Shown in pieces: positions 1 to 64,000 of a DNA stretch of 64,000 bases; position 1 is the first letter of the stretch, and every line of letters begins with the position of its first letter. The translations under genes and the position numbers were made by a program. Source of the stretch: Flavobacteriales bacterium 33_180_T64 (lineage in GTDB: Bacteria > Bacteroidota > Bacteroidia > Flavobacteriales > Flavobacteriaceae); the NCBI GenBank assembly GCA_002162685.1, contig MAAQ01000005.1:1-64000 (forward strand), given 5' to 3'. The notes beneath the pieces were generated by a model that saw only the letters and a program-made list of their open reading frames with translations, made no database searches and had not been told where the DNA came from.

Positions 1-347
1 CCTTGTTTAAAATCCCACCAATGCTTATTCAGCCTTTTATAGAAAATGCGGTAGAGCACGCTTTTAAAAATATAAAAGAAAACAGAAAAATTGATGTGCA
101 ACTAAGTTATTTAAATAAAGAATTAATTTGTACCATTACAGATAATGGTATTGGTATTAATGCTCAAAATGGTAATATAAGTAAAGATAAAAAGTCGTTG
201 GCAACCACCATAACTTCTGAACGCTTGAAAATGTTATCAAAAGATTTTAATATAAAAGGATCGGTTAGTATTGAAGATAGACAAAAATATAACGAACAAG
301 GAACTATTGTTACTTTAGTCATTCCTTATAAAATTGATGTAGCTTAA
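1..347 (+). CDS. LytS/YehU-type sensor histidine kinase, C-terminal part (cut by window start)
   Basis: The open frame runs in from before the window, so only the last ~114 residues are visible. They form the GHKL ATPase domain of a LytS-type kinase: the N-box reads IENAVEHAF and the G1 box DNGIGI. The dimerisation/His-kinase part (NPHFLFN-type motif) must lie upstream. The stop codon overlaps the ATG of the following LytTR regulator by one base (TAATG), so the two are translationally coupled and form a two-component pair. The inferred role is to phosphorylate the regulator at 347-1084; the signal cannot be told from this fragment. Confidence 0.9.
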   Translation, partial: LFKIPPMLIQPFIENAVEHAFKNIKENRKIDVQLSYLNKELICTITDNGIGINAQNGNISKDKKSLATTITSERLKMLSKDFNIKGSVSIEDRQKYNEQGTIVTLVIPYKIDVA

Positions 348-1084
348 TGAAATCACTAATTGTAGAAGACAAGGCATATATTAGAAAAGGCTTGCTTAAT
401 TTATTAGAATTAATAGAGATTGATGTGCAAGTAATAGGAGAGTGCGCATCTGTAAAAGAAGCTGTTGTGGTGACAAATGCCTGTCAACCCGAGCTTGTTT
501 TTTTGGATATCAATCTAACAGATGGTAATGCTTTCGATTTTTTAGAACAAACAGAACACCTAAATTTTAAAGTAATATTCATTACGGCTTACGAAGAATA
601 TGCTCTACAAGCTTTAAAAAGTGGAGCAGTGGACTACCTTTTAAAACCTGTAGATATAGAAGAACTTAAAATAGCATTACAAAAAGTAGCAGACTTACCT
701 GTTGCAGAACAGAAAGCACAAATAAAAGTAGCAAAACAAGTATTTAATAATGAAGATGCAAAACTCATATTATCGCTTCACGATAGTTTTCAGGTTATAG
801 ATTTAAACGAACTACAATTTTGTGAATCCGACAAGGGATATACCACGTTTTATTGTAATGATGGAAAGAAATATGTGGTTTCAAAAACATTAAAAGAGTT
901 TGAAAAACGTCTTACTGAAGCCAACTTTACACGACCACATCAATCGTTTATGGTTAATTTAAAGTTCATAGACAAGTACGATAAGTCTGGTACAATTCAT
1001 TTAAAGAATGGAAAAAAAATACCAGTCTCTTCTCGTAAAAAAGATTCCTTTTTGACTAAATTCTTAAAATGGAATAAAAATTAA
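347..1084 (+). CDS. LytTR-family response regulator
   Basis: This 245-residue protein has a receiver domain (about 1-120) with the acidic pocket E7/D8, phosphoacceptor D54 in VFLDINL, T80 and K100 in LLKPVD. A LytTR DNA-binding domain follows (about 140-240), with the typical RPHQSFMVNL stretch. It is the partner of the kinase ending at 347 (1-bp overlap). LytTR regulators bind pairs of direct repeats. No target is evident here, but the lipoprotein and BspA-like genes downstream are candidates by position only. Confidence 0.93.
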   Translation: MKSLIVEDKAYIRKGLLNLLELIEIDVQVIGECASVKEAVVVTNACQPELVFLDINLTDGNAFDFLEQTEHLNFKVIFITAYEEYALQALKSGAVDYLLKPVDIEELKIALQKVADLPVAEQKAQIKVAKQVFNNEDAKLILSLHDSFQVIDLNELQFCESDKGYTTFYCNDGKKYVVSKTLKEFEKRLTEANFTRPHQSFMVNLKFIDKYDKSGTIHLKNGKKIPVSSRKKDSFLTKFLKWNKN

Positions 1085-1210
1085 ACCATTTCTACTTTTC
1101 GGATATTCTACCAATCATCACGCTTATTTATTCTAAGTACTCGAAAATAGATTCTCTATTTTATAAGTCTCTTATGCCATATATATTTATCCTTCAAACA
1201 GATAACTATT

Positions 1211-1798
1211 ATGGTGCTAATCAAATCAAAATTTAAAAATATCAATTTACTACTTATTGCAATAGTAGTAAGTTTATTAATGTCTTGTGGAGGAGATGCA
1301 AGTAAACAACCGACCGACGAAAAAGGGTTTTTAGCGATAGAAGAAGAGCTAAAAAACAAATTTGGCGATAATGCCTATTACACAGATTTAACAATTACCT
1401 ACAACAAATCTATTGGAAATATTATTGGAGTAACTGTTACAGAAGTACCAGAGTCCTTAAAAATGGAACAATGGAATTCAACACAAGGTAATTGGAAACA
1501 AAATCAAGAGATATCGCTAGAAGTGCCGCAAGGCAGTAAAGCTTCAGATTTTATGTTTCAGTTAAATGAAAACATAAACCTATCAAAATTAGGTGAATTA
1601 ACTGAAAAATCAATCGCTCAATTAAAAGCAGAAAAAGACTTAAACAATCCAATCTTAAGTATGGCATTCGTGAAATTCCCTAAAAATGGAGAGCTCTCTA
1701 AAACCGAATATGCGGTAAGACTAGAACCAGAACATGGTGGCACTTCTTTTACGTTTTACTATACACTTGGTGGTGACCTTATAAAAATGGATTACTAA
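1211..1798 (+). CDS. putative lipoprotein of unknown function
   Basis: A 195-residue protein with an N-terminal hydrophobic stretch ending in a lipobox (LLMSC, Cys at about residue 26), followed by a polar GGDASKQ linker. It is therefore expected to be a membrane-anchored lipoprotein facing the periplasm or cell surface. The mature part is a mixed alpha/beta domain I do not recognise, with alternating hydrophobic strands near the C-terminus. It starts 126 bp after the LytTR regulator and ends 44 bp before the BspA-like gene. No function is assigned. Confidence 0.8.
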   Translation: MVLIKSKFKNINLLLIAIVVSLLMSCGGDASKQPTDEKGFLAIEEELKNKFGDNAYYTDLTITYNKSIGNIIGVTVTEVPESLKMEQWNSTQGNWKQNQEISLEVPQGSKASDFMFQLNENINLSKLGELTEKSIAQLKAEKDLNNPILSMAFVKFPKNGELSKTEYAVRLEPEHGGTSFTFYYTLGGDLIKMDY

Positions 1799-1842
1799 AA
1801 ACACAAAAATCTATTATAAATTTTAATTTAAAAAATCAAATT

Positions 1843-3372
1843 ATGAAAAAAAATCTACTTATTTTAATGACTTTATGTATATCTGTACTAGGGTATTCGC
1901 AAACGTTTACTTCATCTGATAGTTATGGTAATACTTTAAATTACAGTGTCACATCTACTACAACAGTTTCTTTAGTGCCGGGGAGCACAATAGCTAATAT
2001 AAATATAGATATTCCTGCAACGGTTTCTAATGGAGGTACCACATATAGTGTTACTTCTATTAATGCATTTAGTCTTGGAAGTAAATCAATATCTAGTGTT
2101 AGTGTACCTAATACGATTACGAGCATAGGTCAACAAGCCTTTGATAATAATAACCTTACAGGAATTGTTTTTCCAAACAGTTTAACAACTATTGGTGATT
2201 ATGCTTTTCAAAATAATCAGTTGCAAGGTATTACTATACCTAGTAATGTAGCAAGTATAGGAAATGGAGTGTTTAGAGATAATCCTTTAGTAAGTGTAAC
2301 TTCTTTAGCAACCAACCCACCAACAATTACAACCGTAGCAGGAAATAATGATACCTTCGCTAATGGAGGTAATCGTAGTAATATTGATTTAACTATTCCA
2401 GCAGGCGCAACAGGAATATATGTTACAGATGCTGGTGCTCTGTGGACTGGTTTTAACACGGTGACAGAGAATTTAAATGTTGGAGACACTTATATAGATA
2501 ATTACATAACTTATGAAGTAATTTCGGTTGCAAATAGTACTGTTAAAGCTGTGAATTATAATACCGCTGGCGGAACTGTGGTAAATATTCCTGCAACCAT
2601 ACCAAATGGACAAATTACTTATAGTGTAACAGAAATTGGAAATAATGCTTTTCAAAATAAAGGTTTAACAGCCGTTACACTACCAAACACGCTTGTAACC
2701 ATTGGTGAAAATGCATTTTTTCTTAATGATTTATCTTCTGTTACTATACCAGATAGTGTAGTTACTATTAATGATGGTGCCTTTGCACAAAGCCAAAATA
2801 TGACAAATCTTGTTTTAGGAAACGGCGTAACTAGTATTGGTGATTACGCTTTTCGTTTTACTGCTTTACAAACTATTACTATACCAGCTAGTGTTACTGA
2901 TATTGGAGTTGTGGCATTTGGTGGATTAGGCGGATCTGCAGCTATCACAGATGTTTATTGCGAAGGTTTAGTACCTCCTACTATAGCTACAAGCAACTCA
3001 CCCAATTCAGATACATTTAATCAATCTCGTAGCAATATACACTTACACATACCAGCTAACACTATAGATCCTTACGTTAACGATGTTGGAGCTTTATGGA
3101 CTGGTTTTAATCCTGTAACTGAAGATGCCTTAAGTGTTGATGATTTCGAATTAGCTAATGACGTAAAAGTAATTGCAACTGTTGGTACTATAAAAATAGT
3201 GTCTTCTAGCAGTATTAGCTTAGAGAGCTATACGCTTTACAATATATCAGGAGCTAAGATTGCTTCAGGTAATGAAAGTAATATAGCTACAACGTCTCTT
3301 GCTAATGGCATCTATATCTTAAAATTAGATTTTGATAAAGGAACTGTGGTTAAAAAGCTGGCTCTTAAATAA
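1843..3372 (+). CDS. BspA-like leucine-rich-repeat surface protein with type IX sorting tail
   Basis: A 509-residue secreted protein. A signal peptide ends near GYSQ (residue 20). The body has two blocks of BspA/LRR_5 repeats of the form (L)xxIxIPxxVTSIGxxAFxxNxL, at about 70-160 and 250-360. Each block is closed by a similar cap with the motif GALWTGFN, so the protein is an internal duplication. The last ~75 residues form a Por-secretion tail (LYNISGAKIASG ... LANGIYILKLDF ... VVKKLALK) for type IX secretion. BspA-type repeats usually serve in adhesion or protein binding; that role is inferred here. Confidence 0.88.
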   Translation: MKKNLLILMTLCISVLGYSQTFTSSDSYGNTLNYSVTSTTTVSLVPGSTIANINIDIPATVSNGGTTYSVTSINAFSLGSKSISSVSVPNTITSIGQQAFDNNNLTGIVFPNSLTTIGDYAFQNNQLQGITIPSNVASIGNGVFRDNPLVSVTSLATNPPTITTVAGNNDTFANGGNRSNIDLTIPAGATGIYVTDAGALWTGFNTVTENLNVGDTYIDNYITYEVISVANSTVKAVNYNTAGGTVVNIPATIPNGQITYSVTEIGNNAFQNKGLTAVTLPNTLVTIGENAFFLNDLSSVTIPDSVVTINDGAFAQSQNMTNLVLGNGVTSIGDYAFRFTALQTITIPASVTDIGVVAFGGLGGSAAITDVYCEGLVPPTIATSNSPNSDTFNQSRSNIHLHIPANTIDPYVNDVGALWTGFNPVTEDALSVDDFELANDVKVIATVGTIKIVSSSSISLESYTLYNISGAKIASGNESNIATTSLANGIYILKLDFDKGTVVKKLALK

Positions 3373-3618
3373 AAACGATGATTAAGCTGTTAGAAAAATA
3401 TAAGCTTGAATTATTCTTAATGGTATTCTACACGCTGTTATTCTTTATTATTAGGAATATCTAGAGTTTAATACTATAGTTTTAGTTAGTAGGGAAGTAG
3501 GATTGTGCAGTAATATAAATATTTAAATTACTGCTCAACTACTTTTAATTTATAAATACGGTGTTAATGTCTTTGCCTAAACATGTAGAATCAAAAAATA
3601 GTACTAAATAATTTGAAA

Positions 3619-4005
3619 ATGGAAAACTTAATAGAAATTAATAGAGAGTATAACTCTTTAGAATCACTTTATGATTTTTTAAAGGCAAGCTCGTCTTTTG
3701 AATGCTCAAAAGAGTATGACATCTGGGAACATAGAACTGATGCTAACGGACAAATGGCACAATGCCTAGTCATAAAAAAGAGTGGGATGCATGCTGTTAA
3801 ATTGTACTTTGTTAAAGATGATTTTGTAAAAGTAAATCATATTATTCCAAACAAAATGATGCAAGCCTATTTTGGTAAAAGCCAAAAAAAATATAGAAAT
3901 ATTCTTGAGATTATCACAGGAAAAATAAAGGATGTAGTTCTAGCGGGTTCACAACAAAAGGCATTTGATGAATTGGAAACAGAGATAAGTAAGGCAGGTT
4001 TGTAA
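3619..4005 (+). CDS. hypothetical protein
   Basis: A 128-residue cytoplasmic-looking protein without signal peptide or membrane segment. An in-frame TTG lies two codons upstream, but the ATG at 3619 is the more likely start. The sequence is mixed alpha/beta with a lysine-rich C-terminus. No family was recognised. It stands alone, 246 bp after the BspA-like gene and 99 bp before a lipoprotein, in a stretch of small genes with no assignable function. Confidence 0.65.
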   Translation: MENLIEINREYNSLESLYDFLKASSSFECSKEYDIWEHRTDANGQMAQCLVIKKSGMHAVKLYFVKDDFVKVNHIIPNKMMQAYFGKSQKKYRNILEIITGKIKDVVLAGSQQKAFDELETEISKAGL

Positions 4006-4104
4006 ATACGTAGTAGTTTTTAATAATAAATAATAAATAATTAAATTAATTAAATATGAAAAAGAGCATCTACAATTCAATTTAAAGCCTCAAAATAAAC
4101 AACA

Positions 4105-4647
4105 ATGAAACGCACATTTCTAGTACTTATTCTTCTTTTTCTGTCTTGTAAAAAAGTAGAAGCTTCAAATACCATTATAGGATCTGTTGTTAAAATAGAA
4201 ACTAGCGATACAGAAGTTAATAGTAAAGAAATCAAAACCAAAACTTCCATTACAAAAGCTTCGCTTTATAAAGGCACTTTAAACGGAACCACTAAGATAA
4301 CATTGTACATCAATGAGCAAAAACACCCATGTGGCGGAAATAGAACGATTATTAATGCGATGTATAAATATGACAATCAAAAAAAATGGATCCTATTAGA
4401 TGTTACTACAGATTTAGAAAAAAACAACTATTGCATGGTTGAAAATGGTTTAACAGGCGTTTTACTTTTAGGAAAACATGAAAATACTTTTAGTGGCAAT
4501 TGGATAAGTTCAAACTCAAAAAAACAATTTAAAGTTGAATTAGAAAATCAATTATTAGACATAAAATTTGCTAAAGATCATACCATTATTGAACAATTAG
4601 ATGACATACTGTTCGACGAACTCTTATATGCTAAAAATGATTGCTAG
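4105..4647 (+). CDS. putative small lipoprotein
   Basis: A 180-residue protein whose first 15 residues form a lipoprotein signal with lipobox LFLSC followed by KK. The mature domain contains a conserved-looking CGG and further cysteines, and is not recognised. Its 3' end overlaps the start of the membrane protein that follows by about 20 bp (ATG at 4628), suggesting coupled translation. It begins an apparent operon of small exported proteins running to about 5893. Confidence 0.68.
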   Translation: MKRTFLVLILLFLSCKKVEASNTIIGSVVKIETSDTEVNSKEIKTKTSITKASLYKGTLNGTTKITLYINEQKHPCGGNRTIINAMYKYDNQKKWILLDVTTDLEKNNYCMVENGLTGVLLLGKHENTFSGNWISSNSKKQFKVELENQLLDIKFAKDHTIIEQLDDILFDELLYAKNDC

Positions 4648-4999
4648 TTTGTTTAAGTCCAAGATCTATTTAAAACGAAGCTTATCCTATTTAATCTGGG
4701 TAGTGTTATCGCTTCTATTTGGTGTTGGTTATATGCGCCTACTATTAGGTTCAGCCATAAAAGAGCCCAAAACAGCATTATCATATTTGCTTAGCATGTT
4801 TTTCTATTTTGGCATTTTTAGAGTAGGCCTTATTATTGGAGGAATAATTGCATTGCTATTTATTCTTATAGATGCGTTTTATCTAAAAAAGAAACTGGAT
4901 AATAAAACAAACTTAATTCGGTTTATAGTGCTTCTTATTATTACAATGTTTGTTGTTGTAATTCATTATACATTAGAAAAAGTAATTGATATTATATAG
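4628..4999 (+). CDS. small integral membrane protein
   Basis: A 123-residue protein read from the ATG at 4628, with a further in-frame ATG at 4637. It has three hydrophobic segments (roughly 20-40, 52-80 and 96-118), with a basic KKK loop before the last. It overlaps the preceding lipoprotein gene. No family was recognised. Frame openness, overlap and hydrophobic periodicity support a real gene. Its pairing with a lipoprotein may mean a small membrane complex, but that is only inference. Confidence 0.6.
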   Translation: MLKMIASLFKSKIYLKRSLSYLIWVVLSLLFGVGYMRLLLGSAIKEPKTALSYLLSMFFYFGIFRVGLIIGGIIALLFILIDAFYLKKKLDNKTNLIRFIVLLIITMFVVVIHYTLEKVIDII

Positions 5000-5014
5000 A
5001 AAACCACCTACAAT

Positions 5015-5242
5015 ATGAAAAACTTTTTTTTAACCTCATTATTAATTTTGTCATGTCTCGGTGGGTTCAAAACACCAGGAACAACAATTGATAGTTTGGT
5101 TCTTATAAGTTCTGAAATATCAGTGGCAGATAATACAACCGAAACTAGCGAATTTCCAGATAATTTATCTCATTTAGAAATCTATTTTATAACAAAACCT
5201 ATACTATTTAATAAATCTAAAACCATATATTATGAAAATTAA
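5015..5242 (+). CDS. small putative exported protein
   Basis: A 75-residue product with a hydrophobic N-terminus and a possible lipobox (LILSC, then LGG). The remainder is polar and unrecognised. It starts 15 bp after the membrane protein and overlaps the next gene by 11 bp, so it sits in an operon-like string. Shortness and lack of a recognisable domain make it equally possible that this is the remnant of a longer lipoprotein. Confidence 0.45.
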   Translation: MKNFFLTSLLILSCLGGFKTPGTTIDSLVLISSEISVADNTTETSEFPDNLSHLEIYFITKPILFNKSKTIYYEN

Positions 5243-5678
5243 ATTTTTAAACCAAAAGATCATTTTTTTAAGTATTCTTATGTTTTTTTCTTGTTCTATA
5301 GAAGATGAAAGTAATGAATACAAAACCAGTGCTGAACAAAATGTTCAATTAGAAAAACAATCTAGAAAAGATAAAACTGAATTCTCTCCTTTTTCTATAG
5401 CGTCAATTACTGGTTGTGGATATGGTTTTAAAGTAGATATGACTCTTTTTGCTCTGTCGTCTAGTCAACAATTTAATTATCAAGTAGTACTTGGTAATTC
5501 TGTGGTTAACCAGAGTACTGTTTCTCAAGGCATGAATACAGATTGGGTTTTATCTCCTTGTACACAGTACGAATTTAGATTTTGGGGATGGCCATGGGCA
5601 GGACCTCTTACTGGACATCCACCTACTCAAATTTTAACTGCAACGACTGATGGTTGTGGAAATATTTTTATTTGCTAA
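5232..5678 (+). CDS. putative lipoprotein
   Basis: A 148-residue product. Residues 1-20 form a lipoprotein signal ending FFSC, followed by an acidic and then a charged linker. The mature domain is rich in aromatic residues, with glycine and cysteine at ITGCGYGF and DGCGNIFIC, which suggests a small disulphide-stabilised beta domain. No family was recognised. It overlaps the preceding small ORF by 11 bp. Confidence 0.6.
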   Translation: MKIKFLNQKIIFLSILMFFSCSIEDESNEYKTSAEQNVQLEKQSRKDKTEFSPFSIASITGCGYGFKVDMTLFALSSSQQFNYQVVLGNSVVNQSTVSQGMNTDWVLSPCTQYEFRFWGWPWAGPLTGHPPTQILTATTDGCGNIFIC

Positions 5679-5686
5679 TAGAATTT

Positions 5687-5893
5687 ATGAGCATTCAACT
5701 TGGTCAAATAAAAACAGATATTGCCCAAGTTGATGTTGATATTAAATCAAACGTAACTGCGAATAAAATTCTTAAATATTTCGAAAATAAAACGTATAAA
5801 GTAGATTCTGAACATTATTTTAATCTAATTACGTGCTACCAAGACGAACACATTATAAAAACTGACAACCTCATTAATTATTATAAACCATGA
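5687..5893 (+). CDS. small hypothetical protein
   Basis: A 68-residue reading from the ATG at 5687, which lies just after the preceding lipoprotein stop; the frame itself opens earlier at 5654. No signal peptide or known domain. Its stop codon overlaps another short ATG (ATGA at 5890), which begins a frame that breaks after 31 codons. Taken with the flanking relic it may belong to a decaying cluster, so it is kept with low confidence. Confidence 0.35.
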   Translation: MSIQLGQIKTDIAQVDVDIKSNVTANKILKYFENKTYKVDSEHYFNLITCYQDEHIIKTDNLINYYKP

Positions 5894-6052
5894 AGCGTAA
5901 AGCATTCATATCAAAAATTATAAATATCATTTTCTTACTGCTTACAACAAATAGGAAAACCAAATACATTTTTAAATCTTCGTAAAGCAATAAAAGATAA
6001 AAATGTATTAGAATATTTAAATAGAACCAGCAAAATCAATTGGAAGAATTAG
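5890..6052 (+). pseudogene. remnant of a small exported protein (frameshift)
   Basis: An ATG overlapping the previous stop (ATGA) begins a signal-peptide-like reading, MKRKAFISKIINIIFLLL, that ends in TAA at 5983-5985. A second frame, entered near the run of ACAACAAAT at ~5945, continues with a charged, non-repetitive peptide (GKPNTFLNLRKAIKDKN) to a TAG at 6050-6052. The two halves together look like one small exported protein split by a frameshift. It is too short to assign to a family. Confidence 0.3.
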
Positions 6053-6071
6053 ATTGATAAAAACACCCAGC

Positions 6072-8042
6072 ATGAAGAAGCTACTCACCGTTTTACTCAT
6101 TTTAATTGTCTCGTGTAAACAAGAAAATAAAGTCAATACAAAAACAAAGAATTCGACACACAAAGCAATTGAAACCGTAAAAGAGAATCTAGCAGAAGAC
6201 ACGCCAAAAGCATTTAATCTCTTAAACATAGTTTTTAAAAACTTAGATCTTAAAAAGGAAAGCTGTAAAACCGATTTAATCACAACACAAATAAACCCTA
6301 ATAATACAAAAGAAACTATTGTGGTTATTCCAGAAATTGCAATAGAAAGTGAAGATTATTTAGAATTTAATAGTCATATTCTTTTAGTAAATAGCGCAAC
6401 AGGTGTCATTAAACAAAATTATTTTGAAAGCAGTAAAACCAATGGTTGGGTATCTGATGCTGTACAATTAAGAAAAATAACTATTGATACTACGTCCTAC
6501 ACTATAAATGATACTACTAATGCCTTCGGGATTAGAGTGTATTATGCTAATACATCTAGAGTAAACCCCTATACTCATGAAACGCTTTCATTGTTTAAAA
6601 AAAAGAAGCACAGTTTAACTAAAATACTCCATAATTTCGATGTCGCTATTCAAAGAGGTCGATGGGGTACCGGTTGCGATAGTGAGTTTACAGACATTAT
6701 AACCACACTAATTATATCTAATAAAAAAGTAAATAATCACTTTAATATTATTGCAAAAAACAATAGCGCTAAATCAATAACTTCTGTAGACAACAATGGA
6801 GAGTGTAACTCAAAAGATACAATAACTATTAAACCTAGGGTTTTAAAATTTAATGGAGTAACCTACAAAGAGCACGAATACAATAATGTTACTTTTAAAA
6901 CATTAATTAACGCCATTCCATTAAAAAATAAACCATTAATCGATTCTACCAATTTTGATAATTTTACGGCGACAAAGTTTTATAATAAAGAAGAAGTATT
7001 AAGCCTAAAATTAGAAAACATATATCCCAATTTCTATAAAGAAGGCTACAATTACAAGGCTACATCATCGTATAAATTAAAGTATTCTTGCGAGTTTCAT
7101 TCTATTGTATTTACAATACTTAAAGGCGATAATGAAATGGAATCGGTTCTTATAAATTATAACATGAGTGGAGAACTTATTGATTATAAAGTTATTTCTT
7201 ATGATGAAATTACTGAAGGCTGGTCGAAAATAGAATCTAAAATCAAAGGCAACCACATAACAATAAATGATATTTTGTGGGTGGAAGAAAAACATCAACG
7301 ATTAAAACTATTTGAAATCGATACAATAGGAAACATTAAGCGAGTAGAAGATGCTTATAATAGTCCTGAGACCCCTAGTACAATACAAATTGAACGTGTT
7401 ATTCAGCAATTAAATATAGATAAGCTAAAAATAAAAGAAGAATTTGTAAGCTCTAAAATTTTGACTCACAATAAAGATGAAAGCATTGTAATAATTCCAG
7501 AAATTGCTAGCGATGATGATGAAAATATGTATAGACTCAATAGCCATATTGCTTTGGTAAACAATACTACAGGAAAAATTACCCACAAATATTATGAAAG
7601 CTCTAAAACAAGCGGTTGGGAATCGGATGCTATAATGCTTTCAGAAATAGCCATAGATACTACAAAGTATCAACTAAATGATTATACCAAAGCTTTTGGT
7701 ATTCAGGTATATAATTACGGGCTGTCTAGAGTAAACCCTTACAGTAACAGAACCTTGTCTTTATTTGTGAAATCTGGTGATTCCTTAAAAAAAGTGATGC
7801 ATCATTATACTATTTTAGATTATAGTGGTGAATGGGATGGTGTTTGTGCTGGTGAATCTAATGAAGTTAAAAACACATTTAGCATTTATAAAGAACAAGC
7901 CAATGGTTACTTTAATATTCAGGTAGAAAGCACCATAACCAAAAGTGAAACTTTTGTAATTAACAATGATGATTGTGACTCTAAAGACCGTATTTCTACA
8001 AAAACTAGAATCTTAAAATTTGATGGAGAAACTTATAAATAA
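6072..8042 (+). CDS. lipoprotein with a large internal duplication
   Basis: A 656-residue product read from the ATG at 6072 (MKKLLTVLLILIVSC, a lipoprotein signal with Cys at 15). The first ~220 mature residues and the last ~220 are clear copies of each other. They share the anchors VVIPEIA/VIIPEIA, LNSHI-LVN-TTG, YESSKT-GW-SDA, DTT-Y-IND, SRVNPY--TLSLF, and a final CxSKDxIxxKxRxLKFxGxTYK. The middle third is a spacer. In each copy paired cysteines are retained (GTGCDSEF and DCDSKD types). The family is not known to me. It stands alone after the small-gene cluster. Confidence 0.75.
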   Translation: MKKLLTVLLILIVSCKQENKVNTKTKNSTHKAIETVKENLAEDTPKAFNLLNIVFKNLDLKKESCKTDLITTQINPNNTKETIVVIPEIAIESEDYLEFNSHILLVNSATGVIKQNYFESSKTNGWVSDAVQLRKITIDTTSYTINDTTNAFGIRVYYANTSRVNPYTHETLSLFKKKKHSLTKILHNFDVAIQRGRWGTGCDSEFTDIITTLIISNKKVNNHFNIIAKNNSAKSITSVDNNGECNSKDTITIKPRVLKFNGVTYKEHEYNNVTFKTLINAIPLKNKPLIDSTNFDNFTATKFYNKEEVLSLKLENIYPNFYKEGYNYKATSSYKLKYSCEFHSIVFTILKGDNEMESVLINYNMSGELIDYKVISYDEITEGWSKIESKIKGNHITINDILWVEEKHQRLKLFEIDTIGNIKRVEDAYNSPETPSTIQIERVIQQLNIDKLKIKEEFVSSKILTHNKDESIVIIPEIASDDDENMYRLNSHIALVNNTTGKITHKYYESSKTSGWESDAIMLSEIAIDTTKYQLNDYTKAFGIQVYNYGLSRVNPYSNRTLSLFVKSGDSLKKVMHHYTILDYSGEWDGVCAGESNEVKNTFSIYKEQANGYFNIQVESTITKSETFVINNDDCDSKDRISTKTRILKFDGETYK

Positions 8043-8285
8043 ACTCAATTCATGTCAATATTATTCATACTCTCTCTATTACATTTTGCGCCTGGAAGTA
8101 TTTTCAAAGAATGAATATGAATTACAATATACAAGGTCGGTTTTTATCGGTAAAAGATGAGCACTTAAATTCATTTTAGTACTCTATTAAATAATAATTC
8201 ACTAAATTTACATATATGCTTGTCGGTCAGGTATATATACTTCCCTTTTTAATTATACAAATAGCATTTTTTTGTATGCGTCCGT

Positions 8286-9470
8286 GTGAGGATTCATGCT
8301 AGTATATTAACCAATAAACAAAATGATATGTGGTATAATGATTTAAGACCAGACAGCGAGCTATTTAATGACCGCTATGCATTGATAATGCTAGATTCAG
8401 AAGATAACTATAATCGTATGTTGACTCAAGAGGACAAAAAGCGAACTATAACTAACCTTTTACGGCTTAGAAAGGCGATCTTAGAGAAAATTCCAAGGAA
8501 GATTACAGATACAAATCTACTTTTATGCTCATGGAATATAAAAAACTTCGGAACATTAAAAGACAGAACCGCAGAATCATTATACTATATCGCCGAAATA
8601 ATAAATGCCTTCGATATTGTTGCTGTACAAGAAGTGAATAGGGATTTGAGCGATTTTAAAAAAGTATTGAGATTATTAGGAAGTCATTGGAAGTACACAT
8701 TAAGTGATGTTACTGAAGGTAATGCTGGGAATGACGAACGTTTTGGTTTTATTTACGACTCTAGACGTGTGACACATTCTGGCTTATCTGGTGAAATTGT
8801 TATCTCTCCTGAGTTTATTGAAAATAATGCGATTATCAGTCAATTAAAACGTACACCAACATTTACTGGATTTGAAAGTGGTTGGAGAAAATTTTCTATT
8901 GTAAGTGTTCATTTGCATCCAGGAGATGGTACTTCTAATAAAGCGCTCCGAAAAAAAGAAGTACAATTATTAATGGAAATAATAAATAAGAAAACAACTA
9001 TTCCTGAAACTGAATATCGAAACATGATTATTTTAGGAGATACAAACCTCTATGAAGATGATGAAGATATTGTAAAGCTTATCACAGATAATGATTTTGT
9101 AGAAAGTGATGGCTTAGTAGGAAAGTTTACTAATACAAGTTTAAATCAAATTTATGATCGCATTTTTTTAAATGTAGATGACTATTTTAAAATTGCTAAA
9201 GCAGAAGATGGAACAGAAAAAGGAGGTGTATTTAATTTGTTCGATTATGTTTATAAGAATGAGCCAGACGAAATTGAAAAATATCATGATCTTATGCTCA
9301 AACATAAAGGTGATCCAAGTACTTTAACAGATGACGCAAAATTCAAGTCTTATTTTAATAACTATTGGAAACGAAATCAGGTTAGCGATCATTTACCAGT
9401 ATGGCTAGAATTACAAACAGAAAGTAGTGATGAATTTTTGAGTATTAAACACCATAAAATGACAACTTAA
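8286..9470 (+). CDS. endonuclease/exonuclease/phosphatase (EEP) family protein
   Basis: A 394-residue product from the GTG at 8286; an ATG at 8328 (MWYNDLRPD) is an equally good start. No signal peptide, so probably cytoplasmic. EEP (DNase I-like) catalytic motifs appear in order: SWNIKNF, VQEVN, FGFIYD, VSVHLHPG, LGDTNLYEDD and a terminal VSDHLPVWLEL containing the Asp-His pair. EEP proteins hydrolyse phosphodiester or phosphomonoester bonds; the substrate here is unknown. An N-terminal ~85 residues of charged sequence precede the domain. It is monocistronic. Confidence 0.85.
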   Translation: MRIHASILTNKQNDMWYNDLRPDSELFNDRYALIMLDSEDNYNRMLTQEDKKRTITNLLRLRKAILEKIPRKITDTNLLLCSWNIKNFGTLKDRTAESLYYIAEIINAFDIVAVQEVNRDLSDFKKVLRLLGSHWKYTLSDVTEGNAGNDERFGFIYDSRRVTHSGLSGEIVISPEFIENNAIISQLKRTPTFTGFESGWRKFSIVSVHLHPGDGTSNKALRKKEVQLLMEIINKKTTIPETEYRNMIILGDTNLYEDDEDIVKLITDNDFVESDGLVGKFTNTSLNQIYDRIFLNVDDYFKIAKAEDGTEKGGVFNLFDYVYKNEPDEIEKYHDLMLKHKGDPSTLTDDAKFKSYFNNYWKRNQVSDHLPVWLELQTESSDEFLSIKHHKMTT

Positions 9471-9520
9471 TTAATGCCAATACAGACATTATAAATATCA
9501 ATTCTATAACCGTTTATATT

Positions 9521-10165
9521 TTATTTAAATGTATGGCGTTGTTCTTCTGTTGAAGACGCATTTAGTAATTGGTTAAATGTTTTTATAGTGTTAAAATCGC
9601 GGGTAATTTCTCCAGATACAGCAATTCCAGAAACCCCCGTTTTTAATATGTCTGTAACATCTTCTGTGGTTATTCCTCCAAAACCAATAATTGGTGTTTC
9701 TGTTTTTAAAGCTTCAGTAATTGCAGTGTAACCACTTAAACCTAAAACCAGACTTATATTGTCTTTGGTTGTTGTATCTCTAAAAGGGCTTAAACTAATA
9801 TAATCGACTTCTTTAATAATTAATGTTTCACAATCTTGCAAGGTATTTGCTGTTGCACCAATAATTTGCCAAGTGTATAAATGTTTTCTTGCTAGAGTAG
9901 GGCAAGAATCGGTTTTTCCTAAATGCACACCATCTGCTTTAATTGCTTTTGCTATTTTATAATGATCGTTAATAATTAATCTGGTTTGAAAATGTGATGT
10001 GATTTCTCTAGCCTCTTTAGCTAACTTTAAGAATTTTTTTTCTGAAATGTTTTTTAAACGTAATTGTACTAATTCTGTACCAGATGTACATGCCTTTTGG
10101 ATATTTTCAAGAACCTCTTTTGGAGAACTTCCTTGGGATATATAATGTAATTTAGGTATAATCAT
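9521..10165 (-). CDS. thiE: thiamine phosphate synthase (ThiE family)
   Basis: A 214-residue TIM-barrel protein that would join HMP-pyrophosphate and the thiazole phosphate to thiamine phosphate. Visible motifs: ELVQLRLK, IINDH, ADGVHLGKTD, IGATA, the substrate loop LSPFRDTTTK, IIGFGGI and GVSGIAVSGEI, in the order expected for ThiE/TenI proteins. The LSPF-TTTK loop favours ThiE, though the TenI aminase remains an alternative. It is alone rather than in a thiCSEGH operon, and convergent with the EEP gene. No recognisable TPP riboswitch lies upstream. Confidence 0.85.
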   Translation of the reverse strand: MIIPKLHYISQGSSPKEVLENIQKACTSGTELVQLRLKNISEKKFLKLAKEAREITSHFQTRLIINDHYKIAKAIKADGVHLGKTDSCPTLARKHLYTWQIIGATANTLQDCETLIIKEVDYISLSPFRDTTTKDNISLVLGLSGYTAITEALKTETPIIGFGGITTEDVTDILKTGVSGIAVSGEITRDFNTIKTFNQLLNASSTEEQRHTFK

Positions 10166-10298
10166 GTCTTAGTTTCTTGTTATTGGAGATACAGGTTGCA
10201 TTTTTATGGACGACTTCTAAGTTTTTTCTAATAAAAGAGGGCTCGCCAAAGTGATAAGAATCTTATATTTTGAACATTTCTGTGCATACATAGCGTAG

Positions 10299-10306
10299 CA
10301 AAAATA
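10299..10306 (-). promoter_or_regulatory. candidate promoter (-7 element) of thiE
   Basis: Read on the minus strand the octamer is TATTTTTG, a perfect match to the Bacteroidota -7 consensus TAnnTTTG. Initiation a few bases on would give a leader of about 125 nt before the thiE ATG at 10165. That leader contains a short GGC-GA-GCC hairpin. It does not contain the conserved CTGAGA / ACCTGATCTGG blocks of a TPP riboswitch. Confidence 0.4.
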
Positions 10307-10488
10307 CAAATGTTTATTGACCCAATAACTATAATTTAGTGCATGTATAAGACTTTATGGAATATTTCACATAGTATAGAATTATAGCTATCATTTTTTA
10401 TAAATGAAATAGTTACAGATCTATATTCTAATTTTTTGTTATTTAACAACTATCCTTAGTTTTTGCTTTACTTTTCTGTTTTAGAATA

Positions 10489-10554
10489 TTCACAAACTCA
10501 ATTTGCTTTTCACAAAGTCTTTTACAATGAATCATAGTGCTATTATTATATTTG
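10489..10554 (+). promoter_or_regulatory. direct-repeat operator and promoter of the 10560 LytTR regulator
   Basis: Two half-sites TTCACAAAC (10489) and TTCACAAAG (10509) are spaced exactly 20 bp apart. The -7 element TATATTTG is at 10547-10554, 38 bp after the second half-site start. The same half-sites with identical 20-bp period and identical 38-bp distance occur before 14438 and 16200. The layout of two direct repeats about two helical turns apart fits LytTR operators. The natural candidate binder is the regulator itself (autoregulation). Confidence 0.75.
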
Positions 10555-10559
10555 TGTGT

Positions 10560-11327
10560 ATGATTCAAATTAAAGCCATATTAATAGATGATGAGCAAAG
10601 CGCAAGAAATGTACTCACTAATTTATTAGAAAGAACGTCTTCAAATATTAATATTGTAGCTACTTGTGCAAATTTAGAAGATGGTGTTAAGCATATTAAA
10701 ACGTTACAACCTAATGTCGTGTTTTTAGATGTCCAAATGCCTAATTATGCAGGCTATGAAATCGCCAATTTTTTTGACACAATTAATTTTGAAATTATTT
10801 TCGTTACTGCTTACGATCAATATGCCATAAAAGCGTTTGAATTGAATGCTATTGATTATTTAGTAAAACCTATAAACAGAAAAAAACTAGACTTAGCACT
10901 ACGAAAATTAGAGGAAAAATTAACTAAAGAGGCAGAATTAATAGATTATCAAGCCTTGTTAAAAACAATTAAGGATAAAAATTATAAAAAAATAGTCATT
11001 CCAGAAATAGGGAATAGACGCGTTGTAAATTTAGATGGCATAATTGCAATTGAAGCAGATGGTGCTTATAGTAAGATTCATTTAAAAGAAAACATAATAA
11101 TTACAACCAGTAAAAATTTAAAATATTTTGAATCTATTTTACCTAAAGATTCTCTGTTTTTTCGTTCACATAGAGCATGGATTATTAATTTAGATGCTAT
11201 AGAATTTTTAAATAAAACCACATTAAGTATTACCTTAGCAAAAGGTGCTGTAAAAGCTAAAATCTCTAGAGCTAGAATAGCTGATTTTGAACATATTTTT
11301 TTAGCTAAAACCAATAATATACATTGA
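10560..11327 (+). CDS. LytTR-family response regulator
   Basis: A 255-residue product read from the ATG at 10560 (MIQIKAILIDDE). The frame is open further upstream, but the promoter -7 element at 10547-10554 rules out a longer start for transcripts from it. The receiver has the acidic pair D10/D11, phosphoacceptor D57 (VVFLDVQM) and K103 (YLVKP). A LytTR domain with the RSHRAWIINL stretch follows, about 150-250. The following kinase begins at a TTG overlapping the stop (TTGA), so the pair is coupled. It probably controls its own promoter and those of 14438 and 16200. Confidence 0.93.
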   Translation: MIQIKAILIDDEQSARNVLTNLLERTSSNINIVATCANLEDGVKHIKTLQPNVVFLDVQMPNYAGYEIANFFDTINFEIIFVTAYDQYAIKAFELNAIDYLVKPINRKKLDLALRKLEEKLTKEAELIDYQALLKTIKDKNYKKIVIPEIGNRRVVNLDGIIAIEADGAYSKIHLKENIIITTSKNLKYFESILPKDSLFFRSHRAWIINLDAIEFLNKTTLSITLAKGAVKAKISRARIADFEHIFLAKTNNIH

Positions 11328-14251
11328 TTAAAAGCATAGTTTTAGTATTTCTTTTTTTCGCTTCATTTTTAATGCAGGCACAAGAACCAGTATCTGTACA
11401 TCTTTCAGAAAAAGAAGGGTTACCAGATAAAGAGTTTTATTCTATTTTAGAAGATGACAAAGGTTTTATTTGGTTATGTGCAGACAAAGGTTTTTTTAGA
11501 TATGATGGAAAAATATTTAAAAAATATACACATGCAAACCAAATAGGACTATCGGTATTTAATGTACAACAAGGCCCTTTAAAACGTATTTGGTGTAATA
11601 ATATTTCAGGTCAATTTTTCTATATTAAAGATGATAAATTAAATCTTTTTATAGACTTAAGTAAAACGTTAAAAGGAGAATTAGCCGATTTTGTAGTTAA
11701 CGATAAGTATCTCTGGGTATTTACCTTAGGTGAGATATATAAAGTGAATATAAAAACAAAAAAAATAGAATTCACTTTTAAAAACAAAAAAAAAATTGGA
11801 ACTCCATTCGAATATAATAATGCTATTTATTTTCAAAATTCGGATTCTATTTCTAGCATAACGTCGACAAACAATATTAAACACGTATTACCAATAAAAC
11901 TACCATCTAAATATAAATATGGCAACGTTATAGGTCAAGGAAAATCGAAGCATTTTAAAGTGGGGACTTCTTTATTTTTAATGGAAAACAGATCATTTGT
12001 AAACACTTTTTTTCAGTTTGATATCACTAAAAAAAGCTTTCATCTTATAAAAGGATTAGAAGCTGTAGCTAAAGAACGGATTTATACCCAATTTGAAAAT
12101 GAAAATGAAATTTGGATTGGTACAAATTCAGGGGTTTTTGTATATGAATTATTAGCAGATAACTTTCGGTTAAAAAAACGATTCCTAAAAGATAAAAATA
12201 TTACTAAAATACTAAAAGACAAAGATGATAATTATTGGTTTACGACACTAAACAATGGTATTTATGTGATGCCAAACATTAATATTGAAGCCTGTGTTAT
12301 TTCAGAAAAACATAAAAATATAAGTAGTTTAGATGTTATAAATGATAGTACGTTGGTTTTTGGAACTAAAGATGGTAATGTAGGATTTTACAATGTAATA
12401 ACTAACAAAGAAAAAAGTATATTATTACCAACAAAAGATCGAGTTTCTACACTTAAATACCATCCTAAAAAAAATACTGTTTTTATAAGTAAAGATCTTC
12501 AGTCTTATGTGTTAAACTATAAAACGCTAAAATTGACAAAAATTGATGGTGACAAGAGATTTAATACAGCCAAAAGTTTAACGGCACTAAAAAATAACGA
12601 TTTACTTCTTACGAGTTATAGCTCGGTAAGAATACTAAAAAAAGCAGATTTCAGTAACGAAGTGCTTGATGTTTCTAATAGAAAAAGAACATATGCGTCA
12701 CTTTACAACAAAACGAAGAATGAAGTGCACATAGCATTTGTTGATGATTTGATTAGGTATGATAGTATTTGGAATCCAACAATTATTCAATATAAAAATA
12801 AATCTATTTATGGTAAATCAATATCAGAAACTATTAATGGTATTATATGGGTATCAACTTTTAAAAATGGTGTTTTTGGAATTAAAAATGATTCCGTAAT
12901 ACATCATTATACAACGGCAAATGGTTTGTCTTCTAATAATATAGAGCGAATAAAAGCATACAAAAATAAACTTTGGATTTGCTTAGATAATAGCATACAA
13001 TTACTTGATGTTACTACTGGACAGTTAAAATCATTACGAAAAAGTGATGGTGTTTTGTCCTATGATATTTCGGGGATAGAAATCCTAAATAATAAAGTTT
13101 ATTTTTCCTCTAATGAAGGCTTATTTTCTATACACAAAGAAAAATCATTTAAAAGCCAATCTCCAGAAATATATTTCAATACAGTAGAAATTAATGAAAG
13201 AGATACTTTAGTAACGTCACATTATAAATTAAAATACAACCAAAACGCTATAAAAATAGGTTTTAATGTCAACGATTTTTTATACAACCAGAAAGGAAAG
13301 TATAAATATCGTTTAAAAGGATTTAATGAGGATTGGTTAATTACAGATGTTGGCGTAAACTCAGTAAAATATAATAGCTTACCAGCAGGTAAATTTATTT
13401 TTCAAGTACAACCATTGTTAGACAATCAAACCCAAAAAGGGAAAATAAAAGAACTACGAATTATAATACGCAGTCCATTTTGGGAAACCTGGTGGTTTAT
13501 TTGGGGAATCTCATTTTTTGTACTCATTAGTACGATATTTTATTTTAGATATCAAATAAAAAAGAAAGAAGAAGAACGTGTTGTTCAATTAGAAAAAATA
13601 TCCTTAGAAAAGGAATTAATCGCTATAAATTTAACAGCTTTACGCTCGCAAATGAATCCTCATTTTATATTTAATGCCTTAAATTCTATACAAGATTTAG
13701 TCTTAAAAAAAGATACAGAAGCGTCTTATGATTATATTGTATTATTTGCAGAATTGATTAGAAATGCCTTGAGTTATTCTAACCAAGATTTTATTTCAAT
13801 AGAGAAGGAGTTAAACTTTTTAAAAGTATATTTACAGTTAGAAAACCTTCGTTTTGGGGACGATTTCAAATATACTATTTCTTTTAATTCAGATGAAAAT
13901 TTAGACATTCCTTCATTATTAATTCAACCTTTTATAGAAAATGCATTAGTACATGGATTACTTCATAAAGCAGGAAAAAAAGTACTAGATATTGAGTTTA
14001 GTTTTATTAATAATGTGTTACAATGTGTAATTACCGATAATGGAATTGGTAGAAAAGAAGCTGCAAAAATCTCAAGTCGACAAGGAAATCATCATGACTC
14101 CTTTGCACTTGGAGCCATAGAAAAACGATTAGAAATCTTTAGAAAACAATATAACGAACATATAGGTTATGTTATTAAAGATTTATACGAAAATCAAACC
14201 GCTAAAGGGACAAAAATAATTATAAAAATGCCATTTAAAAAGCGATTTTAA
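11324..14251 (+). CDS. two-component sensor: extracytoplasmic propeller, Y_Y_Y domain, LytS-type kinase
   Basis: A 975-residue product starting at TTG 11324, which overlaps the regulator stop; no in-frame ATG fits the signal peptide (IKSIVLVFLFFASFLMQAQ). Residues ~25-620 are two-component propeller repeats (KGFIWLCADKGFFRYDG, NEIWIGTNSGVF, NGIIWVSTFKNGVF). A Y_Y_Y-type beta-sandwich (YKYRLKGFNEDW) follows, then one membrane helix (~727-747) and a coiled coil. The kinase carries His780 in NPHFIFNALNS, N-box FIENALVHG and G-box DNGIG. It resembles the sensors of Bacteroidota polysaccharide systems, but lacks a hybrid receiver and signals to the adjacent LytTR regulator. Confidence 0.92.
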   Translation: MIKSIVLVFLFFASFLMQAQEPVSVHLSEKEGLPDKEFYSILEDDKGFIWLCADKGFFRYDGKIFKKYTHANQIGLSVFNVQQGPLKRIWCNNISGQFFYIKDDKLNLFIDLSKTLKGELADFVVNDKYLWVFTLGEIYKVNIKTKKIEFTFKNKKKIGTPFEYNNAIYFQNSDSISSITSTNNIKHVLPIKLPSKYKYGNVIGQGKSKHFKVGTSLFLMENRSFVNTFFQFDITKKSFHLIKGLEAVAKERIYTQFENENEIWIGTNSGVFVYELLADNFRLKKRFLKDKNITKILKDKDDNYWFTTLNNGIYVMPNINIEACVISEKHKNISSLDVINDSTLVFGTKDGNVGFYNVITNKEKSILLPTKDRVSTLKYHPKKNTVFISKDLQSYVLNYKTLKLTKIDGDKRFNTAKSLTALKNNDLLLTSYSSVRILKKADFSNEVLDVSNRKRTYASLYNKTKNEVHIAFVDDLIRYDSIWNPTIIQYKNKSIYGKSISETINGIIWVSTFKNGVFGIKNDSVIHHYTTANGLSSNNIERIKAYKNKLWICLDNSIQLLDVTTGQLKSLRKSDGVLSYDISGIEILNNKVYFSSNEGLFSIHKEKSFKSQSPEIYFNTVEINERDTLVTSHYKLKYNQNAIKIGFNVNDFLYNQKGKYKYRLKGFNEDWLITDVGVNSVKYNSLPAGKFIFQVQPLLDNQTQKGKIKELRIIIRSPFWETWWFIWGISFFVLISTIFYFRYQIKKKEEERVVQLEKISLEKELIAINLTALRSQMNPHFIFNALNSIQDLVLKKDTEASYDYIVLFAELIRNALSYSNQDFISIEKELNFLKVYLQLENLRFGDDFKYTISFNSDENLDIPSLLIQPFIENALVHGLLHKAGKKVLDIEFSFINNVLQCVITDNGIGRKEAAKISSRQGNHHDSFALGAIEKRLEIFRKQYNEHIGYVIKDLYENQTAKGTKIIIKMPFKKRF

Positions 14252-14346
14252 GGAACTTTATAGTGTAGTAAAATTGAATCACTTCAATAAGCCTTTCCTC
14301 TTTAAACTACCAATTTTTACTATTTTAAATTTTAAGTTTACCACCT

Positions 14347-14412
14347 TTCACAAACCCAAATTAACATTCATAAAGTAGATTGTTCTTAAAAGACAAACTA
14401 ACATTACTCTTG
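14347..14412 (+). promoter_or_regulatory. direct-repeat operator and promoter of the 14438-15915 operon
   Basis: Half-sites TTCACAAAC (14347) and TTCATAAAG (14367) are 20 bp apart. A -7-like element TACTCTTG lies at 14405-14412, again exactly 38 bp after the second half-site start. The arrangement is identical to that at 10489 and 16099, while surrounding bases differ. The -7 element departs from TAnnTTTG by one base, as would suit an activator-dependent promoter. Confidence 0.75.
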
Positions 14413-14437
14413 TTTTAAATTTTAAAAAATAAACAAG

Positions 14438-15436
14438 ATGAAAAAAATAATTTTTGCGATAGCATTGTTAGTTACCACAGTAACAATTGCCCAAAACAAC
14501 CTATTTAGTAATATCTCTACCACAGATCAGTATCAAGAATATTGGAGAGCTTGGGATGCAGAAGGTGATGGTACTTATGAGATAGGTAATAAACGGTATG
14601 TTGTTAAATTTGTATTAAAATACTTACCTACTGGAGAAGGCTACAGTTATGCAGCTATAGTAGATGAAGGAAATGATAAAGATAAGAGTGTCGAAAATGG
14701 AAACGCAGTTGATGGTTATAACTTATGTACTGGTTATCCTCACGAAAGTGTTATGACCCATAAATACGATAAAGACGGCATTGTTGCTATAGATGACTAT
14801 GTGTTTATATTGAGAGGTGTTTCTAAAGACGGTACTTCTTTTGAAGGAATTGATAAAGTGTTTATAAAAAAAGCAACTGGAAGCTCTAAATCAAATAGTG
14901 GTAAAAAGAAAAAAATGTCTTTTAAAGAAAGGTTTAAAGCCTTAAAAAACAATGCCAAAGGTGTCAAGGACTATGGAGAAGCACATAAAACTTTACAAAG
15001 CAAAAATCTAGATAAACTAATTACTGAATATTTGGTAGCTATGAAAGTCAAACAAAACGGAAGATCAGCAGCAGAAAAGAAAGGTGATAAGAACATTACG
15101 GCTGCTAAGAATAGAGGTGATGAGGAAATAAAAAGATATAATGACTCTATTAAAGCCACACCAAAGTATCAAAAAATGAAAGCCCATCAAAGACGTATGA
15201 AACAGATGGACAATAATAACTCGAAACAATCTGTCACAATTTATAACAAGACAGGTAAAGATATTTATATTTATAAAGATGGGTCAAGAAATGGCACACG
15301 TATAAATGTTAATAGTTCAGCAAAGGTAGACTGTTCGTCTAACTATACTTATAAGTTTGATTCTAATTCTGGAGGTTCAGGTTCTAGTTGTTATAATGCT
15401 AACACTGGGTGCGATAGAAGTGTGACAATAAATTAA
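14438..15436 (+). CDS. exported protein of unknown function, basic linker
   Basis: A 332-residue product with a signal peptide (MKKIIFAIALLVTTVTIAQ). Residues ~25-145 form a probable beta-rich domain with paired Cys/His. Residues ~148-250 are lysine- and glutamine-rich and probably helical (KMSFKERFKALKNNAKG). A small C-terminal beta domain (~265-332) carries several cysteines in a Gly/Ser-rich tail. No type IX tail is seen and no family was recognised. It is preceded by the shared LytTR-type operator and followed 20 bp later by another exported gene. Its products are likely outputs of the 10560 system. Confidence 0.75.
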   Translation: MKKIIFAIALLVTTVTIAQNNLFSNISTTDQYQEYWRAWDAEGDGTYEIGNKRYVVKFVLKYLPTGEGYSYAAIVDEGNDKDKSVENGNAVDGYNLCTGYPHESVMTHKYDKDGIVAIDDYVFILRGVSKDGTSFEGIDKVFIKKATGSSKSNSGKKKKMSFKERFKALKNNAKGVKDYGEAHKTLQSKNLDKLITEYLVAMKVKQNGRSAAEKKGDKNITAAKNRGDEEIKRYNDSIKATPKYQKMKAHQRRMKQMDNNNSKQSVTIYNKTGKDIYIYKDGSRNGTRINVNSSAKVDCSSNYTYKFDSNSGGSGSSCYNANTGCDRSVTIN

Positions 15437-15456
15437 TAACCTTATCTGATTTTATT

Positions 15457-15915
15457 ATGAAAACACTTTTAAAGTATCTAATTGTATTATTAACACCATG
15501 TTTGCTTTTTTCACAAAAAGAGGCTCCTACAGAAGCTATTAACGGCACTTATCATTTGATGACTGCAGAACGAGGCATAGGTAATAAACAAACTAAGACA
15601 CAACTTTTTCAATATACTAAATGGGGAAAAGATAATGTATTGGTTGTTGCAGCTTGTGAAAGGTGTTCACCAGTACTATATACATACCAAAAAGAAGACA
15701 GTGAAGCAATGGGAATCTCTGTTTTTTATAATGCTATAGGATTGTATATGTTTACTTACGATGAGGAAAGCTTTATAATGATGGTACCTGCAAATAAAGA
15801 AAGTACGGATTGGACAGATTTTACATATAGTAATTTTTATAGCAAAAGTAGGGTTAAAGCAGAAGCTATGACACCACAAAAAATTGTAGATTATATCACA
15901 AAAATTTCTGAATAA
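15457..15915 (+). CDS. exported protein of unknown function
   Basis: A 152-residue product with a signal peptide ending near LLFSQ (residue 20). The mature part is a compact domain with a C-x-x-C pair (ACERCSP) and many aromatic residues. It resembles small lipocalin-like or META-like proteins, but not closely enough to name. It lies 20 bp after the 14438 gene and before a strong terminator, so the two form one operon. No family assigned. Confidence 0.7.
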   Translation: MKTLLKYLIVLLTPCLLFSQKEAPTEAINGTYHLMTAERGIGNKQTKTQLFQYTKWGKDNVLVVAACERCSPVLYTYQKEDSEAMGISVFYNAIGLYMFTYDEESFIMMVPANKESTDWTDFTYSNFYSKSRVKAEAMTPQKIVDYITKISE

Positions 15916-15942
15916 TTTTAGATTATAAAATTTATAATTAGC

Positions 15943-15974
15943 AAAAGCACAGTTGTAATGACTGTGCTTTTTTG
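15943..15974 (+). terminator. rho-independent terminator after the 14438-15915 operon
   Basis: An 11-bp perfect stem AAAAGCACAGT / ACTGTGCTTTT with loop TGTAATG is followed by a T run. It lies 28 bp after the stop codon at 15915. The loop is identical to that of the terminator at 19989. Confidence 0.85.
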
Positions 15975-16098
15975 TTTTTGTAGGGTGTGTGATTTTAAAA
16001 ACAGACATCGTAGCTTGACTACTAGCCATTCTTCTTTAGGCTAACAGTGAAGGACTTGTTTTTTTAATTTTCAGGTTTTCATTTTAGGTTTAGTGTCC

Positions 16099-16164
16099 TT
16101 CACAAACTCAAATTGCTATTCATAAACTCAATGTCCAGTAAATAATATTTCAGATGTATCCTTG
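16099..16164 (+). promoter_or_regulatory. direct-repeat operator and promoter of the 16200 gene
   Basis: Half-sites TTCACAAAC (16099) and TTCATAAAC (16119) are 20 bp apart, with TATCCTTG at 16157-16164, 38 bp after the second half-site start. This is the third copy of the arrangement seen at 10489 and 14347. Read on the other strand each half-site gives TGAGTTTGT or TGAGTTTAT, matching 8 of 9 positions of the general LytTR half-site pattern as I know it ([TA][AC][CA]GTTN[AG][TG]). Confidence 0.75.
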
Positions 16165-16199
16165 CTTAAAATAAACCAAATTAATAACCTAAATTTATT

Positions 16200-19100
16200 A
16201 TGAAAACAAAATTACTTTTACTGCTAATGGCAGTATTTACAATAAGTATCAATGCCCAAACTCAAGTCGTTACTGGAGTTAATATTGGTACAGCCCTAGA
16301 CTACGACGGTAGTCACTTATATATTGCAGAATTATTTGGCAATAAAATTTCAAGAATAGATTTAACAGTTGGTGCATCTAGCTACGAAGTTGTAACTAAT
16401 ATTTCAAGACCAGAAGGTGTTGCAATTAATGGAAATGAAGTGTATACAGCAGGTATTTCGTTAGGTGGTGCAACAGTAGCAGATATCTCAGGTAGTTTAC
16501 CAGCGACGAGTAATAATATAGCAGCAGGTGGTAATATTAGAACAGTAGTTTTTGATGCTACTCACGGATTGTATTTAATAAAGACTGATGGTTCAAGCAA
16601 TACGAAAATTTACAGTATCTCTGGAACTATACAAACTTTTATAGTAGATGTTGGAGTAGGAGATATAAGAGCAGCTACTATCGAAGGTTCAGAAATGTAC
16701 CTATCTAGTAGAAGTGGCGGTGCAATTTATAAGTTTGATTTAAACAATGTAGCAACACCAACATTAGTAAAATCAGGATTAAACCAACCTTACGAAATAG
16801 ATATCGTTAATAATCATCTTTATTTTGCTAGCGAAGCAGGTATATTAGGGAAATTCGATTTAACAAATACCGCAGCAACACCAACTATTTTTGTTAATAA
16901 TACTTTAGGAAATTTAGCAGGTATCGAGGTTATTGGAGAAGATATTTATTTTACAAGTTGGACTAATAATTCTGTTTATAAAATAAATGACCCAGATTTA
17001 ACACCTTGTATTGTAAACATCCCTGATGCTAACTTTAAAGCCTATTTAGTTGGTAACACAGCAATAAATACCAACGGAGATACCGAAATACAATGTAATG
17101 AAGCAACTGCTTTTACGGGAGCTATAACTGTAAATAATGAAAACATAAATGACTTAACAGGAATTGAAGCCTTTATTAATATTACAGGACTAGACTGTAC
17201 ATATAATAATTTAACAAGTTTAAATGTGACTCAAAATACAGCATTAATTTCTCTTTATTGTTATAATAATCAATTAACCAATTTAAATGTATCTGCCAAT
17301 ACCGCAATATCAGTGTTAAATTGTAGTGCTAATCAATTAACCTATCTAGATGTATCTGCCAACACTGCTTTAACAGTGTTAAATTGTAGTGTTAATCAAT
17401 TAACCTCTCTAGATGTTTCTGCCAATACAAGTCTAATATTTTTATTTTGTTATGCTAATCAATTAGCTATTTTAGATGTAGCCAATGGAAATAACTCTAA
17501 TATTACTACTGGTGCTTTTAAAACGGAAAACAACCCAAACCTTGCTTGTATTCAAGTAGACAACGTAGCATACAGTACCGCAAACTGGACAAACATTGAT
17601 GCTGCATCAAGTTTTAGTACAAATTGTGGTCCATGTACCGTAAACATACCAGATGCTAATTTTAAAAATTATTTAGTTAGTAATACAGCAATAAATACCA
17701 ACGGAGATACAGAAATACAATGTAGTGAAGCGAGTGCTTTTACAGGAATAATAAATGTAAATAATAGTAGTATCTCAGACTTAACAGGGATTGAAGCTTT
17801 TACCGCTTTAACAGAGCTATTATGTGCTAATAATCAATTAACCAGTTTGGATCTGTCTGTTAATACAGCTTTAACAGCTCTATATTGTAATAATAACCAA
17901 TTAACAAGTATAGACGTATCTAATAGTACAGCTTTAACAGAATTAAGGTGTGACACTAATCAATTAATTAGTATTGACGTATCTAATAATACAGTTTTAA
18001 TGTCTTTAGTTTGTTTCTCTAATGCATTAACCAGTTTAGATGTGTCTGCTAATACAGCTTTAACAACTTTAGATTGTTCTTATAATTCATTAACTAGTAT
18101 AGATGTGTCTACTAATACAGCTTTAACAGTTCTAGTTTGTCGTACTAATCAATTAACTAGTTTGGATGTGACCACCAATACAGCTTTAACATTTTTAAAT
18201 TGTTTTGATACTCAATTAACCAGTTTAGATGTTTCTGTCAATACAGCTTTAATAACTCTATTTTGTGGTGATAATAATCAATTAACTAGTTTAAATGTGG
18301 CGAATGGAAATAATACAGTAATAACTTCATTTATTAGTACAAACAATCCAAACCTTACTTGTATTACTGTAGATGATGTAGCATACAGTACAACAAACTG
18401 GACAAATATTGATGCACAAACAAGTTTTAGTACAAATTGTAATGCCTCAACAACAAGTATTGTCTATGTAAATTATACCGCAACAGGAAATAACGATGGT
18501 ACTACTTGGGCAGATGCCTATACTCATTTAGAAAATGCTTTAGCAGCAGCAACAGATGGTAACGAAATATGGATAGCAACAGGTACGTATTTACCAAATA
18601 CTACAGATTCACAAACCACACCTTTTAATATTAATAATGCTGATTTAAAAATATACGGAGGTTTTGCAGGTACAGAAACGCAACTTTCAGATAGAGTTTT
18701 AGGAACTAATGAAACTATTTTATCAGGGGATTTTCAAGCAAATGATGTTTTTGTAAACGACCATTTTGTAAATAGTTTATACCATTCAAGTAAAACAGAT
18801 AATAGTAGAAATATTATAAATATTACTGCCTTAGCAAATAATTTAGTCTTAGATGGATTAACAATTTCTAATGCTCATAATTCTGTCAATAATATTTATG
18901 GAGGTGCTATTATTAAAGAGGAAACAGTAGCAAAGTTAACCATTAAAAACTGTACCATTAAAAACAACATCGCAGCATTAGCAGCACCAGGTGTCTTTGC
19001 TAGGTTTGAATTAAACAATGCTGGTGGCACAAGAGGAGAACTTATTATTGAAAATAGTAAATTTATAAATAATATGTCTCGTTTTGCTTCAGGAGTTTAT

Positions 19101-19964
19101 GCTTATGCAATAACGAATACACTTCTTGATATAAAAGTTGAAAATTCACTTTTCAACAATAATATAGCAGGAAATACCAGTACAGGAGTTCGAGGTCTTA
19201 GTGGTGCAGCTTCTTGGTTTAGATCTATTGGAGCAAGTTCTGACCTCGATTTAAAATTAATAAACAACACCTATGTTAATCATCTTGATGATTCTGACGG
19301 AAACAGTATAAACAATAACAGTAGAGCAGTTGTAGCTATAAACACTTCTTCTACAGGTGTGTTAAATGCCGAAGTGGTAAATTGTATTTTTTGGAATAAC
19401 TACAAGCCAGCATCTCCATCAAATATTGCTGTGAGGTCAATTACCAATACCTATCAAGATGTAGCACAATCTATAGTGGTGAAAAATTCTATAGACCAAT
19501 TAAATTTTAACGACGCTAGTATTACAAGTACGGTAAACACAAGTAGTGCAAGCCCTTTATTTACTAATATTAATAATGATTTGACCATACAAATAGGTTC
19601 ACCAGCAATAGATGCAGGAGACAATAGTTATGTAACCGCAACGTCAGACTTATTAGGAAACCAACGTGTTTTTAATACTACTGTAGATATGGGAGCTTAT
19701 GAATTTGGAGCTCCTTCTTTAGGCGTTGAAGACAATGTTCTATTACAAGACTTTAAATTATACCCTAATCCAGTACGTAATATCTTAAACATTAAGATAG
19801 AAGATACTTTAGAAAAAATTGAAATGTATTCTGTTTTAGGAAGAAAAATAACAGAAAGTAAGCTAACTTCTGTAGATGTTTCTAGTTTAGCATCTGGTGT
19901 GTATGTATTAAAAGTATATACTCAAAACGGAAAAGTAGGCGTGAAGCGTTTTATTAAAAAGTAA
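16200..19964 (+). CDS. large type IX-secreted protein: beta-propeller, Cys-ladder LRRs, beta-helix
   Basis: A 1254-residue mosaic. Signal peptide MKTKLLLLLMAVFTISINAQ. Residues ~20-270 are an NHL/SMP30-like propeller. Two blocks (~275-475 and ~480-755) each open with VNIPDANFK-YLV-NTAINTNGDTEIQC. Each contains tandem 21-residue LRRs of the form L-C-x-x-N-x-L-T-S-L-D-V-S-x-N-T-A, one Cys per repeat, like the cysteine ladder of internalin J. Residues ~760-1165 look like a right-handed beta-helix (YVNYTATGNNDGTTWADAY start). The tail (~1180-1254, LYPNPVRNILNI ... SGVYVLKVY) is a type IX sorting domain. A surface adhesin is the likely role. Confidence 0.9.
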   Translation: MKTKLLLLLMAVFTISINAQTQVVTGVNIGTALDYDGSHLYIAELFGNKISRIDLTVGASSYEVVTNISRPEGVAINGNEVYTAGISLGGATVADISGSLPATSNNIAAGGNIRTVVFDATHGLYLIKTDGSSNTKIYSISGTIQTFIVDVGVGDIRAATIEGSEMYLSSRSGGAIYKFDLNNVATPTLVKSGLNQPYEIDIVNNHLYFASEAGILGKFDLTNTAATPTIFVNNTLGNLAGIEVIGEDIYFTSWTNNSVYKINDPDLTPCIVNIPDANFKAYLVGNTAINTNGDTEIQCNEATAFTGAITVNNENINDLTGIEAFINITGLDCTYNNLTSLNVTQNTALISLYCYNNQLTNLNVSANTAISVLNCSANQLTYLDVSANTALTVLNCSVNQLTSLDVSANTSLIFLFCYANQLAILDVANGNNSNITTGAFKTENNPNLACIQVDNVAYSTANWTNIDAASSFSTNCGPCTVNIPDANFKNYLVSNTAINTNGDTEIQCSEASAFTGIINVNNSSISDLTGIEAFTALTELLCANNQLTSLDLSVNTALTALYCNNNQLTSIDVSNSTALTELRCDTNQLISIDVSNNTVLMSLVCFSNALTSLDVSANTALTTLDCSYNSLTSIDVSTNTALTVLVCRTNQLTSLDVTTNTALTFLNCFDTQLTSLDVSVNTALITLFCGDNNQLTSLNVANGNNTVITSFISTNNPNLTCITVDDVAYSTTNWTNIDAQTSFSTNCNASTTSIVYVNYTATGNNDGTTWADAYTHLENALAAATDGNEIWIATGTYLPNTTDSQTTPFNINNADLKIYGGFAGTETQLSDRVLGTNETILSGDFQANDVFVNDHFVNSLYHSSKTDNSRNIINITALANNLVLDGLTISNAHNSVNNIYGGAIIKEETVAKLTIKNCTIKNNIAALAAPGVFARFELNNAGGTRGELIIENSKFINNMSRFASGVYAYAITNTLLDIKVENSLFNNNIAGNTSTGVRGLSGAASWFRSIGASSDLDLKLINNTYVNHLDDSDGNSINNNSRAVVAINTSSTGVLNAEVVNCIFWNNYKPASPSNIAVRSITNTYQDVAQSIVVKNSIDQLNFNDASITSTVNTSSASPLFTNINNDLTIQIGSPAIDAGDNSYVTATSDLLGNQRVFNTTVDMGAYEFGAPSLGVEDNVLLQDFKLYPNPVRNILNIKIEDTLEKIEMYSVLGRKITESKLTSVDVSSLASGVYVLKVYTQNGKVGVKRFIKK

Positions 19965-19988
19965 CATTAGTTTTTAGTTTGTTAGAGT

Positions 19989-20022
19989 AAAAAACTCAGT
20001 TGTAATGACTGAGTTTTTTTTG
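19989..20022 (+). terminator. rho-independent terminator after the 16200 gene
   Basis: Stem AAAAACTCAGT / ACTGAGTTTTT with loop TGTAATG and a long T run, 25 bp after the stop codon at 19964. The loop sequence and flanking AGT/ACT pairs repeat those of the terminator at 15943. Confidence 0.85.
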
Positions 20023-20213
20023 TTTTACTCAAAAAATTATTCTACAAGAGAAATGGAATACGAAGCATTTATGAGTACCTCTAGAACAATTATAAAACCT
20101 AAAAGTCAGTATTTGCAAAACAATTTTATATAATATTGGATTATACGTTAAGAGGTCATAATAAAGGAAGTAATGATTTTAATAACTAATTCTTTTAATT
20201 AGCTTCTATATAT

Positions 20214-20221
20214 TAACTTTG
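20214..20221 (+). promoter_or_regulatory. promoter -7 element of the RND efflux operon
   Basis: TAACTTTG matches TAnnTTTG perfectly and lies 19 bp before the ATG of the TolC-fusion gene at 20241, giving a leader of about 15 nt. No other good start signal was seen in the 276-bp gap. Confidence 0.5.
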
Positions 20222-20240
20222 AAAGACTAATCATTCGAAA

Positions 20241-22574
20241 ATGAGAAAAGCAGTTGCTATTATATTTTTAAGCTTATCTTTTTGTGTAAGCTATTCGCAA
20301 ACAATATCAATTGGTATTCTTACTGACCAATCTTCAGCAGAATCCCAACCTTTATTAGAACAATTAAAAGCAGAAATCAAAGCTGTTGTCGGACAAAGTA
20401 GAATTGTAGTTTTTAAAGAGGTACTTGAAAATGACTTTAATAAGGAAACAGCAAAGTCAAATTATCAATCACTGTTAACTAAAAATACAGACATTATATT
20501 ATCGTTTGGAGTGATAAATAATATAATGCTATACGAGCAAAAAGTATATCCTAAACCTATCATTGTTTTTGGTTCTATAAATAATGATTTTATGAATTTA
20601 CCAAAGGATAAAAACACCTCTGGCATTGATAATATTACGTACTTAATCGCTCCTTTTTCTTATACTTCAGATTTAGATGCTTTTAAGTCTCTTTTCAGTT
20701 ATAAGAAAATCGGAATTATAGTTGATGATTTTCTACCAAATGTGCTACCCTTAAAAAATGTATTTGACACTTATTTTGCTGAAAGAGAATCGAGTTATAA
20801 ACTAATCCCTATTACACAAGAAACCAATATCAGTAGTTCATTAACTGATGTTGATGCTGTTTACCTTGCCTCAGGAATTAATTTGAACGAAAAAGAATAT
20901 AAAACCTTAATTAGCACTATTAATCAACAGAAGCTCCCCTCTTTTTCAGCTTTCGGAATACGTGATGTTAAGAATGGAATACTTGCAACTAATCAGCCAG
21001 ATACAAATATTGATCAGTTTTTTAGACGCATTGCTTTAGATGTGGAAGCAATAGTTTCAGGTACTAATGCTTCTGAATTGCCATTGCATATAGACTATAA
21101 AAATAAATTAACCATAAACCATGATACAGCAACACAAATAAATTTCCCATTACGATATAGTTTAATAGCTATTGCCGATTTTATTGGAGGCTCTAATACA
21201 ACTACTTCAGAGTTTACATTATCAATTCTTGAGATTATGAATGATGTTGTTGGTAATAATTTATCGCTAAAAGCTGAAAAGAAGGATATTGATTTATCCC
21301 AACAAGATGTAAAAACGGCAAAAAGCAATTACCTTCCTGATGTAAAAGCTAGTGTTGATGGCATTTATATTGACCCAAAGATTGCAGAAGTTTCAGGTGG
21401 AAATAATCCAGAATTTTCTACTTCAGGAAATATTGTTTTAAAGCAACTTGTTTATTCTGAGAATGCTTCGGCAAATGTTGATATTCAAAATGATTTACAA
21501 AAAGCACAACAAGAAGTATATAATGCATCAGAGTTAGATGCATTATTAAACGCTACAGTATCTTATTTTAATGCACTCATTTTAAAAACAAATGCTAATA
21601 TCCAAAATCAAAATTTGCAAGTCACTAAAAAGAATTTAGAATATGCCGAACAAAATTTTGAAGCTGGAGCATCAGGAAAATCTGATGTACTCCGTTTTCG
21701 AAGTCAACTTGCACAAAACACACAAAGTTTAATAGAAGCAGGCAATCAATTAAAGCAAGCGTTCTATACTATTAATCAATTAATGAATAATAATATTTCA
21801 AGAGAAATAGATATTGAAGATGCCGAATTGTCTGAAGGGATATTTAAAAATTACAGATATCAAGATTTTTTAGTGCTTTTAGACAATCCGAAATTACAAC
21901 CATTTTTAATTGATTTTTTAGTTGAAGAAGCGAAGAATAATGCACCAGAATTAAAAAATATAGGTTATAATTCAAATGCTCTCGAACGAAATTATAGATT
22001 AAATAATACTGGTCGTTTTATACCAACAGTTGCACTACAAGGACAATACAATTTAGCAATTTCTGAATCTGGTAAAGGTTCTTCCTTCCCAATTGGTTCA
22101 CCTAATATTCCTGATGGAACTTATAATGTTGGATTAAATATATCATTGCCAATTTTTCAGCAAAATCAACGAAATATAAATAAACAAACTGCAAAAATTC
22201 AACAAGATCAATTATCAATTCAAAAAGAAAATACAGAATTAAATATTGAAAAGAATGTAAATGATATTATACTTGATATTGTGAGCCAAATTGCAAATAT
22301 TGAGATTTCAAAAATTGCTGAACTAACTGCAAAAGAGAGTTTAGAGCTAACACAAAACGACTATGAAAATGGTGCAGTTCCAGTAATACAACTTATTGAT
22401 GCACAAACCAATTATTTGCAATCTCAATTGGCAAGTACAACTGCTAATTATAATTATCTAATAGCATCTATGCAGTTAGAACGTACTATTGGGTATTTTT
22501 TCTTAATGCATTCTGAAGCTGAAAACCAAGCTTTTATTCAAAGAGCCAATCAATTTATATTAAATAAAAACTAA
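20241..22574 (+). CDS. fusion of ABC substrate-binding-like domain and TolC-type outer-membrane channel
   Basis: A 777-residue product with a signal peptide (ends ~CVSYSQ). Residues ~22-310 resemble the ABC_sub_bind (TrpX-like) periplasmic fold: ISIGILTDQSS, IILSFGVINN, PIIVFGSINNDF, and INFPLRYSLIAIADFIGG at its end. Residues ~325-770 are a TolC/OEP channel: two similar long helical repeats, AKSNYLPDVKA, LPIFQQNQR, and ENGAVPVIQLIDAQTNYL near the end. TolC proteins normally stand alone. It is the first gene of an operon with the adaptor (10 bp gap) and RND pump. Confidence 0.85.
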   Translation: MRKAVAIIFLSLSFCVSYSQTISIGILTDQSSAESQPLLEQLKAEIKAVVGQSRIVVFKEVLENDFNKETAKSNYQSLLTKNTDIILSFGVINNIMLYEQKVYPKPIIVFGSINNDFMNLPKDKNTSGIDNITYLIAPFSYTSDLDAFKSLFSYKKIGIIVDDFLPNVLPLKNVFDTYFAERESSYKLIPITQETNISSSLTDVDAVYLASGINLNEKEYKTLISTINQQKLPSFSAFGIRDVKNGILATNQPDTNIDQFFRRIALDVEAIVSGTNASELPLHIDYKNKLTINHDTATQINFPLRYSLIAIADFIGGSNTTTSEFTLSILEIMNDVVGNNLSLKAEKKDIDLSQQDVKTAKSNYLPDVKASVDGIYIDPKIAEVSGGNNPEFSTSGNIVLKQLVYSENASANVDIQNDLQKAQQEVYNASELDALLNATVSYFNALILKTNANIQNQNLQVTKKNLEYAEQNFEAGASGKSDVLRFRSQLAQNTQSLIEAGNQLKQAFYTINQLMNNNISREIDIEDAELSEGIFKNYRYQDFLVLLDNPKLQPFLIDFLVEEAKNNAPELKNIGYNSNALERNYRLNNTGRFIPTVALQGQYNLAISESGKGSSFPIGSPNIPDGTYNVGLNISLPIFQQNQRNINKQTAKIQQDQLSIQKENTELNIEKNVNDIILDIVSQIANIEISKIAELTAKESLELTQNDYENGAVPVIQLIDAQTNYLQSQLASTTANYNYLIASMQLERTIGYFFLMHSEAENQAFIQRANQFILNKN

Positions 22575-22584
22575 CCATACCACA

Positions 22585-23676
22585 ATGAAATTCACAAAAC
22601 ACATACTCTCTGTATTTACATTTCTATTATTAATAACATCTTGTAAAGAGACAGTCGTGGAAAAAGAAGTGATTCTAAAGCCTGTAAAATATCAAGTGGT
22701 AGGGACTTCAAATAGACAGCAAATAAGAACCTTTAGCGGCAATGTAAGAGCTGGTGATGAAATTGAATTAAGTTTTAGAGCCAATGGTATTATTACAGTA
22801 CTCAATGTAAAAGTAGGTCAACAAGTTAAAAAAGGAGATGTATTAGCGAGATTGGATAATGTACAAGCAAATTTAGCTTTTGAACAAGCAAAATCAGCAG
22901 TAAATGCTGCGCAATCAGCTATGAATACAGCCAAGTCTAGTTTGGATAGAACGAAATTATTATTCGAAAAAGGAAGTAATTCCTTAAGTGACTATGAAGC
23001 GGCAAAGAACTCATATCAGTCAGCTTTAGATCAATTTGAATCTGCAAAAAGAAATAGAAGTATACGAAGTTCTGAGATTAGTTATGGAATTATTAGAGCT
23101 CCAAAAAGTGGTATTATAGCTTCAAAAAGTGCTAGTTTAAATGAAAATATTAGTTCAGGAAAAATAGTTGCGATTTTAAATGCAGGAAAGGGAATTAATA
23201 TTGTTGTTGGTCTTCCAGAAAATAGTATCAACAAAGTAAAAGTAGGAATGGAAACTGACCTTAGTTTTTCGGCAATAAATAACAAAAATTTAAAAGGAAG
23301 AGTTATCGAAGTATCTCCTATTGTAGATGCAAGTACATCTGTATATCCTGTGAAAATGGAAATTATAGACGCAGTTGATGCAATAAAACCAGGAATGACA
23401 GCAAGCGTGACTTTTAATTTTGGAGAAGAGAATACAGTAAAAGACAATGTTCTTGTTATTCCTGTAAAATCTGTTGGAGAAGATGGCAATGGAAACTACG
23501 TTTTTCTTATTGAATCTACAGATGGAAAAATAGGAACGGTAAAGAAGCATCCTATAAAAATAGGAGAGCTAACAACATCTGGTTTTAAAATTGAAAGTGG
23601 ACTTTCCGCTGGAGATAAAATTGCTACTGCAGGCTTGCAGAGTTTATTAGATGGTCAAAAAGTGAAATTACAATAA
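22585..23676 (+). CDS. RND efflux periplasmic adaptor (membrane-fusion protein)
   Basis: A 363-residue lipoprotein (lipobox LITSC, Cys ~20). The lipoyl half-motifs ELSFRANGIITVLNVKVGQQVKKGDVLARLD and IIRAPKSGIIASKSASLNENI (first lines of each) flank an alpha-hairpin of ~80 residues (AAQSAMNTAKSSLDRTKLLF). A beta-barrel and a membrane-proximal domain (GLQSLLDGQKVKLQ) follow. It would link the TolC fusion at 20241 to the inner-membrane pump at 23705, within one operon. Confidence 0.92.
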   Translation: MKFTKHILSVFTFLLLITSCKETVVEKEVILKPVKYQVVGTSNRQQIRTFSGNVRAGDEIELSFRANGIITVLNVKVGQQVKKGDVLARLDNVQANLAFEQAKSAVNAAQSAMNTAKSSLDRTKLLFEKGSNSLSDYEAAKNSYQSALDQFESAKRNRSIRSSEISYGIIRAPKSGIIASKSASLNENISSGKIVAILNAGKGINIVVGLPENSINKVKVGMETDLSFSAINNKNLKGRVIEVSPIVDASTSVYPVKMEIIDAVDAIKPGMTASVTFNFGEENTVKDNVLVIPVKSVGEDGNGNYVFLIESTDGKIGTVKKHPIKIGELTTSGFKIESGLSAGDKIATAGLQSLLDGQKVKLQ

Positions 23677-23704
23677 TCCTTCAAGCCTTAAAACCTTATA
23701 GAAT

Positions 23705-26700
23705 ATGAATTTCGCAAAATTTTCAATAGAAAAAAACCGAGTTGTTTTAAGTGTACTTGCTGTGGTAATGGTAATGGGCTTAATGTTTTATAAATCACTA
23801 TCTAGAGACAGTATGCCTCCTTATACCATTCGTGTTGCAACAGTGGTAACTTCGTTTCCAGGAGCTGGCCCAGAACGGGTAGAAGAATTAGTAACAGACA
23901 GAATTGAAAAACTAGCACAAGAACTTCCTGAATTAAAAAAAGTAACAAGTACTTCCCGAACAGGACTTTCTGTAGTTAATGTAGAATTAAAAATGGAAGT
24001 TAACCCAGAAGATATGCAACCAGTTTGGGACAGATTGCGTCGTAAGTTAAGTGCACTTCAAGGCTTACCAAGCAATGTGCAACCGCAATTAAAAGATGAT
24101 GGTGTTGGCGAGGTTTTTGGCATAGTAGTAGGAATTATTAGTGATGGTTATTCTTATATAGAAATTAAAGAACAGGCAGATAAATTGCGAAATGATTTAA
24201 TTAAACTAGACGATGCAGCAAAAGTTGAAATAAATGGAGGACAAGATGAACGTGTATTTGTAAAGTTTGATAATGCAAAACTAAAAATGTATGGATTAAC
24301 GTCTAGTAGTCTACAAAATATTATAACGAGTACTAATATTTTAAGTTCAGGTGGTGAGATTAATATTGAAGAAGAACGTATCATTTTAGAACCTACAGGT
24401 AATTTTAACTCATTAGATGATATAAAAGAAATGTTAATTCCTGTTGGGAATGATGGAGGAGTGGTTGCTCTAGAAGATATAACAATAGTTGAAAAAGGCT
24501 ATGTTTATCCTCCAAAACAGATAGTAAGAATTAATAGTAAAGACGCTATTTCGCTACATGTATCTTTAAAAGAAGGAAGAAATATCATTAAATTAGGCGA
24601 AGAAATAGATGCTGTATTAGTAACTTATAATACAAAATTCCCTATTGGACTTTCTGTTGCAAGAGTATCTTCAATAGATACGTTTATAAGCACAAAAATT
24701 AGTGGCTTTATGAGTAATCTTTTACAAGCCATAGCAATAGTATTGGCTGTAATGCTCATTTTTTTAGGATTTAGAACAGGACTTGTAATTGCCAGTTTAA
24801 TACCAATTGTAACCATTACAACTTTAATGGTTATGGGTTTGATTGATGTTGGTTTAAACCAAATATCATTAGCGGCATTAATAATGGCGCTAGGAATGAT
24901 GGTTGATAATGCTATAGTTGTAGCAGAGACTATTATAGTAAAAATGGAGAATGGAACTTCAGTAAAAAAGGCAGCTATAGAAGCAAGTTCGGAACTATTT
25001 ATGCCATTACTAATTTCTACCTTAACAACTTCTGCAGCATTTTTGGCATTCTTTATGGCAGAATCTGTAATGGGAGATATTATGGGACCTATTTTTGTTG
25101 TAATTACAATTGCGCTAGTTTCCTCTTGGTTAATTTCATTAAGTATCATTACACTATTTTGTGTGTTTTTCTTGAAAATTGAGAAAAAAGAAGATAAGAA
25201 ATTAGGAGTTTTAGATAGAATGATTCTTGCAATGAAAGTAAAATACAAAGATCTTATTTTATGGGCGCTTTCATGGAAAAAAACAGTATTGTTTGGTGTT
25301 GTAGCCTTATTCTTTTTGTCTGTATTTGGTTTCAAATATTTAGATGTGTTATTCTTTCCTGATAGTGATAGAAATATGATTACTATTGATGTGAACTTGC
25401 CACAAGGCACTAAAATTGAAAGCACAACAGCAACAATTTTAGCTATTGAAAAGTTTATCCAAGACAATTTGAAGACCAATGACACCAGAACAGATGGTAT
25501 TGTAGATTGGTCTGTATATATAGGTGAAGGACCTGCTGCTTACGATATGGGGTACAGTGCAGATGAAGCAAACTCTAATTATGCGCATATTTTATTAAAT
25601 ACCACTAATTTTTTAGTGAATAATGATATGATTAATCTGTTGGATGCATATTGTTATAAGGTGTTTCCAAATGCAGACATTAAAGTTGGTTTGCTGGGTG
25701 CTGGAGGAGGAGGAACACCAATTGAGGTCAAAGTTTCTGGAGATAACCCAGATAAATTGGCTGTTATTTCTGAATCTATTAAAGCAAAATTATTTAGCAT
25801 TTCAGGTACAAAAAATATTAAAGACGATTGGGGACCAAAAGGGAAAAAGTTTATAATAGATATTGACCAAAATAAAGCACAGGCAGCAGGCGTAACTAAT
25901 CAAGATATTGCCATATCACTACAAACGGTATTAGATGGTTTTAGAGCGGGAGAATTTAGAGAAGGCGATAAATCAATCCCTATAGTAATGTTAAGTGATA
26001 AAAGCAAAGAACAGTCGTTAGCAACTTTAGAAACAATGAATATTTATGGCCAAAATTCAGGAAAAAGCATCCCATTACTACAAGTTGCTTCAATTATTCC
26101 GCAATGGCAATATTCTAAAATAAAAAGATTGAATTTAACAAGAACAATTAATATTCAAAGTCAGTTAACTGAAACAGGAAATGCCAATGATATTGGACTC
26201 ATATTACAACCTTGGCTAGAAGAACAAAAAGAAAATTGGGATGACGGTTATACATATTCATTAGGTGGTGATGCAGAAAGCAGTGCAGAAAATATGGGAG
26301 CAGTTATTAAATACTTACCACTTTCAGGATTTATAATAGTTATGTTATTAATTATTCAATTTAATTCTTTTAGAAAGATGACCATGATAGTTTTAACGAT
26401 TCCTCTCGGTGTAATTGGTATGGTAATTGGCTTATTAATTTTTAGGGTTCCATTTGGTTTTATGGCGTTTTTAGGAGTCATTTCCTTGGCAGGAATTGTA
26501 ATTAATAATGCAATTGTATTAGTAGATAGGATAGAAGTTGAAGAAAACGAATTAAAACGAACACCACAAGATGCTATTATTTCTGCTTGCTTACAACGAT
26601 TTAGACCTATTATTTTGGCAACATTTACAACTGTATTAGGATTAATTCCTTTATATCTTGGTGGAGGTGCAATGTGGGAGCCTATGGCAGTAACAATTAT

Positions 26701-26815
26701 GATAGGTTTATTATTTGGAACGGTTATTACTTTATTATTCATTCCATCGTTTTATAGTGTTTTATATAAGGTGGATTATAAAAATTATGAGTTTAAAAAA
26801 GAACTTTTAGATTAG
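23705..26815 (+). CDS. RND-family efflux pump, inner-membrane subunit
   Basis: A 1036-residue AcrB/MexF-type transporter, the usual length for the family. N-terminal helix RVVLSVLAVVMVMGLMFY, porter domain with FPGAGPERVEELVTD, and the conserved TM4 stretch MALGMMVDNAIVVAETI (Asp ~400) that carries protons. This site has D-N where AcrB has D-D. The second half repeats the topology (LAGIVINNAIVLVDRI). The proton-driven pump probably exports drugs or lipophilic compounds. It sits 28 bp after the adaptor gene, and its stop directly abuts the next ATG. Confidence 0.93.
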   Translation: MNFAKFSIEKNRVVLSVLAVVMVMGLMFYKSLSRDSMPPYTIRVATVVTSFPGAGPERVEELVTDRIEKLAQELPELKKVTSTSRTGLSVVNVELKMEVNPEDMQPVWDRLRRKLSALQGLPSNVQPQLKDDGVGEVFGIVVGIISDGYSYIEIKEQADKLRNDLIKLDDAAKVEINGGQDERVFVKFDNAKLKMYGLTSSSLQNIITSTNILSSGGEINIEEERIILEPTGNFNSLDDIKEMLIPVGNDGGVVALEDITIVEKGYVYPPKQIVRINSKDAISLHVSLKEGRNIIKLGEEIDAVLVTYNTKFPIGLSVARVSSIDTFISTKISGFMSNLLQAIAIVLAVMLIFLGFRTGLVIASLIPIVTITTLMVMGLIDVGLNQISLAALIMALGMMVDNAIVVAETIIVKMENGTSVKKAAIEASSELFMPLLISTLTTSAAFLAFFMAESVMGDIMGPIFVVITIALVSSWLISLSIITLFCVFFLKIEKKEDKKLGVLDRMILAMKVKYKDLILWALSWKKTVLFGVVALFFLSVFGFKYLDVLFFPDSDRNMITIDVNLPQGTKIESTTATILAIEKFIQDNLKTNDTRTDGIVDWSVYIGEGPAAYDMGYSADEANSNYAHILLNTTNFLVNNDMINLLDAYCYKVFPNADIKVGLLGAGGGGTPIEVKVSGDNPDKLAVISESIKAKLFSISGTKNIKDDWGPKGKKFIIDIDQNKAQAAGVTNQDIAISLQTVLDGFRAGEFREGDKSIPIVMLSDKSKEQSLATLETMNIYGQNSGKSIPLLQVASIIPQWQYSKIKRLNLTRTINIQSQLTETGNANDIGLILQPWLEEQKENWDDGYTYSLGGDAESSAENMGAVIKYLPLSGFIIVMLLIIQFNSFRKMTMIVLTIPLGVIGMVIGLLIFRVPFGFMAFLGVISLAGIVINNAIVLVDRIEVEENELKRTPQDAIISACLQRFRPIILATFTTVLGLIPLYLGGGAMWEPMAVTIMIGLLFGTVITLLFIPSFYSVLYKVDYKNYEFKKELLD

Positions 26816-27481
26816 ATGCTACAAAAATTATATCCATATCGTTTTGAAACTTTCTTTTTTAGTCAAATAGCCATATTATTTGGAGCGCTAATTTTTCCTT
26901 CAACATTATTTGAAAATAGCATTTCTCCAATTTTATTCCTGGTCAACCTTCTTGCTGGCATATTATTATTGTCTAAAAAGAAAAAATTGTCGTGGTTTCT
27001 TATTGTATTATTAATAATTGTAGGAATAGTTTTTAGTACTAATTTGATAGAAGAAAAAAATGCAACTGTTTTTAATTTTATACGAATGGCGGCTTATTTT
27101 TTGTTTTATGTAGTAGTTACTTATGAAATTATCATGCAAGTTTGGAATGCCAAATTCGTTAATAAAAATGTGATTTTCGGGTTGATAAGCGGTTATATTG
27201 CCTTGGGACTAATAGGTTTTTTTATTTGCTTAAGTATTGAAATGGCGCATCCAAATTCGTTTGAAGGGTTACTTGCCAATGCGCCTTTAACAGATAGTTT
27301 GATGTATTACAGTTATATCACATTATTAACTATTGGTTATGGAGATATTCTTCCAGTTACTTCTTTAGCACAAAAAGCTACAATTCTAATTGGTTTGGTT
27401 GGACAAATCTATTTAGTAGTTATTACAGCAATAGTTGTAGGGAAATACATTAATCAATCATCACATAAAACGACCCTATAA
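26816..27481 (+). CDS. two-TM-pore potassium-channel-like protein
   Basis: A 221-residue protein with about four N-terminal hydrophobic segments (15-35, 38-52, 58-75, 87-108) and a C-terminal ion-channel module. That module has a membrane helix (~118-142), pore helix and selectivity filter TIGYGD (172-177), and an inner helix (~187-210). TIGYGD is the K+ channel signature. The ATG follows the RND pump stop (TAG at 26813) with no spacer, so it is probably translated with the pump. No regulatory RCK domain is present. Its end (SHKTTL) coincides with the start of a 21-bp direct repeat. Confidence 0.85.
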   Translation: MLQKLYPYRFETFFFSQIAILFGALIFPSTLFENSISPILFLVNLLAGILLLSKKKKLSWFLIVLLIIVGIVFSTNLIEEKNATVFNFIRMAAYFLFYVVVTYEIIMQVWNAKFVNKNVIFGLISGYIALGLIGFFICLSIEMAHPNSFEGLLANAPLTDSLMYYSYITLLTIGYGDILPVTSLAQKATILIGLVGQIYLVVITAIVVGKYINQSSHKTTL

Positions 27482-27487
27482 AATTTA
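27467..27487 (+). repeat. left 21-bp direct repeat flanking the 27505-28227 segment
   Basis: AAAACGACCCTATAAAATTT(A) at 27467-27487 matches 28307-28327 with one mismatch. The left copy covers the last codons and stop of the channel gene. The pair brackets about 820 bp carrying one gene. Confidence 0.8.
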
Positions 27488-27504
27488 ATTCAGACAGGAA
27501 ATAA

Positions 27505-28227
27505 TTAATCAAAATTAAATTCTCTTTTCATTTTTTTTAAATTTTTATTTTCACCATCAACAGTTAAAAATACTGAAGTATCATAATACCTTCCAACATT
27601 ATAAAGTCCTAATTCTCTTTTAACAATTATTTCTACATTTTCATTTGAAGCACACCCCTTACTTAAATTAGAATAGGGTACATAATAATAAACATTGTTT
27701 TCCTTAAACTGCTTTTTACCAATAACATCCCATGTTTTATAGGTGTATTTTTTTATTTGCTTTTTCATAGCATCTGAATAACTAGTCAAATCTGGAATAA
27801 AGTAACGGGACTTGCTTAATGCTAATGCGGTATAATCATTTTTTTTTTCAAAAACATTAAAAGAATTACCATGAAAATATACTTCCGTACAGATGCCCTT
27901 TTTTAAAACAATCTCAATGTATGGATAATAATATTGACCGTAATTGAGGTCTCCATCCTCTCCTTTAAGTTCTAATTTAATATATTTTTTTTTAGAAATT
28001 GTAACTTCCCAATATTTATCTATATGTTCAGAAACATCTTCAAAAGGCTTTCCTAAATTATTGATTAATTCAAAAAACACATACGGATAGATTACTGTAG
28101 GTTTTTCTATTACAGTAGTATTTTCTTTTATAGTAGCTACATTTGTTGAAAAACTTAAAAAAAGAAAACTGAAAGATAGGATAAGTAAAGTTGTTTTTTG
28201 AGCTGTGAAATTTAGGAGTGTATTCAT
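27505..28227 (-). CDS. exported protein of unknown function
   Basis: A 240-residue product with a hydrophobic N-terminal signal (TTLLILSFSFLFLSFST). The mature part is rich in Tyr and Lys and predicted mixed alpha/beta (YGQYYYPYIEIVLKKG, VYYYVPYSNLSKGC). No family was recognised. It lies alone between a channel gene and an SPFH gene that converge towards it, bracketed by 21-bp direct repeats, so it may be a recently inserted gene. Confidence 0.65.
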   Translation of the reverse strand: MNTLLNFTAQKTTLLILSFSFLFLSFSTNVATIKENTTVIEKPTVIYPYVFFELINNLGKPFEDVSEHIDKYWEVTISKKKYIKLELKGEDGDLNYGQYYYPYIEIVLKKGICTEVYFHGNSFNVFEKKNDYTALALSKSRYFIPDLTSYSDAMKKQIKKYTYKTWDVIGKKQFKENNVYYYVPYSNLSKGCASNENVEIIVKRELGLYNVGRYYDTSVFLTVDGENKNLKKMKREFNFD

Positions 28228-28306
28228 GTTCGTTTTTAGAGTCGTATTTCGCCAAATATATTAATATTTTAGAGAAACCTTTATGTTAAATAGACTCTGA
28301 TTATTA

Positions 28307-28327
28307 AAAACGACCTTATAAAATTTA
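28307..28327 (+). repeat. right 21-bp direct repeat flanking the 27505-28227 segment
   Basis: AAAACGACCTTATAAAATTT(A), one mismatch from 27467-27487. The right copy overlaps the stop codon of the SPFH gene (TTA at 28325-28327 on the plus strand). Confidence 0.8.
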
Positions 28328-29080
28328 TGATTTAACAATTTTAGACTTTCTTTTTTTTACAGGTAGTACTTCTTCTGGGAAAGGAAAAATGATTGTTGAG
28401 TTTTTTTCCGAAGCAATATTTGACAAGGTTTGGTATAAACGCAACTTAATGGCAGATGGAGACTGATCGATTAATTTTCCAGCCTCAAGTAACTTGCCAG
28501 CAGCTTGCTCTTCTGCCAATGCCAATATAATCTGGGCTCTACGAGAGCGTTCAGCCTCTGCTTGATTTGCCATCATTCGACGCATATTCTCAGGTAATTG
28601 GATGTCTTTTATTTTAACATCATTAATATTAATACCCCATTCTTTGGTTTCTTGTTCAACAATTTCTTTAATGTTTTTACCCATTTCTTCGCGTTTTGAA
28701 AGAATGGTATCTAACTCTACTTTACCACAAACATCCCTTAGAGCTGCTTGTGCAAGTTGTGTAATGGCAAACTTGTATTCTTCTACTTCTAAAACTGCTT
28801 TTTCTGGATTGTTAATTTTAAAAAAAACAACACCATCTATACTACAGGGCACGTTATCTTCGGTCATTACTTCTTGTGAATCAATATTGAATGTAATAAC
28901 TCTAATGTCAACTATTTGAATGGTTTCAATAACTGGAATAATCCAACGAAAACCAGGTTGCAAGGTTTTTATAAATTTTCCAAACCTAAATTTAATAGCT
29001 CTTTTGTATTCAAAAACGATTCGAATACCAGAGAGAAGAATTAATCCAGTAATTACGCCAAGTATGATTAACTGGTTCAT
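28325..29080 (-). CDS. SPFH/band-7 (slipin/stomatin-like) membrane protein
   Basis: A 251-residue protein with an N-terminal membrane helix (LIILGVITGLILLSGIRIV). The band-7 domain follows (~20-180): YKRAIKFRFGKF, LQPGFRWIIPVIETI, DVRVITFN-like IDIRVITFN, and AALRDVCGKVELDTILSKREEM. A helical region then carries MRRMMANQAEAERSRRAQI. These proteins form ring-like scaffolds at membranes. The NfeD partner common in other bacteria is absent here. Confidence 0.9.
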   Translation of the reverse strand: MNQLIILGVITGLILLSGIRIVFEYKRAIKFRFGKFIKTLQPGFRWIIPVIETIQIVDIRVITFNIDSQEVMTEDNVPCSIDGVVFFKINNPEKAVLEVEEYKFAITQLAQAALRDVCGKVELDTILSKREEMGKNIKEIVEQETKEWGININDVKIKDIQLPENMRRMMANQAEAERSRRAQIILALAEEQAAGKLLEAGKLIDQSPSAIKLRLYQTLSNIASEKNSTIIFPFPEEVLPVKKRKSKIVKS

Positions 29081-29468
29081 AAGTATTGTATTAAGGTTAC
29101 TATAAGTGTCCTAATTGAACCTATAAGAAATGATAATTAATTGGTCCAATGTCTTTTTTAATTTTAAATCGCATGTCAAACCTCTTAAGTTAAACTATAC
29201 GATGACTATAGCTCACTCTTAAGTTACGATTTTTTTTAGGAATAACTCGAGTTTTATGCCTAAAAATTAAGGTATTAGCTCAGTTATTGTACTCTATATG
29301 TAAATTAGAAGGATGAGATTAGAAAGTTCTATAGTTATAAACACTTTTTATGCGACGATGTAGAAGGGGAGTGAAATTTGATGGATATTACAATGAAATA
29401 TCCACCGCTTAAATCTATAATAATTTGAAACAAATCAATTAATATATTGTAAGTCAAAAAAATGGCAC
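29081..29468. other. 388-bp intergenic region without a recognisable gene
   Basis: Lies between the divergent SPFH gene (minus) and the cold-shock gene (plus). No convincing ORF or RNA was seen. It holds a stretch at 29350-29385 (GCGACGATGTAGAAGGGGAG) resembling the 3' end of the repeat family at 55521 and 59880, and a small inverted pair GGATATT / AATATCC at 29383-29403. Confidence 0.5.
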
Positions 29469-29476
29469 CATATTTG
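29469..29476 (+). promoter_or_regulatory. candidate -7 element of the cold-shock gene
   Basis: CATATTTG, one mismatch from TAnnTTTG, 37 bp before the ATG. It implies a leader of about 35 nt. Confidence 0.4.
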
Positions 29477-29513
29477 CAAATCAAATAAGTATTATAAATT
29501 TAATTACATTACA

Positions 29514-29705
29514 ATGAGTAAAGGAACAGTAAAGTTTTTCAATGATGCCAAAGGATTTGGTTTTATTACTGAAGAAGGCGTTGAAAAAGATCACTTTGTA
29601 CACATTTCTGGATTGATAGACGAAGTTCGTGAAGGCGACCAAGTTGAATTTGATCTACAAGAAGGTAACAAAGGATTAAATGCAGTGAACGTAAAAGTTA
29701 TCTAA
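29514..29705 (+). CDS. cold-shock protein, CspA family
   Basis: A 63-residue single cold-shock domain. The RNP1 motif KGFGFITEEG and RNP2 motif DHFVHISGL bind single-stranded nucleic acid. GTVKFFNDAKG at the N-terminus and VEFDLQEGNKGLNAVNV at the end are typical. The protein would act as an RNA chaperone or antiterminator in the cytoplasm. Single gene, with its own terminator at 29725. Confidence 0.97.
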   Translation: MSKGTVKFFNDAKGFGFITEEGVEKDHFVHISGLIDEVREGDQVEFDLQEGNKGLNAVNVKVI

Positions 29706-29724
29706 AACATATAGTTCAAGTTTT

Positions 29725-29756
29725 AAAAAGCCCATCATTATTGATGGGCTTTTTTT
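29725..29756 (+). terminator. rho-independent terminator after the cold-shock gene
   Basis: Stem AAGCCCATCA / TGATGGGCTT with loop TTAT, preceded by As and followed by TTTTTT. It lies 20 bp after the stop. Confidence 0.92.
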
Positions 29757-29880
29757 ATTGTTATGTCCTATATCCTTAAATAAAGTACTATTGATTTCTT
29801 CTTAAGATCACTATATGTAACTATTCTATAATCAATAATTTTTTTGTTGATACTATTGTAATTCATTTGATATTAACATG

Positions 29881-29888
29881 TATTTTTG
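29881..29888 (+). promoter_or_regulatory. -7 element of the J-domain/KTSC gene
   Basis: TATTTTTG, a perfect TAnnTTTG match, 22 bp before the ATG at 29910. It rules out the TTG at 29886 as the start. Confidence 0.6.
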
Positions 29889-29909
29889 CGCCTGCAAATA
29901 AATTTTCAT

Positions 29910-30350
29910 ATGAAACGCATAAATGAATATAAGAAGCTCTTTGGAGTTGAAAACGAAGTCGAATTAAAGACTTTGAAAAAAAGTTATCGCAATTTGGTTA
30001 AAGAATGGCATCCAGACAAATTTCAAAATGGAGACGCATTACAGGAAGAAGCTGAGATAAATAGCCGAAAGATTATTGATGGTTACCATTTTCTTGTAAG
30101 TATTGCACCAGAAACGAAAGCATCAAACTTAGATGCCTATACAGAGACCATAACTAATTCTGGTATTGCAGATTATAATCATAAAGGGTTATTGCTAGAA
30201 ATCATCTTTCAAGATGGAACAACTTATGAGTATTTTGGCGTTACAAAACAAGTATATACTAAAATGATTAATAGCAATAAGCTCAATCGTTTTGCTAAAC
30301 GTGCCATATATCCTCATTACACCTATCGAATGGCGAAACGTGCTCAATAA
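29910..30350 (+). CDS. J-domain and KTSC-domain fusion protein
   Basis: A 146-residue product read from the ATG at 29910. Residues ~1-60 are a J-like domain: YKKLFGV, LKKSYRNLVKEWHPDKF with the HPD tripeptide that stimulates Hsp70 ATPase, then INSRKIIDGYHFL. Residues ~80-140 are a KTSC domain (LLLEIIFQDGTTYEYFGVTKQVYTKMINS ends in the NKLNRFAK region), a small domain of unknown biochemical role often found with nucleic-acid proteins. Cytoplasmic, monocistronic. It could be an Hsp70 co-chaperone with a client-binding KTSC part. Confidence 0.85.
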   Translation: MKRINEYKKLFGVENEVELKTLKKSYRNLVKEWHPDKFQNGDALQEEAEINSRKIIDGYHFLVSIAPETKASNLDAYTETITNSGIADYNHKGLLLEIIFQDGTTYEYFGVTKQVYTKMINSNKLNRFAKRAIYPHYTYRMAKRAQ

Positions 30351-30362
30351 ACTGCTTAGATT

Positions 30363-30536
30363 ACTTTTAATCCTGAAATAAACGAATTATATTTTACTCG
30401 AAGAAATCAGAAAAGGAAAATACAATTTACACTATGAAATTGGTTGATGGTAAATGGACCGCACCGGAAGTCACTTTTTTCAACAAATAATAGCGAATAT
30501 TGGGATTTTGAAGCTCATAATAGGACAGAACGTTAA
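30363..30536 (+). pseudogene. relic of a PD40 (TolB-like) repeat gene
   Basis: Three short frames read in order give PD40-type text. FNPEINELYFTRRNQKRKI is in one frame (30366-30437), DGKWTAPEVTFFN in a second (30434-30486), and SEYWDFEAH in a third (~30493-30519). They line up with the intact paralogues' [14 protein letters not shown] and following blade. Two frameshifts separate them and no start remains. It lies just after the LytTR pair at 30569-32351, a type of system that neighbours intact PD40 genes elsewhere in this window. Confidence 0.6.
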
Positions 30537-30568
30537 GAATTAGTCTAGTAATTAACAATTGATAGAGC

Positions 30569-31273
30569 TCAATTATTAATTAACTTAATAATGTCTTTAT
30601 AAGACGCGCCAATCGGAATTTCTATACCGCCAAGTAAGATTACATCTTTTGAGGTTAAAGCGGCAATTTTCCTGGTATTAATAATATATGAACGATGTAC
30701 CCTCAAAAAATAAGAAGGTAACCTTTGAACAAAAGTGCTTATTTTATCTTTTGTAATTATGGTGTCCTTTACGGTATGTATTCTCACATAATCTTTAATA
30801 CTGTCAATAAACAGAATGTTGTTAAACTCAATTCTAATCATCTTTTTGTTTGAATTAACAAAGATATGATCTAATGTTATATCCATTTCTGATGATGTGT
30901 GTTTACCACTGGTGGTTGCATGGAATGCCCTGTATTTATTGATAGATTTATAAAAACGAAGAAAGGATATTGGTTTTAATAAATAATCAATGATATCCAA
31001 TTCATAACCTTCCAAGGCATATTCTCTGTAGGCTGTTGTTAATATGATTTTTGGTTGTATCATCGTGTTTTTTATAAAATCGATACCTGTAACTTCTGGC
31101 ATTTGGATATCTAAAAACAAAAGGTCAATACTAGTATTTTGAAGAAAATGTCCAGCAGATATAGGGTTATCAAAAGTTGCTGTAAGTTCAAGGTCCGGCA
31201 CTTTCATTATGTGATTTTCAAGTACCTTAATGGCCAGCGGCTCATCATCTACGACTATACATTTTATGGCCAT
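30569..31273 (-). CDS. LytTR-family response regulator
   Basis: A 234-residue product. Receiver with D9/D10/E11, phosphoacceptor D55 (LLFLDIQMPE), T80 and K100 (YLLKP). LytTR domain ~130-230 with LRVHRSYIINTRKI. It follows its kinase with a 1-bp gap on the minus strand. The pair is divergent from the FGE-like/PD40 genes at 32612-35311, which carry a shared promoter box and are its likely targets. Confidence 0.94.
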   Translation of the reverse strand: MAIKCIVVDDEPLAIKVLENHIMKVPDLELTATFDNPISAGHFLQNTSIDLLFLDIQMPEVTGIDFIKNTMIQPKIILTTAYREYALEGYELDIIDYLLKPISFLRFYKSINKYRAFHATTSGKHTSSEMDITLDHIFVNSNKKMIRIEFNNILFIDSIKDYVRIHTVKDTIITKDKISTFVQRLPSYFLRVHRSYIINTRKIAALTSKDVILLGGIEIPIGASYKDIIKLINN

Positions 31274-31274
31274 A

Positions 31275-32351
31275 TTACTTTAATTTAATGGTTAATATGA
31301 GCTGAAAATCTTCATCAGTTTTGGTGTTTTTCAGGTCATACTTATTTTTATAGTTTAGCTCTAATTGTCTTTGCGAATTGGAATATCCAATTCCAGAATG
31401 TGATTCATTTTCTGTATCGCTTTGTTTTCTAACGGGTAAGGTATTAAAAACTTTAAAACAAAGTTGATCATCGTTTGTAGTTAATTCAATTTTAATTACC
31501 GATTCCTTCCGATTAATACTTGCACCGTGTTTAAACGCATTTTCTACAAATGATATCAGGATCAAGGGTGCTATCTTGACATTAAGGTCATGAAGATGGT
31601 ATGTAAAGTCCAATGTTAACTTTTTGCCATAACGTAGCGATTCCAAATCTATATAATCCTGTATCAAGGCAATTTCATTTTTTAATGGAACTTCAGCATC
31701 TTTACACCGATAAAGCATATAATCTAGCATGCCTGATAGTTTTAAAACAACTTCTGGTGCTTTTTCAGATTGTTCTAATGTTAATGAATATAAATTATTT
31801 AAGGTATTGAACAAAAAATGTGGATTTGTTTGTGCTTTTAAAAATTTAAGCTCGGTATTCGCTTTCTCTTTTTGTAACACTTCCAGTTGATGACGTTCTT
31901 CAAAACGATCCTTAAATGCCTTGGTCATCAACATTAAAAAAACAAATACATAAACTGATGGAAAATAAACGACCGCCAAATGAAAAGGGTCTGATATAAT
32001 CTCAATTAAGCTTTTAGGTTCGTAGTATTTAGGAACAAAAATTTCGGTCAAATACATACTTAAAAGCTTTGAAAGCACTAATAGCATATACGCAGATATC
32101 AAAAAGGAAACTCCAAACTTGAGATATTTCTTTTTAAATAAAAGTTTTGGCACCTGATAATAGACTAAAAAATAACTGGCTAATAACTGGGCAGGTAAAA
32201 AACTTAAACTACTAATTGTGGTCTTTTTAACACTTCCTTCATTTAATGCAGCCAATATAGGTAAGCTTATAAATACTAAAAACCAGAATATAAAGTGTGA
32301 AACGACTCTATTCTGAATGATCCAATCAATAAAGTTTTTTCTTTTAACCAT
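31275..32351 (-). CDS. LytS-type membrane sensor histidine kinase
   Basis: A 358-residue product read from the ATG at 32351 (MVKRKNFIDW); the frame extends 24 codons further upstream to a less likely ATG. Four hydrophobic segments in the first ~160 residues lack a large extracytoplasmic domain. A coiled coil follows, then the phosphoacceptor motif NPHFLFNTLNN, N-box FVENAFKHG and a GIGYSN G-box. It probably senses a membrane signal or a partner protein and phosphorylates the regulator at 30569. Confidence 0.92.
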   Translation of the reverse strand: MVKRKNFIDWIIQNRVVSHFIFWFLVFISLPILAALNEGSVKKTTISSLSFLPAQLLASYFLVYYQVPKLLFKKKYLKFGVSFLISAYMLLVLSKLLSMYLTEIFVPKYYEPKSLIEIISDPFHLAVVYFPSVYVFVFLMLMTKAFKDRFEERHQLEVLQKEKANTELKFLKAQTNPHFLFNTLNNLYSLTLEQSEKAPEVVLKLSGMLDYMLYRCKDAEVPLKNEIALIQDYIDLESLRYGKKLTLDFTYHLHDLNVKIAPLILISFVENAFKHGASINRKESVIKIELTTNDDQLCFKVFNTLPVRKQSDTENESHSGIGYSNSQRQLELNYKNKYDLKNTKTDEDFQLILTIKLK

Positions 32352-32549
32352 AGCGCATAAATATATAAAATATGAATCTAGAATCCTTTTAAAAGAGACG
32401 AATCTTGATAATCTATGGCCCAAACTTCGTTTGCTACGGAGTTAGTATATTTTCCGTTACTAATAGTTTTATTTCCGCTAGAATCTACGGTTCATCTATT
32501 TTACAATATTTCAATTATCACTTTCGATATGTTTGTCTAAAACTAGTAG

Positions 32550-32577
32550 ATAAATTAAGAGATTAGGAGTCTATATG
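32550..32577 (+). promoter_or_regulatory. 28-bp promoter box upstream of the FGE-like gene
   Basis: Starts ATAAATTAAG and ends TCTATATG. It matches the box at 33430-33457 in 24 of 28 positions, and both boxes end exactly 35 bp before the ATG of their gene. The 3' end resembles a -7 element. Confidence 0.55.
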
Positions 32578-32611
32578 TTTCTAATAAGTCCCAAATAATA
32601 AAACTAAAAAT

Positions 32612-33379
32612 ATGAAAAACATAACACGATTACTTTGTTTCACGCTTCTATTAATAACAAGCCTTAGTTATGGGCAAAACCTACCAAAATTTGTACATGT
32701 ACAAGGCGGTAAGTTCACTATGGGCGACGAAAGGGGCTTGGGCAATGAAGACCAACGTCCCACGCATGAGGTTAGCCTAAAGAGTTTTAATATAAGTCAA
32801 ACCGAGGTTACCGTAGCCCAATACCACTATTATTGCGAGGACACAGGGACAGCAATGCCCGAAGCTCCCAGTTGGGGTTGGCAAAGCAACCACCCCATAG
32901 TAAATGTAAACTGGAATGATGCTGTAAATTATGCCAATTGGCTTTCCAGTAAATTAGACCAAATAGTACGCCTTCCTTATGAAGCAGAATGGGAATATGC
33001 GGCCCGTGGTGGTGGGAAATCCAAAGGATATAAATACAGCGGCGCGAATAACATAGCCGATGTGAGCTGTTATGATGGTAATTCTGAAAATAAACCAAAT
33101 GTTGTAGCTGGCAAAAAACCCAATGAATTAGGGCTTTACGATATGAGTGGTAATGTTTTTGAATGGTGTATGGATAAATACGGAGGCGATTATTATGCCA
33201 ATAACCCTAAAAATAACCCTAAGGGTGCTACTAAAGGGGATGCTAGAGTAATACGGGGTGGTGGTTGGCACCTTAATGCCACTTTTTGCAATGTTGCTTT
33301 TCGCTACGGAAGCACTTTTAATGGTGAGTTGTATGACTATTTTGGGTTTCGTGTGGTTTCGATCAATGATAAACAATAA
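32612..33379 (+). CDS. exported formylglycine-generating-enzyme-like (SUMF1/FGE-sulfatase) protein
   Basis: A 255-residue product with a signal peptide (ends SLSYGQ). The FGE-sulfatase fold fills the rest: VQGGKFTMGDERG, ISQTEVTVAQY, HPIVNVNWNDAVNYANWLS, VRLPYEAEWEYAARGG, GLYDMSGNVFEWCMD, RVIRGGGWH and YFGFRVV. True FGE needs two catalytic cysteines after RGGSW; here only the second position is Cys (ATFC), so sulfatase activation is doubtful and a structural or binding role is likely. G+C looks clearly higher than in its neighbours, a possible sign of transfer. Confidence 0.87.
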   Translation: MKNITRLLCFTLLLITSLSYGQNLPKFVHVQGGKFTMGDERGLGNEDQRPTHEVSLKSFNISQTEVTVAQYHYYCEDTGTAMPEAPSWGWQSNHPIVNVNWNDAVNYANWLSSKLDQIVRLPYEAEWEYAARGGGKSKGYKYSGANNIADVSCYDGNSENKPNVVAGKKPNELGLYDMSGNVFEWCMDKYGGDYYANNPKNNPKGATKGDARVIRGGGWHLNATFCNVAFRYGSTFNGELYDYFGFRVVSINDKQ

Positions 33380-33429
33380 AGTAGGGCTAGCAAAAGCCCA
33401 AAAAGACAATAATTAGTATAAACCACTTC

Positions 33430-33457
33430 ATAAATTAAGGGATTAGGGATCTATTTG
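33430..33457 (+). promoter_or_regulatory. 28-bp promoter box upstream of the PD40 lipoprotein genes
   Basis: Second copy of the box at 32550 (24/28 identical), ending in TCTATTTG, 35 bp before the ATG at 33492. The identical distance to the start codon suggests a common promoter and operator. Confidence 0.55.
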
Positions 33458-33491
33458 CTCCTTATGAACCGCAATTAATAAACTAAAAAGA

Positions 33492-34400
33492 ATGCATAGA
33501 GCTAATATTATTTTGATACTTATTTTGGTGTTACTTTTAAATGCCTGTAATACAATAAATGGAGGTATAACAACTAGAGATTCTATAAGCAAAGAAAGTC
33601 CTTATCTCAACCAAAAGCCACCAGGCTTAATTCCGGAAATGTTTGCTCCAGGTATGGTTTCAACCGATAATTGGGAAATAGGTGGTGTCTTTACTCCGGA
33701 TTTAAAAGAATTTTATTTCCTCAGAGAAATTGGAGAAAAGGAGGAAGATATAAAACAAGTGTTCATGATGATTCAACAGAATGACAATGGAGACTGGGAA
33801 GAGTCAGAGATTTCACTTCGGGTAGGTCAGGCCTTTATTTCACCCGATGGTAAAATAATGCATTTAGGAAGAAGGTATAAAGAGCGTACCGATTCCGGTT
33901 GGTCAGAGATTAAAAGGTTAGGAGCTCCTTTTGATACTATTCCCATCATGCGAATGACGTCTTCTGCTAAAGGAACCTATGCTTTTGATGAGGCTGTGGA
34001 AGGTAGGAGCATTCTTCGTTATTCACGATTAATCAATGGTAAACGTGAAGCACCCAAACCCTTTTCTAAAGAGATCAACACAGGAAGGTTTAATGCACAT
34101 CCTTTTATTGCTCCTGATGAATCCTATGTTCTGTGGGACGGTCAACGAGACAATGGTCCCAGGAATGCCGAAATCTACGTGAGTTTTAAACGGCCCAATG
34201 GTTCATGGGGTGAAGCTATCAAACTAGGTGAAGAGATTAACACAAAAGCTTCAGAATTTGGGGCACGTGTCACACCAGATGGAAAATATTTGTTTTTCAA
34301 TAGGAATACGGGCAAAGTAAAGCCAACAGACAAATACGAAAATACAGATATCTTCTGGGTAGATACTCAGGTCATTGAATCACTTAGACCAAAAAAATAA
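33492..34400 (+). CDS. PD40-repeat lipoprotein
   Basis: A 302-residue lipoprotein (lipobox LLNAC). After the family signature [17 protein letters not shown] come PD40/TolB-like propeller blades: [45 protein letters not shown] and [15 protein letters not shown]. It ends with [16 protein letters not shown]. The closest relatives in the window are 34406 and 49301. PD40 propellers usually mediate protein or glycan binding at the cell envelope. Five bp separate it from the next paralogue. Confidence 0.88.
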
Positions 34401-34405
34401 AAACC

Positions 34406-35311
34406 ATGAAAAAACCGGATGTTATTTTGATACTTGTAATGGTACTATGTTTACAAGCCTGTAATTCTAAAAAACAGAACTCCAAGGATAGTTATTCACC
34501 AAATATAGAAAGCCCCTATCTCGGGCAAAAGCCTCCGGGTTTAACGCCAATTCCTTTTGCACCAGGATTAGTTTCTACAGAAATATATGAATATGATGGT
34601 GCATTTGCACATGATATGAAAGCATTTTATTTTGTTAGAAGAGGAGAAAAAAATATAAAATCAACTTTTTACGAATACAAGTACGATGAAACAAATGGCT
34701 CTTGGAAAAAATCAGTACTTGCATCTCCATGGATTGGGCGACCTGTAATTTCTCCAGACGGTACAACCATGCATTTAGGTACACGTTATTTGAAAAAAAC
34801 TAAATCGGGTTGGTCTAAAATACAAAACCTTGAATCTCCTATTGTAAGTAATGATTCTATGTATATTATGCGTCTTTCAGAATCTGCAAATAGCACCTAT
34901 TATTTTGACACCTATAAAGAAGGAGATTCAACATTTCCGATTCGCTATTCACGTTTAATAAATGGAAAACATGAAGAGCCTAGGGCTTTACCAAAAGCTA
35001 TAAACACTGGAACCTTTTTAAGTCATCCTTTTATAGCTCCAGATGAATCGTATTTATTATTTGATGCTAAAAGGGAAAATGGTTATGGAGATTCTGATAT
35101 TTATATCAGTTTCAAACAAAAAGATGGTACTTGGGGTAATGGGATTAATTTAGGCGATAAAATAAATACTAATGCTTGGGAAGCTTCTGCAAGTATAACA
35201 CCCGATGGTAAATACCTTTTCTTTAGTAGAAATGTAGGGTCAGACGATTATGAAAATGTGGATATATTCTGGGTAGATGCCCAGATTATTGAAACCCTCA
35301 AGCTCCAATAA
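34406..35311 (+). CDS. PD40-repeat lipoprotein, paralogue of 33492
   Basis: A 301-residue lipoprotein (lipobox LQAC). Same order of motifs as 33492: [88 protein letters not shown]. It starts 5 bp after its paralogue, so the two are a tandem duplicate in one operon. No sorting tail. Envelope location is inferred from the lipobox. Confidence 0.88.
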
Positions 35312-35479
35312 TATTCCAAAATGCAAATTATAATAAATGCACTATAACCTTTCTACTGCTACTGGTAGATTTGTTTAGCTCATCCCAAATCTATTGCTTG
35401 TGTTCGAGAATTGTGCAAACTCGTTTTTTTTATAAGTTTGTTAAGCATATATTTCCATAACTTTTTATAATAATTAGAA

Positions 35480-36562
35480 ATGGATAATGATATTTTGTTG
35501 TTTTATGGCTGGTGGCAATTTGCTGTTTGCCTGTTTGCATTTGTAGCGCTTATGGCTATATGGTGGCATATTGGTAGACGACAAAATGATTTTGGGCAGG
35601 TATGGTTGGCTTTATCTGTATTATGCTGGAGTGTTTCTGGAGTCATCGAAATATATTTTGCGAGGACTGAGCTTAGTTCTTTAATGGTATTGGATGGCTG
35701 GCGAAGTGTATTATCTTTATTAAATAGTTTATTTATTTTATTGGCATTGCCATGGTTTAGGTATTTACCCAAATCTATTGCACATATTATTAAATCTAAA
35801 TACTGGGTTTACATTGTTGGTATCCCATTCGTGTTTTCAATATTGCCAACACTAAGTAGAATGGTATCAGGTAAGGCGATGACTATGATGGCCGAACTTG
35901 ATGTTTACTATGCTATATTTACTTTAGGTTTTCTAGGTTATGTATTGTGGGAATCCTTTATTAAGCGTCGTTTAAAAGCTTTAGCTTGGTTATCACTCGT
36001 CTGTATTGTTATTGTTTTAGTAGCACAAATTTATAAGCTAACAGGGTACTCTATAAACTTGACGCTATTTTCAGCGATTTTTAAAACGTCGCTTATCATG
36101 TTATTCTTTGCACTTGCTTTAAGTTGGGTTAAAGAGTTATCCGAAAATATTATTCCAGAGGCTAAAGGTTTGTATCTCTATTTTGAAAAACACAAAAATA
36201 ACTCTGGTAAATATGAGCACTACGTGTCATTAAAAGGATTGCCAGGGAACACTAAAAGAAAGGTGAAATTAACCCCTGCGTCCTATGAATTATTTTTAAA
36301 ATTTGCACATAAAAGAAAATCGGGAGATGACTGGTTAGAAATAAAACCGAAAAGTTATAAAACGGCAGAGAATAACTTTGATATAAACGACTATAATGAA
36401 GTTAAACGCCTGTTAATTTCGTTACTAGATGGAATGTTTGGAAAACAGAATTGGACCGATTCACATCATCTAAATCCACTTAAAAAAACACTTTTCGAAA
36501 TGTCTGAAAAGAGAGATCGCAAAATTCGTTTGATAGTACCAAACGATAATATTTTCTTTTAA
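35480..36562 (+). CDS. seven-TM protein with C-terminal cytoplasmic domain, unknown function
   Basis: A 360-residue product with seven hydrophobic segments (about 9-30, 41-61, 74-97, 108-128, 141-160, 167-188, 195-220), rich in Trp. The soluble domain (~235-360) contains KGLYLYFEKHKNNSGKYEHY, VKLTPASYELFLKFAHKR and a basic end (MSEKRDRKIRLIVPN). Layout suggests a membrane receptor with a cytoplasmic effector domain. I recognise no kinase, cyclase or HTH motif with confidence. It follows the PD40 pair by 168 bp, so co-transcription is uncertain. Confidence 0.7.
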   Translation: MDNDILLFYGWWQFAVCLFAFVALMAIWWHIGRRQNDFGQVWLALSVLCWSVSGVIEIYFARTELSSLMVLDGWRSVLSLLNSLFILLALPWFRYLPKSIAHIIKSKYWVYIVGIPFVFSILPTLSRMVSGKAMTMMAELDVYYAIFTLGFLGYVLWESFIKRRLKALAWLSLVCIVIVLVAQIYKLTGYSINLTLFSAIFKTSLIMLFFALALSWVKELSENIIPEAKGLYLYFEKHKNNSGKYEHYVSLKGLPGNTKRKVKLTPASYELFLKFAHKRKSGDDWLEIKPKSYKTAENNFDINDYNEVKRLLISLLDGMFGKQNWTDSHHLNPLKKTLFEMSEKRDRKIRLIVPNDNIFF

Positions 36563-36683
36563 ATAAAGCCTTCACATACCCCTTGTCGGTAATTCAATTA
36601 CTGACAGTTTTATTTTATTTCTGATTTTTAAAGATTTTAAAAACTGAATTAAACACATTGCGCTATCATTTAAAAATAGCACT

Positions 36684-38315
36684 ATGTCCATTAAACAAAA
36701 GATTTTTTATGTTTTACTTATTTGCTTTCCTTTCATCAGTCGAGCACAATCCCCAGGTTTAGACGAACAGATTAATAATGCATTTATGCCCTTTGCCACT
36801 TGGTGGGAAGGGTTTATTCTCTCTACAGTGAATATTGTTGGCTATCAAATACCTATAGTTCTAATTTTACTATTGCTTGGTGCATTATTTTTTACACTCT
36901 ATTTCGGGTTTGTCAATATTAAACATTTCCCAACTGCTATTCAGGTGGTAAGAGGTAAGTATGATGAAATAGAAACTCAAAGTATCATAACGAAAACTAA
37001 TGTACATAAAATTGAAGGAGATATTATTGATACTATTAAGAATGAAGCTCATCACGGAGAAGTTAATCATTTTCAGGCATTAGCAACTGCAGTTTCAGGG
37101 ACTGTTGGTTTGGGGAATATTGCTATGGTAGCAGTCGCGATTTCTATTGGTGGTCCTGGAGCAACGTTTTGGATGATCATTGCAGGTTTATTAGGGATGT
37201 CTACAAAGTTCGTAGAATGTACTTTAGGTGTTAAGTATAGAGATATTGATAGTGAAGGCAATGTTTATGGAGGCCCAATGTATTACTTGTCTAAAGGCTT
37301 AAAAGAAAAAGGATTTGTTAAGTTAGGGAAGGTTTTGGCAGTACTATTCGCCATATTGTGTGTGGGAGCTTCTTTTGGAGGCGGGAACGCTTTTCAAACT
37401 AATCAAGCTGCGGCACAAATAATAAGTAGATTTGGCTTAGAAGGGGATTCAACGGGCAGTATGATTGGTGTTGTATTTGCGATTCTTGTCGGTATTGTGA
37501 TTATTGGTGGCATTAAGCGAATTGCCAAAGTCACAGAGAAAGTTGTACCATTTATGGCGGTATTGTATGTGGCTGCGGCTATATTTATCATTTGTTCAAA
37601 CTTTAGTTTTGTAGATGACGCCATTAGTTTAATAGTAAGCGAGGCTTTTACACCAAGAGCAACTATTACTGGTGGTTTTATCGGAGTAATGATTCAAGGA
37701 TTTCGACGTGCTGCTTTTTCAAATGAAGCAGGAGCTGGTTCGGCAGCAATTGCACATTCGGCAGTAAATACTAAATATGCGGCTTCAGAAGGCTTGGTGG
37801 GTTTATTAGAACCTTTTATAGATACGGTTGTAATTTGTACTATGACCGCAATTATTATTGTAATGTTTAATTTAGACGGGGCATTTGCTTATGGGGATGT
37901 AATAAATGGACAAGCTTTAATGGCAGACGGTAGCAGGCTAGGAGGTGTCAACTTAACATCAATGGCATTTGATAGCGCAATTCCAGGGTCCTCTTATGTT
38001 CTTGTTATAGCGGTTTCTTTATTTGCTTTTTCTACCATATTATCATGGTCGTATTACGGATTACAGTCTTGGAAATATTTATTTGGCAGAGGAAGATTAA
38101 CAGACCTTTCTTTTAAACTCTTGTTTTTGGTTTTTACAGTTTTGGGAGCTGCGATTACTTTAGATGCTGTCATTAAATTTTCTGATGCTATGATTTTGGC
38201 TTTGGTTTTTCCCAACATGATTGGATTGTTGCTTCTGTTTCCTAAGGTTAAGCAAGAATTTATTCGTTTTATTGATGCAATTAAAGTTTTTAAAATCGCC
38301 AAGACCAATAATTAA
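36684..38315 (+). CDS. sodium:alanine symporter, AGCS family
   Basis: A 543-residue transporter with 10-11 membrane helices. Family signatures: ALATAVSGTVGLGNIAMVAVAI, GGPGATFWMIIAGLLGMSTKFVECTLGVKYR (first residues), GGPMYYL and FRRAAFSNEAGAGSAAIAHS. These proteins import alanine or glycine with Na+. The N-terminus carries an extra signal-like stretch (FYVLLICFPFISRAQ) before the first family helix, and a hydrophilic insertion of ~40 residues (~95-130). Single gene. Confidence 0.93.
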   Translation: MSIKQKIFYVLLICFPFISRAQSPGLDEQINNAFMPFATWWEGFILSTVNIVGYQIPIVLILLLLGALFFTLYFGFVNIKHFPTAIQVVRGKYDEIETQSIITKTNVHKIEGDIIDTIKNEAHHGEVNHFQALATAVSGTVGLGNIAMVAVAISIGGPGATFWMIIAGLLGMSTKFVECTLGVKYRDIDSEGNVYGGPMYYLSKGLKEKGFVKLGKVLAVLFAILCVGASFGGGNAFQTNQAAAQIISRFGLEGDSTGSMIGVVFAILVGIVIIGGIKRIAKVTEKVVPFMAVLYVAAAIFIICSNFSFVDDAISLIVSEAFTPRATITGGFIGVMIQGFRRAAFSNEAGAGSAAIAHSAVNTKYAASEGLVGLLEPFIDTVVICTMTAIIIVMFNLDGAFAYGDVINGQALMADGSRLGGVNLTSMAFDSAIPGSSYVLVIAVSLFAFSTILSWSYYGLQSWKYLFGRGRLTDLSFKLLFLVFTVLGAAITLDAVIKFSDAMILALVFPNMIGLLLLFPKVKQEFIRFIDAIKVFKIAKTNN

Positions 38316-38381
38316 CTTAGTGTAGAGATTAGTCTTTAACTTGTAAACTAGGTATCTTAACCAATATTAAAATAATAGGCA

Positions 38382-38828
38382 ATGAATAAATATATTAATG
38401 TATTAGTCCCTTTTTTAGTTCTTTTAATGAGTTGCAATACTTCCAAAACAGACGATAATGTCGCGAAATGGAAGGCAGAAATCATACAGGTTGAACAAGA
38501 TTTTAACGACTTGGCTCAAAAAGCAGGCCTGCCAGAGGCATTCTATGAATATGCAGCACACGATGGGGTTATTAGAAAGAGTGGAAAATTATTTGAAGGT
38601 AAAGATGCTATTAAACAACGGATTAAAAAGGATGTAAGACCAAATGAAACACTTACTTGGAAACCTACCTTTGTAGAGGTGAGTCTTTCGGGCGATTTGG
38701 CATATACTTATGGAGATGCTACTTTTACTGTAATAGACTCCTTAGGCAACAAGAAAGCGAAAACCAGTGTGTATCATACGGTTTGGAAAAGACAAGTAGA
38801 TGGTCATTGGAGATTTGTTTGGGATTAA
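38382..38828 (+). CDS. NTF2-like (SnoaL/DUF4440-type) lipoprotein
   Basis: A 148-residue lipoprotein (lipobox LLMSC). The rest fits an NTF2-like cone: helix EIIQVEQDFNDLAQKAGLPEAFYEYAA, DGVIRKSGKLFEGKDAI, then strands LTWKPTFVEVSLSGDLAYTYGDATF and VYHTVWKRQVDGHWRFVWD (ends). Such proteins are ligand-binding or isomerase-like, and no catalytic set is certain. It lies 66 bp after the symporter and may be read through from it. Confidence 0.8.
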   Translation: MNKYINVLVPFLVLLMSCNTSKTDDNVAKWKAEIIQVEQDFNDLAQKAGLPEAFYEYAAHDGVIRKSGKLFEGKDAIKQRIKKDVRPNETLTWKPTFVEVSLSGDLAYTYGDATFTVIDSLGNKKAKTSVYHTVWKRQVDGHWRFVWD

Positions 38829-38850
38829 TGACGCTTTTGGATCATCTTCC

Positions 38851-38878
38851 TACATTTTATTTTGGCTGATAAAATGTA
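38851..38878. terminator. possible bidirectional terminator hairpin
   Basis: A perfect 10-bp stem TACATTTTAT / ATAAAATGTA with loop TTTGGCTG lies between the convergent genes ending at 38828 (+) and 39002 (-). It is AT-only and lacks a long T run, so its strength as a terminator is doubtful. Confidence 0.4.
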
Positions 38879-39001
38879 TTACGTTGACTTTCTGAAGATT
38901 AGTCGTACATGATTTTTCTTGTTTTTTCTTTACAATGTGAATAGAACACTGAAAACATTAAATTTTATTCTTGAAATGGTCAAACGGTTATAGAAACACT
39001 A

Positions 39002-39559
39002 TTATTTCAAACTATTTAAAGTTCTATTCAGGCTACGGGTTGTGATTCCTAAATAATTGGCAATATCATTTTTAGAAAATATTTTATCAAAATCTGGGTG
39101 AGATTCTTTTAGTTTTAAAATGTTTTTTTCGATAGAATACGATTGCTGAAAAGAATGTCTTGGGGCTTTATATCCAATTTTGTTAGCCATAGCTTTTATA
39201 ACAAACCTATTAAATACAGGATCATTTTCTAGTAACTCATTATAATGTTGATGAGAGATTTTATAAACATCAACTTTAGTAATTGCTTCGATAGAACAAA
39301 AACTTAAATTCCCACTAAAAACTTCTAATTCGCCAAACTCCATGCCTTCACCTAAAAATTCTTGAATAAAATCCTTTCCGTTTTCATCCGATATATAACA
39401 TTTTGAAATTCCTTCTTTGATAATGTATAATGAGTGATACCGTTTATCTTGTTTTAAGATAAGCGCTTTGGAATGGTACTGTTCTAGTATGAAATAGTCA
39501 GGGAATTTTTTATATAATAGTTCAATATATGTTAAGAAATCAATGTCTTTTCTAATCAT
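39002..39559 (-). CDS. Crp/Fnr-family transcriptional regulator
   Basis: A 185-residue product. The cyclic-nucleotide-binding fold spans ~25-115 (YIIKEGISKCYISDENGKDF, GEGMEFGELEVFSG) and a short helix-turn-helix ~140-185 (FSKNDIANYLGITTRSLNRTL). The arginine and glutamate set needed to bind cAMP is not clearly present, as is usual for Bacteroidota members. It is divergent from the HD/MFS operon at 39655, and a perfect palindrome lies 14 bp before its ATG. Confidence 0.88.
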   Translation of the reverse strand: MIRKDIDFLTYIELLYKKFPDYFILEQYHSKALILKQDKRYHSLYIIKEGISKCYISDENGKDFIQEFLGEGMEFGELEVFSGNLSFCSIEAITKVDVYKISHQHYNELLENDPVFNRFVIKAMANKIGYKAPRHSFQQSYSIEKNILKLKESHPDFDKIFSKNDIANYLGITTRSLNRTLNSLK

Positions 39560-39572
39560 ATGTTTTGAATTG

Positions 39573-39584
39573 GGACAATTGTCC
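39573..39584. promoter_or_regulatory. perfect 12-bp palindrome, candidate operator
   Basis: GGACAATTGTCC, in the 95-bp gap between the divergent Crp/Fnr gene and the HD gene, 13 bp before the Crp/Fnr ATG. Its symmetry fits a dimeric HTH regulator, most simply the adjacent one. Confidence 0.5.
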
Positions 39585-39654
39585 TTTTATCTAAATTCTA
39601 ATAGCAAGTCCTTTGCAGTGTAAAATTATACAATAAAATAGAATTATAAATATT

Positions 39655-40227
39655 ATGAATGCATTATTACAGCAAATCGCGTTTATTAAGGAAATTGATA
39701 AATTAAAATATATACAGCGTAAAACAAGGTTATTTAATAGTGAACGGTATGAAAATGATGCAGAGCATAGTTGGCATTTAGCCATGATGGTGTTGGTTTT
39801 AGCAGAACATAGTAATGAAGAAATTGACATTTTAAAAGTTTTAAAAATGGTATTGATTCATGATATTGTAGAAATAGATTCTGGAGATGTATTTATTTTC
39901 GACACAACAAAAAATCATGATAATACTGCTGAAGAGCTAAAAGCAGCTAAAAGAATTTTCGGAATATTACCAGAAGTGCAAGCAACAGAATTTATAACAT
40001 TGTGGTTAGAGTTTGAAGAAGGAAAAACCAACGATGCAAAATTTGCCAAAGCTATGGATCGTTTTGAGCCAATTTTACAAAACACATCTAATAATGGAGG
40101 AACCTGGAAAGAATACAAGGTGCCAAAAGAAAAAGTGATAGATAAAACAAAACCTGTTTCTTTTGGTTCTAAAGCTATTTGGGACTATTCATTAAACGAA
40201 ATTGAAAGACTTTTCAAAACACTTTAA
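39655..40227 (+). CDS. HD-domain phosphohydrolase (HD_3 / HDDC2-like)
   Basis: A 190-residue protein. Metal ligands appear in order: H in DAEHSWHLAMM, HD in LIHDIVEIDSGD and a later Asp in AKAMDRFEPIL. This pattern and length fit the HDDC2/YfbR-like 5'-nucleotidase group, which act on deoxynucleotides; the substrate here is inferred. It lies 6 bp before the MFS gene (one operon) and is divergent from the Crp/Fnr regulator. Confidence 0.87.
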   Translation: MNALLQQIAFIKEIDKLKYIQRKTRLFNSERYENDAEHSWHLAMMVLVLAEHSNEEIDILKVLKMVLIHDIVEIDSGDVFIFDTTKNHDNTAEELKAAKRIFGILPEVQATEFITLWLEFEEGKTNDAKFAKAMDRFEPILQNTSNNGGTWKEYKVPKEKVIDKTKPVSFGSKAIWDYSLNEIERLFKTL

Positions 40228-40232
40228 ATGTT

Positions 40233-41393
40233 ATGGCAACCAACCAAAAAATATACACAACACCCTTTGTTTTTATTTGTTTGAGTTCCTTGTTCTTTTC
40301 TGCGAGTTACAATATGTTAATTCCAGAGTTACCGAGTTATTTAAGCAACCTCGGAGGTTCAGAATACAAAGGATTAATTATTGCTTTATTTACATTAACG
40401 GCAGGTTTGTCAAGACCTTTTAGCGGAAAGTTAACTGATACAATTGGTCGTAAGCCTGTATTGATAATTGGATCCATTGTTTGTATTATTTCAGGATTGT
40501 TTTATCCAATACTTACAAGTGTTTCAGGCTTTTTATTTTTGCGATTATTACATGGGTTTTCTACAGGATTTAGTCCAACAGCAATTGCAGCTTATGTTTC
40601 AGATATTATTCCTAATAATCGTTTGGGTGAAGCCATGGGAATACAAGGATTGTGCTTTAGTGCAGGCTTAGCTTTAGGACCTGCTTTAGGAAGTTATATT
40701 AAATTGTATTCCAATTATAATGTACTGTTCTATAGCTCATCTCTTATAGCTTTATTATCTATCGTTTTAGTTTTAAAAGTAAAAGAAACTTTAGTTAATA
40801 AGCAGCAATTTCAAATACAAACACTTAAAATCTCTAAGTCAGATATTTTGGCTAAAGAAGCTTTACCAGCAGCATTAATCACTTTTATCACTTATATTGG
40901 ATTTGGCGTTATATTGACCTTAATTCCAGATTGGAGCGACCATTTAGGAATTGTCAATAAAGGAACATTTTTTATAGTATTTACAATAGCATCACTTTTT
41001 GTACGATTGATTGCGGGTAAAACTTCTGATGCTTATGGACGTAAAATTGTTATTATTATTGGATTAATTATTCTAATTCTAGCCTTAGTCTTACTTGGAA
41101 AGTTAGAAAGTATTAACGGCATGTTACTTGGCGCACTATTGTATGGATTGGCAATGGGAATCCTATCTCCAACAGTAAATGCATGGACTATTGATTTAAG
41201 CAATCCATCAGCGAAAGGAAAATCTATAGCAACAATGTATATTGCTTTAGAAGCAGGAATAGGGTTAGGAGCCTTATTTTCTGGATGGTATTATCAAGAT
41301 GTTTTAGAAAAAGTACCAGCGATATTTTATACTTGTGCATTTTTTGCCATCCTAGGATTTATTTACATGCTTTTCTATAACAGAAAGAGCTGA
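40233..41393 (+). CDS. MFS transporter
   Basis: A 386-residue protein with 12 hydrophobic segments. The loop 2-3 motif is GKLTDTIGRKPVLIIG, repeated in the second half as GKTSDAYGRKIVIIIG. LHGFSTGFSPTAIAAYVSDI and MGIQGLCFSAGLALGPALG are typical of drug/H+ antiporter-like members. The substrate is unknown. Second gene of the HD-protein operon (5-bp gap). Confidence 0.92.
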   Translation: MATNQKIYTTPFVFICLSSLFFSASYNMLIPELPSYLSNLGGSEYKGLIIALFTLTAGLSRPFSGKLTDTIGRKPVLIIGSIVCIISGLFYPILTSVSGFLFLRLLHGFSTGFSPTAIAAYVSDIIPNNRLGEAMGIQGLCFSAGLALGPALGSYIKLYSNYNVLFYSSSLIALLSIVLVLKVKETLVNKQQFQIQTLKISKSDILAKEALPAALITFITYIGFGVILTLIPDWSDHLGIVNKGTFFIVFTIASLFVRLIAGKTSDAYGRKIVIIIGLIILILALVLLGKLESINGMLLGALLYGLAMGILSPTVNAWTIDLSNPSAKGKSIATMYIALEAGIGLGALFSGWYYQDVLEKVPAIFYTCAFFAILGFIYMLFYNRKS

Positions 41394-41456
41394 GGCTTTG
41401 TTTTTTTCTTGACAATTGTTTTTTTTCGATGTTAATTAAACCGCTTGCGATTTACA

Positions 41457-41534
41457 ACGACGATAGGAGAGAAGTGACATCGAGGAACGAGATACACGAA
41501 TACTAATAAAGAGTGAGTAAATGTGTGTGAAATG
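41457..41534 (+). repeat. divergent copy (3' part) of intergenic repeat family R
   Basis: Shares CGACGATAGGAGAGAAGTG and a terminal TGTGTGTGAAATG with the copies ending at 55680 and 60030, but has an extra ~35 bp between the two blocks. It fills the 154-bp gap between the convergent MFS and LytTR genes. Confidence 0.5.
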
Positions 41535-41547
41535 AAAGTTAACTATT

Positions 41548-42243
41548 TTATAATTTTGCTAAAGCTTCCAATTTTTTAAAAACAATAACCTTATACATAG
41601 CACTCACAGGGACTTCATTATTTTCAATTAACAAATATGCTCTGGTTGCCTTTGTAACTCTATCTAAATTAGAAATATATGATTTATGTGTACGTTGGAA
41701 ATTCTCAGATAATAAAGTAGTAATATTAATAAGCGTTTCAGAGATAAGGTACATTCTTGAATCTGTATAGATTTTCAAATAATTTCCAAAACTCTGAATG
41801 TATAGAATTGATTTAAATGAAATATTAACAGGCATTCCATCATGTTTTATTTGAAGTTCTTCACTTCCCCTATTTTTTTTAGGTTGTGCTATTAAGGAGA
41901 CTGAAATTTTATTGATTGCTTTCAAAAAGCGCTCAAATTTTACAGGTTTCAATAAATAATCTACAACACCATAGTTATAACTTTCTAATGCATACTCAGA
42001 ATATGCTGTCGTTAAAATAACTTTAGGTGGGTTTACCATAGAACGCAAAATTTCCATGCCATTAAGTTCAGGCATTTCTATATCAAGAAAAATGATATCA
42101 ACTTCATTTTGCTGAGTGAAATTAATAAATTCAAGTGGATTTCCTGTGCTTAATACTAATTCAAAATTGTCAATTTTAGCACAATACTCTTCTATCACTT
42201 TACGTGCTAGTATTTCATCATCTACGATACCAATTTTAATCAT
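41548..42243 (-). CDS. LytTR-family response regulator
   Basis: A 231-residue product. Receiver: D8/D9/E10, phosphoacceptor D54 (IIFLDIEMPEL), K99 (YLLKP). LytTR domain ~125-230, with FQRTHKSYISNLDRV. It overlaps the 3' end of its kinase gene by 8 bp. The pair is divergent from the serine-hydrolase-like operon at 43490. Confidence 0.94.
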   Translation of the reverse strand: MIKIGIVDDEILARKVIEEYCAKIDNFELVLSTGNPLEFINFTQQNEVDIIFLDIEMPELNGMEILRSMVNPPKVILTTAYSEYALESYNYGVVDYLLKPVKFERFLKAINKISVSLIAQPKKNRGSEELQIKHDGMPVNISFKSILYIQSFGNYLKIYTDSRMYLISETLINITTLLSENFQRTHKSYISNLDRVTKATRAYLLIENNEVPVSAMYKVIVFKKLEALAKL

Positions 42244-43252
42244 TCCTTGTTTTTTTTAGTATTGAAACTGTTAAATCAATCGATAAATTTATACGATATG
42301 CGTTTTCCTTATCATCAATTTCTAATACGTGAGAATTAGGATATAATAGATTTAAACGTCTTCTCACATTTTCGAGACCCAATCCTTTTCTTTTCGATAC
42401 AATAACCATAGAAGGTTTTGAATTATCTACACATAAATGAAGGGTAGAGTTTTTTATAGCCACAGAAATATCAATGGTACTCTGTTCATTTGTGCTTTGG
42501 GCACCATGTTTAACAGCGTTTTCAATGAATGGGATGAGTAGCATGGGAGCAATTCTTAAGTTCAACAAATCTCCTCTAATTAAAAATTCAACATTACAAC
42601 GGTTGCTTAGTCTCTTTTCTTCGAGCAACAAATAATTTTCTATAAACTCTAGCTCTTCTTTTAATAAAACGGTATCTTTTTTAGAACTCTCCAATTGATA
42701 CCTCATTAATTCTGATAACTGCATGACAAGGTCAGGAGTTTCTGGCGATTGCTGTCTGGAAAGTGAATAAATACTATTTAGTGAATTAAATAAAAAATGA
42801 GGGTTCACCTGCTCTTTTAAATAGTTAAGCTCCATTTCCCTTTGTAATTTTTCTTTTTCAGCATTTTCTCTTTGAACAATCATATTTCTTCTTAAAAAAA
42901 AGGCTGCCATACCAGTACCAGTTGTATAAAGAAAAAAGAAAAATAATTTAGAAACGATAGGCCAGTCTTTCCCATATGTTTTAAAATAGGCCACAAGAAA
43001 TATGCTTCCAATAAGTAGTATTCCAAATAAGAAATACCTTTTTTTGTCTAGGAAATAAGGGATAAACACGAAATGATTGACCCAAATAAGACCCATGATA
43101 TAAGTTGCATATTTAAGATTCCATAAATAAAAAGAATATGGCGTATCAAAACTATCTCTTGTTAACCATCCGCTCAATATTTCAAGAATGGCTACCAATA
43201 CAAAGGCTCCTATATTAAGGAGTATGATATGCTTGAAAGATTTTTTAATCAT
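42236..43252 (-). CDS. LytS-type membrane sensor histidine kinase
   Basis: A 338-residue product. Four hydrophobic segments occupy the first ~125 residues (IILLNIGAFVLVAILEI, YATYIMGLIWVNHFVFIPYF, FLFGILLIGSIFLVAYF, LFFFFLYTTGTGMAAFFL), followed by a coiled coil. The catalytic part has NPHFLFNSLNSIYSL, N-box FIENAVKHG and G-box KGLGLENV. Partner of the regulator at 41548. Without a large external domain it may sense the membrane or an accessory protein. Confidence 0.93.
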   Translation of the reverse strand: MIKKSFKHIILLNIGAFVLVAILEILSGWLTRDSFDTPYSFYLWNLKYATYIMGLIWVNHFVFIPYFLDKKRYFLFGILLIGSIFLVAYFKTYGKDWPIVSKLFFFFLYTTGTGMAAFFLRRNMIVQRENAEKEKLQREMELNYLKEQVNPHFLFNSLNSIYSLSRQQSPETPDLVMQLSELMRYQLESSKKDTVLLKEELEFIENYLLLEEKRLSNRCNVEFLIRGDLLNLRIAPMLLIPFIENAVKHGAQSTNEQSTIDISVAIKNSTLHLCVDNSKPSMVIVSKRKGLGLENVRRRLNLLYPNSHVLEIDDKENAYRINLSIDLTVSILKKTRND

Positions 43253-43489
43253 AAACGCTTTTAGTAAATATTCAATAAAGATACTATCTACACCTACAAA
43301 TTTCCATAATTTCTTTATAAAAGCGGTATATCAATGATGAAATGGCTTCGTCATTTAATTATTGTGTTTATCCTATTTAAAATAGTAAACATGGATTATA
43401 CTCTATTTTTATCCAACATTTAATTAAAAAAACTTATATAAAATAGTAATTAACAGGCCGTTACCAGACATTTATTGACAATAAAGACT

Positions 43490-45331
43490 ATGAAAAACAA
43501 ATTAGGACTATTACTTTTAATTCTTTTTATACTAACACATAGTAGCTTTGCCCAACAAAATAATGGTCTGGCGCCTGAGGATGCAGCTAATTTAATTAAA
43601 AAGGTAGAAACGGGTCTCACAACTCGGGTATATATAGAGGGTGATTCAACATGGTCTATAGAAGACCGAATGAAACACTATGGCATTCCAGGTGTTAGCA
43701 TTGCTGTAATAAATAAAGGTAAAGTTGAGTGGGCAAAAGGATACGGTATAATGGATAAAGAAAGTAAAGCTCCTGTGACTGAGCAAACACTTTTCCAAGT
43801 ATCTACAATTGGTATGTCTTTAACTGCGTATGGTGCATTACGTCTTGTAGACCAAAATAAAGTAACTTTAAGTGAAGACATTAACAGTTATTTAAAATCT
43901 TGGAAATTACCTGATAGTGACTTTACCAAAGAACATAAAGTCACTATAAAAAACCTTTTGAGTCATTCTGCTGGAATAAACGTGCACGCCTTTTTAGGGT
44001 ATAGCACAGATGTCCCAGTACCAACACTTATAGAGATATTAAATGGAACTCCTCCAGCAAATTCAAATCCTGTCATCGTAGATAAAACACTTAATGAAAA
44101 TCTTTGGATTTCGGCTGGTGGTTATATGATTATTCAACAGATGATGATGGATATTGAAGGTAAAAAATTTCCAGAGCTAATGAATGAATTAGTGCTCCAA
44201 CCTTTAGAAATGAACAGCAGTAAGTTTAATCAATCGCTTAATACAGAACAATTAAAGAGAGCAGCAACGGGGTATTTGCGAGATGGTTCTATGGTAAAAG
44301 GTAAAAGACATATCTACCCAGAATTGGCTTCAAACGGATTATGGGCAACTGCAGAAGATCTTGCGAAATTTGTAATCAATATACAGCAAACCCTAAAAGA
44401 TAATAATCGTAATGAAGGATTATCAAAAGATATGACGGAATTAATGCTTACACCATCTTCAAAAAATCGTTACGGACAATATGGGTTAGGCTTCTCAATT
44501 TATAATAAGAAAAATGAAGTCTACTTTGAACACCACGGATGGAGTACAGGATTTTATAGTAGGATGACAGCTCATAGAGATAAAGACTATGGGGTCGTAG
44601 TGCTGACTAATAATCCTAAGTCGGCTTTTGTCTTTGAAGTGTTTCGTTCTGTTGCTCTTGCGTATGAATGGGATAATTATTTCCCTGTACATAAAAAAAT
44701 GGAAATTGAACAGTCTTTAATCGATGAAATTACTGGTAGATATCTGGCCAATGGTAGGATTGTAGACATTTTTCAAAAGGACAGTCAACTGTTCTATAAA
44801 AATATACTTGAAGTAAAAGCAGAAGAACTCATCAAAGTTTCAGATAGTAGTTTTGTTAGAAGAAATTCTAGTCGACTTATGCAATTCAAACCAAATTCTG
44901 AAAATGAAATGTTCAATTTACTATACATTAATAGCAACAATGGAACAATAGCTTCAACTTTTGTTAAGATGGATATTGATAAAAAAGAACCCGTAGAATT
45001 CATTCTTGAAGGTGATTTTGATAAAGCACTTAATGCATATAGAGCCTTAAAAGAACATAACCCAACTTATCCTACAGTTACTGAAGACTATTTAAATGGT
45101 CTAGGATATAGTTTTTTACATGAGGATAGAATGACATTATCACTAGACATTTTCAAAATGAATATGATGCTCTATCCTGATAGTTTCAAAGTATACGAAA
45201 GTTATGCAGAAGCCTGTGTGAAAATTGGAGAAATTGATCTGGCAATTAAAAATTACTCAAAAGCCCTTGAATTAAATGCTCAAAATAACCATGCCAAGGA
45301 CATGCTTAAGGAATTACAAAAAAGTGAATGA
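43490..45331 (+). CDS. beta-lactamase-fold (serine hydrolase-like) protein with lost catalytic residues, plus TPR
   Basis: A 613-residue product from the ATG at 43490 (an upstream TTG is less likely), with signal peptide MKNKLGLLLLILFILTHSSFA. The class-C beta-lactamase fold (~30-395) is clear (PGVSIAVINKGKVEWAKGYG, LLSHSAGINVH, HHGWSTGF). However, the active-site S-x-x-K reads T-I-G-M in STIGMSLTAYG, and the Tyr motif reads ISAGGY. A TPR-like C-terminus follows (YPDSFKVYESYAEACVKIGE). It is a probable pseudoenzyme in the periplasm. First gene of an operon divergent from a LytTR pair; the next frame opens at an overlapping ATGA. Confidence 0.88.
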   Translation: MKNKLGLLLLILFILTHSSFAQQNNGLAPEDAANLIKKVETGLTTRVYIEGDSTWSIEDRMKHYGIPGVSIAVINKGKVEWAKGYGIMDKESKAPVTEQTLFQVSTIGMSLTAYGALRLVDQNKVTLSEDINSYLKSWKLPDSDFTKEHKVTIKNLLSHSAGINVHAFLGYSTDVPVPTLIEILNGTPPANSNPVIVDKTLNENLWISAGGYMIIQQMMMDIEGKKFPELMNELVLQPLEMNSSKFNQSLNTEQLKRAATGYLRDGSMVKGKRHIYPELASNGLWATAEDLAKFVINIQQTLKDNNRNEGLSKDMTELMLTPSSKNRYGQYGLGFSIYNKKNEVYFEHHGWSTGFYSRMTAHRDKDYGVVVLTNNPKSAFVFEVFRSVALAYEWDNYFPVHKKMEIEQSLIDEITGRYLANGRIVDIFQKDSQLFYKNILEVKAEELIKVSDSSFVRRNSSRLMQFKPNSENEMFNLLYINSNNGTIASTFVKMDIDKKEPVEFILEGDFDKALNAYRALKEHNPTYPTVTEDYLNGLGYSFLHEDRMTLSLDIFKMNMMLYPDSFKVYESYAEACVKIGEIDLAIKNYSKALELNAQNNHAKDMLKELQKSE

Positions 45332-45411
45332 AACGAACTTTCATTTCATTTAATAGTGGTTTATGGCTGGTTCTGTATATTCTAGGAAAATATTCAATAA
45401 AAAATATAAAT

Positions 45412-47250
45412 ATGAAAAATATTATCACGGTACTCTTCATTATAACTCTTTTTCAATCATGTAAAGAGGAATCAAATGTTGATACCACAACTGATTTAAT
45501 TAAAAAAGTAGAAACTGGTCTCACAACTCGGGTATACATAGAGGGCGATTCAACATGGTCTATAGAGGAACGTATGGAACACTATGGAATTCCAGGTGTG
45601 AGTATAGCAATCATACATAACGGTGAAATTGCATGGACAAAAGCTTACGGTGTGACGGATAAAGAAAGTCAAACTCCAGTAACAACACAAACCCTTTTTC
45701 GGGCAGCGGCAACTACTATGCCAGTAACGGCCTACGGTGCATTACGTCTTGTAGAACAAAATAAAGTAGGTTTAGATGAAGATATCAACAGTTATCTAAA
45801 ATCCTGGAAACAACCAGAAAATGAATTTACCAAAGAAAAGAAAGTCACACTAAAAAATCTTTTAAATCATTCTGCCGGAATATACCCTCGTGGAACGGGG
45901 CGTTATAACTTCGATGAAAAAATTCCAACGCTGGTAGAGATCCTAAACGGAACTCCTCCCGCTATAAATGAGCCGATTACGGTAAATAAAGTACCAGGTG
46001 AAAGTGTTCGTTTTGCATATGCCAGTTATGTGCCAGTTCAACAATTGATGCTGGATATTGAGGGGAAAACATTCCCGGAAATCATGAGGGAACACGTATT
46101 ACAACCTTTAGAAATGAACAACAGTACGTTTGATCAATCACTGACTAAAGAGCAATTAGCCAATGTGGCAACAGGCTATTTACAAGATGGCACCATGGTA
46201 GAAGGCAGAAGAAAGATCTATCCTGCAATGGCGACGAATGGTTTATGGACAACTGCCGAGGACTATGCAAAATTTTTAAGCAATGTTCAGCAAACACTGA
46301 AAGGTAAGAGTACTAAAGGATTATCGAAAGAATTAACAGAATTAATGGGCACACCTTATGGAGTTGGTGATTCTAGTTGGTCATTTACACTGGGCCTAGG
46401 ATTTCAACTTCTTAATAGAAATGATGATATCTACTTAAGACATCATGGATGGAATACCGGTTTTTATGCCGAAATAGTGGCTCATAGAGACAAAGGTTAT
46501 GGTGTGGTTGTGATGACCAATTCAACTTTTCCAGAATTTAATGCCGAAGTGATTCGTGCTGTTGCCCAGACCTATGAATGGAATAATTATGTTCCTGTGC
46601 ATAAAAAGATGAAAATTAATCCGTCAACTGTTAATGAAATTACCGGAAGGTACCAATCGGATGATAGGATTGTGGAAGTTTTCCAAAAGAACAATCAACT
46701 GTTTTACAAAAATATACTTGACGAACAGGGAGTAGAGCTCATCAAGGTCTCCGATAGCCTTTTTGCTAGAAGAAATTCCGGTTTATTTATTCAGTTTAAA
46801 TCAGGTGCCAAAAGTGGAGTTACCCATTTACAGTATCTCAATCGGAACGATGGCGCATTAATTTCAGCCTTAGTTAAGATTGATGATAATGAAAAAAGCC
46901 CTGTAGAATTCCTACTTGAAGGCGATTATGAAAACGCACTGATAGCTTATAGGAATTTAAAGGCACAGGATCCAAACCATCCATTTGTTACGGAGGATTA
47001 TATAAATGATGTAGGTTACGAGTTTTTCCACTCAGATAGAATGTCCTTATCACTAAATACGTTTAAAGTGAATATTGCACTTTACCCTAATAGCTACAAA
47101 GTATACGATAGTTATGGTGAAGCCTGTATGAAAGCAGGAAAGAATGATTTGGCAATTTTAAATTATTCGAAATCCCTTGAATTAAATCCTCAAAACAATA
47201 ATGCTAGAGGCAAGCTGGGAGAATTACGAAAAAAGAAAGCCAACCAATAG
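45412..47250 (+). CDS. beta-lactamase-fold lipoprotein with lost catalytic residues, plus TPR (tandem paralogue)
   Basis: A 612-residue product. The frame opens at 45328, but the ATG at 45412 gives a lipoprotein signal (MKNIITVLFIITLFQSC). It is the tandem paralogue of 43490, with the same order of fold motifs (PGVSIAIIHNGEIAW, LLNHSAGIYPRG, HHGWNTGF) and TPR tail. The S-x-x-K site reads A-T-T-M in AAATTMPVTAYG and the Tyr motif is altered (RFAYASY). Both active-site Ser and Lys are thus replaced. DNA near 45490-45600 is ~90% identical to the paralogue. Predicted lipid-anchored pseudoenzyme. Confidence 0.88.
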   Translation: MKNIITVLFIITLFQSCKEESNVDTTTDLIKKVETGLTTRVYIEGDSTWSIEERMEHYGIPGVSIAIIHNGEIAWTKAYGVTDKESQTPVTTQTLFRAAATTMPVTAYGALRLVEQNKVGLDEDINSYLKSWKQPENEFTKEKKVTLKNLLNHSAGIYPRGTGRYNFDEKIPTLVEILNGTPPAINEPITVNKVPGESVRFAYASYVPVQQLMLDIEGKTFPEIMREHVLQPLEMNNSTFDQSLTKEQLANVATGYLQDGTMVEGRRKIYPAMATNGLWTTAEDYAKFLSNVQQTLKGKSTKGLSKELTELMGTPYGVGDSSWSFTLGLGFQLLNRNDDIYLRHHGWNTGFYAEIVAHRDKGYGVVVMTNSTFPEFNAEVIRAVAQTYEWNNYVPVHKKMKINPSTVNEITGRYQSDDRIVEVFQKNNQLFYKNILDEQGVELIKVSDSLFARRNSGLFIQFKSGAKSGVTHLQYLNRNDGALISALVKIDDNEKSPVEFLLEGDYENALIAYRNLKAQDPNHPFVTEDYINDVGYEFFHSDRMSLSLNTFKVNIALYPNSYKVYDSYGEACMKAGKNDLAILNYSKSLELNPQNNNARGKLGELRKKKANQ

Positions 47251-47290
47251 ATATATATATACATAAAATCATCATCAAAATACATAAACT

Positions 47291-49282
47291 ATGAAAAATA
47301 GAATAGGTCTACTACTTTTAATGTTTGTTATAATAACAAATAATGCCTTTACACAGGAAAATAGTGTAAAAGAAATCGCGTCAAATATAGAAGGATCTTC
47401 TTTAGAATTACCGCAAATTCGGGTAATCCCAATAAAAGATACAAAAACAGAAAGAAACTATGAACTTTATATAAAGTTACCAGCAGATTATTCTGAGAAT
47501 AATAATAAAACGTATCCTGTTCTTTATTATACAGATGCTATGTGGCATCTCGAAATGTTATCTGGTGCTACAGAATACATGTTAGAGGACATTATTCTCG
47601 TTGGAATTTCTTGGCAATTAGACATCAATGAAGACCTAAAAAAAGAAAGAGGAGTACATGTGAGTAGGTTTCGTGATTACTCGATAAGTAAACACAGCAA
47701 GCAAGAAGTTCAAAAAAAATATCAATTTGGCCAAGCCAATATTCATCTAGATTTTATTCGTAATGATGTAATTAAATATGTCGACAATTCATATCGCACA
47801 GACCCAAACAGTCGCACTTATTTTGGATACTCGCTTAGTGGTGAATTTGGTGTATATATACTAATGACTCAACCTGATACCTTTAATAATTACATTATTG
47901 GCAGTCCAACAGTTCGAAATGAAATTGATAATTTAGCTGAACTTAATACTAAATTTGGACCTTACGAGGCTTCAAATAAAAACTCGAGTCTGAAGGCCAA
48001 TGTTTTTATTGCGTATGGTTCATTAGAAGATGAGACTGTGGTTGAACCCATTGAGGCATTTATTAAATTATTAAATGATAGAAGAGATGACGGTTTATCT
48101 GTATTAAAAGAAGTGATTGATGGAAACCATGGAACTGCATTCCCTACGACAGCAGTTCGAAGTGTTGCTTGGTTGTCATCCTTGATGACTCATGTTTCAA
48201 GTGATAACTATGAGGTATCATTCTGGGAGATTCCACACCTCAATAATCCATTTATCAGTATAACACCCGAAGACAGAAAAGACGGAATATCAGTTGATAC
48301 ATTAGCTGTTAATAACAATGATCGAAACGCAATCCTCAACCTTTCTCAAGAAATTTTTGATGGCAAACATGGAAACTATGATGCCTTACTCATAGCACAT
48401 AAAAACAAATTAGTTTTTGAGTCCTACTATAAAAAAGGGCGCATCAACTTGCCTCATGGACAAGCATCAGCAACTAAAGCTTATACCAGTATTATACTGG
48501 GTCGTGCTATCCAGTTAGGCTATTTGACTATGGATGACTTTGATAAACCACTTGTAAATTTTCTGAAAGACCTAGATCCATCAAAATTTGTTGATGGCGC
48601 AGAAAAAATCACCCTCCATAAGGCATTGACTATGCATGGCGGATTGACTATAGATAGAGAAAAATGGAAAGAATTTGAGAATGATACCACTTTATTAAAA
48701 GGCCAGGGCTTGGTTCAGACGCTTCTTGAGCAAAGCAAACCTATAACAGACGAGTCTCAAACCTATTTATATGGTAATTTTAATCCAATGTTGGTGATGA
48801 CTGTTATCGATGCCGTTGTTCCAGGAACTGCTGAGAACTTTATTAAAACTGAGCTACTGGATAAACTCGGTATTACAGATTATAATTGGTCTAATCATGT
48901 TAGTGGCTTGCCAGAAGCAGGTTGGCGAACCAGTATAATGTCTCGTGACATGATTAAATTGGGAAATTTGGTTCTTAATAAGGGTAAATTGAACAGCGAA
49001 CAGCTTATTTCTGCAGAATATCTTGCTAAAGCCACCTCTGGTATTGTTAAACCCACTCAGGATTGGATGCCTAAAGATTATCGTTATGGTTATTTTTGGT
49101 ATCAAACCTCAATCCCAGTTGGAGACAAAAGCTACAATGCAACATTTGCTTGGGGAGGCGGCGGACAACGCATCATTGTGATTGCTGAACTTGATCTAAC
49201 CATTGTAATTTCTGGTCATGATGGAGAGGATAAAATAATGACTCAAGTTTCAGATATCATTATACCTGCTTTTGTTAAATAA
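47291..49282 (+). CDS. fusion of alpha/beta esterase and serine beta-lactamase-like hydrolase
   Basis: A 663-residue exported product (signal MKNRIGLLLLMFVIITNNAFT). Residues ~40-300 are an esterase-D-like alpha/beta hydrolase: nucleophile elbow GYSLSG, catalytic His in DGNHGTAFP, and YPVLYYTDAMWH. Residues ~345-660 are a beta-lactamase-type serine hydrolase with an intact S-x-x-K (SATK in QASATKAYTS), a Y-G-N motif (YLYGNFNP) and WGGGGQRI in place of the third motif. Both catalytic centres look complete, unlike the two preceding paralogues. Third gene of the operon, 40 bp after 45412. Confidence 0.88.
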   Translation: MKNRIGLLLLMFVIITNNAFTQENSVKEIASNIEGSSLELPQIRVIPIKDTKTERNYELYIKLPADYSENNNKTYPVLYYTDAMWHLEMLSGATEYMLEDIILVGISWQLDINEDLKKERGVHVSRFRDYSISKHSKQEVQKKYQFGQANIHLDFIRNDVIKYVDNSYRTDPNSRTYFGYSLSGEFGVYILMTQPDTFNNYIIGSPTVRNEIDNLAELNTKFGPYEASNKNSSLKANVFIAYGSLEDETVVEPIEAFIKLLNDRRDDGLSVLKEVIDGNHGTAFPTTAVRSVAWLSSLMTHVSSDNYEVSFWEIPHLNNPFISITPEDRKDGISVDTLAVNNNDRNAILNLSQEIFDGKHGNYDALLIAHKNKLVFESYYKKGRINLPHGQASATKAYTSIILGRAIQLGYLTMDDFDKPLVNFLKDLDPSKFVDGAEKITLHKALTMHGGLTIDREKWKEFENDTTLLKGQGLVQTLLEQSKPITDESQTYLYGNFNPMLVMTVIDAVVPGTAENFIKTELLDKLGITDYNWSNHVSGLPEAGWRTSIMSRDMIKLGNLVLNKGKLNSEQLISAEYLAKATSGIVKPTQDWMPKDYRYGYFWYQTSIPVGDKSYNATFAWGGGGQRIIVIAELDLTIVISGHDGEDKIMTQVSDIIIPAFVK

Positions 49283-49300
49283 TACCATACATTAAAAGCT

Positions 49301-50173
49301 ATGAAAACGAATCATTTTATTCTAGTCCTTTTGGGAGTGCTCTGTTTAGTAGCCTGCAATTCAAAAGACAATAAACTATCAAGCGCTGATACATCCAACT
49401 TTGAAAATATTTATCTCGGACAAAAACCACCTGGTTTAATCCCTGAATTGTTTGCACCTGAAATTATTAAAACTGAATTTAGACAGGCTGCTGGTATTTT
49501 TACTCCAGACTTAAAGGAGTTTTATTTTCGTAGAAGAGGAGGGAAGTATAAAAACAATGCATTGGTTGTTGTTAAATTTGAAGATAACAAATGGACTGAA
49601 TCACTTGTAGCGGAAAGAGCAGGAGAACCCTTTATTTCACAAGATGGGAAAATCATGCATTTGGGAAAAAAATATAGGGAACGTACTACTTCTGGTTGGT
49701 CTGAGGCCAAAAGTCTTGGTACTCCTTTTAATAACTATCGTATTATGCGACTTACTGCTGCATCTAACGGCACGTACTATTTTGATGAGGCTAGTGAAAC
49801 AGGTCCACTTCGTTATTCTCGACTAATAAACGGTGTTCATGAAAAACCTAAAGCTTTAAATATTGAAGACATTGGAAATTGGAACGCACACCCATTTATT
49901 GCTCCAGATGAGTCTTATATAATTTGGGATGATCAAAGAGAAAAAGGTGGATATGGAGGCGCAGATTTGTATATTTCTTTTCGCCAGAAAGATGGTTCTT
50001 GGGGACTTTCAATTAATTTAGGTGATACAATAAACACAGAATTTGCAGATGCATATGGTAGCATAACTCCTGATGGAAAATATTTCTTCTTTCATAGAGG
50101 TTACGGAAATAATAAAGCAGATATATATTGGGTGGATGCAAAAATTATTGAGGCTCTTAGACCTAAGCTATAA
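49301..50173 (+). CDS. PD40-repeat lipoprotein
   Basis: A 290-residue lipoprotein (lipobox LVAC). It has the same signature as 33492 and 34406: [75 protein letters not shown] and a closing DIYWVDAKIIEALRPK. It starts 18 bp after the esterase/hydrolase fusion and is the last gene of that operon. Envelope binding protein by inference. Confidence 0.88.
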   Translation: MKTNHFILVLLGVLCLVACNSKDNKLSSADTSNFENIYLGQKPPGLIPELFAPEIIKTEFRQAAGIFTPDLKEFYFRRRGGKYKNNALVVVKFEDNKWTESLVAERAGEPFISQDGKIMHLGKKYRERTTSGWSEAKSLGTPFNNYRIMRLTAASNGTYYFDEASETGPLRYSRLINGVHEKPKALNIEDIGNWNAHPFIAPDESYIIWDDQREKGGYGGADLYISFRQKDGSWGLSINLGDTINTEFADAYGSITPDGKYFFFHRGYGNNKADIYWVDAKIIEALRPKL

Positions 50174-50274
50174 TTCGCAAAAATAATATAAAGAGCTGGA
50201 CATCAAAGTTTTGCTACTTGTGTGGCAAGGTTTATTAGCTCTAGATGTTAAATAATTGTAAAAAGCAGCATAAG

Positions 50275-50306
50275 CGAATAAATATTCGTTTTTATTTATA
50301 TATTTG
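50275..50306 (+). promoter_or_regulatory. TetR operator and promoter of the tetR-like gene
   Basis: The palindrome CGAATA-AA-TATTCG (50275-50288) is followed by the -7 element TATATTTG (50299-50306), 23 bp after the first G of GAATAAATATTC. The same 12-mer and the same 23-bp distance occur before the MBL gene at 50964. The site would overlap the -33 region, so binding should repress. Confidence 0.75.
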
Positions 50307-50310
50307 CATT

Positions 50311-50883
50311 GTGAGAGTAAAAGATAATGCAAAAAGACTAGCCATAATTGAGAACACTTTAGATATTGTTTTCGAAAAAGGATTTGCTGGAATTAAAATG
50401 GCAGACTTAGCGAAAAGGGTTGGTATTTCTCCTTCAACCTTATATGTATATTACAAAAGCAAAGAAGAACTTGTTGTTTCAGTGTTTAAGGAACTTATAA
50501 AACATAAGACTGCACAAAGTGAAAAAGACATCGCTAAAGATTTGCCATATAAGCTAAAACTTAAAGCATTATGGTTGTATTGGATTAATGTAAGTATTAA
50601 TCAAAGTAAAGAGATGAATTATATAAACCAAATTAAACAATCTCCTTATTATGACCTTGTCCCTGATGATATTAAAGATATTGGATATAGTGTTGGTTTC
50701 GACTTATTTGATTTAGGTAAAAGTGAAGGTTTAATTAAAAATGTAGATAATGAAATTTTAGCTACTATTATGAAGGCATTGTTAATGCAAACCGTAACAA
50801 TGATAGCAGATAATAGAATTTCACTTGACAAAAAGAATTCAGATTTAATGTTTTCATTTCTTTGGGATGCCATAAAAAGTTGA
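50311..50883 (+). CDS. TetR-family transcriptional regulator
   Basis: A 190-residue product read from the GTG at 50311 (VRVKDNAKRLAIIENT). The frame is open to an ATG at 50245, but that lies upstream of the promoter. N-terminal HTH: TLDIVFEKGFAGIKMADLAKRV (helix 1-2 part), then GISPSTLYVYYKSKEELV. The C-terminal ligand-binding domain (~60-190) is not assignable. The -7 element ends 4 bp before the GTG, so the mRNA is leaderless or nearly so. Probable repressor of itself and of 50964. Confidence 0.88.
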   Translation: MRVKDNAKRLAIIENTLDIVFEKGFAGIKMADLAKRVGISPSTLYVYYKSKEELVVSVFKELIKHKTAQSEKDIAKDLPYKLKLKALWLYWINVSINQSKEMNYINQIKQSPYYDLVPDDIKDIGYSVGFDLFDLGKSEGLIKNVDNEILATIMKALLMQTVTMIADNRISLDKKNSDLMFSFLWDAIKS

Positions 50884-50902
50884 TTTTTTTTAACATATAA
50901 AA

Positions 50903-50933
50903 GAATAAATATTCGGTAATAGCTATAGATTTA
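50903..50933 (+). promoter_or_regulatory. TetR operator and promoter of the MBL-fold gene
   Basis: GAATAAATATTC (50903-50914) repeats the core of the tetR operator. A -7-like TAGATTTA lies at 50926-50933, exactly 23 bp from the operator start as at 50276/50299. It is 31 bp before the ATG at 50964. Confidence 0.7.
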
Positions 50934-50963
50934 AGCAAAAGCCGAAAGTTAAGATTACTAATA

Positions 50964-52103
50964 ATGCAAAAAATTAAAAAAATAATTAAAATGATAGGAA
51001 TGACTATTTTGGGTATCGTACTACTACTTACCATTATAACGATACTTTTTGTAAATATAAGCCCGCAATTTGGCGGAAAAGCTACTAAAGAGCAAAAGGC
51101 AATTTATGCAAAATCGGAAAATTATAAAGATGAAAAGTTTGTAAATAAAAGCGACGTACAATTAGATATGAGTTTTCGAGATATGGGAAAAAGTTTGTTA
51201 GGTTATTTTAAACCCATCCCTAAAACAAGTCCTAAAGAAAGTATTTCGGTTGAAAAAATAGATTCTCTAAACATCGTACAACATAAAGACAGTACACGTC
51301 TTATTTGGTTTGGGCATTCGGCATTTTTATTACAAATCAATAATAAAAATATTCTCATAGATCCAATGTTTGGTGATGTTCCTGCTCCGCATCCTTTATT
51401 AGGCGGTAAGCGGTTTAGTAAAGAATTACCCATCGAAATTGAAAAAATACCTCAAATAGATGCTGTCCTTATTTCGCACGACCATTACGATCATTTAGAT
51501 TATGATTCGATAAAAAAACTAAAAGATAAAGTGAATATGTTTTATACGCCATTGGGTGTTGGTATTCATCTAGAAGAATGGGGAATAGAAAAAGAGCGAA
51601 TTATTGAATTAGATTGGTGGCAAGAAACAAGATTTGAAGGTTTAGTTTTTAGATGTACACCAGCACAACATTTTTCTGGTAGAGGACTTACAGATAGAAC
51701 TAAAACACTGTGGTGTTCTTGGATTATTCAATCTGAATCTGAAAATATTTTCTTTAGTGGTGATAGTGGGTATGCATCACACTTTAAGGAGATTGGAGAA
51801 AAATATGGGCCATTTGATTTTGCAATGATGGAGTGTGGTCAATACAATGACATGTGGTCAGAAATACATATGTTTCCTGAGGAAACTGCTCAAGCAGGAT
51901 TAGATATAAAAGCTAAAAAAATAATGCCTATTCATTGGGGAGCATTTAAACTGGCAATGCATTCTTGGACCGACCCAATAGAGCGTGTGACTAAAAAAGC
52001 AAAAGAATTAAAAATTGATATTGTTACTCCAAAAATAGGAACACCAATTTATTTTAATGAAAGTGACAAATTATATGATAACTGGTGGTCAAAATATGAT
52101 TAA
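50964..52103 (+). CDS. MBL-fold metallohydrolase, NAPE-PLD/UlaG-like
   Basis: A 379-residue protein with an N-terminal membrane anchor (MIGMTILGIVLLLTIITILF). Metallo-beta-lactamase ligands: HDHYDHLD (HxHxDH), a His in TPAQHFSGR, Asp in FFSGDSGYASH and a final His in MPIHWGAFKLAMH. The order RLIWFGHSAFLLQ ... ILIDPMFG and PAQHFSGRGLTDR fits N-acyl-phosphatidylethanolamine phospholipase D-like enzymes, i.e. a phosphodiesterase acting on lipids or a related substrate. It is controlled by the adjacent TetR, as shown by the shared operator. Confidence 0.88.
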   Translation: MQKIKKIIKMIGMTILGIVLLLTIITILFVNISPQFGGKATKEQKAIYAKSENYKDEKFVNKSDVQLDMSFRDMGKSLLGYFKPIPKTSPKESISVEKIDSLNIVQHKDSTRLIWFGHSAFLLQINNKNILIDPMFGDVPAPHPLLGGKRFSKELPIEIEKIPQIDAVLISHDHYDHLDYDSIKKLKDKVNMFYTPLGVGIHLEEWGIEKERIIELDWWQETRFEGLVFRCTPAQHFSGRGLTDRTKTLWCSWIIQSESENIFFSGDSGYASHFKEIGEKYGPFDFAMMECGQYNDMWSEIHMFPEETAQAGLDIKAKKIMPIHWGAFKLAMHSWTDPIERVTKKAKELKIDIVTPKIGTPIYFNESDKLYDNWWSKYD

Positions 52104-52132
52104 TAATTTTGACTTCATAAAACTTTAGTTGT

Positions 52133-52172
52133 ATGTACTATATGGTTCTACCTTATGTAATTTGAGCTTTAG
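52133..52172 (+). repeat. degenerate copy (5' part) of intergenic repeat family R
   Basis: ATGTACTAT-TGGTTCT-CCTTATGTAA-TTTGAGCTTT aligns with the first 40 bp of the copies at 54670, 55521 and 59880, in the same orientation. It lies between the convergent MBL and SLC12-like genes. Confidence 0.4.
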
Positions 52173-52182
52173 TCATTGATTT

Positions 52183-54402
52183 TTATAAATTGTTTCTGAA
52201 TATTGTAGGAGTTTCATTCTTCATACCATTATTCTGAACAAACACCACTGCCTTTAGTTCTGTTACAATAGTATCAATCAGTCTTACGCGTGCTTCAAAA
52301 TTAGTGCTTCTTCTTGCTAAGCCAGTAAAAACTAAATCAGCCTTTTTACTTATATTTATTAATGTTTCTAATGGTTCATTTTTATCCTTAGTAAGGACAT
52401 GGATGTTAGCTTCTATTCGTGCTTCATTTATGGAATATTTAATATGATGTTCCATAAGTATTTTTTCTTCTTCCGAATGGGTAATGGAATATATATTAAC
52501 CTCTGTCTTGCTCCATTTCCTATTCAACCTAATGAGATAGGAGAGGAGAAGCATTAAATCACCGTTCCTGTCTTGTCCACGCCACCAAATATCAATTCGC
52601 TTTTTAGCTTTCTTACTAAAAGGTTTTGGAATATAGCCCACAAGAATATTTTTTCCGGATGTAGCAAGATCATTTATAATCTGCAATTCTTGAAGTTTGC
52701 CTTTGTGAGTTTGCGACCATCCAAACACTACAGTATTAGTCTTTATTCCAGCTATACCATGAGAAGCTGCAATAAGATTCATTCCCAATTTAAAATCACT
52801 AACGACATTTACTTCTGTAAGCGCTTGTAAACCTTCAGATTTTAAATCCTGTTGCATTTCGAAAACAATCTCATTGCGCCTATCCAATTCTTCTTTGTCT
52901 GTTAGCATAATTAATCTCGAAATTGTTAGCAGACCACTATTCTGCCCTAACATTTCTGTAAATTTAACCAAAGGTAAATATTCCTTGATCTCATGTATAA
53001 ACAGGATTATTATTGGACGCCAGTTTCTGGGGTGAATTTTTTTAGCACTTAAACGTAACAACGCATATCGGCTTAAATGCATCCAAATCCCTGTAGAGGC
53101 ATCTCCCCATTGTTGCTCCAGTTTTTTGTTCATCAAATAGGCAAAAATGATAACTTCCAATCCAAGTGCAAAAGCAAAAGCAAAGGGATTTATCAACCAC
53201 ATAACTACCATAGCTGAGAAAGCACCAAACAATGAAATATACCAAGGAACATTTATTTTTGGTCTATAGGAAGGTTCTTTAATAAGTTGTTCTACAGCTG
53301 CACTAACATTTATGGCCACATAAAGCGTTAAAAACAGAACAGATACATATTGAGCAATCGTATTCAATCCTCCAAGAAAAACAGCTGCTATTGCAATCAT
53401 TCCACTAATCCATGTCGCTATCGTTGGCTGGCCAGATTTAGACAACTTTGATAAAAACTTTGGCATAAGACCATCCATAGATAAAGCTTGAAGAATTCTT
53501 GGTCCACCCAAAATACTTCCAAACGCAGAGGACAAAACTGCGCCCCAAACGGCAGGATAAACTAGCCATGGACCAAAAATAGCAAGACGTGTCCAAATCG
53601 TAACACCTGCATTAGGATCTGCCATTTGTTCTAAGGTTAGCGCACCAGTTATTGCTAAAAGCAATGGAATAATTAGATAAATTGCAGCTCCAGATATTAC
53701 TGCACTTAGTGTGCCTTTAGGAATTGATTTTTGCGGATCTTTCAAATCACCACTTAAACCAATTCCAGCCGTAAATCCTGTTACAGCAGGGAAAAATACA
53801 GCAAACACATACCAAAAACCACCAGGCGCAGTTTGATAAGTTGCCTCAGTTATTGGGGCGTGCAAATCTTGTGTTACCACTCCAATTATTAATGCTATAA
53901 TCGATGTTCCTACAATAATCAGGATTGGAATTTGTGATTTTAAAACGAGTTTTGCGCTTTTACTAGAAAGTGCAGTGACTAAAACTATAAAAGTAATAGT
54001 CAAGCCTTGTAAGGCGTAAGCCGGTATTGCAGTGCTGCTTTCGGGCCATAATATTAAAATGGCCTCAGATAGACCATAACAGTAGAAGGTAACACTTAAA
54101 GTTCTACATAAATAAAGCGGTATCCCAATAGCTCCACCAGGTTCCAAACCAAGACTACGTGAGATCATAAAGTATTCTCCACCAACACCAACTTTGATAT
54201 TGGTAGATATAGCCGAAGCACTTAAACCCGTAATAAATGTAATGGAACTGGCCATTAATACAATAGCGATGGTTTTAATGAGGCCTACATTTCCAACGAT
54301 CCAACCAAACCTCAAATACATAATCAAACCAAGTATGGTTAATATACTGGGCGTATATACACCTAGAAAAGTACCAAATTTATGTGGCCTGTTTTTTTTC
54401 AT
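52183..54402 (-). CDS. SLC12-like (cation-chloride cotransporter type) APC-superfamily permease
   Basis: A 739-residue product. Twelve membrane helices (~1-430) begin with FGTFLGVYTPSILTILGLIMYLRFGWIVG, whose GxxxxVYxPxxLxxxGxxxxLRxGWxVG pattern is typical of Na-K-Cl cotransporters. PAVTGFTAGIGLSGDLKDP and SSAFGSILGGPRILQALS also fit. A soluble C-terminal domain (~450-739) resembles the SLC12 cytoplasmic tail (ISRLIMLTDKEELDRR, DLVFTGLARRS). Bacterial members may move K+, Cl- or amino acids. Single gene, convergent with 50964. Confidence 0.86.
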   Translation of the reverse strand: MKKNRPHKFGTFLGVYTPSILTILGLIMYLRFGWIVGNVGLIKTIAIVLMASSITFITGLSASAISTNIKVGVGGEYFMISRSLGLEPGGAIGIPLYLCRTLSVTFYCYGLSEAILILWPESSTAIPAYALQGLTITFIVLVTALSSKSAKLVLKSQIPILIIVGTSIIALIIGVVTQDLHAPITEATYQTAPGGFWYVFAVFFPAVTGFTAGIGLSGDLKDPQKSIPKGTLSAVISGAAIYLIIPLLLAITGALTLEQMADPNAGVTIWTRLAIFGPWLVYPAVWGAVLSSAFGSILGGPRILQALSMDGLMPKFLSKLSKSGQPTIATWISGMIAIAAVFLGGLNTIAQYVSVLFLTLYVAINVSAAVEQLIKEPSYRPKINVPWYISLFGAFSAMVVMWLINPFAFAFALGLEVIIFAYLMNKKLEQQWGDASTGIWMHLSRYALLRLSAKKIHPRNWRPIIILFIHEIKEYLPLVKFTEMLGQNSGLLTISRLIMLTDKEELDRRNEIVFEMQQDLKSEGLQALTEVNVVSDFKLGMNLIAASHGIAGIKTNTVVFGWSQTHKGKLQELQIINDLATSGKNILVGYIPKPFSKKAKKRIDIWWRGQDRNGDLMLLLSYLIRLNRKWSKTEVNIYSITHSEEEKILMEHHIKYSINEARIEANIHVLTKDKNEPLETLINISKKADLVFTGLARRSTNFEARVRLIDTIVTELKAVVFVQNNGMKNETPTIFRNNL

Positions 54403-54669
54403 ATGATATGATTGCCTATTTATTTGCCTGATTATCAGATATAGTTAAAGATAGTGCAAAATTAGATGGGATTATCAATGATTATAATGATTGATTTTAT
54501 CAAAGCAATAAGCGTTGGCAGCGGCAACTGCGAAGCACATCACGAGGACTTATATATCAAATAAGAATGGCGCGAGTAATTTGACATAACGGCTAATTAT
54601 AGTCTAAATCATATTATAGAAGTTATAATTGTTTTAATATTTAATCATCCACTGGATAATCAAATATTA
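54403..54669. other. intergenic region, no gene seen
   Basis: No convincing ORF. It contains a locally G+C-rich stretch (54508-54550, AGCGTTGGCAGCGGCAACTG ...) with an inverted pair GGCAGCGGC / GCGAAGC-like, and a TGACATAACGGC at 54590. Repeat copy R1 and the toxin-antitoxin pair follow. Confidence 0.4.
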
Positions 54670-54790
54670 AAAATGTACTATAATGTTCTGCGTCATGTAA
54701 CTTTGCTTGGATAAAAGCGAAGTTTTTACTTCTAATTTTCTTTGATTTTTTCTTCTCGAATGTTTCTTTGGCAACTGTAATGGAATGGGA
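54670..54790 (+). repeat. intergenic repeat family R, copy 1 (divergent)
   Basis: Begins AAAATGTACTATAATGTTCT and continues GCGTCATGTAACTTTGCTTGG, nearly identical to the start of copy 59880. The middle (TTTCTTTGGCAACTGTAATGGAA) is more divergent and the GACGATAGGAG block is absent. It lies 98 bp upstream of the antitoxin gene. Confidence 0.65.
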
Positions 54791-54888
54791 ATAATTACTA
54801 AATACATGAAATTAGAACGCTTTAATTTGTAATATTCAATCGAAAACATTAAATTACATCAATAGTATGATTATTTAAACAAAAGAAT

Positions 54889-55146
54889 ATGTCTACAATT
54901 AGAAAAACAATAACATTTACTGAAAAACAAGACAAATGGATAAAATCACGAATTACAATTGGAGAATTTACAAATGATAGTGAATATCTTCGTGATTTAG
55001 TAAGACGGGATCAGGCAAAAAACGCTAAATTTTCAGTACTTAAAGTAGCCATAACAGAAGGTATGGAAAGTGGCATTAGCAATAAATCAGTTCCAGATAT
55101 TATGAAAGAAGTTGAAGAGCGTATGCGAGCAGATGGGCGTTTATAA
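54889..55146 (+). CDS. ParD-like type II antitoxin
   Basis: An 85-residue product. The N-terminal ribbon-helix-helix reads IRKTITFTEKQDKWIKSRI, then GEFTNDSEYLRDLVRRDQ. The C-terminus is a charged toxin-binding tail ending MKEVEERMRADGRL. The order antitoxin then toxin and the 14-bp overlap with the toxin ATG at 55133 are typical of parDE modules. It should autoregulate its promoter. Repeat copies R1 and R2 flank the pair. Confidence 0.88.
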   Translation: MSTIRKTITFTEKQDKWIKSRITIGEFTNDSEYLRDLVRRDQAKNAKFSVLKVAITEGMESGISNKSVPDIMKEVEERMRADGRL

Positions 55147-55423
55147 AGTATCTAGAAAGGCCGAAAGTGATCTTACCAAAATGTACGAATATGGAATTGA
55201 AAGGTTTGGATTAAAACAAGCGCAAGCATATTTATTTGGAGTACATGATATCTTTCAAGTTTTATCAGATAACATCAATCTTGGACGTGATGCCTCAGAA
55301 TTTATATTGTCTTTAAAAAGGTTTTCTTATAAATCTCACACTATTTTTTATTTGGCTACAGATATTGATATTTTGATTGTTCGTGTGCTAAATCAAAGTA
55401 TGGATTACGAAAATAATTTGTAG
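55133..55423 (+). CDS. RelE/ParE-family toxin
   Basis: A 96-residue product read from the ATG at 55133, which overlaps the antitoxin gene. VYKVSRKAESDLTKMYEYGIERFG, LKQAQAYLFGVHDIFQVLSDN, ASEFILSLKRFSYKSHTIFY and DILIVRVLNQSMDY (each in part) match the ParE fold; the C-terminal VRVLNQSMD is the usual hallmark. ParE toxins poison DNA gyrase. The earlier in-frame ATG at 55112 is inside the antitoxin and less likely. Confidence 0.88.
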   Translation: MGVYKVSRKAESDLTKMYEYGIERFGLKQAQAYLFGVHDIFQVLSDNINLGRDASEFILSLKRFSYKSHTIFYLATDIDILIVRVLNQSMDYENNL

Positions 55424-55520
55424 CTATGGATTTTTCTCTGCATGATTACAATAAAACTCACGTTTTTAATGTTACAAAGACATTTTATATAATGTCTGAT
55501 TATAATTTCAAATCTGAATT

Positions 55521-55680
55521 ATAATGTCATTGCGTTATGTAACTTGAGCTTTGGTTAAAAGCGAAAGGTTCTTCTTAAGTTTCTTAAAAAAATTTATTCT
55601 CAAAAGTTCCTTCTGCAATGCTAATGGAACACTCTTTTTATGAAGCGACGATAGGAGTGAAGTGGAATGTGTGTGAAATG
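55521..55680 (+). repeat. intergenic repeat family R, copy 2
   Basis: About 160 bp, colinear with the copy at 59880-60030. Shared blocks: GCGTTATGTAACTT, GCTTTGGT-AAAAGCGAAAG (a small hairpin), AATGGAACACTCTTTTTA, GAAGCGACGATAGGAG and GAAGTGGAATGTGTGTG. It lies between the convergent toxin gene and LytTR gene. Confidence 0.75.
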
Positions 55681-55701
55681 GGTACTTATAATTATAACAG
55701 C

Positions 55702-56391
55702 CTATTTTAACCTACTCAAAACAAATGATTTAAACTGAGAACCGATTGGAATTTTATTTTCTCCAATTACAACGTAATCTGAACTTACTGAATCTATTTT
55801 TGTGAAATTTACGATATAAGATTTTTGAATTTGAAAGAAGTTCTTGTTTAATAAAGATAATGCTTCGGCAATGCTTTGTCTTCCCATTATCTTTTTTCCA
55901 TTTACAAAATAGTTGATATAATTGCCGTCCTTTTGGATATATTCAATAGCATCAAGATTAATTTGATGTGTTTCTAATCCACTTTTAATAAATATAGTCT
56001 TAGAATGCTCAGAATGAATATCATTAGATTTTAATACAGCACTATTGGTATTTGTCAACTTTGTAATTGCTTTCGAAAAACGATCTAAACTAATAGGTTT
56101 TAAAAGGTAATCCACAGCATTAACTTCATAACTTTCTAAAGCATGTTCTGAATAAGCAGTAGTAAAGACAATACTTGTGTTTGGTGAAATCATTTTAGAC
56201 AAAGACAGACCACTTAAATGTGGCATATTAATATCCAAGAAAATAACATCAATAACATTAGTGTTCAAAAACTCTAATGCCTTTAATCCGTTTCTAAAAG
56301 TTGAAACCAATTCAAATTTTGAAAAATGAGTTAAATAGGACGCAATAAGGGCTATTGCTTTAGGTTCATCATCAACTATTATTACCTTCAT
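55702..56391 (-). CDS. LytTR-family response regulator
   Basis: A 229-residue product. Receiver: D7/D8/E9, phosphoacceptor D53 (VIFLDINMPHL), K98 (YLLKP). LytTR domain ~125-229 with FFQIQKSYIVNFTKI. It overlaps its kinase gene by 20 bp. The pair is divergent from the serine hydrolase gene at 57639. Confidence 0.94.
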   Translation of the reverse strand: MKVIIVDDEPKAIALIASYLTHFSKFELVSTFRNGLKALEFLNTNVIDVIFLDINMPHLSGLSLSKMISPNTSIVFTTAYSEHALESYEVNAVDYLLKPISLDRFSKAITKLTNTNSAVLKSNDIHSEHSKTIFIKSGLETHQINLDAIEYIQKDGNYINYFVNGKKIMGRQSIAEALSLLNKNFFQIQKSYIVNFTKIDSVSSDYVVIGENKIPIGSQFKSFVLSRLK

Positions 56392-57430
56392 TTGTGTTAA
56401 GTATCAATGTTACATTAAATATATATTCAGATTCTCCAATATCAAGTGAATATCTGCCAGGATAAGCTAATCTTAAACGTTCTTTAGTCGATTTTAATCC
56501 ATAACCACCAACGCTATCTGAAACAAGTTTTGGAGGAATAGAGTTTTTAATTTTCAATATAAATGTTGTTGGTTTAGTGATATCAATGTCAATATGTATA
56601 TAAGAATTAAACTCTGGCTGTACGCCATGTTTAAAAGCGTTTTCTACGAAACTTAACAGAATACCTTTTTCAATTAATTGTGTATCATTAGCTCCAGTAA
56701 TATTCAATTTATAATCAATTTCATCATCTTCAAATCGTAGTAAATGCAATTCTGAAAAATCTTGTATGAATTGTATTTCTTTTGACACAGGAACAAAGTC
56801 ACTTTTATTTTCGTAAACAACATAACGCAATAGTCCAGAAAGTTTATCAATACTCGTTGCCAGTTTTGGATTTTTTGATTGATTTACCATGGCTAACAAG
56901 TTATTCATAGTGTTGAATAAAAAATGTGGATGTAATTGAGAGCGTAGTAAATTAAGCTCAGTTTGATTATTTATCAATTCCAAATTTCGTTTATCAGCTT
57001 CCATTTTGCTCCAAGCTTTTATTAAACCATAAGCAATTGCAACCGTAGTGTAAAAAATAAAAATGCCATACCAAAGCGATGGAAACCAAACAATATGAAC
57101 AAAACCTAAAAAGAAAAGTTTAACCACTATTATATAAAAACCTAAAAACACAGCCATCCCAATAATAATCTTGGTTATCACGCTTTTAAACTTTGACTTT
57201 TCAGTGAGTTTTTGAGTAAAATAAAATTGAATGTAAAAATATAATGCAAATATTGGCTGACTAATACCAAAGAAATTTATAAGATCTTTGCTGTGTTCAG
57301 TAGTCCCAGAAACAACTCCATTACTAATATCTACCACATGTTCGGTAATAGAAAATGAATAAATAATTAGCCAAGAACTAAAAATCCAAAACAAAATATT
57401 AAGTCCAATTTCAATCCATTTTTTACTCAT
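56372..57430 (-). CDS. LytS-type membrane sensor histidine kinase
   Basis: A 352-residue product. Four hydrophobic segments in the first ~150 residues (IGLNILFWIFSSWLIIYSF, FFGISQPIFALYFYI, IIIGMAVFLGFYIIVVKLFFL, LWYGIFIFYTTVAIAYGLI), then a coiled coil. The catalytic part has HPHFLFNTMNNLLAM, N-box FVENAFKHG and G-box GGYGLKST. Partner of the regulator at 55702. The first residue of the usual NPH motif is His here. Confidence 0.93.
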   Translation of the reverse strand: MSKKWIEIGLNILFWIFSSWLIIYSFSITEHVVDISNGVVSGTTEHSKDLINFFGISQPIFALYFYIQFYFTQKLTEKSKFKSVITKIIIGMAVFLGFYIIVVKLFFLGFVHIVWFPSLWYGIFIFYTTVAIAYGLIKAWSKMEADKRNLELINNQTELNLLRSQLHPHFLFNTMNNLLAMVNQSKNPKLATSIDKLSGLLRYVVYENKSDFVPVSKEIQFIQDFSELHLLRFEDDEIDYKLNITGANDTQLIEKGILLSFVENAFKHGVQPEFNSYIHIDIDITKPTTFILKIKNSIPPKLVSDSVGGYGLKSTKERLRLAYPGRYSLDIGESEYIFNVTLILNTNEGNNS

Positions 57431-57638
57431 ATGGCTAAGATATGATATTTATGAGTCTATTTATTTATTTGGTATGAAAGCCCTTAAATATGGTACAAAG
57501 TAGCAATATAAAATTACATAACTTTTTCTTAGACGTTTATACCTCAAATTATGCTTGCTATAACTTAGTCATGTAAATTTCACCATCAAGTTATTTATTT
57601 GCATAAGAAATCAAATCATTAATATAATCATTCAAAAA

Positions 57639-59060
57639 ATGAAACAGTTATCAATTATTCTTACGTTTACTCTTGTCCTTTTGACGAGTTGCTATGCACA
57701 AAATGAATCAAAAATAAAAAACATTGCAAATCTAGAATCTAATGTAGATGCTTTAGTAAAGCAATATCAAGACTTAGATATATTTTCAGGAATTGTATTA
57801 GTTGCAGAAAAAGGTTCTCCAAAGTATCATAAAGCATTTGGTTTGGCAAATAGAGAAACCAATACAGCCAATACAATTAATACCAAGTTTGATATTGGAT
57901 CAATGAATAAGTCGTTCACTAAAACAGTAATTCTGCAATTAATAGAAGAAGGAAAGCTAAAGGTTACTGACAAACTAGGACAATATATTTCAGGGTTTCC
58001 AGAAATTGCTGCAAATAAAATAACAATAACCGATTTATTGAATCATTCTTCTGGTTATACAGATTATTGGGGAGAAGATTTTGACGAACTCTCTATAGAT
58101 CAAAAAAGATTATTAGGTTTAGTAGAACGAATTAAAAAGTTAAGGTTAGAGTTTGAACCAGGAACAGAAAGAGCTTACAGTAATTCAGGCTATGTATTAT
58201 TAGGTGCAATTATTGAAAAAATTACTAATAAAACATATCATCAAAATGTAGTAGATCGCATTATTAAGCCTTTAAAAATGACAGAAACGTATGTTATTGA
58301 TAAACACAAAGTACCCAATAGAGCAATAGGTTATTATAAGGATATGAAAGGTAATATTTCTAACAATTTAGGATTTACAGAAGTACCAAATCCAGATGGA
58401 GGATTTCATTCTACACCAAGAGATATTGTAAAGTTTTATTCTGAATATTTTTATGGCACTACATTGTTAAACAAAGCAACAAAACATAATGAAGCTTTTT
58501 TCGGATCAATGAAGAAAAGAAAAAGAACAGGAGAAGCCTCGCTAATGGCAGGAGGATTTCCAGGTGCAAATACAGCTTATTTAGAAATAATGCGAGATCA
58601 GATAAGTATAATTGTTTTTGCTAATATGGATGAGCCAGTAGGAGAGCAGGTTGCTGTAGGTATTTTAGCTTTGGTACGAGGAGAAACTCCAGTAACTCCG
58701 TCATTACCTGCAAACCAGAATGTATATAACCATTATGTTAAGCATGGTATTAATTATGTTGAAGAACATTTTTCTGAGTTGACTGTAAATTTTCATTCCG
58801 AAGATCCAAAAGGGCTAATCCTCAATGGCATTGGTTATAATTTCTTAAGGGAAGGTGAAACAGACGAAGCACTCAAATTTTTCAAACTTAACGTCAAACT
58901 ATTTCCTGAAGATGCTAATCTTTGGGATAGTCTGGGAGAAGTTCATTTTAAACTTGGCCAGAATGAAAAAGCCTTAGAGTATTGCCAAAAGGTTCTATCT
59001 ATGGATCCTTATATGGAATCAGCAAAGGAAATGATTAAAAAAATAAAAGAGAAAATGTAA
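57639..59060 (+). CDS. serine hydrolase (beta-lactamase family) lipoprotein with TPR tail
   Basis: A 473-residue lipoprotein (lipobox LLTSC). The beta-lactamase/DD-peptidase fold (~35-345) has intact catalytic motifs: S-x-x-K in GSMNKSFT and Y-S-N in RAYSNSGYVLLG, plus LLNHSSGYTDYWG. The C-terminal ~110 residues carry TPR-like helices (DANLWDSLGEVHFKLGQNEKAL). Domain order matches the degenerate proteins at 43490 and 45412, but here the active site is kept. It is divergent from the LytTR pair at 55702-57430. Confidence 0.9.
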   Translation: MKQLSIILTFTLVLLTSCYAQNESKIKNIANLESNVDALVKQYQDLDIFSGIVLVAEKGSPKYHKAFGLANRETNTANTINTKFDIGSMNKSFTKTVILQLIEEGKLKVTDKLGQYISGFPEIAANKITITDLLNHSSGYTDYWGEDFDELSIDQKRLLGLVERIKKLRLEFEPGTERAYSNSGYVLLGAIIEKITNKTYHQNVVDRIIKPLKMTETYVIDKHKVPNRAIGYYKDMKGNISNNLGFTEVPNPDGGFHSTPRDIVKFYSEYFYGTTLLNKATKHNEAFFGSMKKRKRTGEASLMAGGFPGANTAYLEIMRDQISIIVFANMDEPVGEQVAVGILALVRGETPVTPSLPANQNVYNHYVKHGINYVEEHFSELTVNFHSEDPKGLILNGIGYNFLREGETDEALKFFKLNVKLFPEDANLWDSLGEVHFKLGQNEKALEYCQKVLSMDPYMESAKEMIKKIKEKM

Positions 59061-59108
59061 CATAATTCACGAAAAATAAAGGCAAGTTTGCAAAAAATAA
59101 ATAGATAC

Positions 59109-59834
59109 ATGAAAACTCTGGTAGTAGGAGCAAGTGGAGCAACTGGTAAACAATTAGTAGAACAACTACTAATTCAAAAACATGACGTTTTAGTAATTGT
59201 AAGATCACCTGAAGTTTTACCAAAATCGTGGAAAAACAATAACAACGTGCAAATTATAAAAGCAAGTCTTTTAGATTTAAATGATACAGAGATGAGAGAT
59301 ATTGTTAATGGTTGTCAAGCTGTTGCTTCATGTCTTGGTCATAATATGAATTGGAAAGGTATTTATGGGCAACCAACTAGACTTGTTACAGGTGCTACTC
59401 AAAGACTATGTGATGCCATAAAATCTAATAATCAACAACATACAACAAAATATGTTTTAATGAATACTACAGGAAATCGTAATCGCGACTTAAGCGAACC
59501 CATTTCTTTTTCTCAAAAATGTGTAATTGGTCTGCTTCGTTTATTATTGCCACCTCATGTAGATAATGAAAAAGCTGCAGATTATTTACGAACTCAAATT
59601 GGGCAAAAAAATGATTTTATTGAATGGGTTGCAGTAAGACCAGATGGTTTAATCAATGAAGATGAAGTAACAGATTATGAAACTCATGCTTCTCCAAAAA
59701 GAAGCGCCATTTTTAATGCAGGTAAAGTTAGTCGTATTAATGTTGGTCATTTTATGGCTAGTCTAATCAATCAAGACGACTTATGGACAAAATGGAAAGG
59801 GCAAATGCCAGTAATCTATAGCAAATCGCATTAA
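59109..59834 (+). CDS. NAD(P)-binding oxidoreductase/epimerase-like protein (atypical SDR)
   Basis: A 241-residue product from the ATG at 59109. An N-terminal Rossmann fold has VVGASGATGKQLVEQLL (GxxGxxG), DVLVIVRSPEVLP, then IIKASLLD and AVASCLGHN. It belongs to the NAD(P)H-binding/NmrA-like group (SDR_a5 type); the usual YxxxK pair is not evident, so catalysis is uncertain. It lies 48 bp after the serine hydrolase and probably shares its transcript. Confidence 0.85.
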   Translation: MKTLVVGASGATGKQLVEQLLIQKHDVLVIVRSPEVLPKSWKNNNNVQIIKASLLDLNDTEMRDIVNGCQAVASCLGHNMNWKGIYGQPTRLVTGATQRLCDAIKSNNQQHTTKYVLMNTTGNRNRDLSEPISFSQKCVIGLLRLLLPPHVDNEKAADYLRTQIGQKNDFIEWVAVRPDGLINEDEVTDYETHASPKRSAIFNAGKVSRINVGHFMASLINQDDLWTKWKGQMPVIYSKSH

Positions 59835-59879
59835 GTTAAAAATTCAATAATTTAACTTTTGTAAAGTCTAATCAATAAT

Positions 59880-60030
59880 AAAATGTACTATAATGTTCTG
59901 CGTTATGTAACTTTGCTTTGGTAAAAGCGAAAGTTATTCTACAGTTTCTTGAAAAGTTTCTTCTACAATGTTAATGGAACACTCTTTTTACGAAGCGACG
60001 ATAGGAGAGAAGTGGAATGTGTGTGGAATG
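59880..60030 (+). repeat. intergenic repeat family R, copy 3
   Basis: 151 bp, colinear with 55521-55680 and, in its first half, with 54670-54790. It ends GAAGCGACGATAGGAGAGAA-GTGGAATGTGTGTGGAATG. It lies 45 bp after the preceding gene and just before the promoter of the AraC-fusion gene. Confidence 0.75.
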
Positions 60031-60069
60031 CTTCTATAGATTTATCTTGATGATGTATTTTTACTTTTA

Positions 60070-60077
60070 TACATTTG
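60070..60077 (+). promoter_or_regulatory. -7 element of the FlgO/TPR/AraC gene
   Basis: TACATTTG, a perfect TAnnTTTG match, 15 bp before the ATG at 60092. It shows that the open frame from 60017 starts too early. Confidence 0.55.
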
Positions 60078-60091
60078 CTTTAAAAACTCTA

Positions 60092-61882
60092 ATGATTAAC
60101 CAAAAATCCATTGCAGTACTGCCTTTTGTCAATATGAGCGATACTATTGATAATGAATATTTCTGTGATGGATTAACAGAAGAAATTATTAATGCACTTG
60201 CCAGAATAAAAGGCTTAGCTGTAACCTCTCGCACGTCATCATTCTATTTTAAAAATAAAAAGGTAACAGCTAAAGAGATTATTGAAAAACTAAATGTGGC
60301 TACATTTATAGAAGGTAGCGTAAGAACATCTAAACATAAAATGCGTATTACCGTTCAGATGATAGACACGGTAGACGATTTTCATTTCTGGTCAGAAACT
60401 TTTGATAGAAATCCTGATGATATTTTTGCGGTTCAAGATGAAATTAGCCTATTCATTGCTGAAAAATTACGCGAACATATAGGCCATCTCGAAATTGGGG
60501 ATAAGTTAATAGAACCTATAGATGTGCCAATAGGTTTTTATAGAGAATACCTAAAAGGTCGCTATTTTTTAATGAAATTAGATTATGATAGTTCAATCAA
60601 ATCAATCAATATTTTTAAAGATATCATTAAAAAAGAACCCAACTTTGTACATCCTTATTTAGATATAAATCAAGCCTATGCCTTTATGGGAACTATGGGA
60701 TTGTTGCCAGCATTTGAAGCTTATAAAAAAGCCCAACCTTATTTGCAAAAAGCCTTAGAGCTAGATCCTGATTCATCAAGGTCACAATTGAATTTGTCTT
60801 GGATAGAATGTTGGCAAAATTGGAATCTTAGAAAAGCCTATGAACACGCAAATAAAGCGTTGGAGCTACAACCAGCAGACGATATTTATTTAACCATTTC
60901 TAACTTTTTAACGGTGGAAGGGAAATTAGATGCGGCACGTAATTATCTTGACAAAGCGTTACAATTAGATCCTTATGCCGCCATAAATCATCATTATAAG
61001 GGTTTTTTATACTACTTGAAAGAAGAATATAAAACTGCGATACCTTATCTAAAAAAGGCATTGGAATTAGACCCTAAGTTACCCTTTCCACCAATCTATA
61101 TAGGACTAAGTTTATTAATATCAGGAAAACCAAATGAGGCCTTGGCATATTTTGGTGCTCTTAAAGGTATTTCTAAGAAAGACCTCACCAAATTAGGAGG
61201 TCAAACCATGTGTTATGCAAAGCTTAATGAAATGGAAAAGTGCAATGATGGATTAAAAGAATTGGAAACCTATTTAACAACAGCATTTGTAGATAAGGCA
61301 TTTACGTTTTTGATATTAGTTAATACCTTGTTAGGTAATAATGAAAAAGCAGTTGATTTAATAGCTCAAGCATACAATAGCCGTTTGCCATTAATTTTAT
61401 TATTGAATCCTTCACCAATTCTTAAGCCTTTAAGAAATCACAAAAGATTTAAAGAAATAATGCTTAAAGCAATTCCTGATAATGTAAACTATAAACAGAA
61501 ACAAAAGTACAAGCAGGCATTATTGGATAGTTCCGAAATTGAAAAGTATACTAAAGACTTAGAACAGATTATGTTGGATTATAAACTGTATTTAAATCCA
61601 GATCTATCATTAAAGGATTTAGCTTCTTATCTAGAGCTTCCAGCAAATTACGTCTCTCAATTATTGAATGAAGGTTTTGCTAAAAACTTTTCTGAATATG
61701 TCAATACCTTTAGAGTTAATGAATTTAAAAAACGTGTTCTTTTAGAAGAAAACAAAGGGTTGACCATAATGGCAATCTCCTACGATAGTGGTTTTAACTC
61801 TAAAACTGTGTTTAATACTTTTTTTAAAAAGATTGAAGGTATTACCCCAAACACATTCCTTAAAAATTATAAAGCCAATTAG
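60092..61882 (+). CDS. one-component regulator: FlgO/TolB-N-like domain, TPRs, AraC HTH
   Basis: A 596-residue product from the ATG at 60092. Residues ~1-140 are the FlgO/TolB N-terminal type domain (KSIAVLPFVNMSDTIDNEYF, DGLTEEIINALARIKGLAV). Residues ~165-450 are TPR repeats (YLQKALELDPDSSRSQLNLS, YLKKALELDPKLPFPPIYIG). Residues ~495-596 are an AraC-type HTH (LSLKDLASYLELPANYVSQLL, MAISYDSGFNSKTVFNTFF). No membrane helix. Probably a cytoplasmic regulator; a 26-bp box overlapping its stop codon recurs before 62881 and may be its operator. Confidence 0.88.
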   Translation: MINQKSIAVLPFVNMSDTIDNEYFCDGLTEEIINALARIKGLAVTSRTSSFYFKNKKVTAKEIIEKLNVATFIEGSVRTSKHKMRITVQMIDTVDDFHFWSETFDRNPDDIFAVQDEISLFIAEKLREHIGHLEIGDKLIEPIDVPIGFYREYLKGRYFLMKLDYDSSIKSINIFKDIIKKEPNFVHPYLDINQAYAFMGTMGLLPAFEAYKKAQPYLQKALELDPDSSRSQLNLSWIECWQNWNLRKAYEHANKALELQPADDIYLTISNFLTVEGKLDAARNYLDKALQLDPYAAINHHYKGFLYYLKEEYKTAIPYLKKALELDPKLPFPPIYIGLSLLISGKPNEALAYFGALKGISKKDLTKLGGQTMCYAKLNEMEKCNDGLKELETYLTTAFVDKAFTFLILVNTLLGNNEKAVDLIAQAYNSRLPLILLLNPSPILKPLRNHKRFKEIMLKAIPDNVNYKQKQKYKQALLDSSEIEKYTKDLEQIMLDYKLYLNPDLSLKDLASYLELPANYVSQLLNEGFAKNFSEYVNTFRVNEFKKRVLLEENKGLTIMAISYDSGFNSKTVFNTFFKKIEGITPNTFLKNYKAN

Positions 61883-61932
61883 TTCTGATTTCTAAACACG
61901 AACTTTTTCAAAGTATTTCTTCTCTAGATTTG
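61882..61932 (+). promoter_or_regulatory. promoter box of the 61971 outer-membrane protein gene
   Basis: A 26-bp box (GTTC-N14-GAAC followed by TTTT, 61882-61907) is followed by a perfect -7 element TAGATTTG at 61925-61932. The same box (24/26) lies at 62813, with a -7-like octamer at the same 43-bp offset. Confidence 0.6.
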
Positions 61933-61970
61933 TCTCATTAAAAAAAACATTAATCAAAAAACAAACAATT

Positions 61971-62588
61971 ATGAAATCAATTAAAATGAGAACAATCAAA
62001 AAACAAATTTTATTAAGAATGGCTTGTGTAGCCTTTGCATTACTATCTAGTATAACATACGCACAAAACACAAATCCAGAAACAACAACACAAAGAGATG
62101 GCTTCATCTTCGAGTTTAGTTTAGGTAGTGGGATTATCAGTTTAGAAGATAGTGCAGGTATTCAAACTTTCGATAAATCTCAAGGAACATTCAGTTTTCC
62201 AGATTTAAAGCTTGGTTATATGTTAAATGAAAAACTTGCCATTATTGTCTCTATGCCAGGAAATATATACGAATTTCAGGATAATGACAGGCATTTTGGA
62301 GGCTTTATACCATCTCTACAATATTGGGTAAAAGATCGTTGGTGGATTCATGGGGGAATTGGTTTAGCAATAGATTCGCCTGCACTATATGATATTGAAG
62401 ACGATGTAAATGACGATTGGAACTTCGGTTGTGCTGTTATGGCAAGTACAGGTTACGAAATTTACAAAAAGAAGAACTTTGCGCTTAATGTTCAGTCTAA
62501 ATTAGTTCTTGGTCGTGCGTTTTTAGATGGAGATGCGCATAGAGATGCACTAATCTTTAATGTAGGATTAGGGTTTAACTGGCTATAA
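61971..62588 (+). CDS. outer-membrane beta-barrel protein
   Basis: A 205-residue product with a signal peptide ending TYAQ (~residue 32). The mature part alternates hydrophobic and polar residues in ~8 strands (FIFEFSLGSGIISLE, LKLGYMLNEKLAIIVSM, SLQYWVKDRWWIHGGIGLA, VMASTGYEIY, LIFNVGLGFNWL), ending with an aromatic/Leu residue as OMPs do. Of the small porin/OmpW-like kind; exact family not assigned. It follows the AraC-fusion regulator by 88 bp and is probably its target. Confidence 0.78.
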   Translation: MKSIKMRTIKKQILLRMACVAFALLSSITYAQNTNPETTTQRDGFIFEFSLGSGIISLEDSAGIQTFDKSQGTFSFPDLKLGYMLNEKLAIIVSMPGNIYEFQDNDRHFGGFIPSLQYWVKDRWWIHGGIGLAIDSPALYDIEDDVNDDWNFGCAVMASTGYEIYKKKNFALNVQSKLVLGRAFLDGDAHRDALIFNVGLGFNWL

Positions 62589-62632
62589 GCTTTAATATTA
62601 ATAATGAACAATATGGTAATGAATAAATATAA

Positions 62633-62809
62633 TCGCCTAAAAACTTTACGAGCCTTACTTTGTTTTCTATTAGTTTAACTATAATTGGTAATCTTATAAC
62701 AGGTTCTTTATTTGGTTGGATTTATTGGAAAATAGGCCTTATAATTGCAATAATAGCTCATATAACTTGGGACTTAGTTTTTCACGTTATAGGTTCACCA
62801 TATATGTAA
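62633..62809 (+). pseudogene. C-terminal relic of a CPBP-family intramembrane protease
   Basis: An open frame without a start codon, preceded by an in-frame TAA at 62630, reads LTIIGNLITGSLFGWIYWK, then GLIIAIIAHITWDLVFHVIG to a TAA. FGW-YWK-GL--AI-AH---D is the third-motif region of CPBP (CAAX-protease/bacteriocin-processing) proteins. Only ~59 codons remain, so the rest has been deleted. It lies between the OMP gene and another broken gene. Confidence 0.55.
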
Positions 62810-62812
62810 AAT

Positions 62813-62863
62813 GTTCCGATTTCTAGACACGAACTTTTAAACCCCAAACAATTCCCAACTTTA
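62813..62863 (+). promoter_or_regulatory. second copy of the 61882 promoter box
   Basis: GTTC-N14-GAAC plus TTTT (62813-62838), two mismatches from 61882-61907. CAACTTTA at 62856-62863 sits at the -7 position, 43 bp from the box start as at 61925. The ATG of the broken MDR gene follows at 62881. Confidence 0.5.
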
Positions 62864-62880
62864 CCGCAAATAAAGTGATT

Positions 62881-63189
62881 ATGAAAACAGCAATTTATAC
62901 ATCTTATGTTTCACCAGAAGTTATACAGGTAGTTGATAGCGAGAAGCCTTCACCAAAACCTAATGAATTTTTAGTACGAATTAAAGCATCATCCGCTAAT
63001 CGTGCCTATACAATGATGAGAGCAGGAACACCGAAATTCGGGAGGTTGTTTCTCGGTCTTTTCAAACCAAAGAATACGTCACTTGGCACAGGTTTTTCAG
63101 GAATCATTAATTTAGATAGTATTATCAGTGCCCATAAATACCTTGAAACAGACCCTAAAGTAGGTAACATCGTCATCATAAATCAATAA
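62881..63189 (+). pseudogene. MDR-family quinone oxidoreductase/alcohol dehydrogenase with internal deletion
   Basis: A 102-residue frame from the ATG at 62881. Residues 1-~74 are the GroES-like N-terminus of a zinc-independent MDR enzyme (MKTAIYTSYVSPEVIQVVDS, KPNEFLVRIKASSANRAYTM, LGTGFSG). Residues ~77-102 are its extreme C-terminus (DSIISAHKYLETDPKVGNIV). The whole Rossmann NAD(P) domain, about 200 residues, is missing, yet the frame is kept. It cannot be catalytically active. It lies 29 bp before the alpha/beta hydrolase gene and may still provide its promoter. Confidence 0.75.
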
Positions 63190-63218
63190 GAATTCATCAA
63201 TCAAAAAACGAACAGTGT

Positions 63219-64000
63219 ATGTTTTTCAAATCAAAAGAAGGAAAGGAAAAGATATTAAAGCTTTATAATCAAAAGCTTAATCAACTCAATATAGTCTATT
63301 CCGAAAAGCTATTAGAAACAAAGTTCGGCGCTACTAATATTATAATTACAGGAGAAACAAAACAGCCACCATTATTACTTATTCATGGTACAGGTGGTTG
63401 TGCACCATTGATTTTAGAATCATTCCCTAATTTATCATCTAAATACTGTGTTTATGCCATTGATGTGCTTGCTCAACCTAACAAAAGTGCAGAACAAAGG
63501 TTAGATATGAAATCTCTTGATTATGGAGAATGGTTGTTAGAAGTCATCATAAAATTAAGATTAAAAAACGTCACTTTAGTTGGGTTTTCCTTTGGCGGAT
63601 TAATTAGTTTAAAGGCGCTTGAGTTTAGTGAAATTCCAATAAAAGAAGTCTTCTTAATTGCGCCTGTTTATATTGTAAACGGAATCCCTATCCTAGGATT
63701 AGTTAAGATGTTTCTGCCTTTAAAAAAATTCATAAAAACTAATAATCAGCGTTACATTAAAAAAGTATTGAACGTACTCTTTACCGAATATGATAATTTT
63801 GAATTGGCATTTATGTCAGCTACTTTTCAGAATTGTAACATGGATTTTTCACCATTACCAACAATATCTAAAACAAGTGCACAAAATATAAGTACACCTA
63901 TAACAATTTTTGCAGCAGAAAAAGATATTATGTTTCCTGGAGGAAAAATGATAAAAAGAGCGAAAAAAATTCTTCCAACTGTAAAAGATGTAGTTTTACT
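63219..64000 (+). CDS. alpha/beta hydrolase (cut by window end)
   Basis: Starts at the ATG at 63219 and stays open to the window end (260 codons seen). The alpha/beta-hydrolase fold shows the oxyanion loop LLLIHGTGGCAPLILES, nucleophile elbow GFSFGG (Ser in VTLVGFSFGGLISL), and a late strand with an acid in ITIFAAEKDIMFPGG. The catalytic His would lie beyond the window. No signal peptide. Substrate unknown; it shares the transcript of the truncated MDR gene. Confidence 0.85.
   Translation, partial: MFFKSKEGKEKILKLYNQKLNQLNIVYSEKLLETKFGATNIIITGETKQPPLLLIHGTGGCAPLILESFPNLSSKYCVYAIDVLAQPNKSAEQRLDMKSLDYGEWLLEVIIKLRLKNVTLVGFSFGGLISLKALEFSEIPIKEVFLIAPVYIVNGIPILGLVKMFLPLKKFIKTNNQRYIKKVLNVLFTEYDNFELAFMSATFQNCNMDFSPLPTISKTSAQNISTPITIFAAEKDIMFPGGKMIKRAKKILPTVKDVVL

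Follow-up and report, generated by a model that had tools for sequence, protein, structure and literature searches.

A paired LytTR-type operator upstream of a flavobacterial response regulator and its putative exported-protein targets

Operators and -7 elements

Three promoters in the window, i.e., the whole stretch of 64,000 nucleotides of Flavobacteriales bacterium 33_180_T64 DNA analysed here, carry the same type of paired site, and the question is whether one regulator acts on all three and in which direction. Direct reading gave the pattern TTCACAAAC-N11-TTCAYAAA at 10489, 14347, and 16099, with half-site starts 20 bp apart, as the first-pass annotation had described. Operator 1 (10489..10517, plus strand), which was also recovered in the genome-wide pattern scan, has half-sites at 10489-10497 (TTCACAAAC) and 10509-10517 (TTCACAAAG); operator 2 (14347..14375, plus strand; half-sites 14347-14355 and 14367-14375) and operator 3 (16099..16127, plus strand; half-sites 16099-16107 and 16119-16127) were read directly and recovered in genome scans. 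On the same strand, -7 elements were read at 10547..10554 (TATATTTG, the regulator promoter), 14405..14412 (TACTCTTG), and 16157..16164 (TATCCTTG), the latter two with C in place of T at -8. The start of the second half-site lies 38 bp from the start of the -7 octamer at all three sites, and the interval between them differs in sequence while its length is constant; both the distance and the constant spacing with diverged flanks had been claimed earlier. Each operator comprises 9 + 11 + 9 nt, which fits the definition of LytTR sites as two repeats of 9-11 nt with spacers of 11-13 nt, located near a promoter (available parts of PMC4847170 and PMC6193735). The nominal N11 interior is partly conserved, with the consensus CCAATTTGCCA over 32 related sites. 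Sigma-70-type consensus matches overlapping operator 3 were set aside because Bacteroidota promoters differ.

The first-pass annotation had proposed a genome-wide scan with the full 66-bp pattern, and held that recurrence of the spacing without exported genes would speak against its reading. The scan of the 3.75-Mb genome yielded three forward, no reverse, and no control matches, and all three were the window sites; thus, no such recurrence was found in this genome. A sequence model built without the window rows ranked the same sites as the top three genome-wide (E from 2.6e-10, with operator 1 the best match, to 1.1e-7 for the third), and the next match of this model was partial, with E of 0.016. 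The genome has four exact half-site pairs in all, of which the one that is not a window operator (contig C19) has no -7 element at the 38-bp spacing. Pairs with one mismatch gave 9 genome matches versus 7 in the backwards control, and a window scan for pairs with up to three mismatches was not significant (6 matches versus 3.94 expected; 6 were reached in 23 of 100 shuffles), the exact matches in it being the three operators. We also located 28 non-regulator sites with an operator-only matrix lacking the window rows and counted -7 elements matching at least 5 of 6 octamer positions: 18 sites had one at offset 38 and 4 at offset 37, whereas the remaining 26 offsets in the range 24-51 gave 5 matches altogether. 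Chance origin of the arrangement was rejected on the 66-bp scan, the window-free model ranking, and these spacing counts.

Regulator, kinase, and target genes

Operator 1 precedes a LytTR response regulator of 255 aa (10560..11327, plus strand) that consists of a receiver domain (PF00072, 75.9 bits) and a LytTR DNA-binding domain (PF04397, 56.6 bits), both above cut-off. Its start was taken from the orthologue set as ATG 10560, whereas the mechanical ORF list gives TTG 10503. The receiver residue Asp57 is invariant in five orthologues. A search of solved structures with the LytTR domain matched chains of AgrA and ComE; the variable regulator residue Arg205 aligns with the Asn of an AgrA His-Asn pair, and this Asn contacts DNA. 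The adjoining gene (11324..14251, plus strand) encodes a sensor histidine kinase of the LytS type (975 aa according to the ORF list) with a Reg_prop propeller (PF07494), a Y_Y_Y domain (PF07495), and a His_kinase domain (PF06580, 80.9 bits). A kinase motif was found in the ORF adjoining the regulator at 28 of the 29 loci listed, and the remaining locus (L076) reaches its contig end. Hybrid two-component systems of Bacteroidota use Reg_prop/Y_Y_Y sensors, the same periplasmic sensor domain type as in the window kinase, and fuse sensor, kinase, receiver, and an AraC-type output domain into a single polypeptide; the window system differs in having its kinase and regulator encoded by two genes and LytTR as its output domain.

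Operator 2 is followed by two genes on the plus strand. The first encodes a 332-aa protein (14438..15436) without a Pfam family; its AlphaFold2 model has a mean pLDDT of 66 (low confidence), and no PDB fold was matched at E <= 0.001. Homologues of this protein at G043 and L065 sit under the same operator, and in G043 the counterpart of operator 2 precedes the homologous gene with the -7 element at offset 38. The second gene, taken from the ORF list (15457..15915), encodes a 152-aa protein, also without a Pfam family. A terminator-like hairpin of 13 pairs followed by a T-rich tail (15943..15971, plus strand; one found in a consensus scan versus 0.2 expected) stands between this operon and operator 3. 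Downstream of operator 3 lies the gene of a 1254-aa leucine-rich-repeat protein (16200..19964, plus strand; PF12799, PF23952) with a C-terminal type IX secretion sorting domain (PF18962). The earlier assignment of all these products as exported or surface outputs is borne out by the sorting domain for the 1254-aa protein, while the 332-aa and 152-aa proteins are export-like by eye only. The PF18962 domain was found in the 1254-aa protein and in 8 of the 22 target proteins scanned; most of the target proteins without it are lipoprotein- or signal-peptide-like, as judged by eye only.

Comparative evidence and mode of action

Fifteen regulator orthologues (53-78% identity) have paired half-sites and a -7 element at 36-38 bp before their own genes; together with the window, they form a set of 16 regulator promoters that includes other genera and for which the blocks were chosen for fit. 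Further operator copies stand before neighbouring, mostly exported, genes in relatives. Model matches below 1e-5 were found in only 4 of 299 family genomes, all of which have the regulator or, in the case of G297, an apparently truncated copy of it. Six of the 299, without a close orthologue, gave single matches of 5.3e-5 to 8.6e-4; seven other genomes with a homologue of the 332-aa protein and without a close regulator gave no model match, six genomes with regulator relatives of 38-43% identity gave none at E <= 0.001, and a search of 22 other genomes of the same genus found no operator. Of 43 matches (many of them model rows) in 22 genomes, 38 are on the contig of the regulator and within about 15 kb of it. 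It should be noted that the matrix matches before the regulators of the loci scanned are the matrix training set. At loci L062-L080 (n = 19), no matrix match was found before the regulator in five (L074, L075, L077, L078, and L079), and the L072 match sits 98 nt from the regulator start. In a single-sequence repeat test against shuffles, which is a weak test, 18 of 44 regulator upstream regions reached 0.05. Half-site changes accompany changes in the LytTR domain, a relation that rests mainly on one clade split and has one exception: the G100 regulator (R/R) has one half-site, TTCCTAAA, outside the table.

That the regulator encoded at 10560 acts on these sites, as the first-pass annotation proposed, is supported by the presence of the site upstream of the orthologous regulator genes of other genera and by its further copies upstream of neighbouring genes. 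Another DNA-binding protein, either a LytTR paralogue or a global regulator, might use the sites instead, with the neighbouring LytTR gene as one of its targets; the genome holds 32 matches to the regulator, 19 of the others align over most of its length (about 20 such regulators in this genome), and such a paralogue could bind. However, the sites accompany the regulator in different genera and gene orders, no strong model site lies away from the locus in its own genome, and a conserved paralogue has visibly different half-sites, making this explanation improbable.

Many bacterial regulators repress their own genes, and the one studied here might likewise bind as a repressor that silences its operon and the exported-protein genes until released by a signal. 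Repression at such sites has been described for the LytTR protein PlnD (available part of PMC2714321). Conversely, the operator would lie at about -70 to -42, upstream of -33, leaving the core promoter free, the fixed -7 spacing would be an activator requirement, and the -7 element is weaker than consensus in both window targets. We infer activation because of this position, the weak target -7 elements, and the LytTR literature, and repression appears even less probable than the use of the sites by another protein. Recent copying of one promoter, with the spacing constant by descent, would fit sites 1 and 3, which have identical half-sites and mostly identical interiors, but is largely refuted and very improbable, as the stretch between half-site and -7 element differs among the three at fixed length and promoters of other genera keep this spacing over intervals that have diverged.

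Very probably, therefore, to judge from sequence comparison, the LytS/LytTR two-component system switches on its own operon together with a few exported proteins encoded nearby, some of them secreted by the type IX system. The propeller kinase would sense an envelope signal and phosphorylate the 255-aa regulator at Asp57, which would then bind the two half-sites, 20 bp apart, as a head-to-tail dimer. Bound just upstream of the -33 region, it would recruit sigma-A RNA polymerase at three promoters, its own and the two adjacent ones for exported proteins. The regulator promoter, with a consensus -7 element and probably no leader, might provide a low basal level of regulator, and the two target promoters, with weaker -7 elements (C at -8) and leaders of about 20 and 30 nt, might depend on the activator.

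Promoter start, known systems, and a wider grammar

The regulator mRNA is probably leaderless because its -7 element ends 4-5 nt before the ATG (5 nt before ATG 10560 in the window); applying the -7 to start-site distance in PMC6847099 (available part), transcription would start at about 10558-10559. Of 44 regulators, 25 have an octamer matching at least 5 of 6 positions that ends 4-5 nt upstream of the start, versus 18 of 293 other ORFs, and 36 have one ending 3-7 nt upstream; the short spacing is absent in the other eight. T at -8 was found in 16/16 regulator promoters versus 8/22 target promoters (Fisher 3.4e-5), the latter counted over those 22 of the 28 non-regulator sites that have an octamer matching at least 5 of 6 positions. 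The weakness of the target -7 elements is a post hoc observation that does not extend to clade 2, many of whose targets carry a perfect octamer. Leaderless mRNAs are rare, being found in F. psychrophilum for 5.5% of the 890 coding sequences mapped (available part of PMC9723704), and against this background a conserved leaderless start would be unusual; it suggests how one operator can serve the regulator and its targets with different output.

Positive autoregulation by LytTR regulators is already known, having been proven for HdrR (PMC4847170, PMC6193735; available parts); the Bacteroidota version with these features is new. The HdrRM/BrsRM LytTR Regulatory Systems (PMC6193735, as far as available) are similar in that paired direct repeats with 11-13 bp between them lie immediately upstream of the core promoter, that the regulator activates its own operon, and that other target promoters bear such repeats. 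They differ in that their regulators work with a membrane inhibitor protein, and such a system is defined by a regulator with an inhibitory membrane protein; the window regulator instead carries a receiver domain and is partnered by a histidine kinase, and the window system also has other half-sites, a Bacteroidota -7 element, and a putative leaderless start. The LRS-like operons of Bacteroides (Table 3 of PMC6193735) share the Bacteroidota promoter, with 11-bp repeats and an 11-bp spacer located 11 bp upstream of TGTA-19 bp-TATCTTTG; however, the repeat sequence is different, the regulator has transmembrane segments, and the available part of that paper mentions no exported target promoters. 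The PlnC/PlnD and YpdB promoters (PMC2714321, PMC4847170; available parts) likewise involve LytTR response regulators and tandem repeats near the promoter, in several co-regulated promoters for PlnC/PlnD, but have other half-sites and other targets (bacteriocin genes; yhjX), and those of PlnC/PlnD are of the -35/-10 type. In the literature covered, with subscription papers outside coverage, we found no description of this operator as a Bacteroidota LytTR operator, nor in work on LytTR proteins with type IX secretion or on leaderless or propeller-linked LytTR genes.

To our knowledge, Bacteroidota LytTR regulators mostly lack assigned operators. We tentatively suggest, with slightly less than even confidence, that they have a common promoter grammar, in which regulator-specific half-sites 20-21 bp apart stand 36-38 bp before a -7 element placed directly on the start codon of the regulator (leaderless), and target promoters combine the same operator with a leader (in one clade also with a weakened -7 element). 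Each of several paralogues would thereby have an insulated switch that amplifies itself, in some cases one serving neighbouring surface proteins, and its regulon could be read from sequence alone. Provided that the geometry holds, the regulons of these systems become predictable from sequence, and the switched proteins, leucine-rich-repeat, cadherin-like, and type IX-secreted proteins among them, can be linked to a sensor. A second LytTR regulator in the genus has the same geometry with other half-sites. Among the 19 other LytTR loci of the genome, inspected by eye, most upstream regions read as the end of another gene, without such a promoter, and one (G000 C23) has the promoter architecture.

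Operators at the regulator locus

The first-pass annotation had placed paired direct repeats at 10489, 14347 and 16099, ahead of a LytTR regulator, a two-gene exported operon and a 1254-aa surface protein, respectively. The regulator is a 255-aa response regulator (the 10560 regulator), and the operon encodes proteins of 332 and 152 aa. Read directly in the sequence, the half-site pairs are present at all three positions with a 20-bp period, and in each case the -7 octamer (the Bacteroidota promoter element) starts 38 bp past the start of the second half-site, as claimed. The genome-wide scan with this 66-bp pattern yielded three exact matches in 3,752,198 bases, all at this locus, with none on the reverse strand and none in the control; none of 22 further genomes searched in the genus had the exact pattern. 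The half-site pair alone, with one mismatch allowed, had nine matches compared to seven in the backwards control; thus, the pair without the -7 element is weakly specific, and the three window sites are distinct because they are exact and accompanied by a -7 element. A sequence-only model of 32 sites, containing no window rows, ranked these same three sites highest in the genome, followed by a partial match (0.016).

Pfam assigns a receiver and a LytTR domain to the 10560 regulator, and leucine-rich repeats with a type IX sorting domain to the 1254-aa protein; no Pfam family matched the 332- and 152-aa proteins. Directly after the regulator comes the gene of a propeller histidine kinase carrying PF06580, and a terminator-like hairpin (15943-15971) closes the 332/152-aa operon. 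Downstream of the surface protein, 20241-23676 encodes an outer-membrane efflux protein and an HlyD-type protein; the matrix scan found no operator copy there. Four more regulators in the window (335-1036, 30650-31273, 41632-42240 and 55780-56406) align with the 10560 protein across most of its length, and the whole genome contains 32 matches to it.

Conservation across genomes

A search of 299 family genomes (E <= 1e-45) recovered close regulators in genomes G043 (71%), G100 (65%) and G048 (two, 56%), and relatives at 38-43% in six genomes; from a contig scan, 80 loci were kept. Upstream of the close regulators, the half-sites are 20 bp apart, the -7 octamer follows 36-38 bp past the second start, and the ATG 4-5 nt later. 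A matrix for clade 1 (the clade of the window's regulator), built from 16 regulator promoters and the sites at 14347 and 16099, detected additional sites in the window and in loci L054-L141, versus 0 in reversed sequences (3.19 Mb). The matrix for clade 2 (L081-L099, with Lys at regulator positions 205 and 237) matched regulator and target sites, with two control matches in 2.08 Mb. The design has exceptions: five of the 19 loci L062-L080 (L074, L075, L077, L078 and L079) had no matrix match ahead of the regulator, and the L072 match is 98 nt from it. When each sequence was tested singly, the direct-repeat signal was weak: 18 of 44 upstream regions reached 0.05 compared to shuffles.

Applied to the 299 family genomes, the 32-site model gave a match at E <= 0.001 in 11, including the window's own genome, G043, G048, G100 and G297; the remaining six have one match each (5.3e-5 to 8.6e-4), and these look like chance. 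No match at this threshold turned up in the six genomes whose regulator relatives are at 38-43%. Homologues of the 332-aa protein occur in nine genomes, with a model match in the own genome and G043 and none in the other seven. Among 22 individually named genomes, 16 had matches at E <= 0.003, 43 in total, many of them rows of the model; 38 of the 43 share a contig with the regulator and are no more than about 15 kb away from it. Of the other five, three on other contigs are strong and two are weak. G297 (loci L159 and L169) retains two operator copies; the reading frame downstream of its regulator promoter resembles a truncated regulator, which would fit a system in decay.

Gene order differs between the clades: clade 1 has the regulator ahead of the kinase and then the targets, whereas clade 2 starts with the kinase and carries the operator in the 75-85 nt gap upstream of the regulator. 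The operator has thus remained with the regulator through the change in order. The three Aquimarina loci (L067-L069) encode short kinases of about 420 aa. In one of them, L068 (Aquimarina atlantica, 9992-16538), the regulator is followed by three consecutive short kinase ORFs and a TPR histidine kinase that carries a separate copy of the operator; in a Polaribacter locus (L066, 10728-13694), the kinase frame downstream of the regulator is broken into two ORFs (277 and 546 aa). Target ORF starts, judged by eye, mostly resemble signal peptides or lipoprotein signals. Eight of the 22 target proteins scanned, which are part of the target ORFs listed, carry a type IX sorting domain; the others are cadherin-like, LRR or NHL lipoproteins, proteins without a family and the TPR histidine kinase of L068.

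Half-site sequence may be tied to the regulator residues. In a table to which sites were transferred by hand, half-site position 4 is A or G in 46 of 46 listed half-sites of regulators with Arg at both 205 and 237, and C in 36 of 46 of those with Lys at both; an exception outside the table is G100, with two Arg and a C-containing half-site, TTCCTAAA. The pattern is a hint rather than proof, because it represents mainly one split in the family.

Promoter spacing and the regulator start

An operator-only matrix, from which the window was excluded in training to avoid circularity, gave 44 matches in 914,362 bases on both strands, versus one in the reversed control. Twenty-eight were not flagged as regulator promoters, one of which (L072, 9829) does precede a regulator. 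Among these 28 sites, a -7 element matching at least 5/6 positions was found at an offset (start of second half-site to start of -7) of 38 in 18 and of 37 in four; five hits in total fall at the remaining 26 offsets between 24 and 51.

Alignment of the regulator from ATG 10560 with four orthologues begins at residue 1, and in-frame starts exist further upstream. Since the F. johnsoniae start sites described in PMC6847099 are 4-5 nt past the -7 element, a leader of 0-1 nt is expected for the regulator mRNA; at the window targets, the -7 to ATG distances are 25 and 35 nt. An octamer of at least 5/6 ends 4-5 nt ahead of the start in 25 of 44 regulators (3-7 nt in 36 of 44), compared to 18 of 293 comparison ORFs with one at 4-5 nt (25 loci, some overlapping).

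The octamers also differ at position -8: T is present in 16/16 clade-1 regulator promoters versus 8/22 non-regulator sites with at least a 5/6 octamer (Fisher 3.4e-5; 7/21 without L072 9829; 10/28 for all non-regulator sites, Fisher 1.5e-5), a contrast that was spotted post hoc among related rows. The perfect TANNTTTG occurs in 11/16 regulators versus 1/22 targets. Unlike this clade-1 contrast, clade-2 targets often have the perfect octamer. PMC6847099 describes T-8 as nearly invariant in F. johnsoniae promoters.

Known LytTR systems and a second regulator

The general kind of system is already known, because LytTR proteins have been established to activate themselves and to use pairs of direct repeats close to the promoter (PMC6193735, PMC4847170, PMC2714321), and PMC6193735 tabulates a Bacteroides case in which repeats of this type precede a TATCTTTG promoter. 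As far as literature searches of papers outside subscription show, this version is set apart as new by its operator and partner system, together with outputs linked to type IX secretion, a putatively leaderless start and a two-tier -7 element.

The same genome encodes, on contig C23, a LytTR regulator with 34% identity to the 10560 protein and a TPR histidine kinase. Its promoter (160669-160740) has TTATACA/CTATACA half-sites 21 bp apart, TATATTTG as the -7 element 37 bp further, and the ATG 5 nt after, with a putatively leaderless start. This repeats the geometry of the 10560 promoter with other half-sites. Twenty orthologues (79-100% identity) occur in 23 genus genomes, own included, and 19 keep this promoter, with offsets of 36 in 17, 37 in one and 38 in one, and the octamer 4-5 nt from the ATG; L207 is the one without it. 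In these 19, the first half-site, placed via the 21-bp lag, resembles the second. The short spacing is absent from four more distant paralogues (48-50%). The C23 system looks self-regulating only, under a model that may be too restrictive to pick up diverged targets, because the regulator's own promoter is the sole strong site per genome: a model of 17 rows, own genome excluded, found one such site (E <= 4.1e-9; next 0.06) in each of the 8 of 23 genomes searched, most of which had supplied rows.
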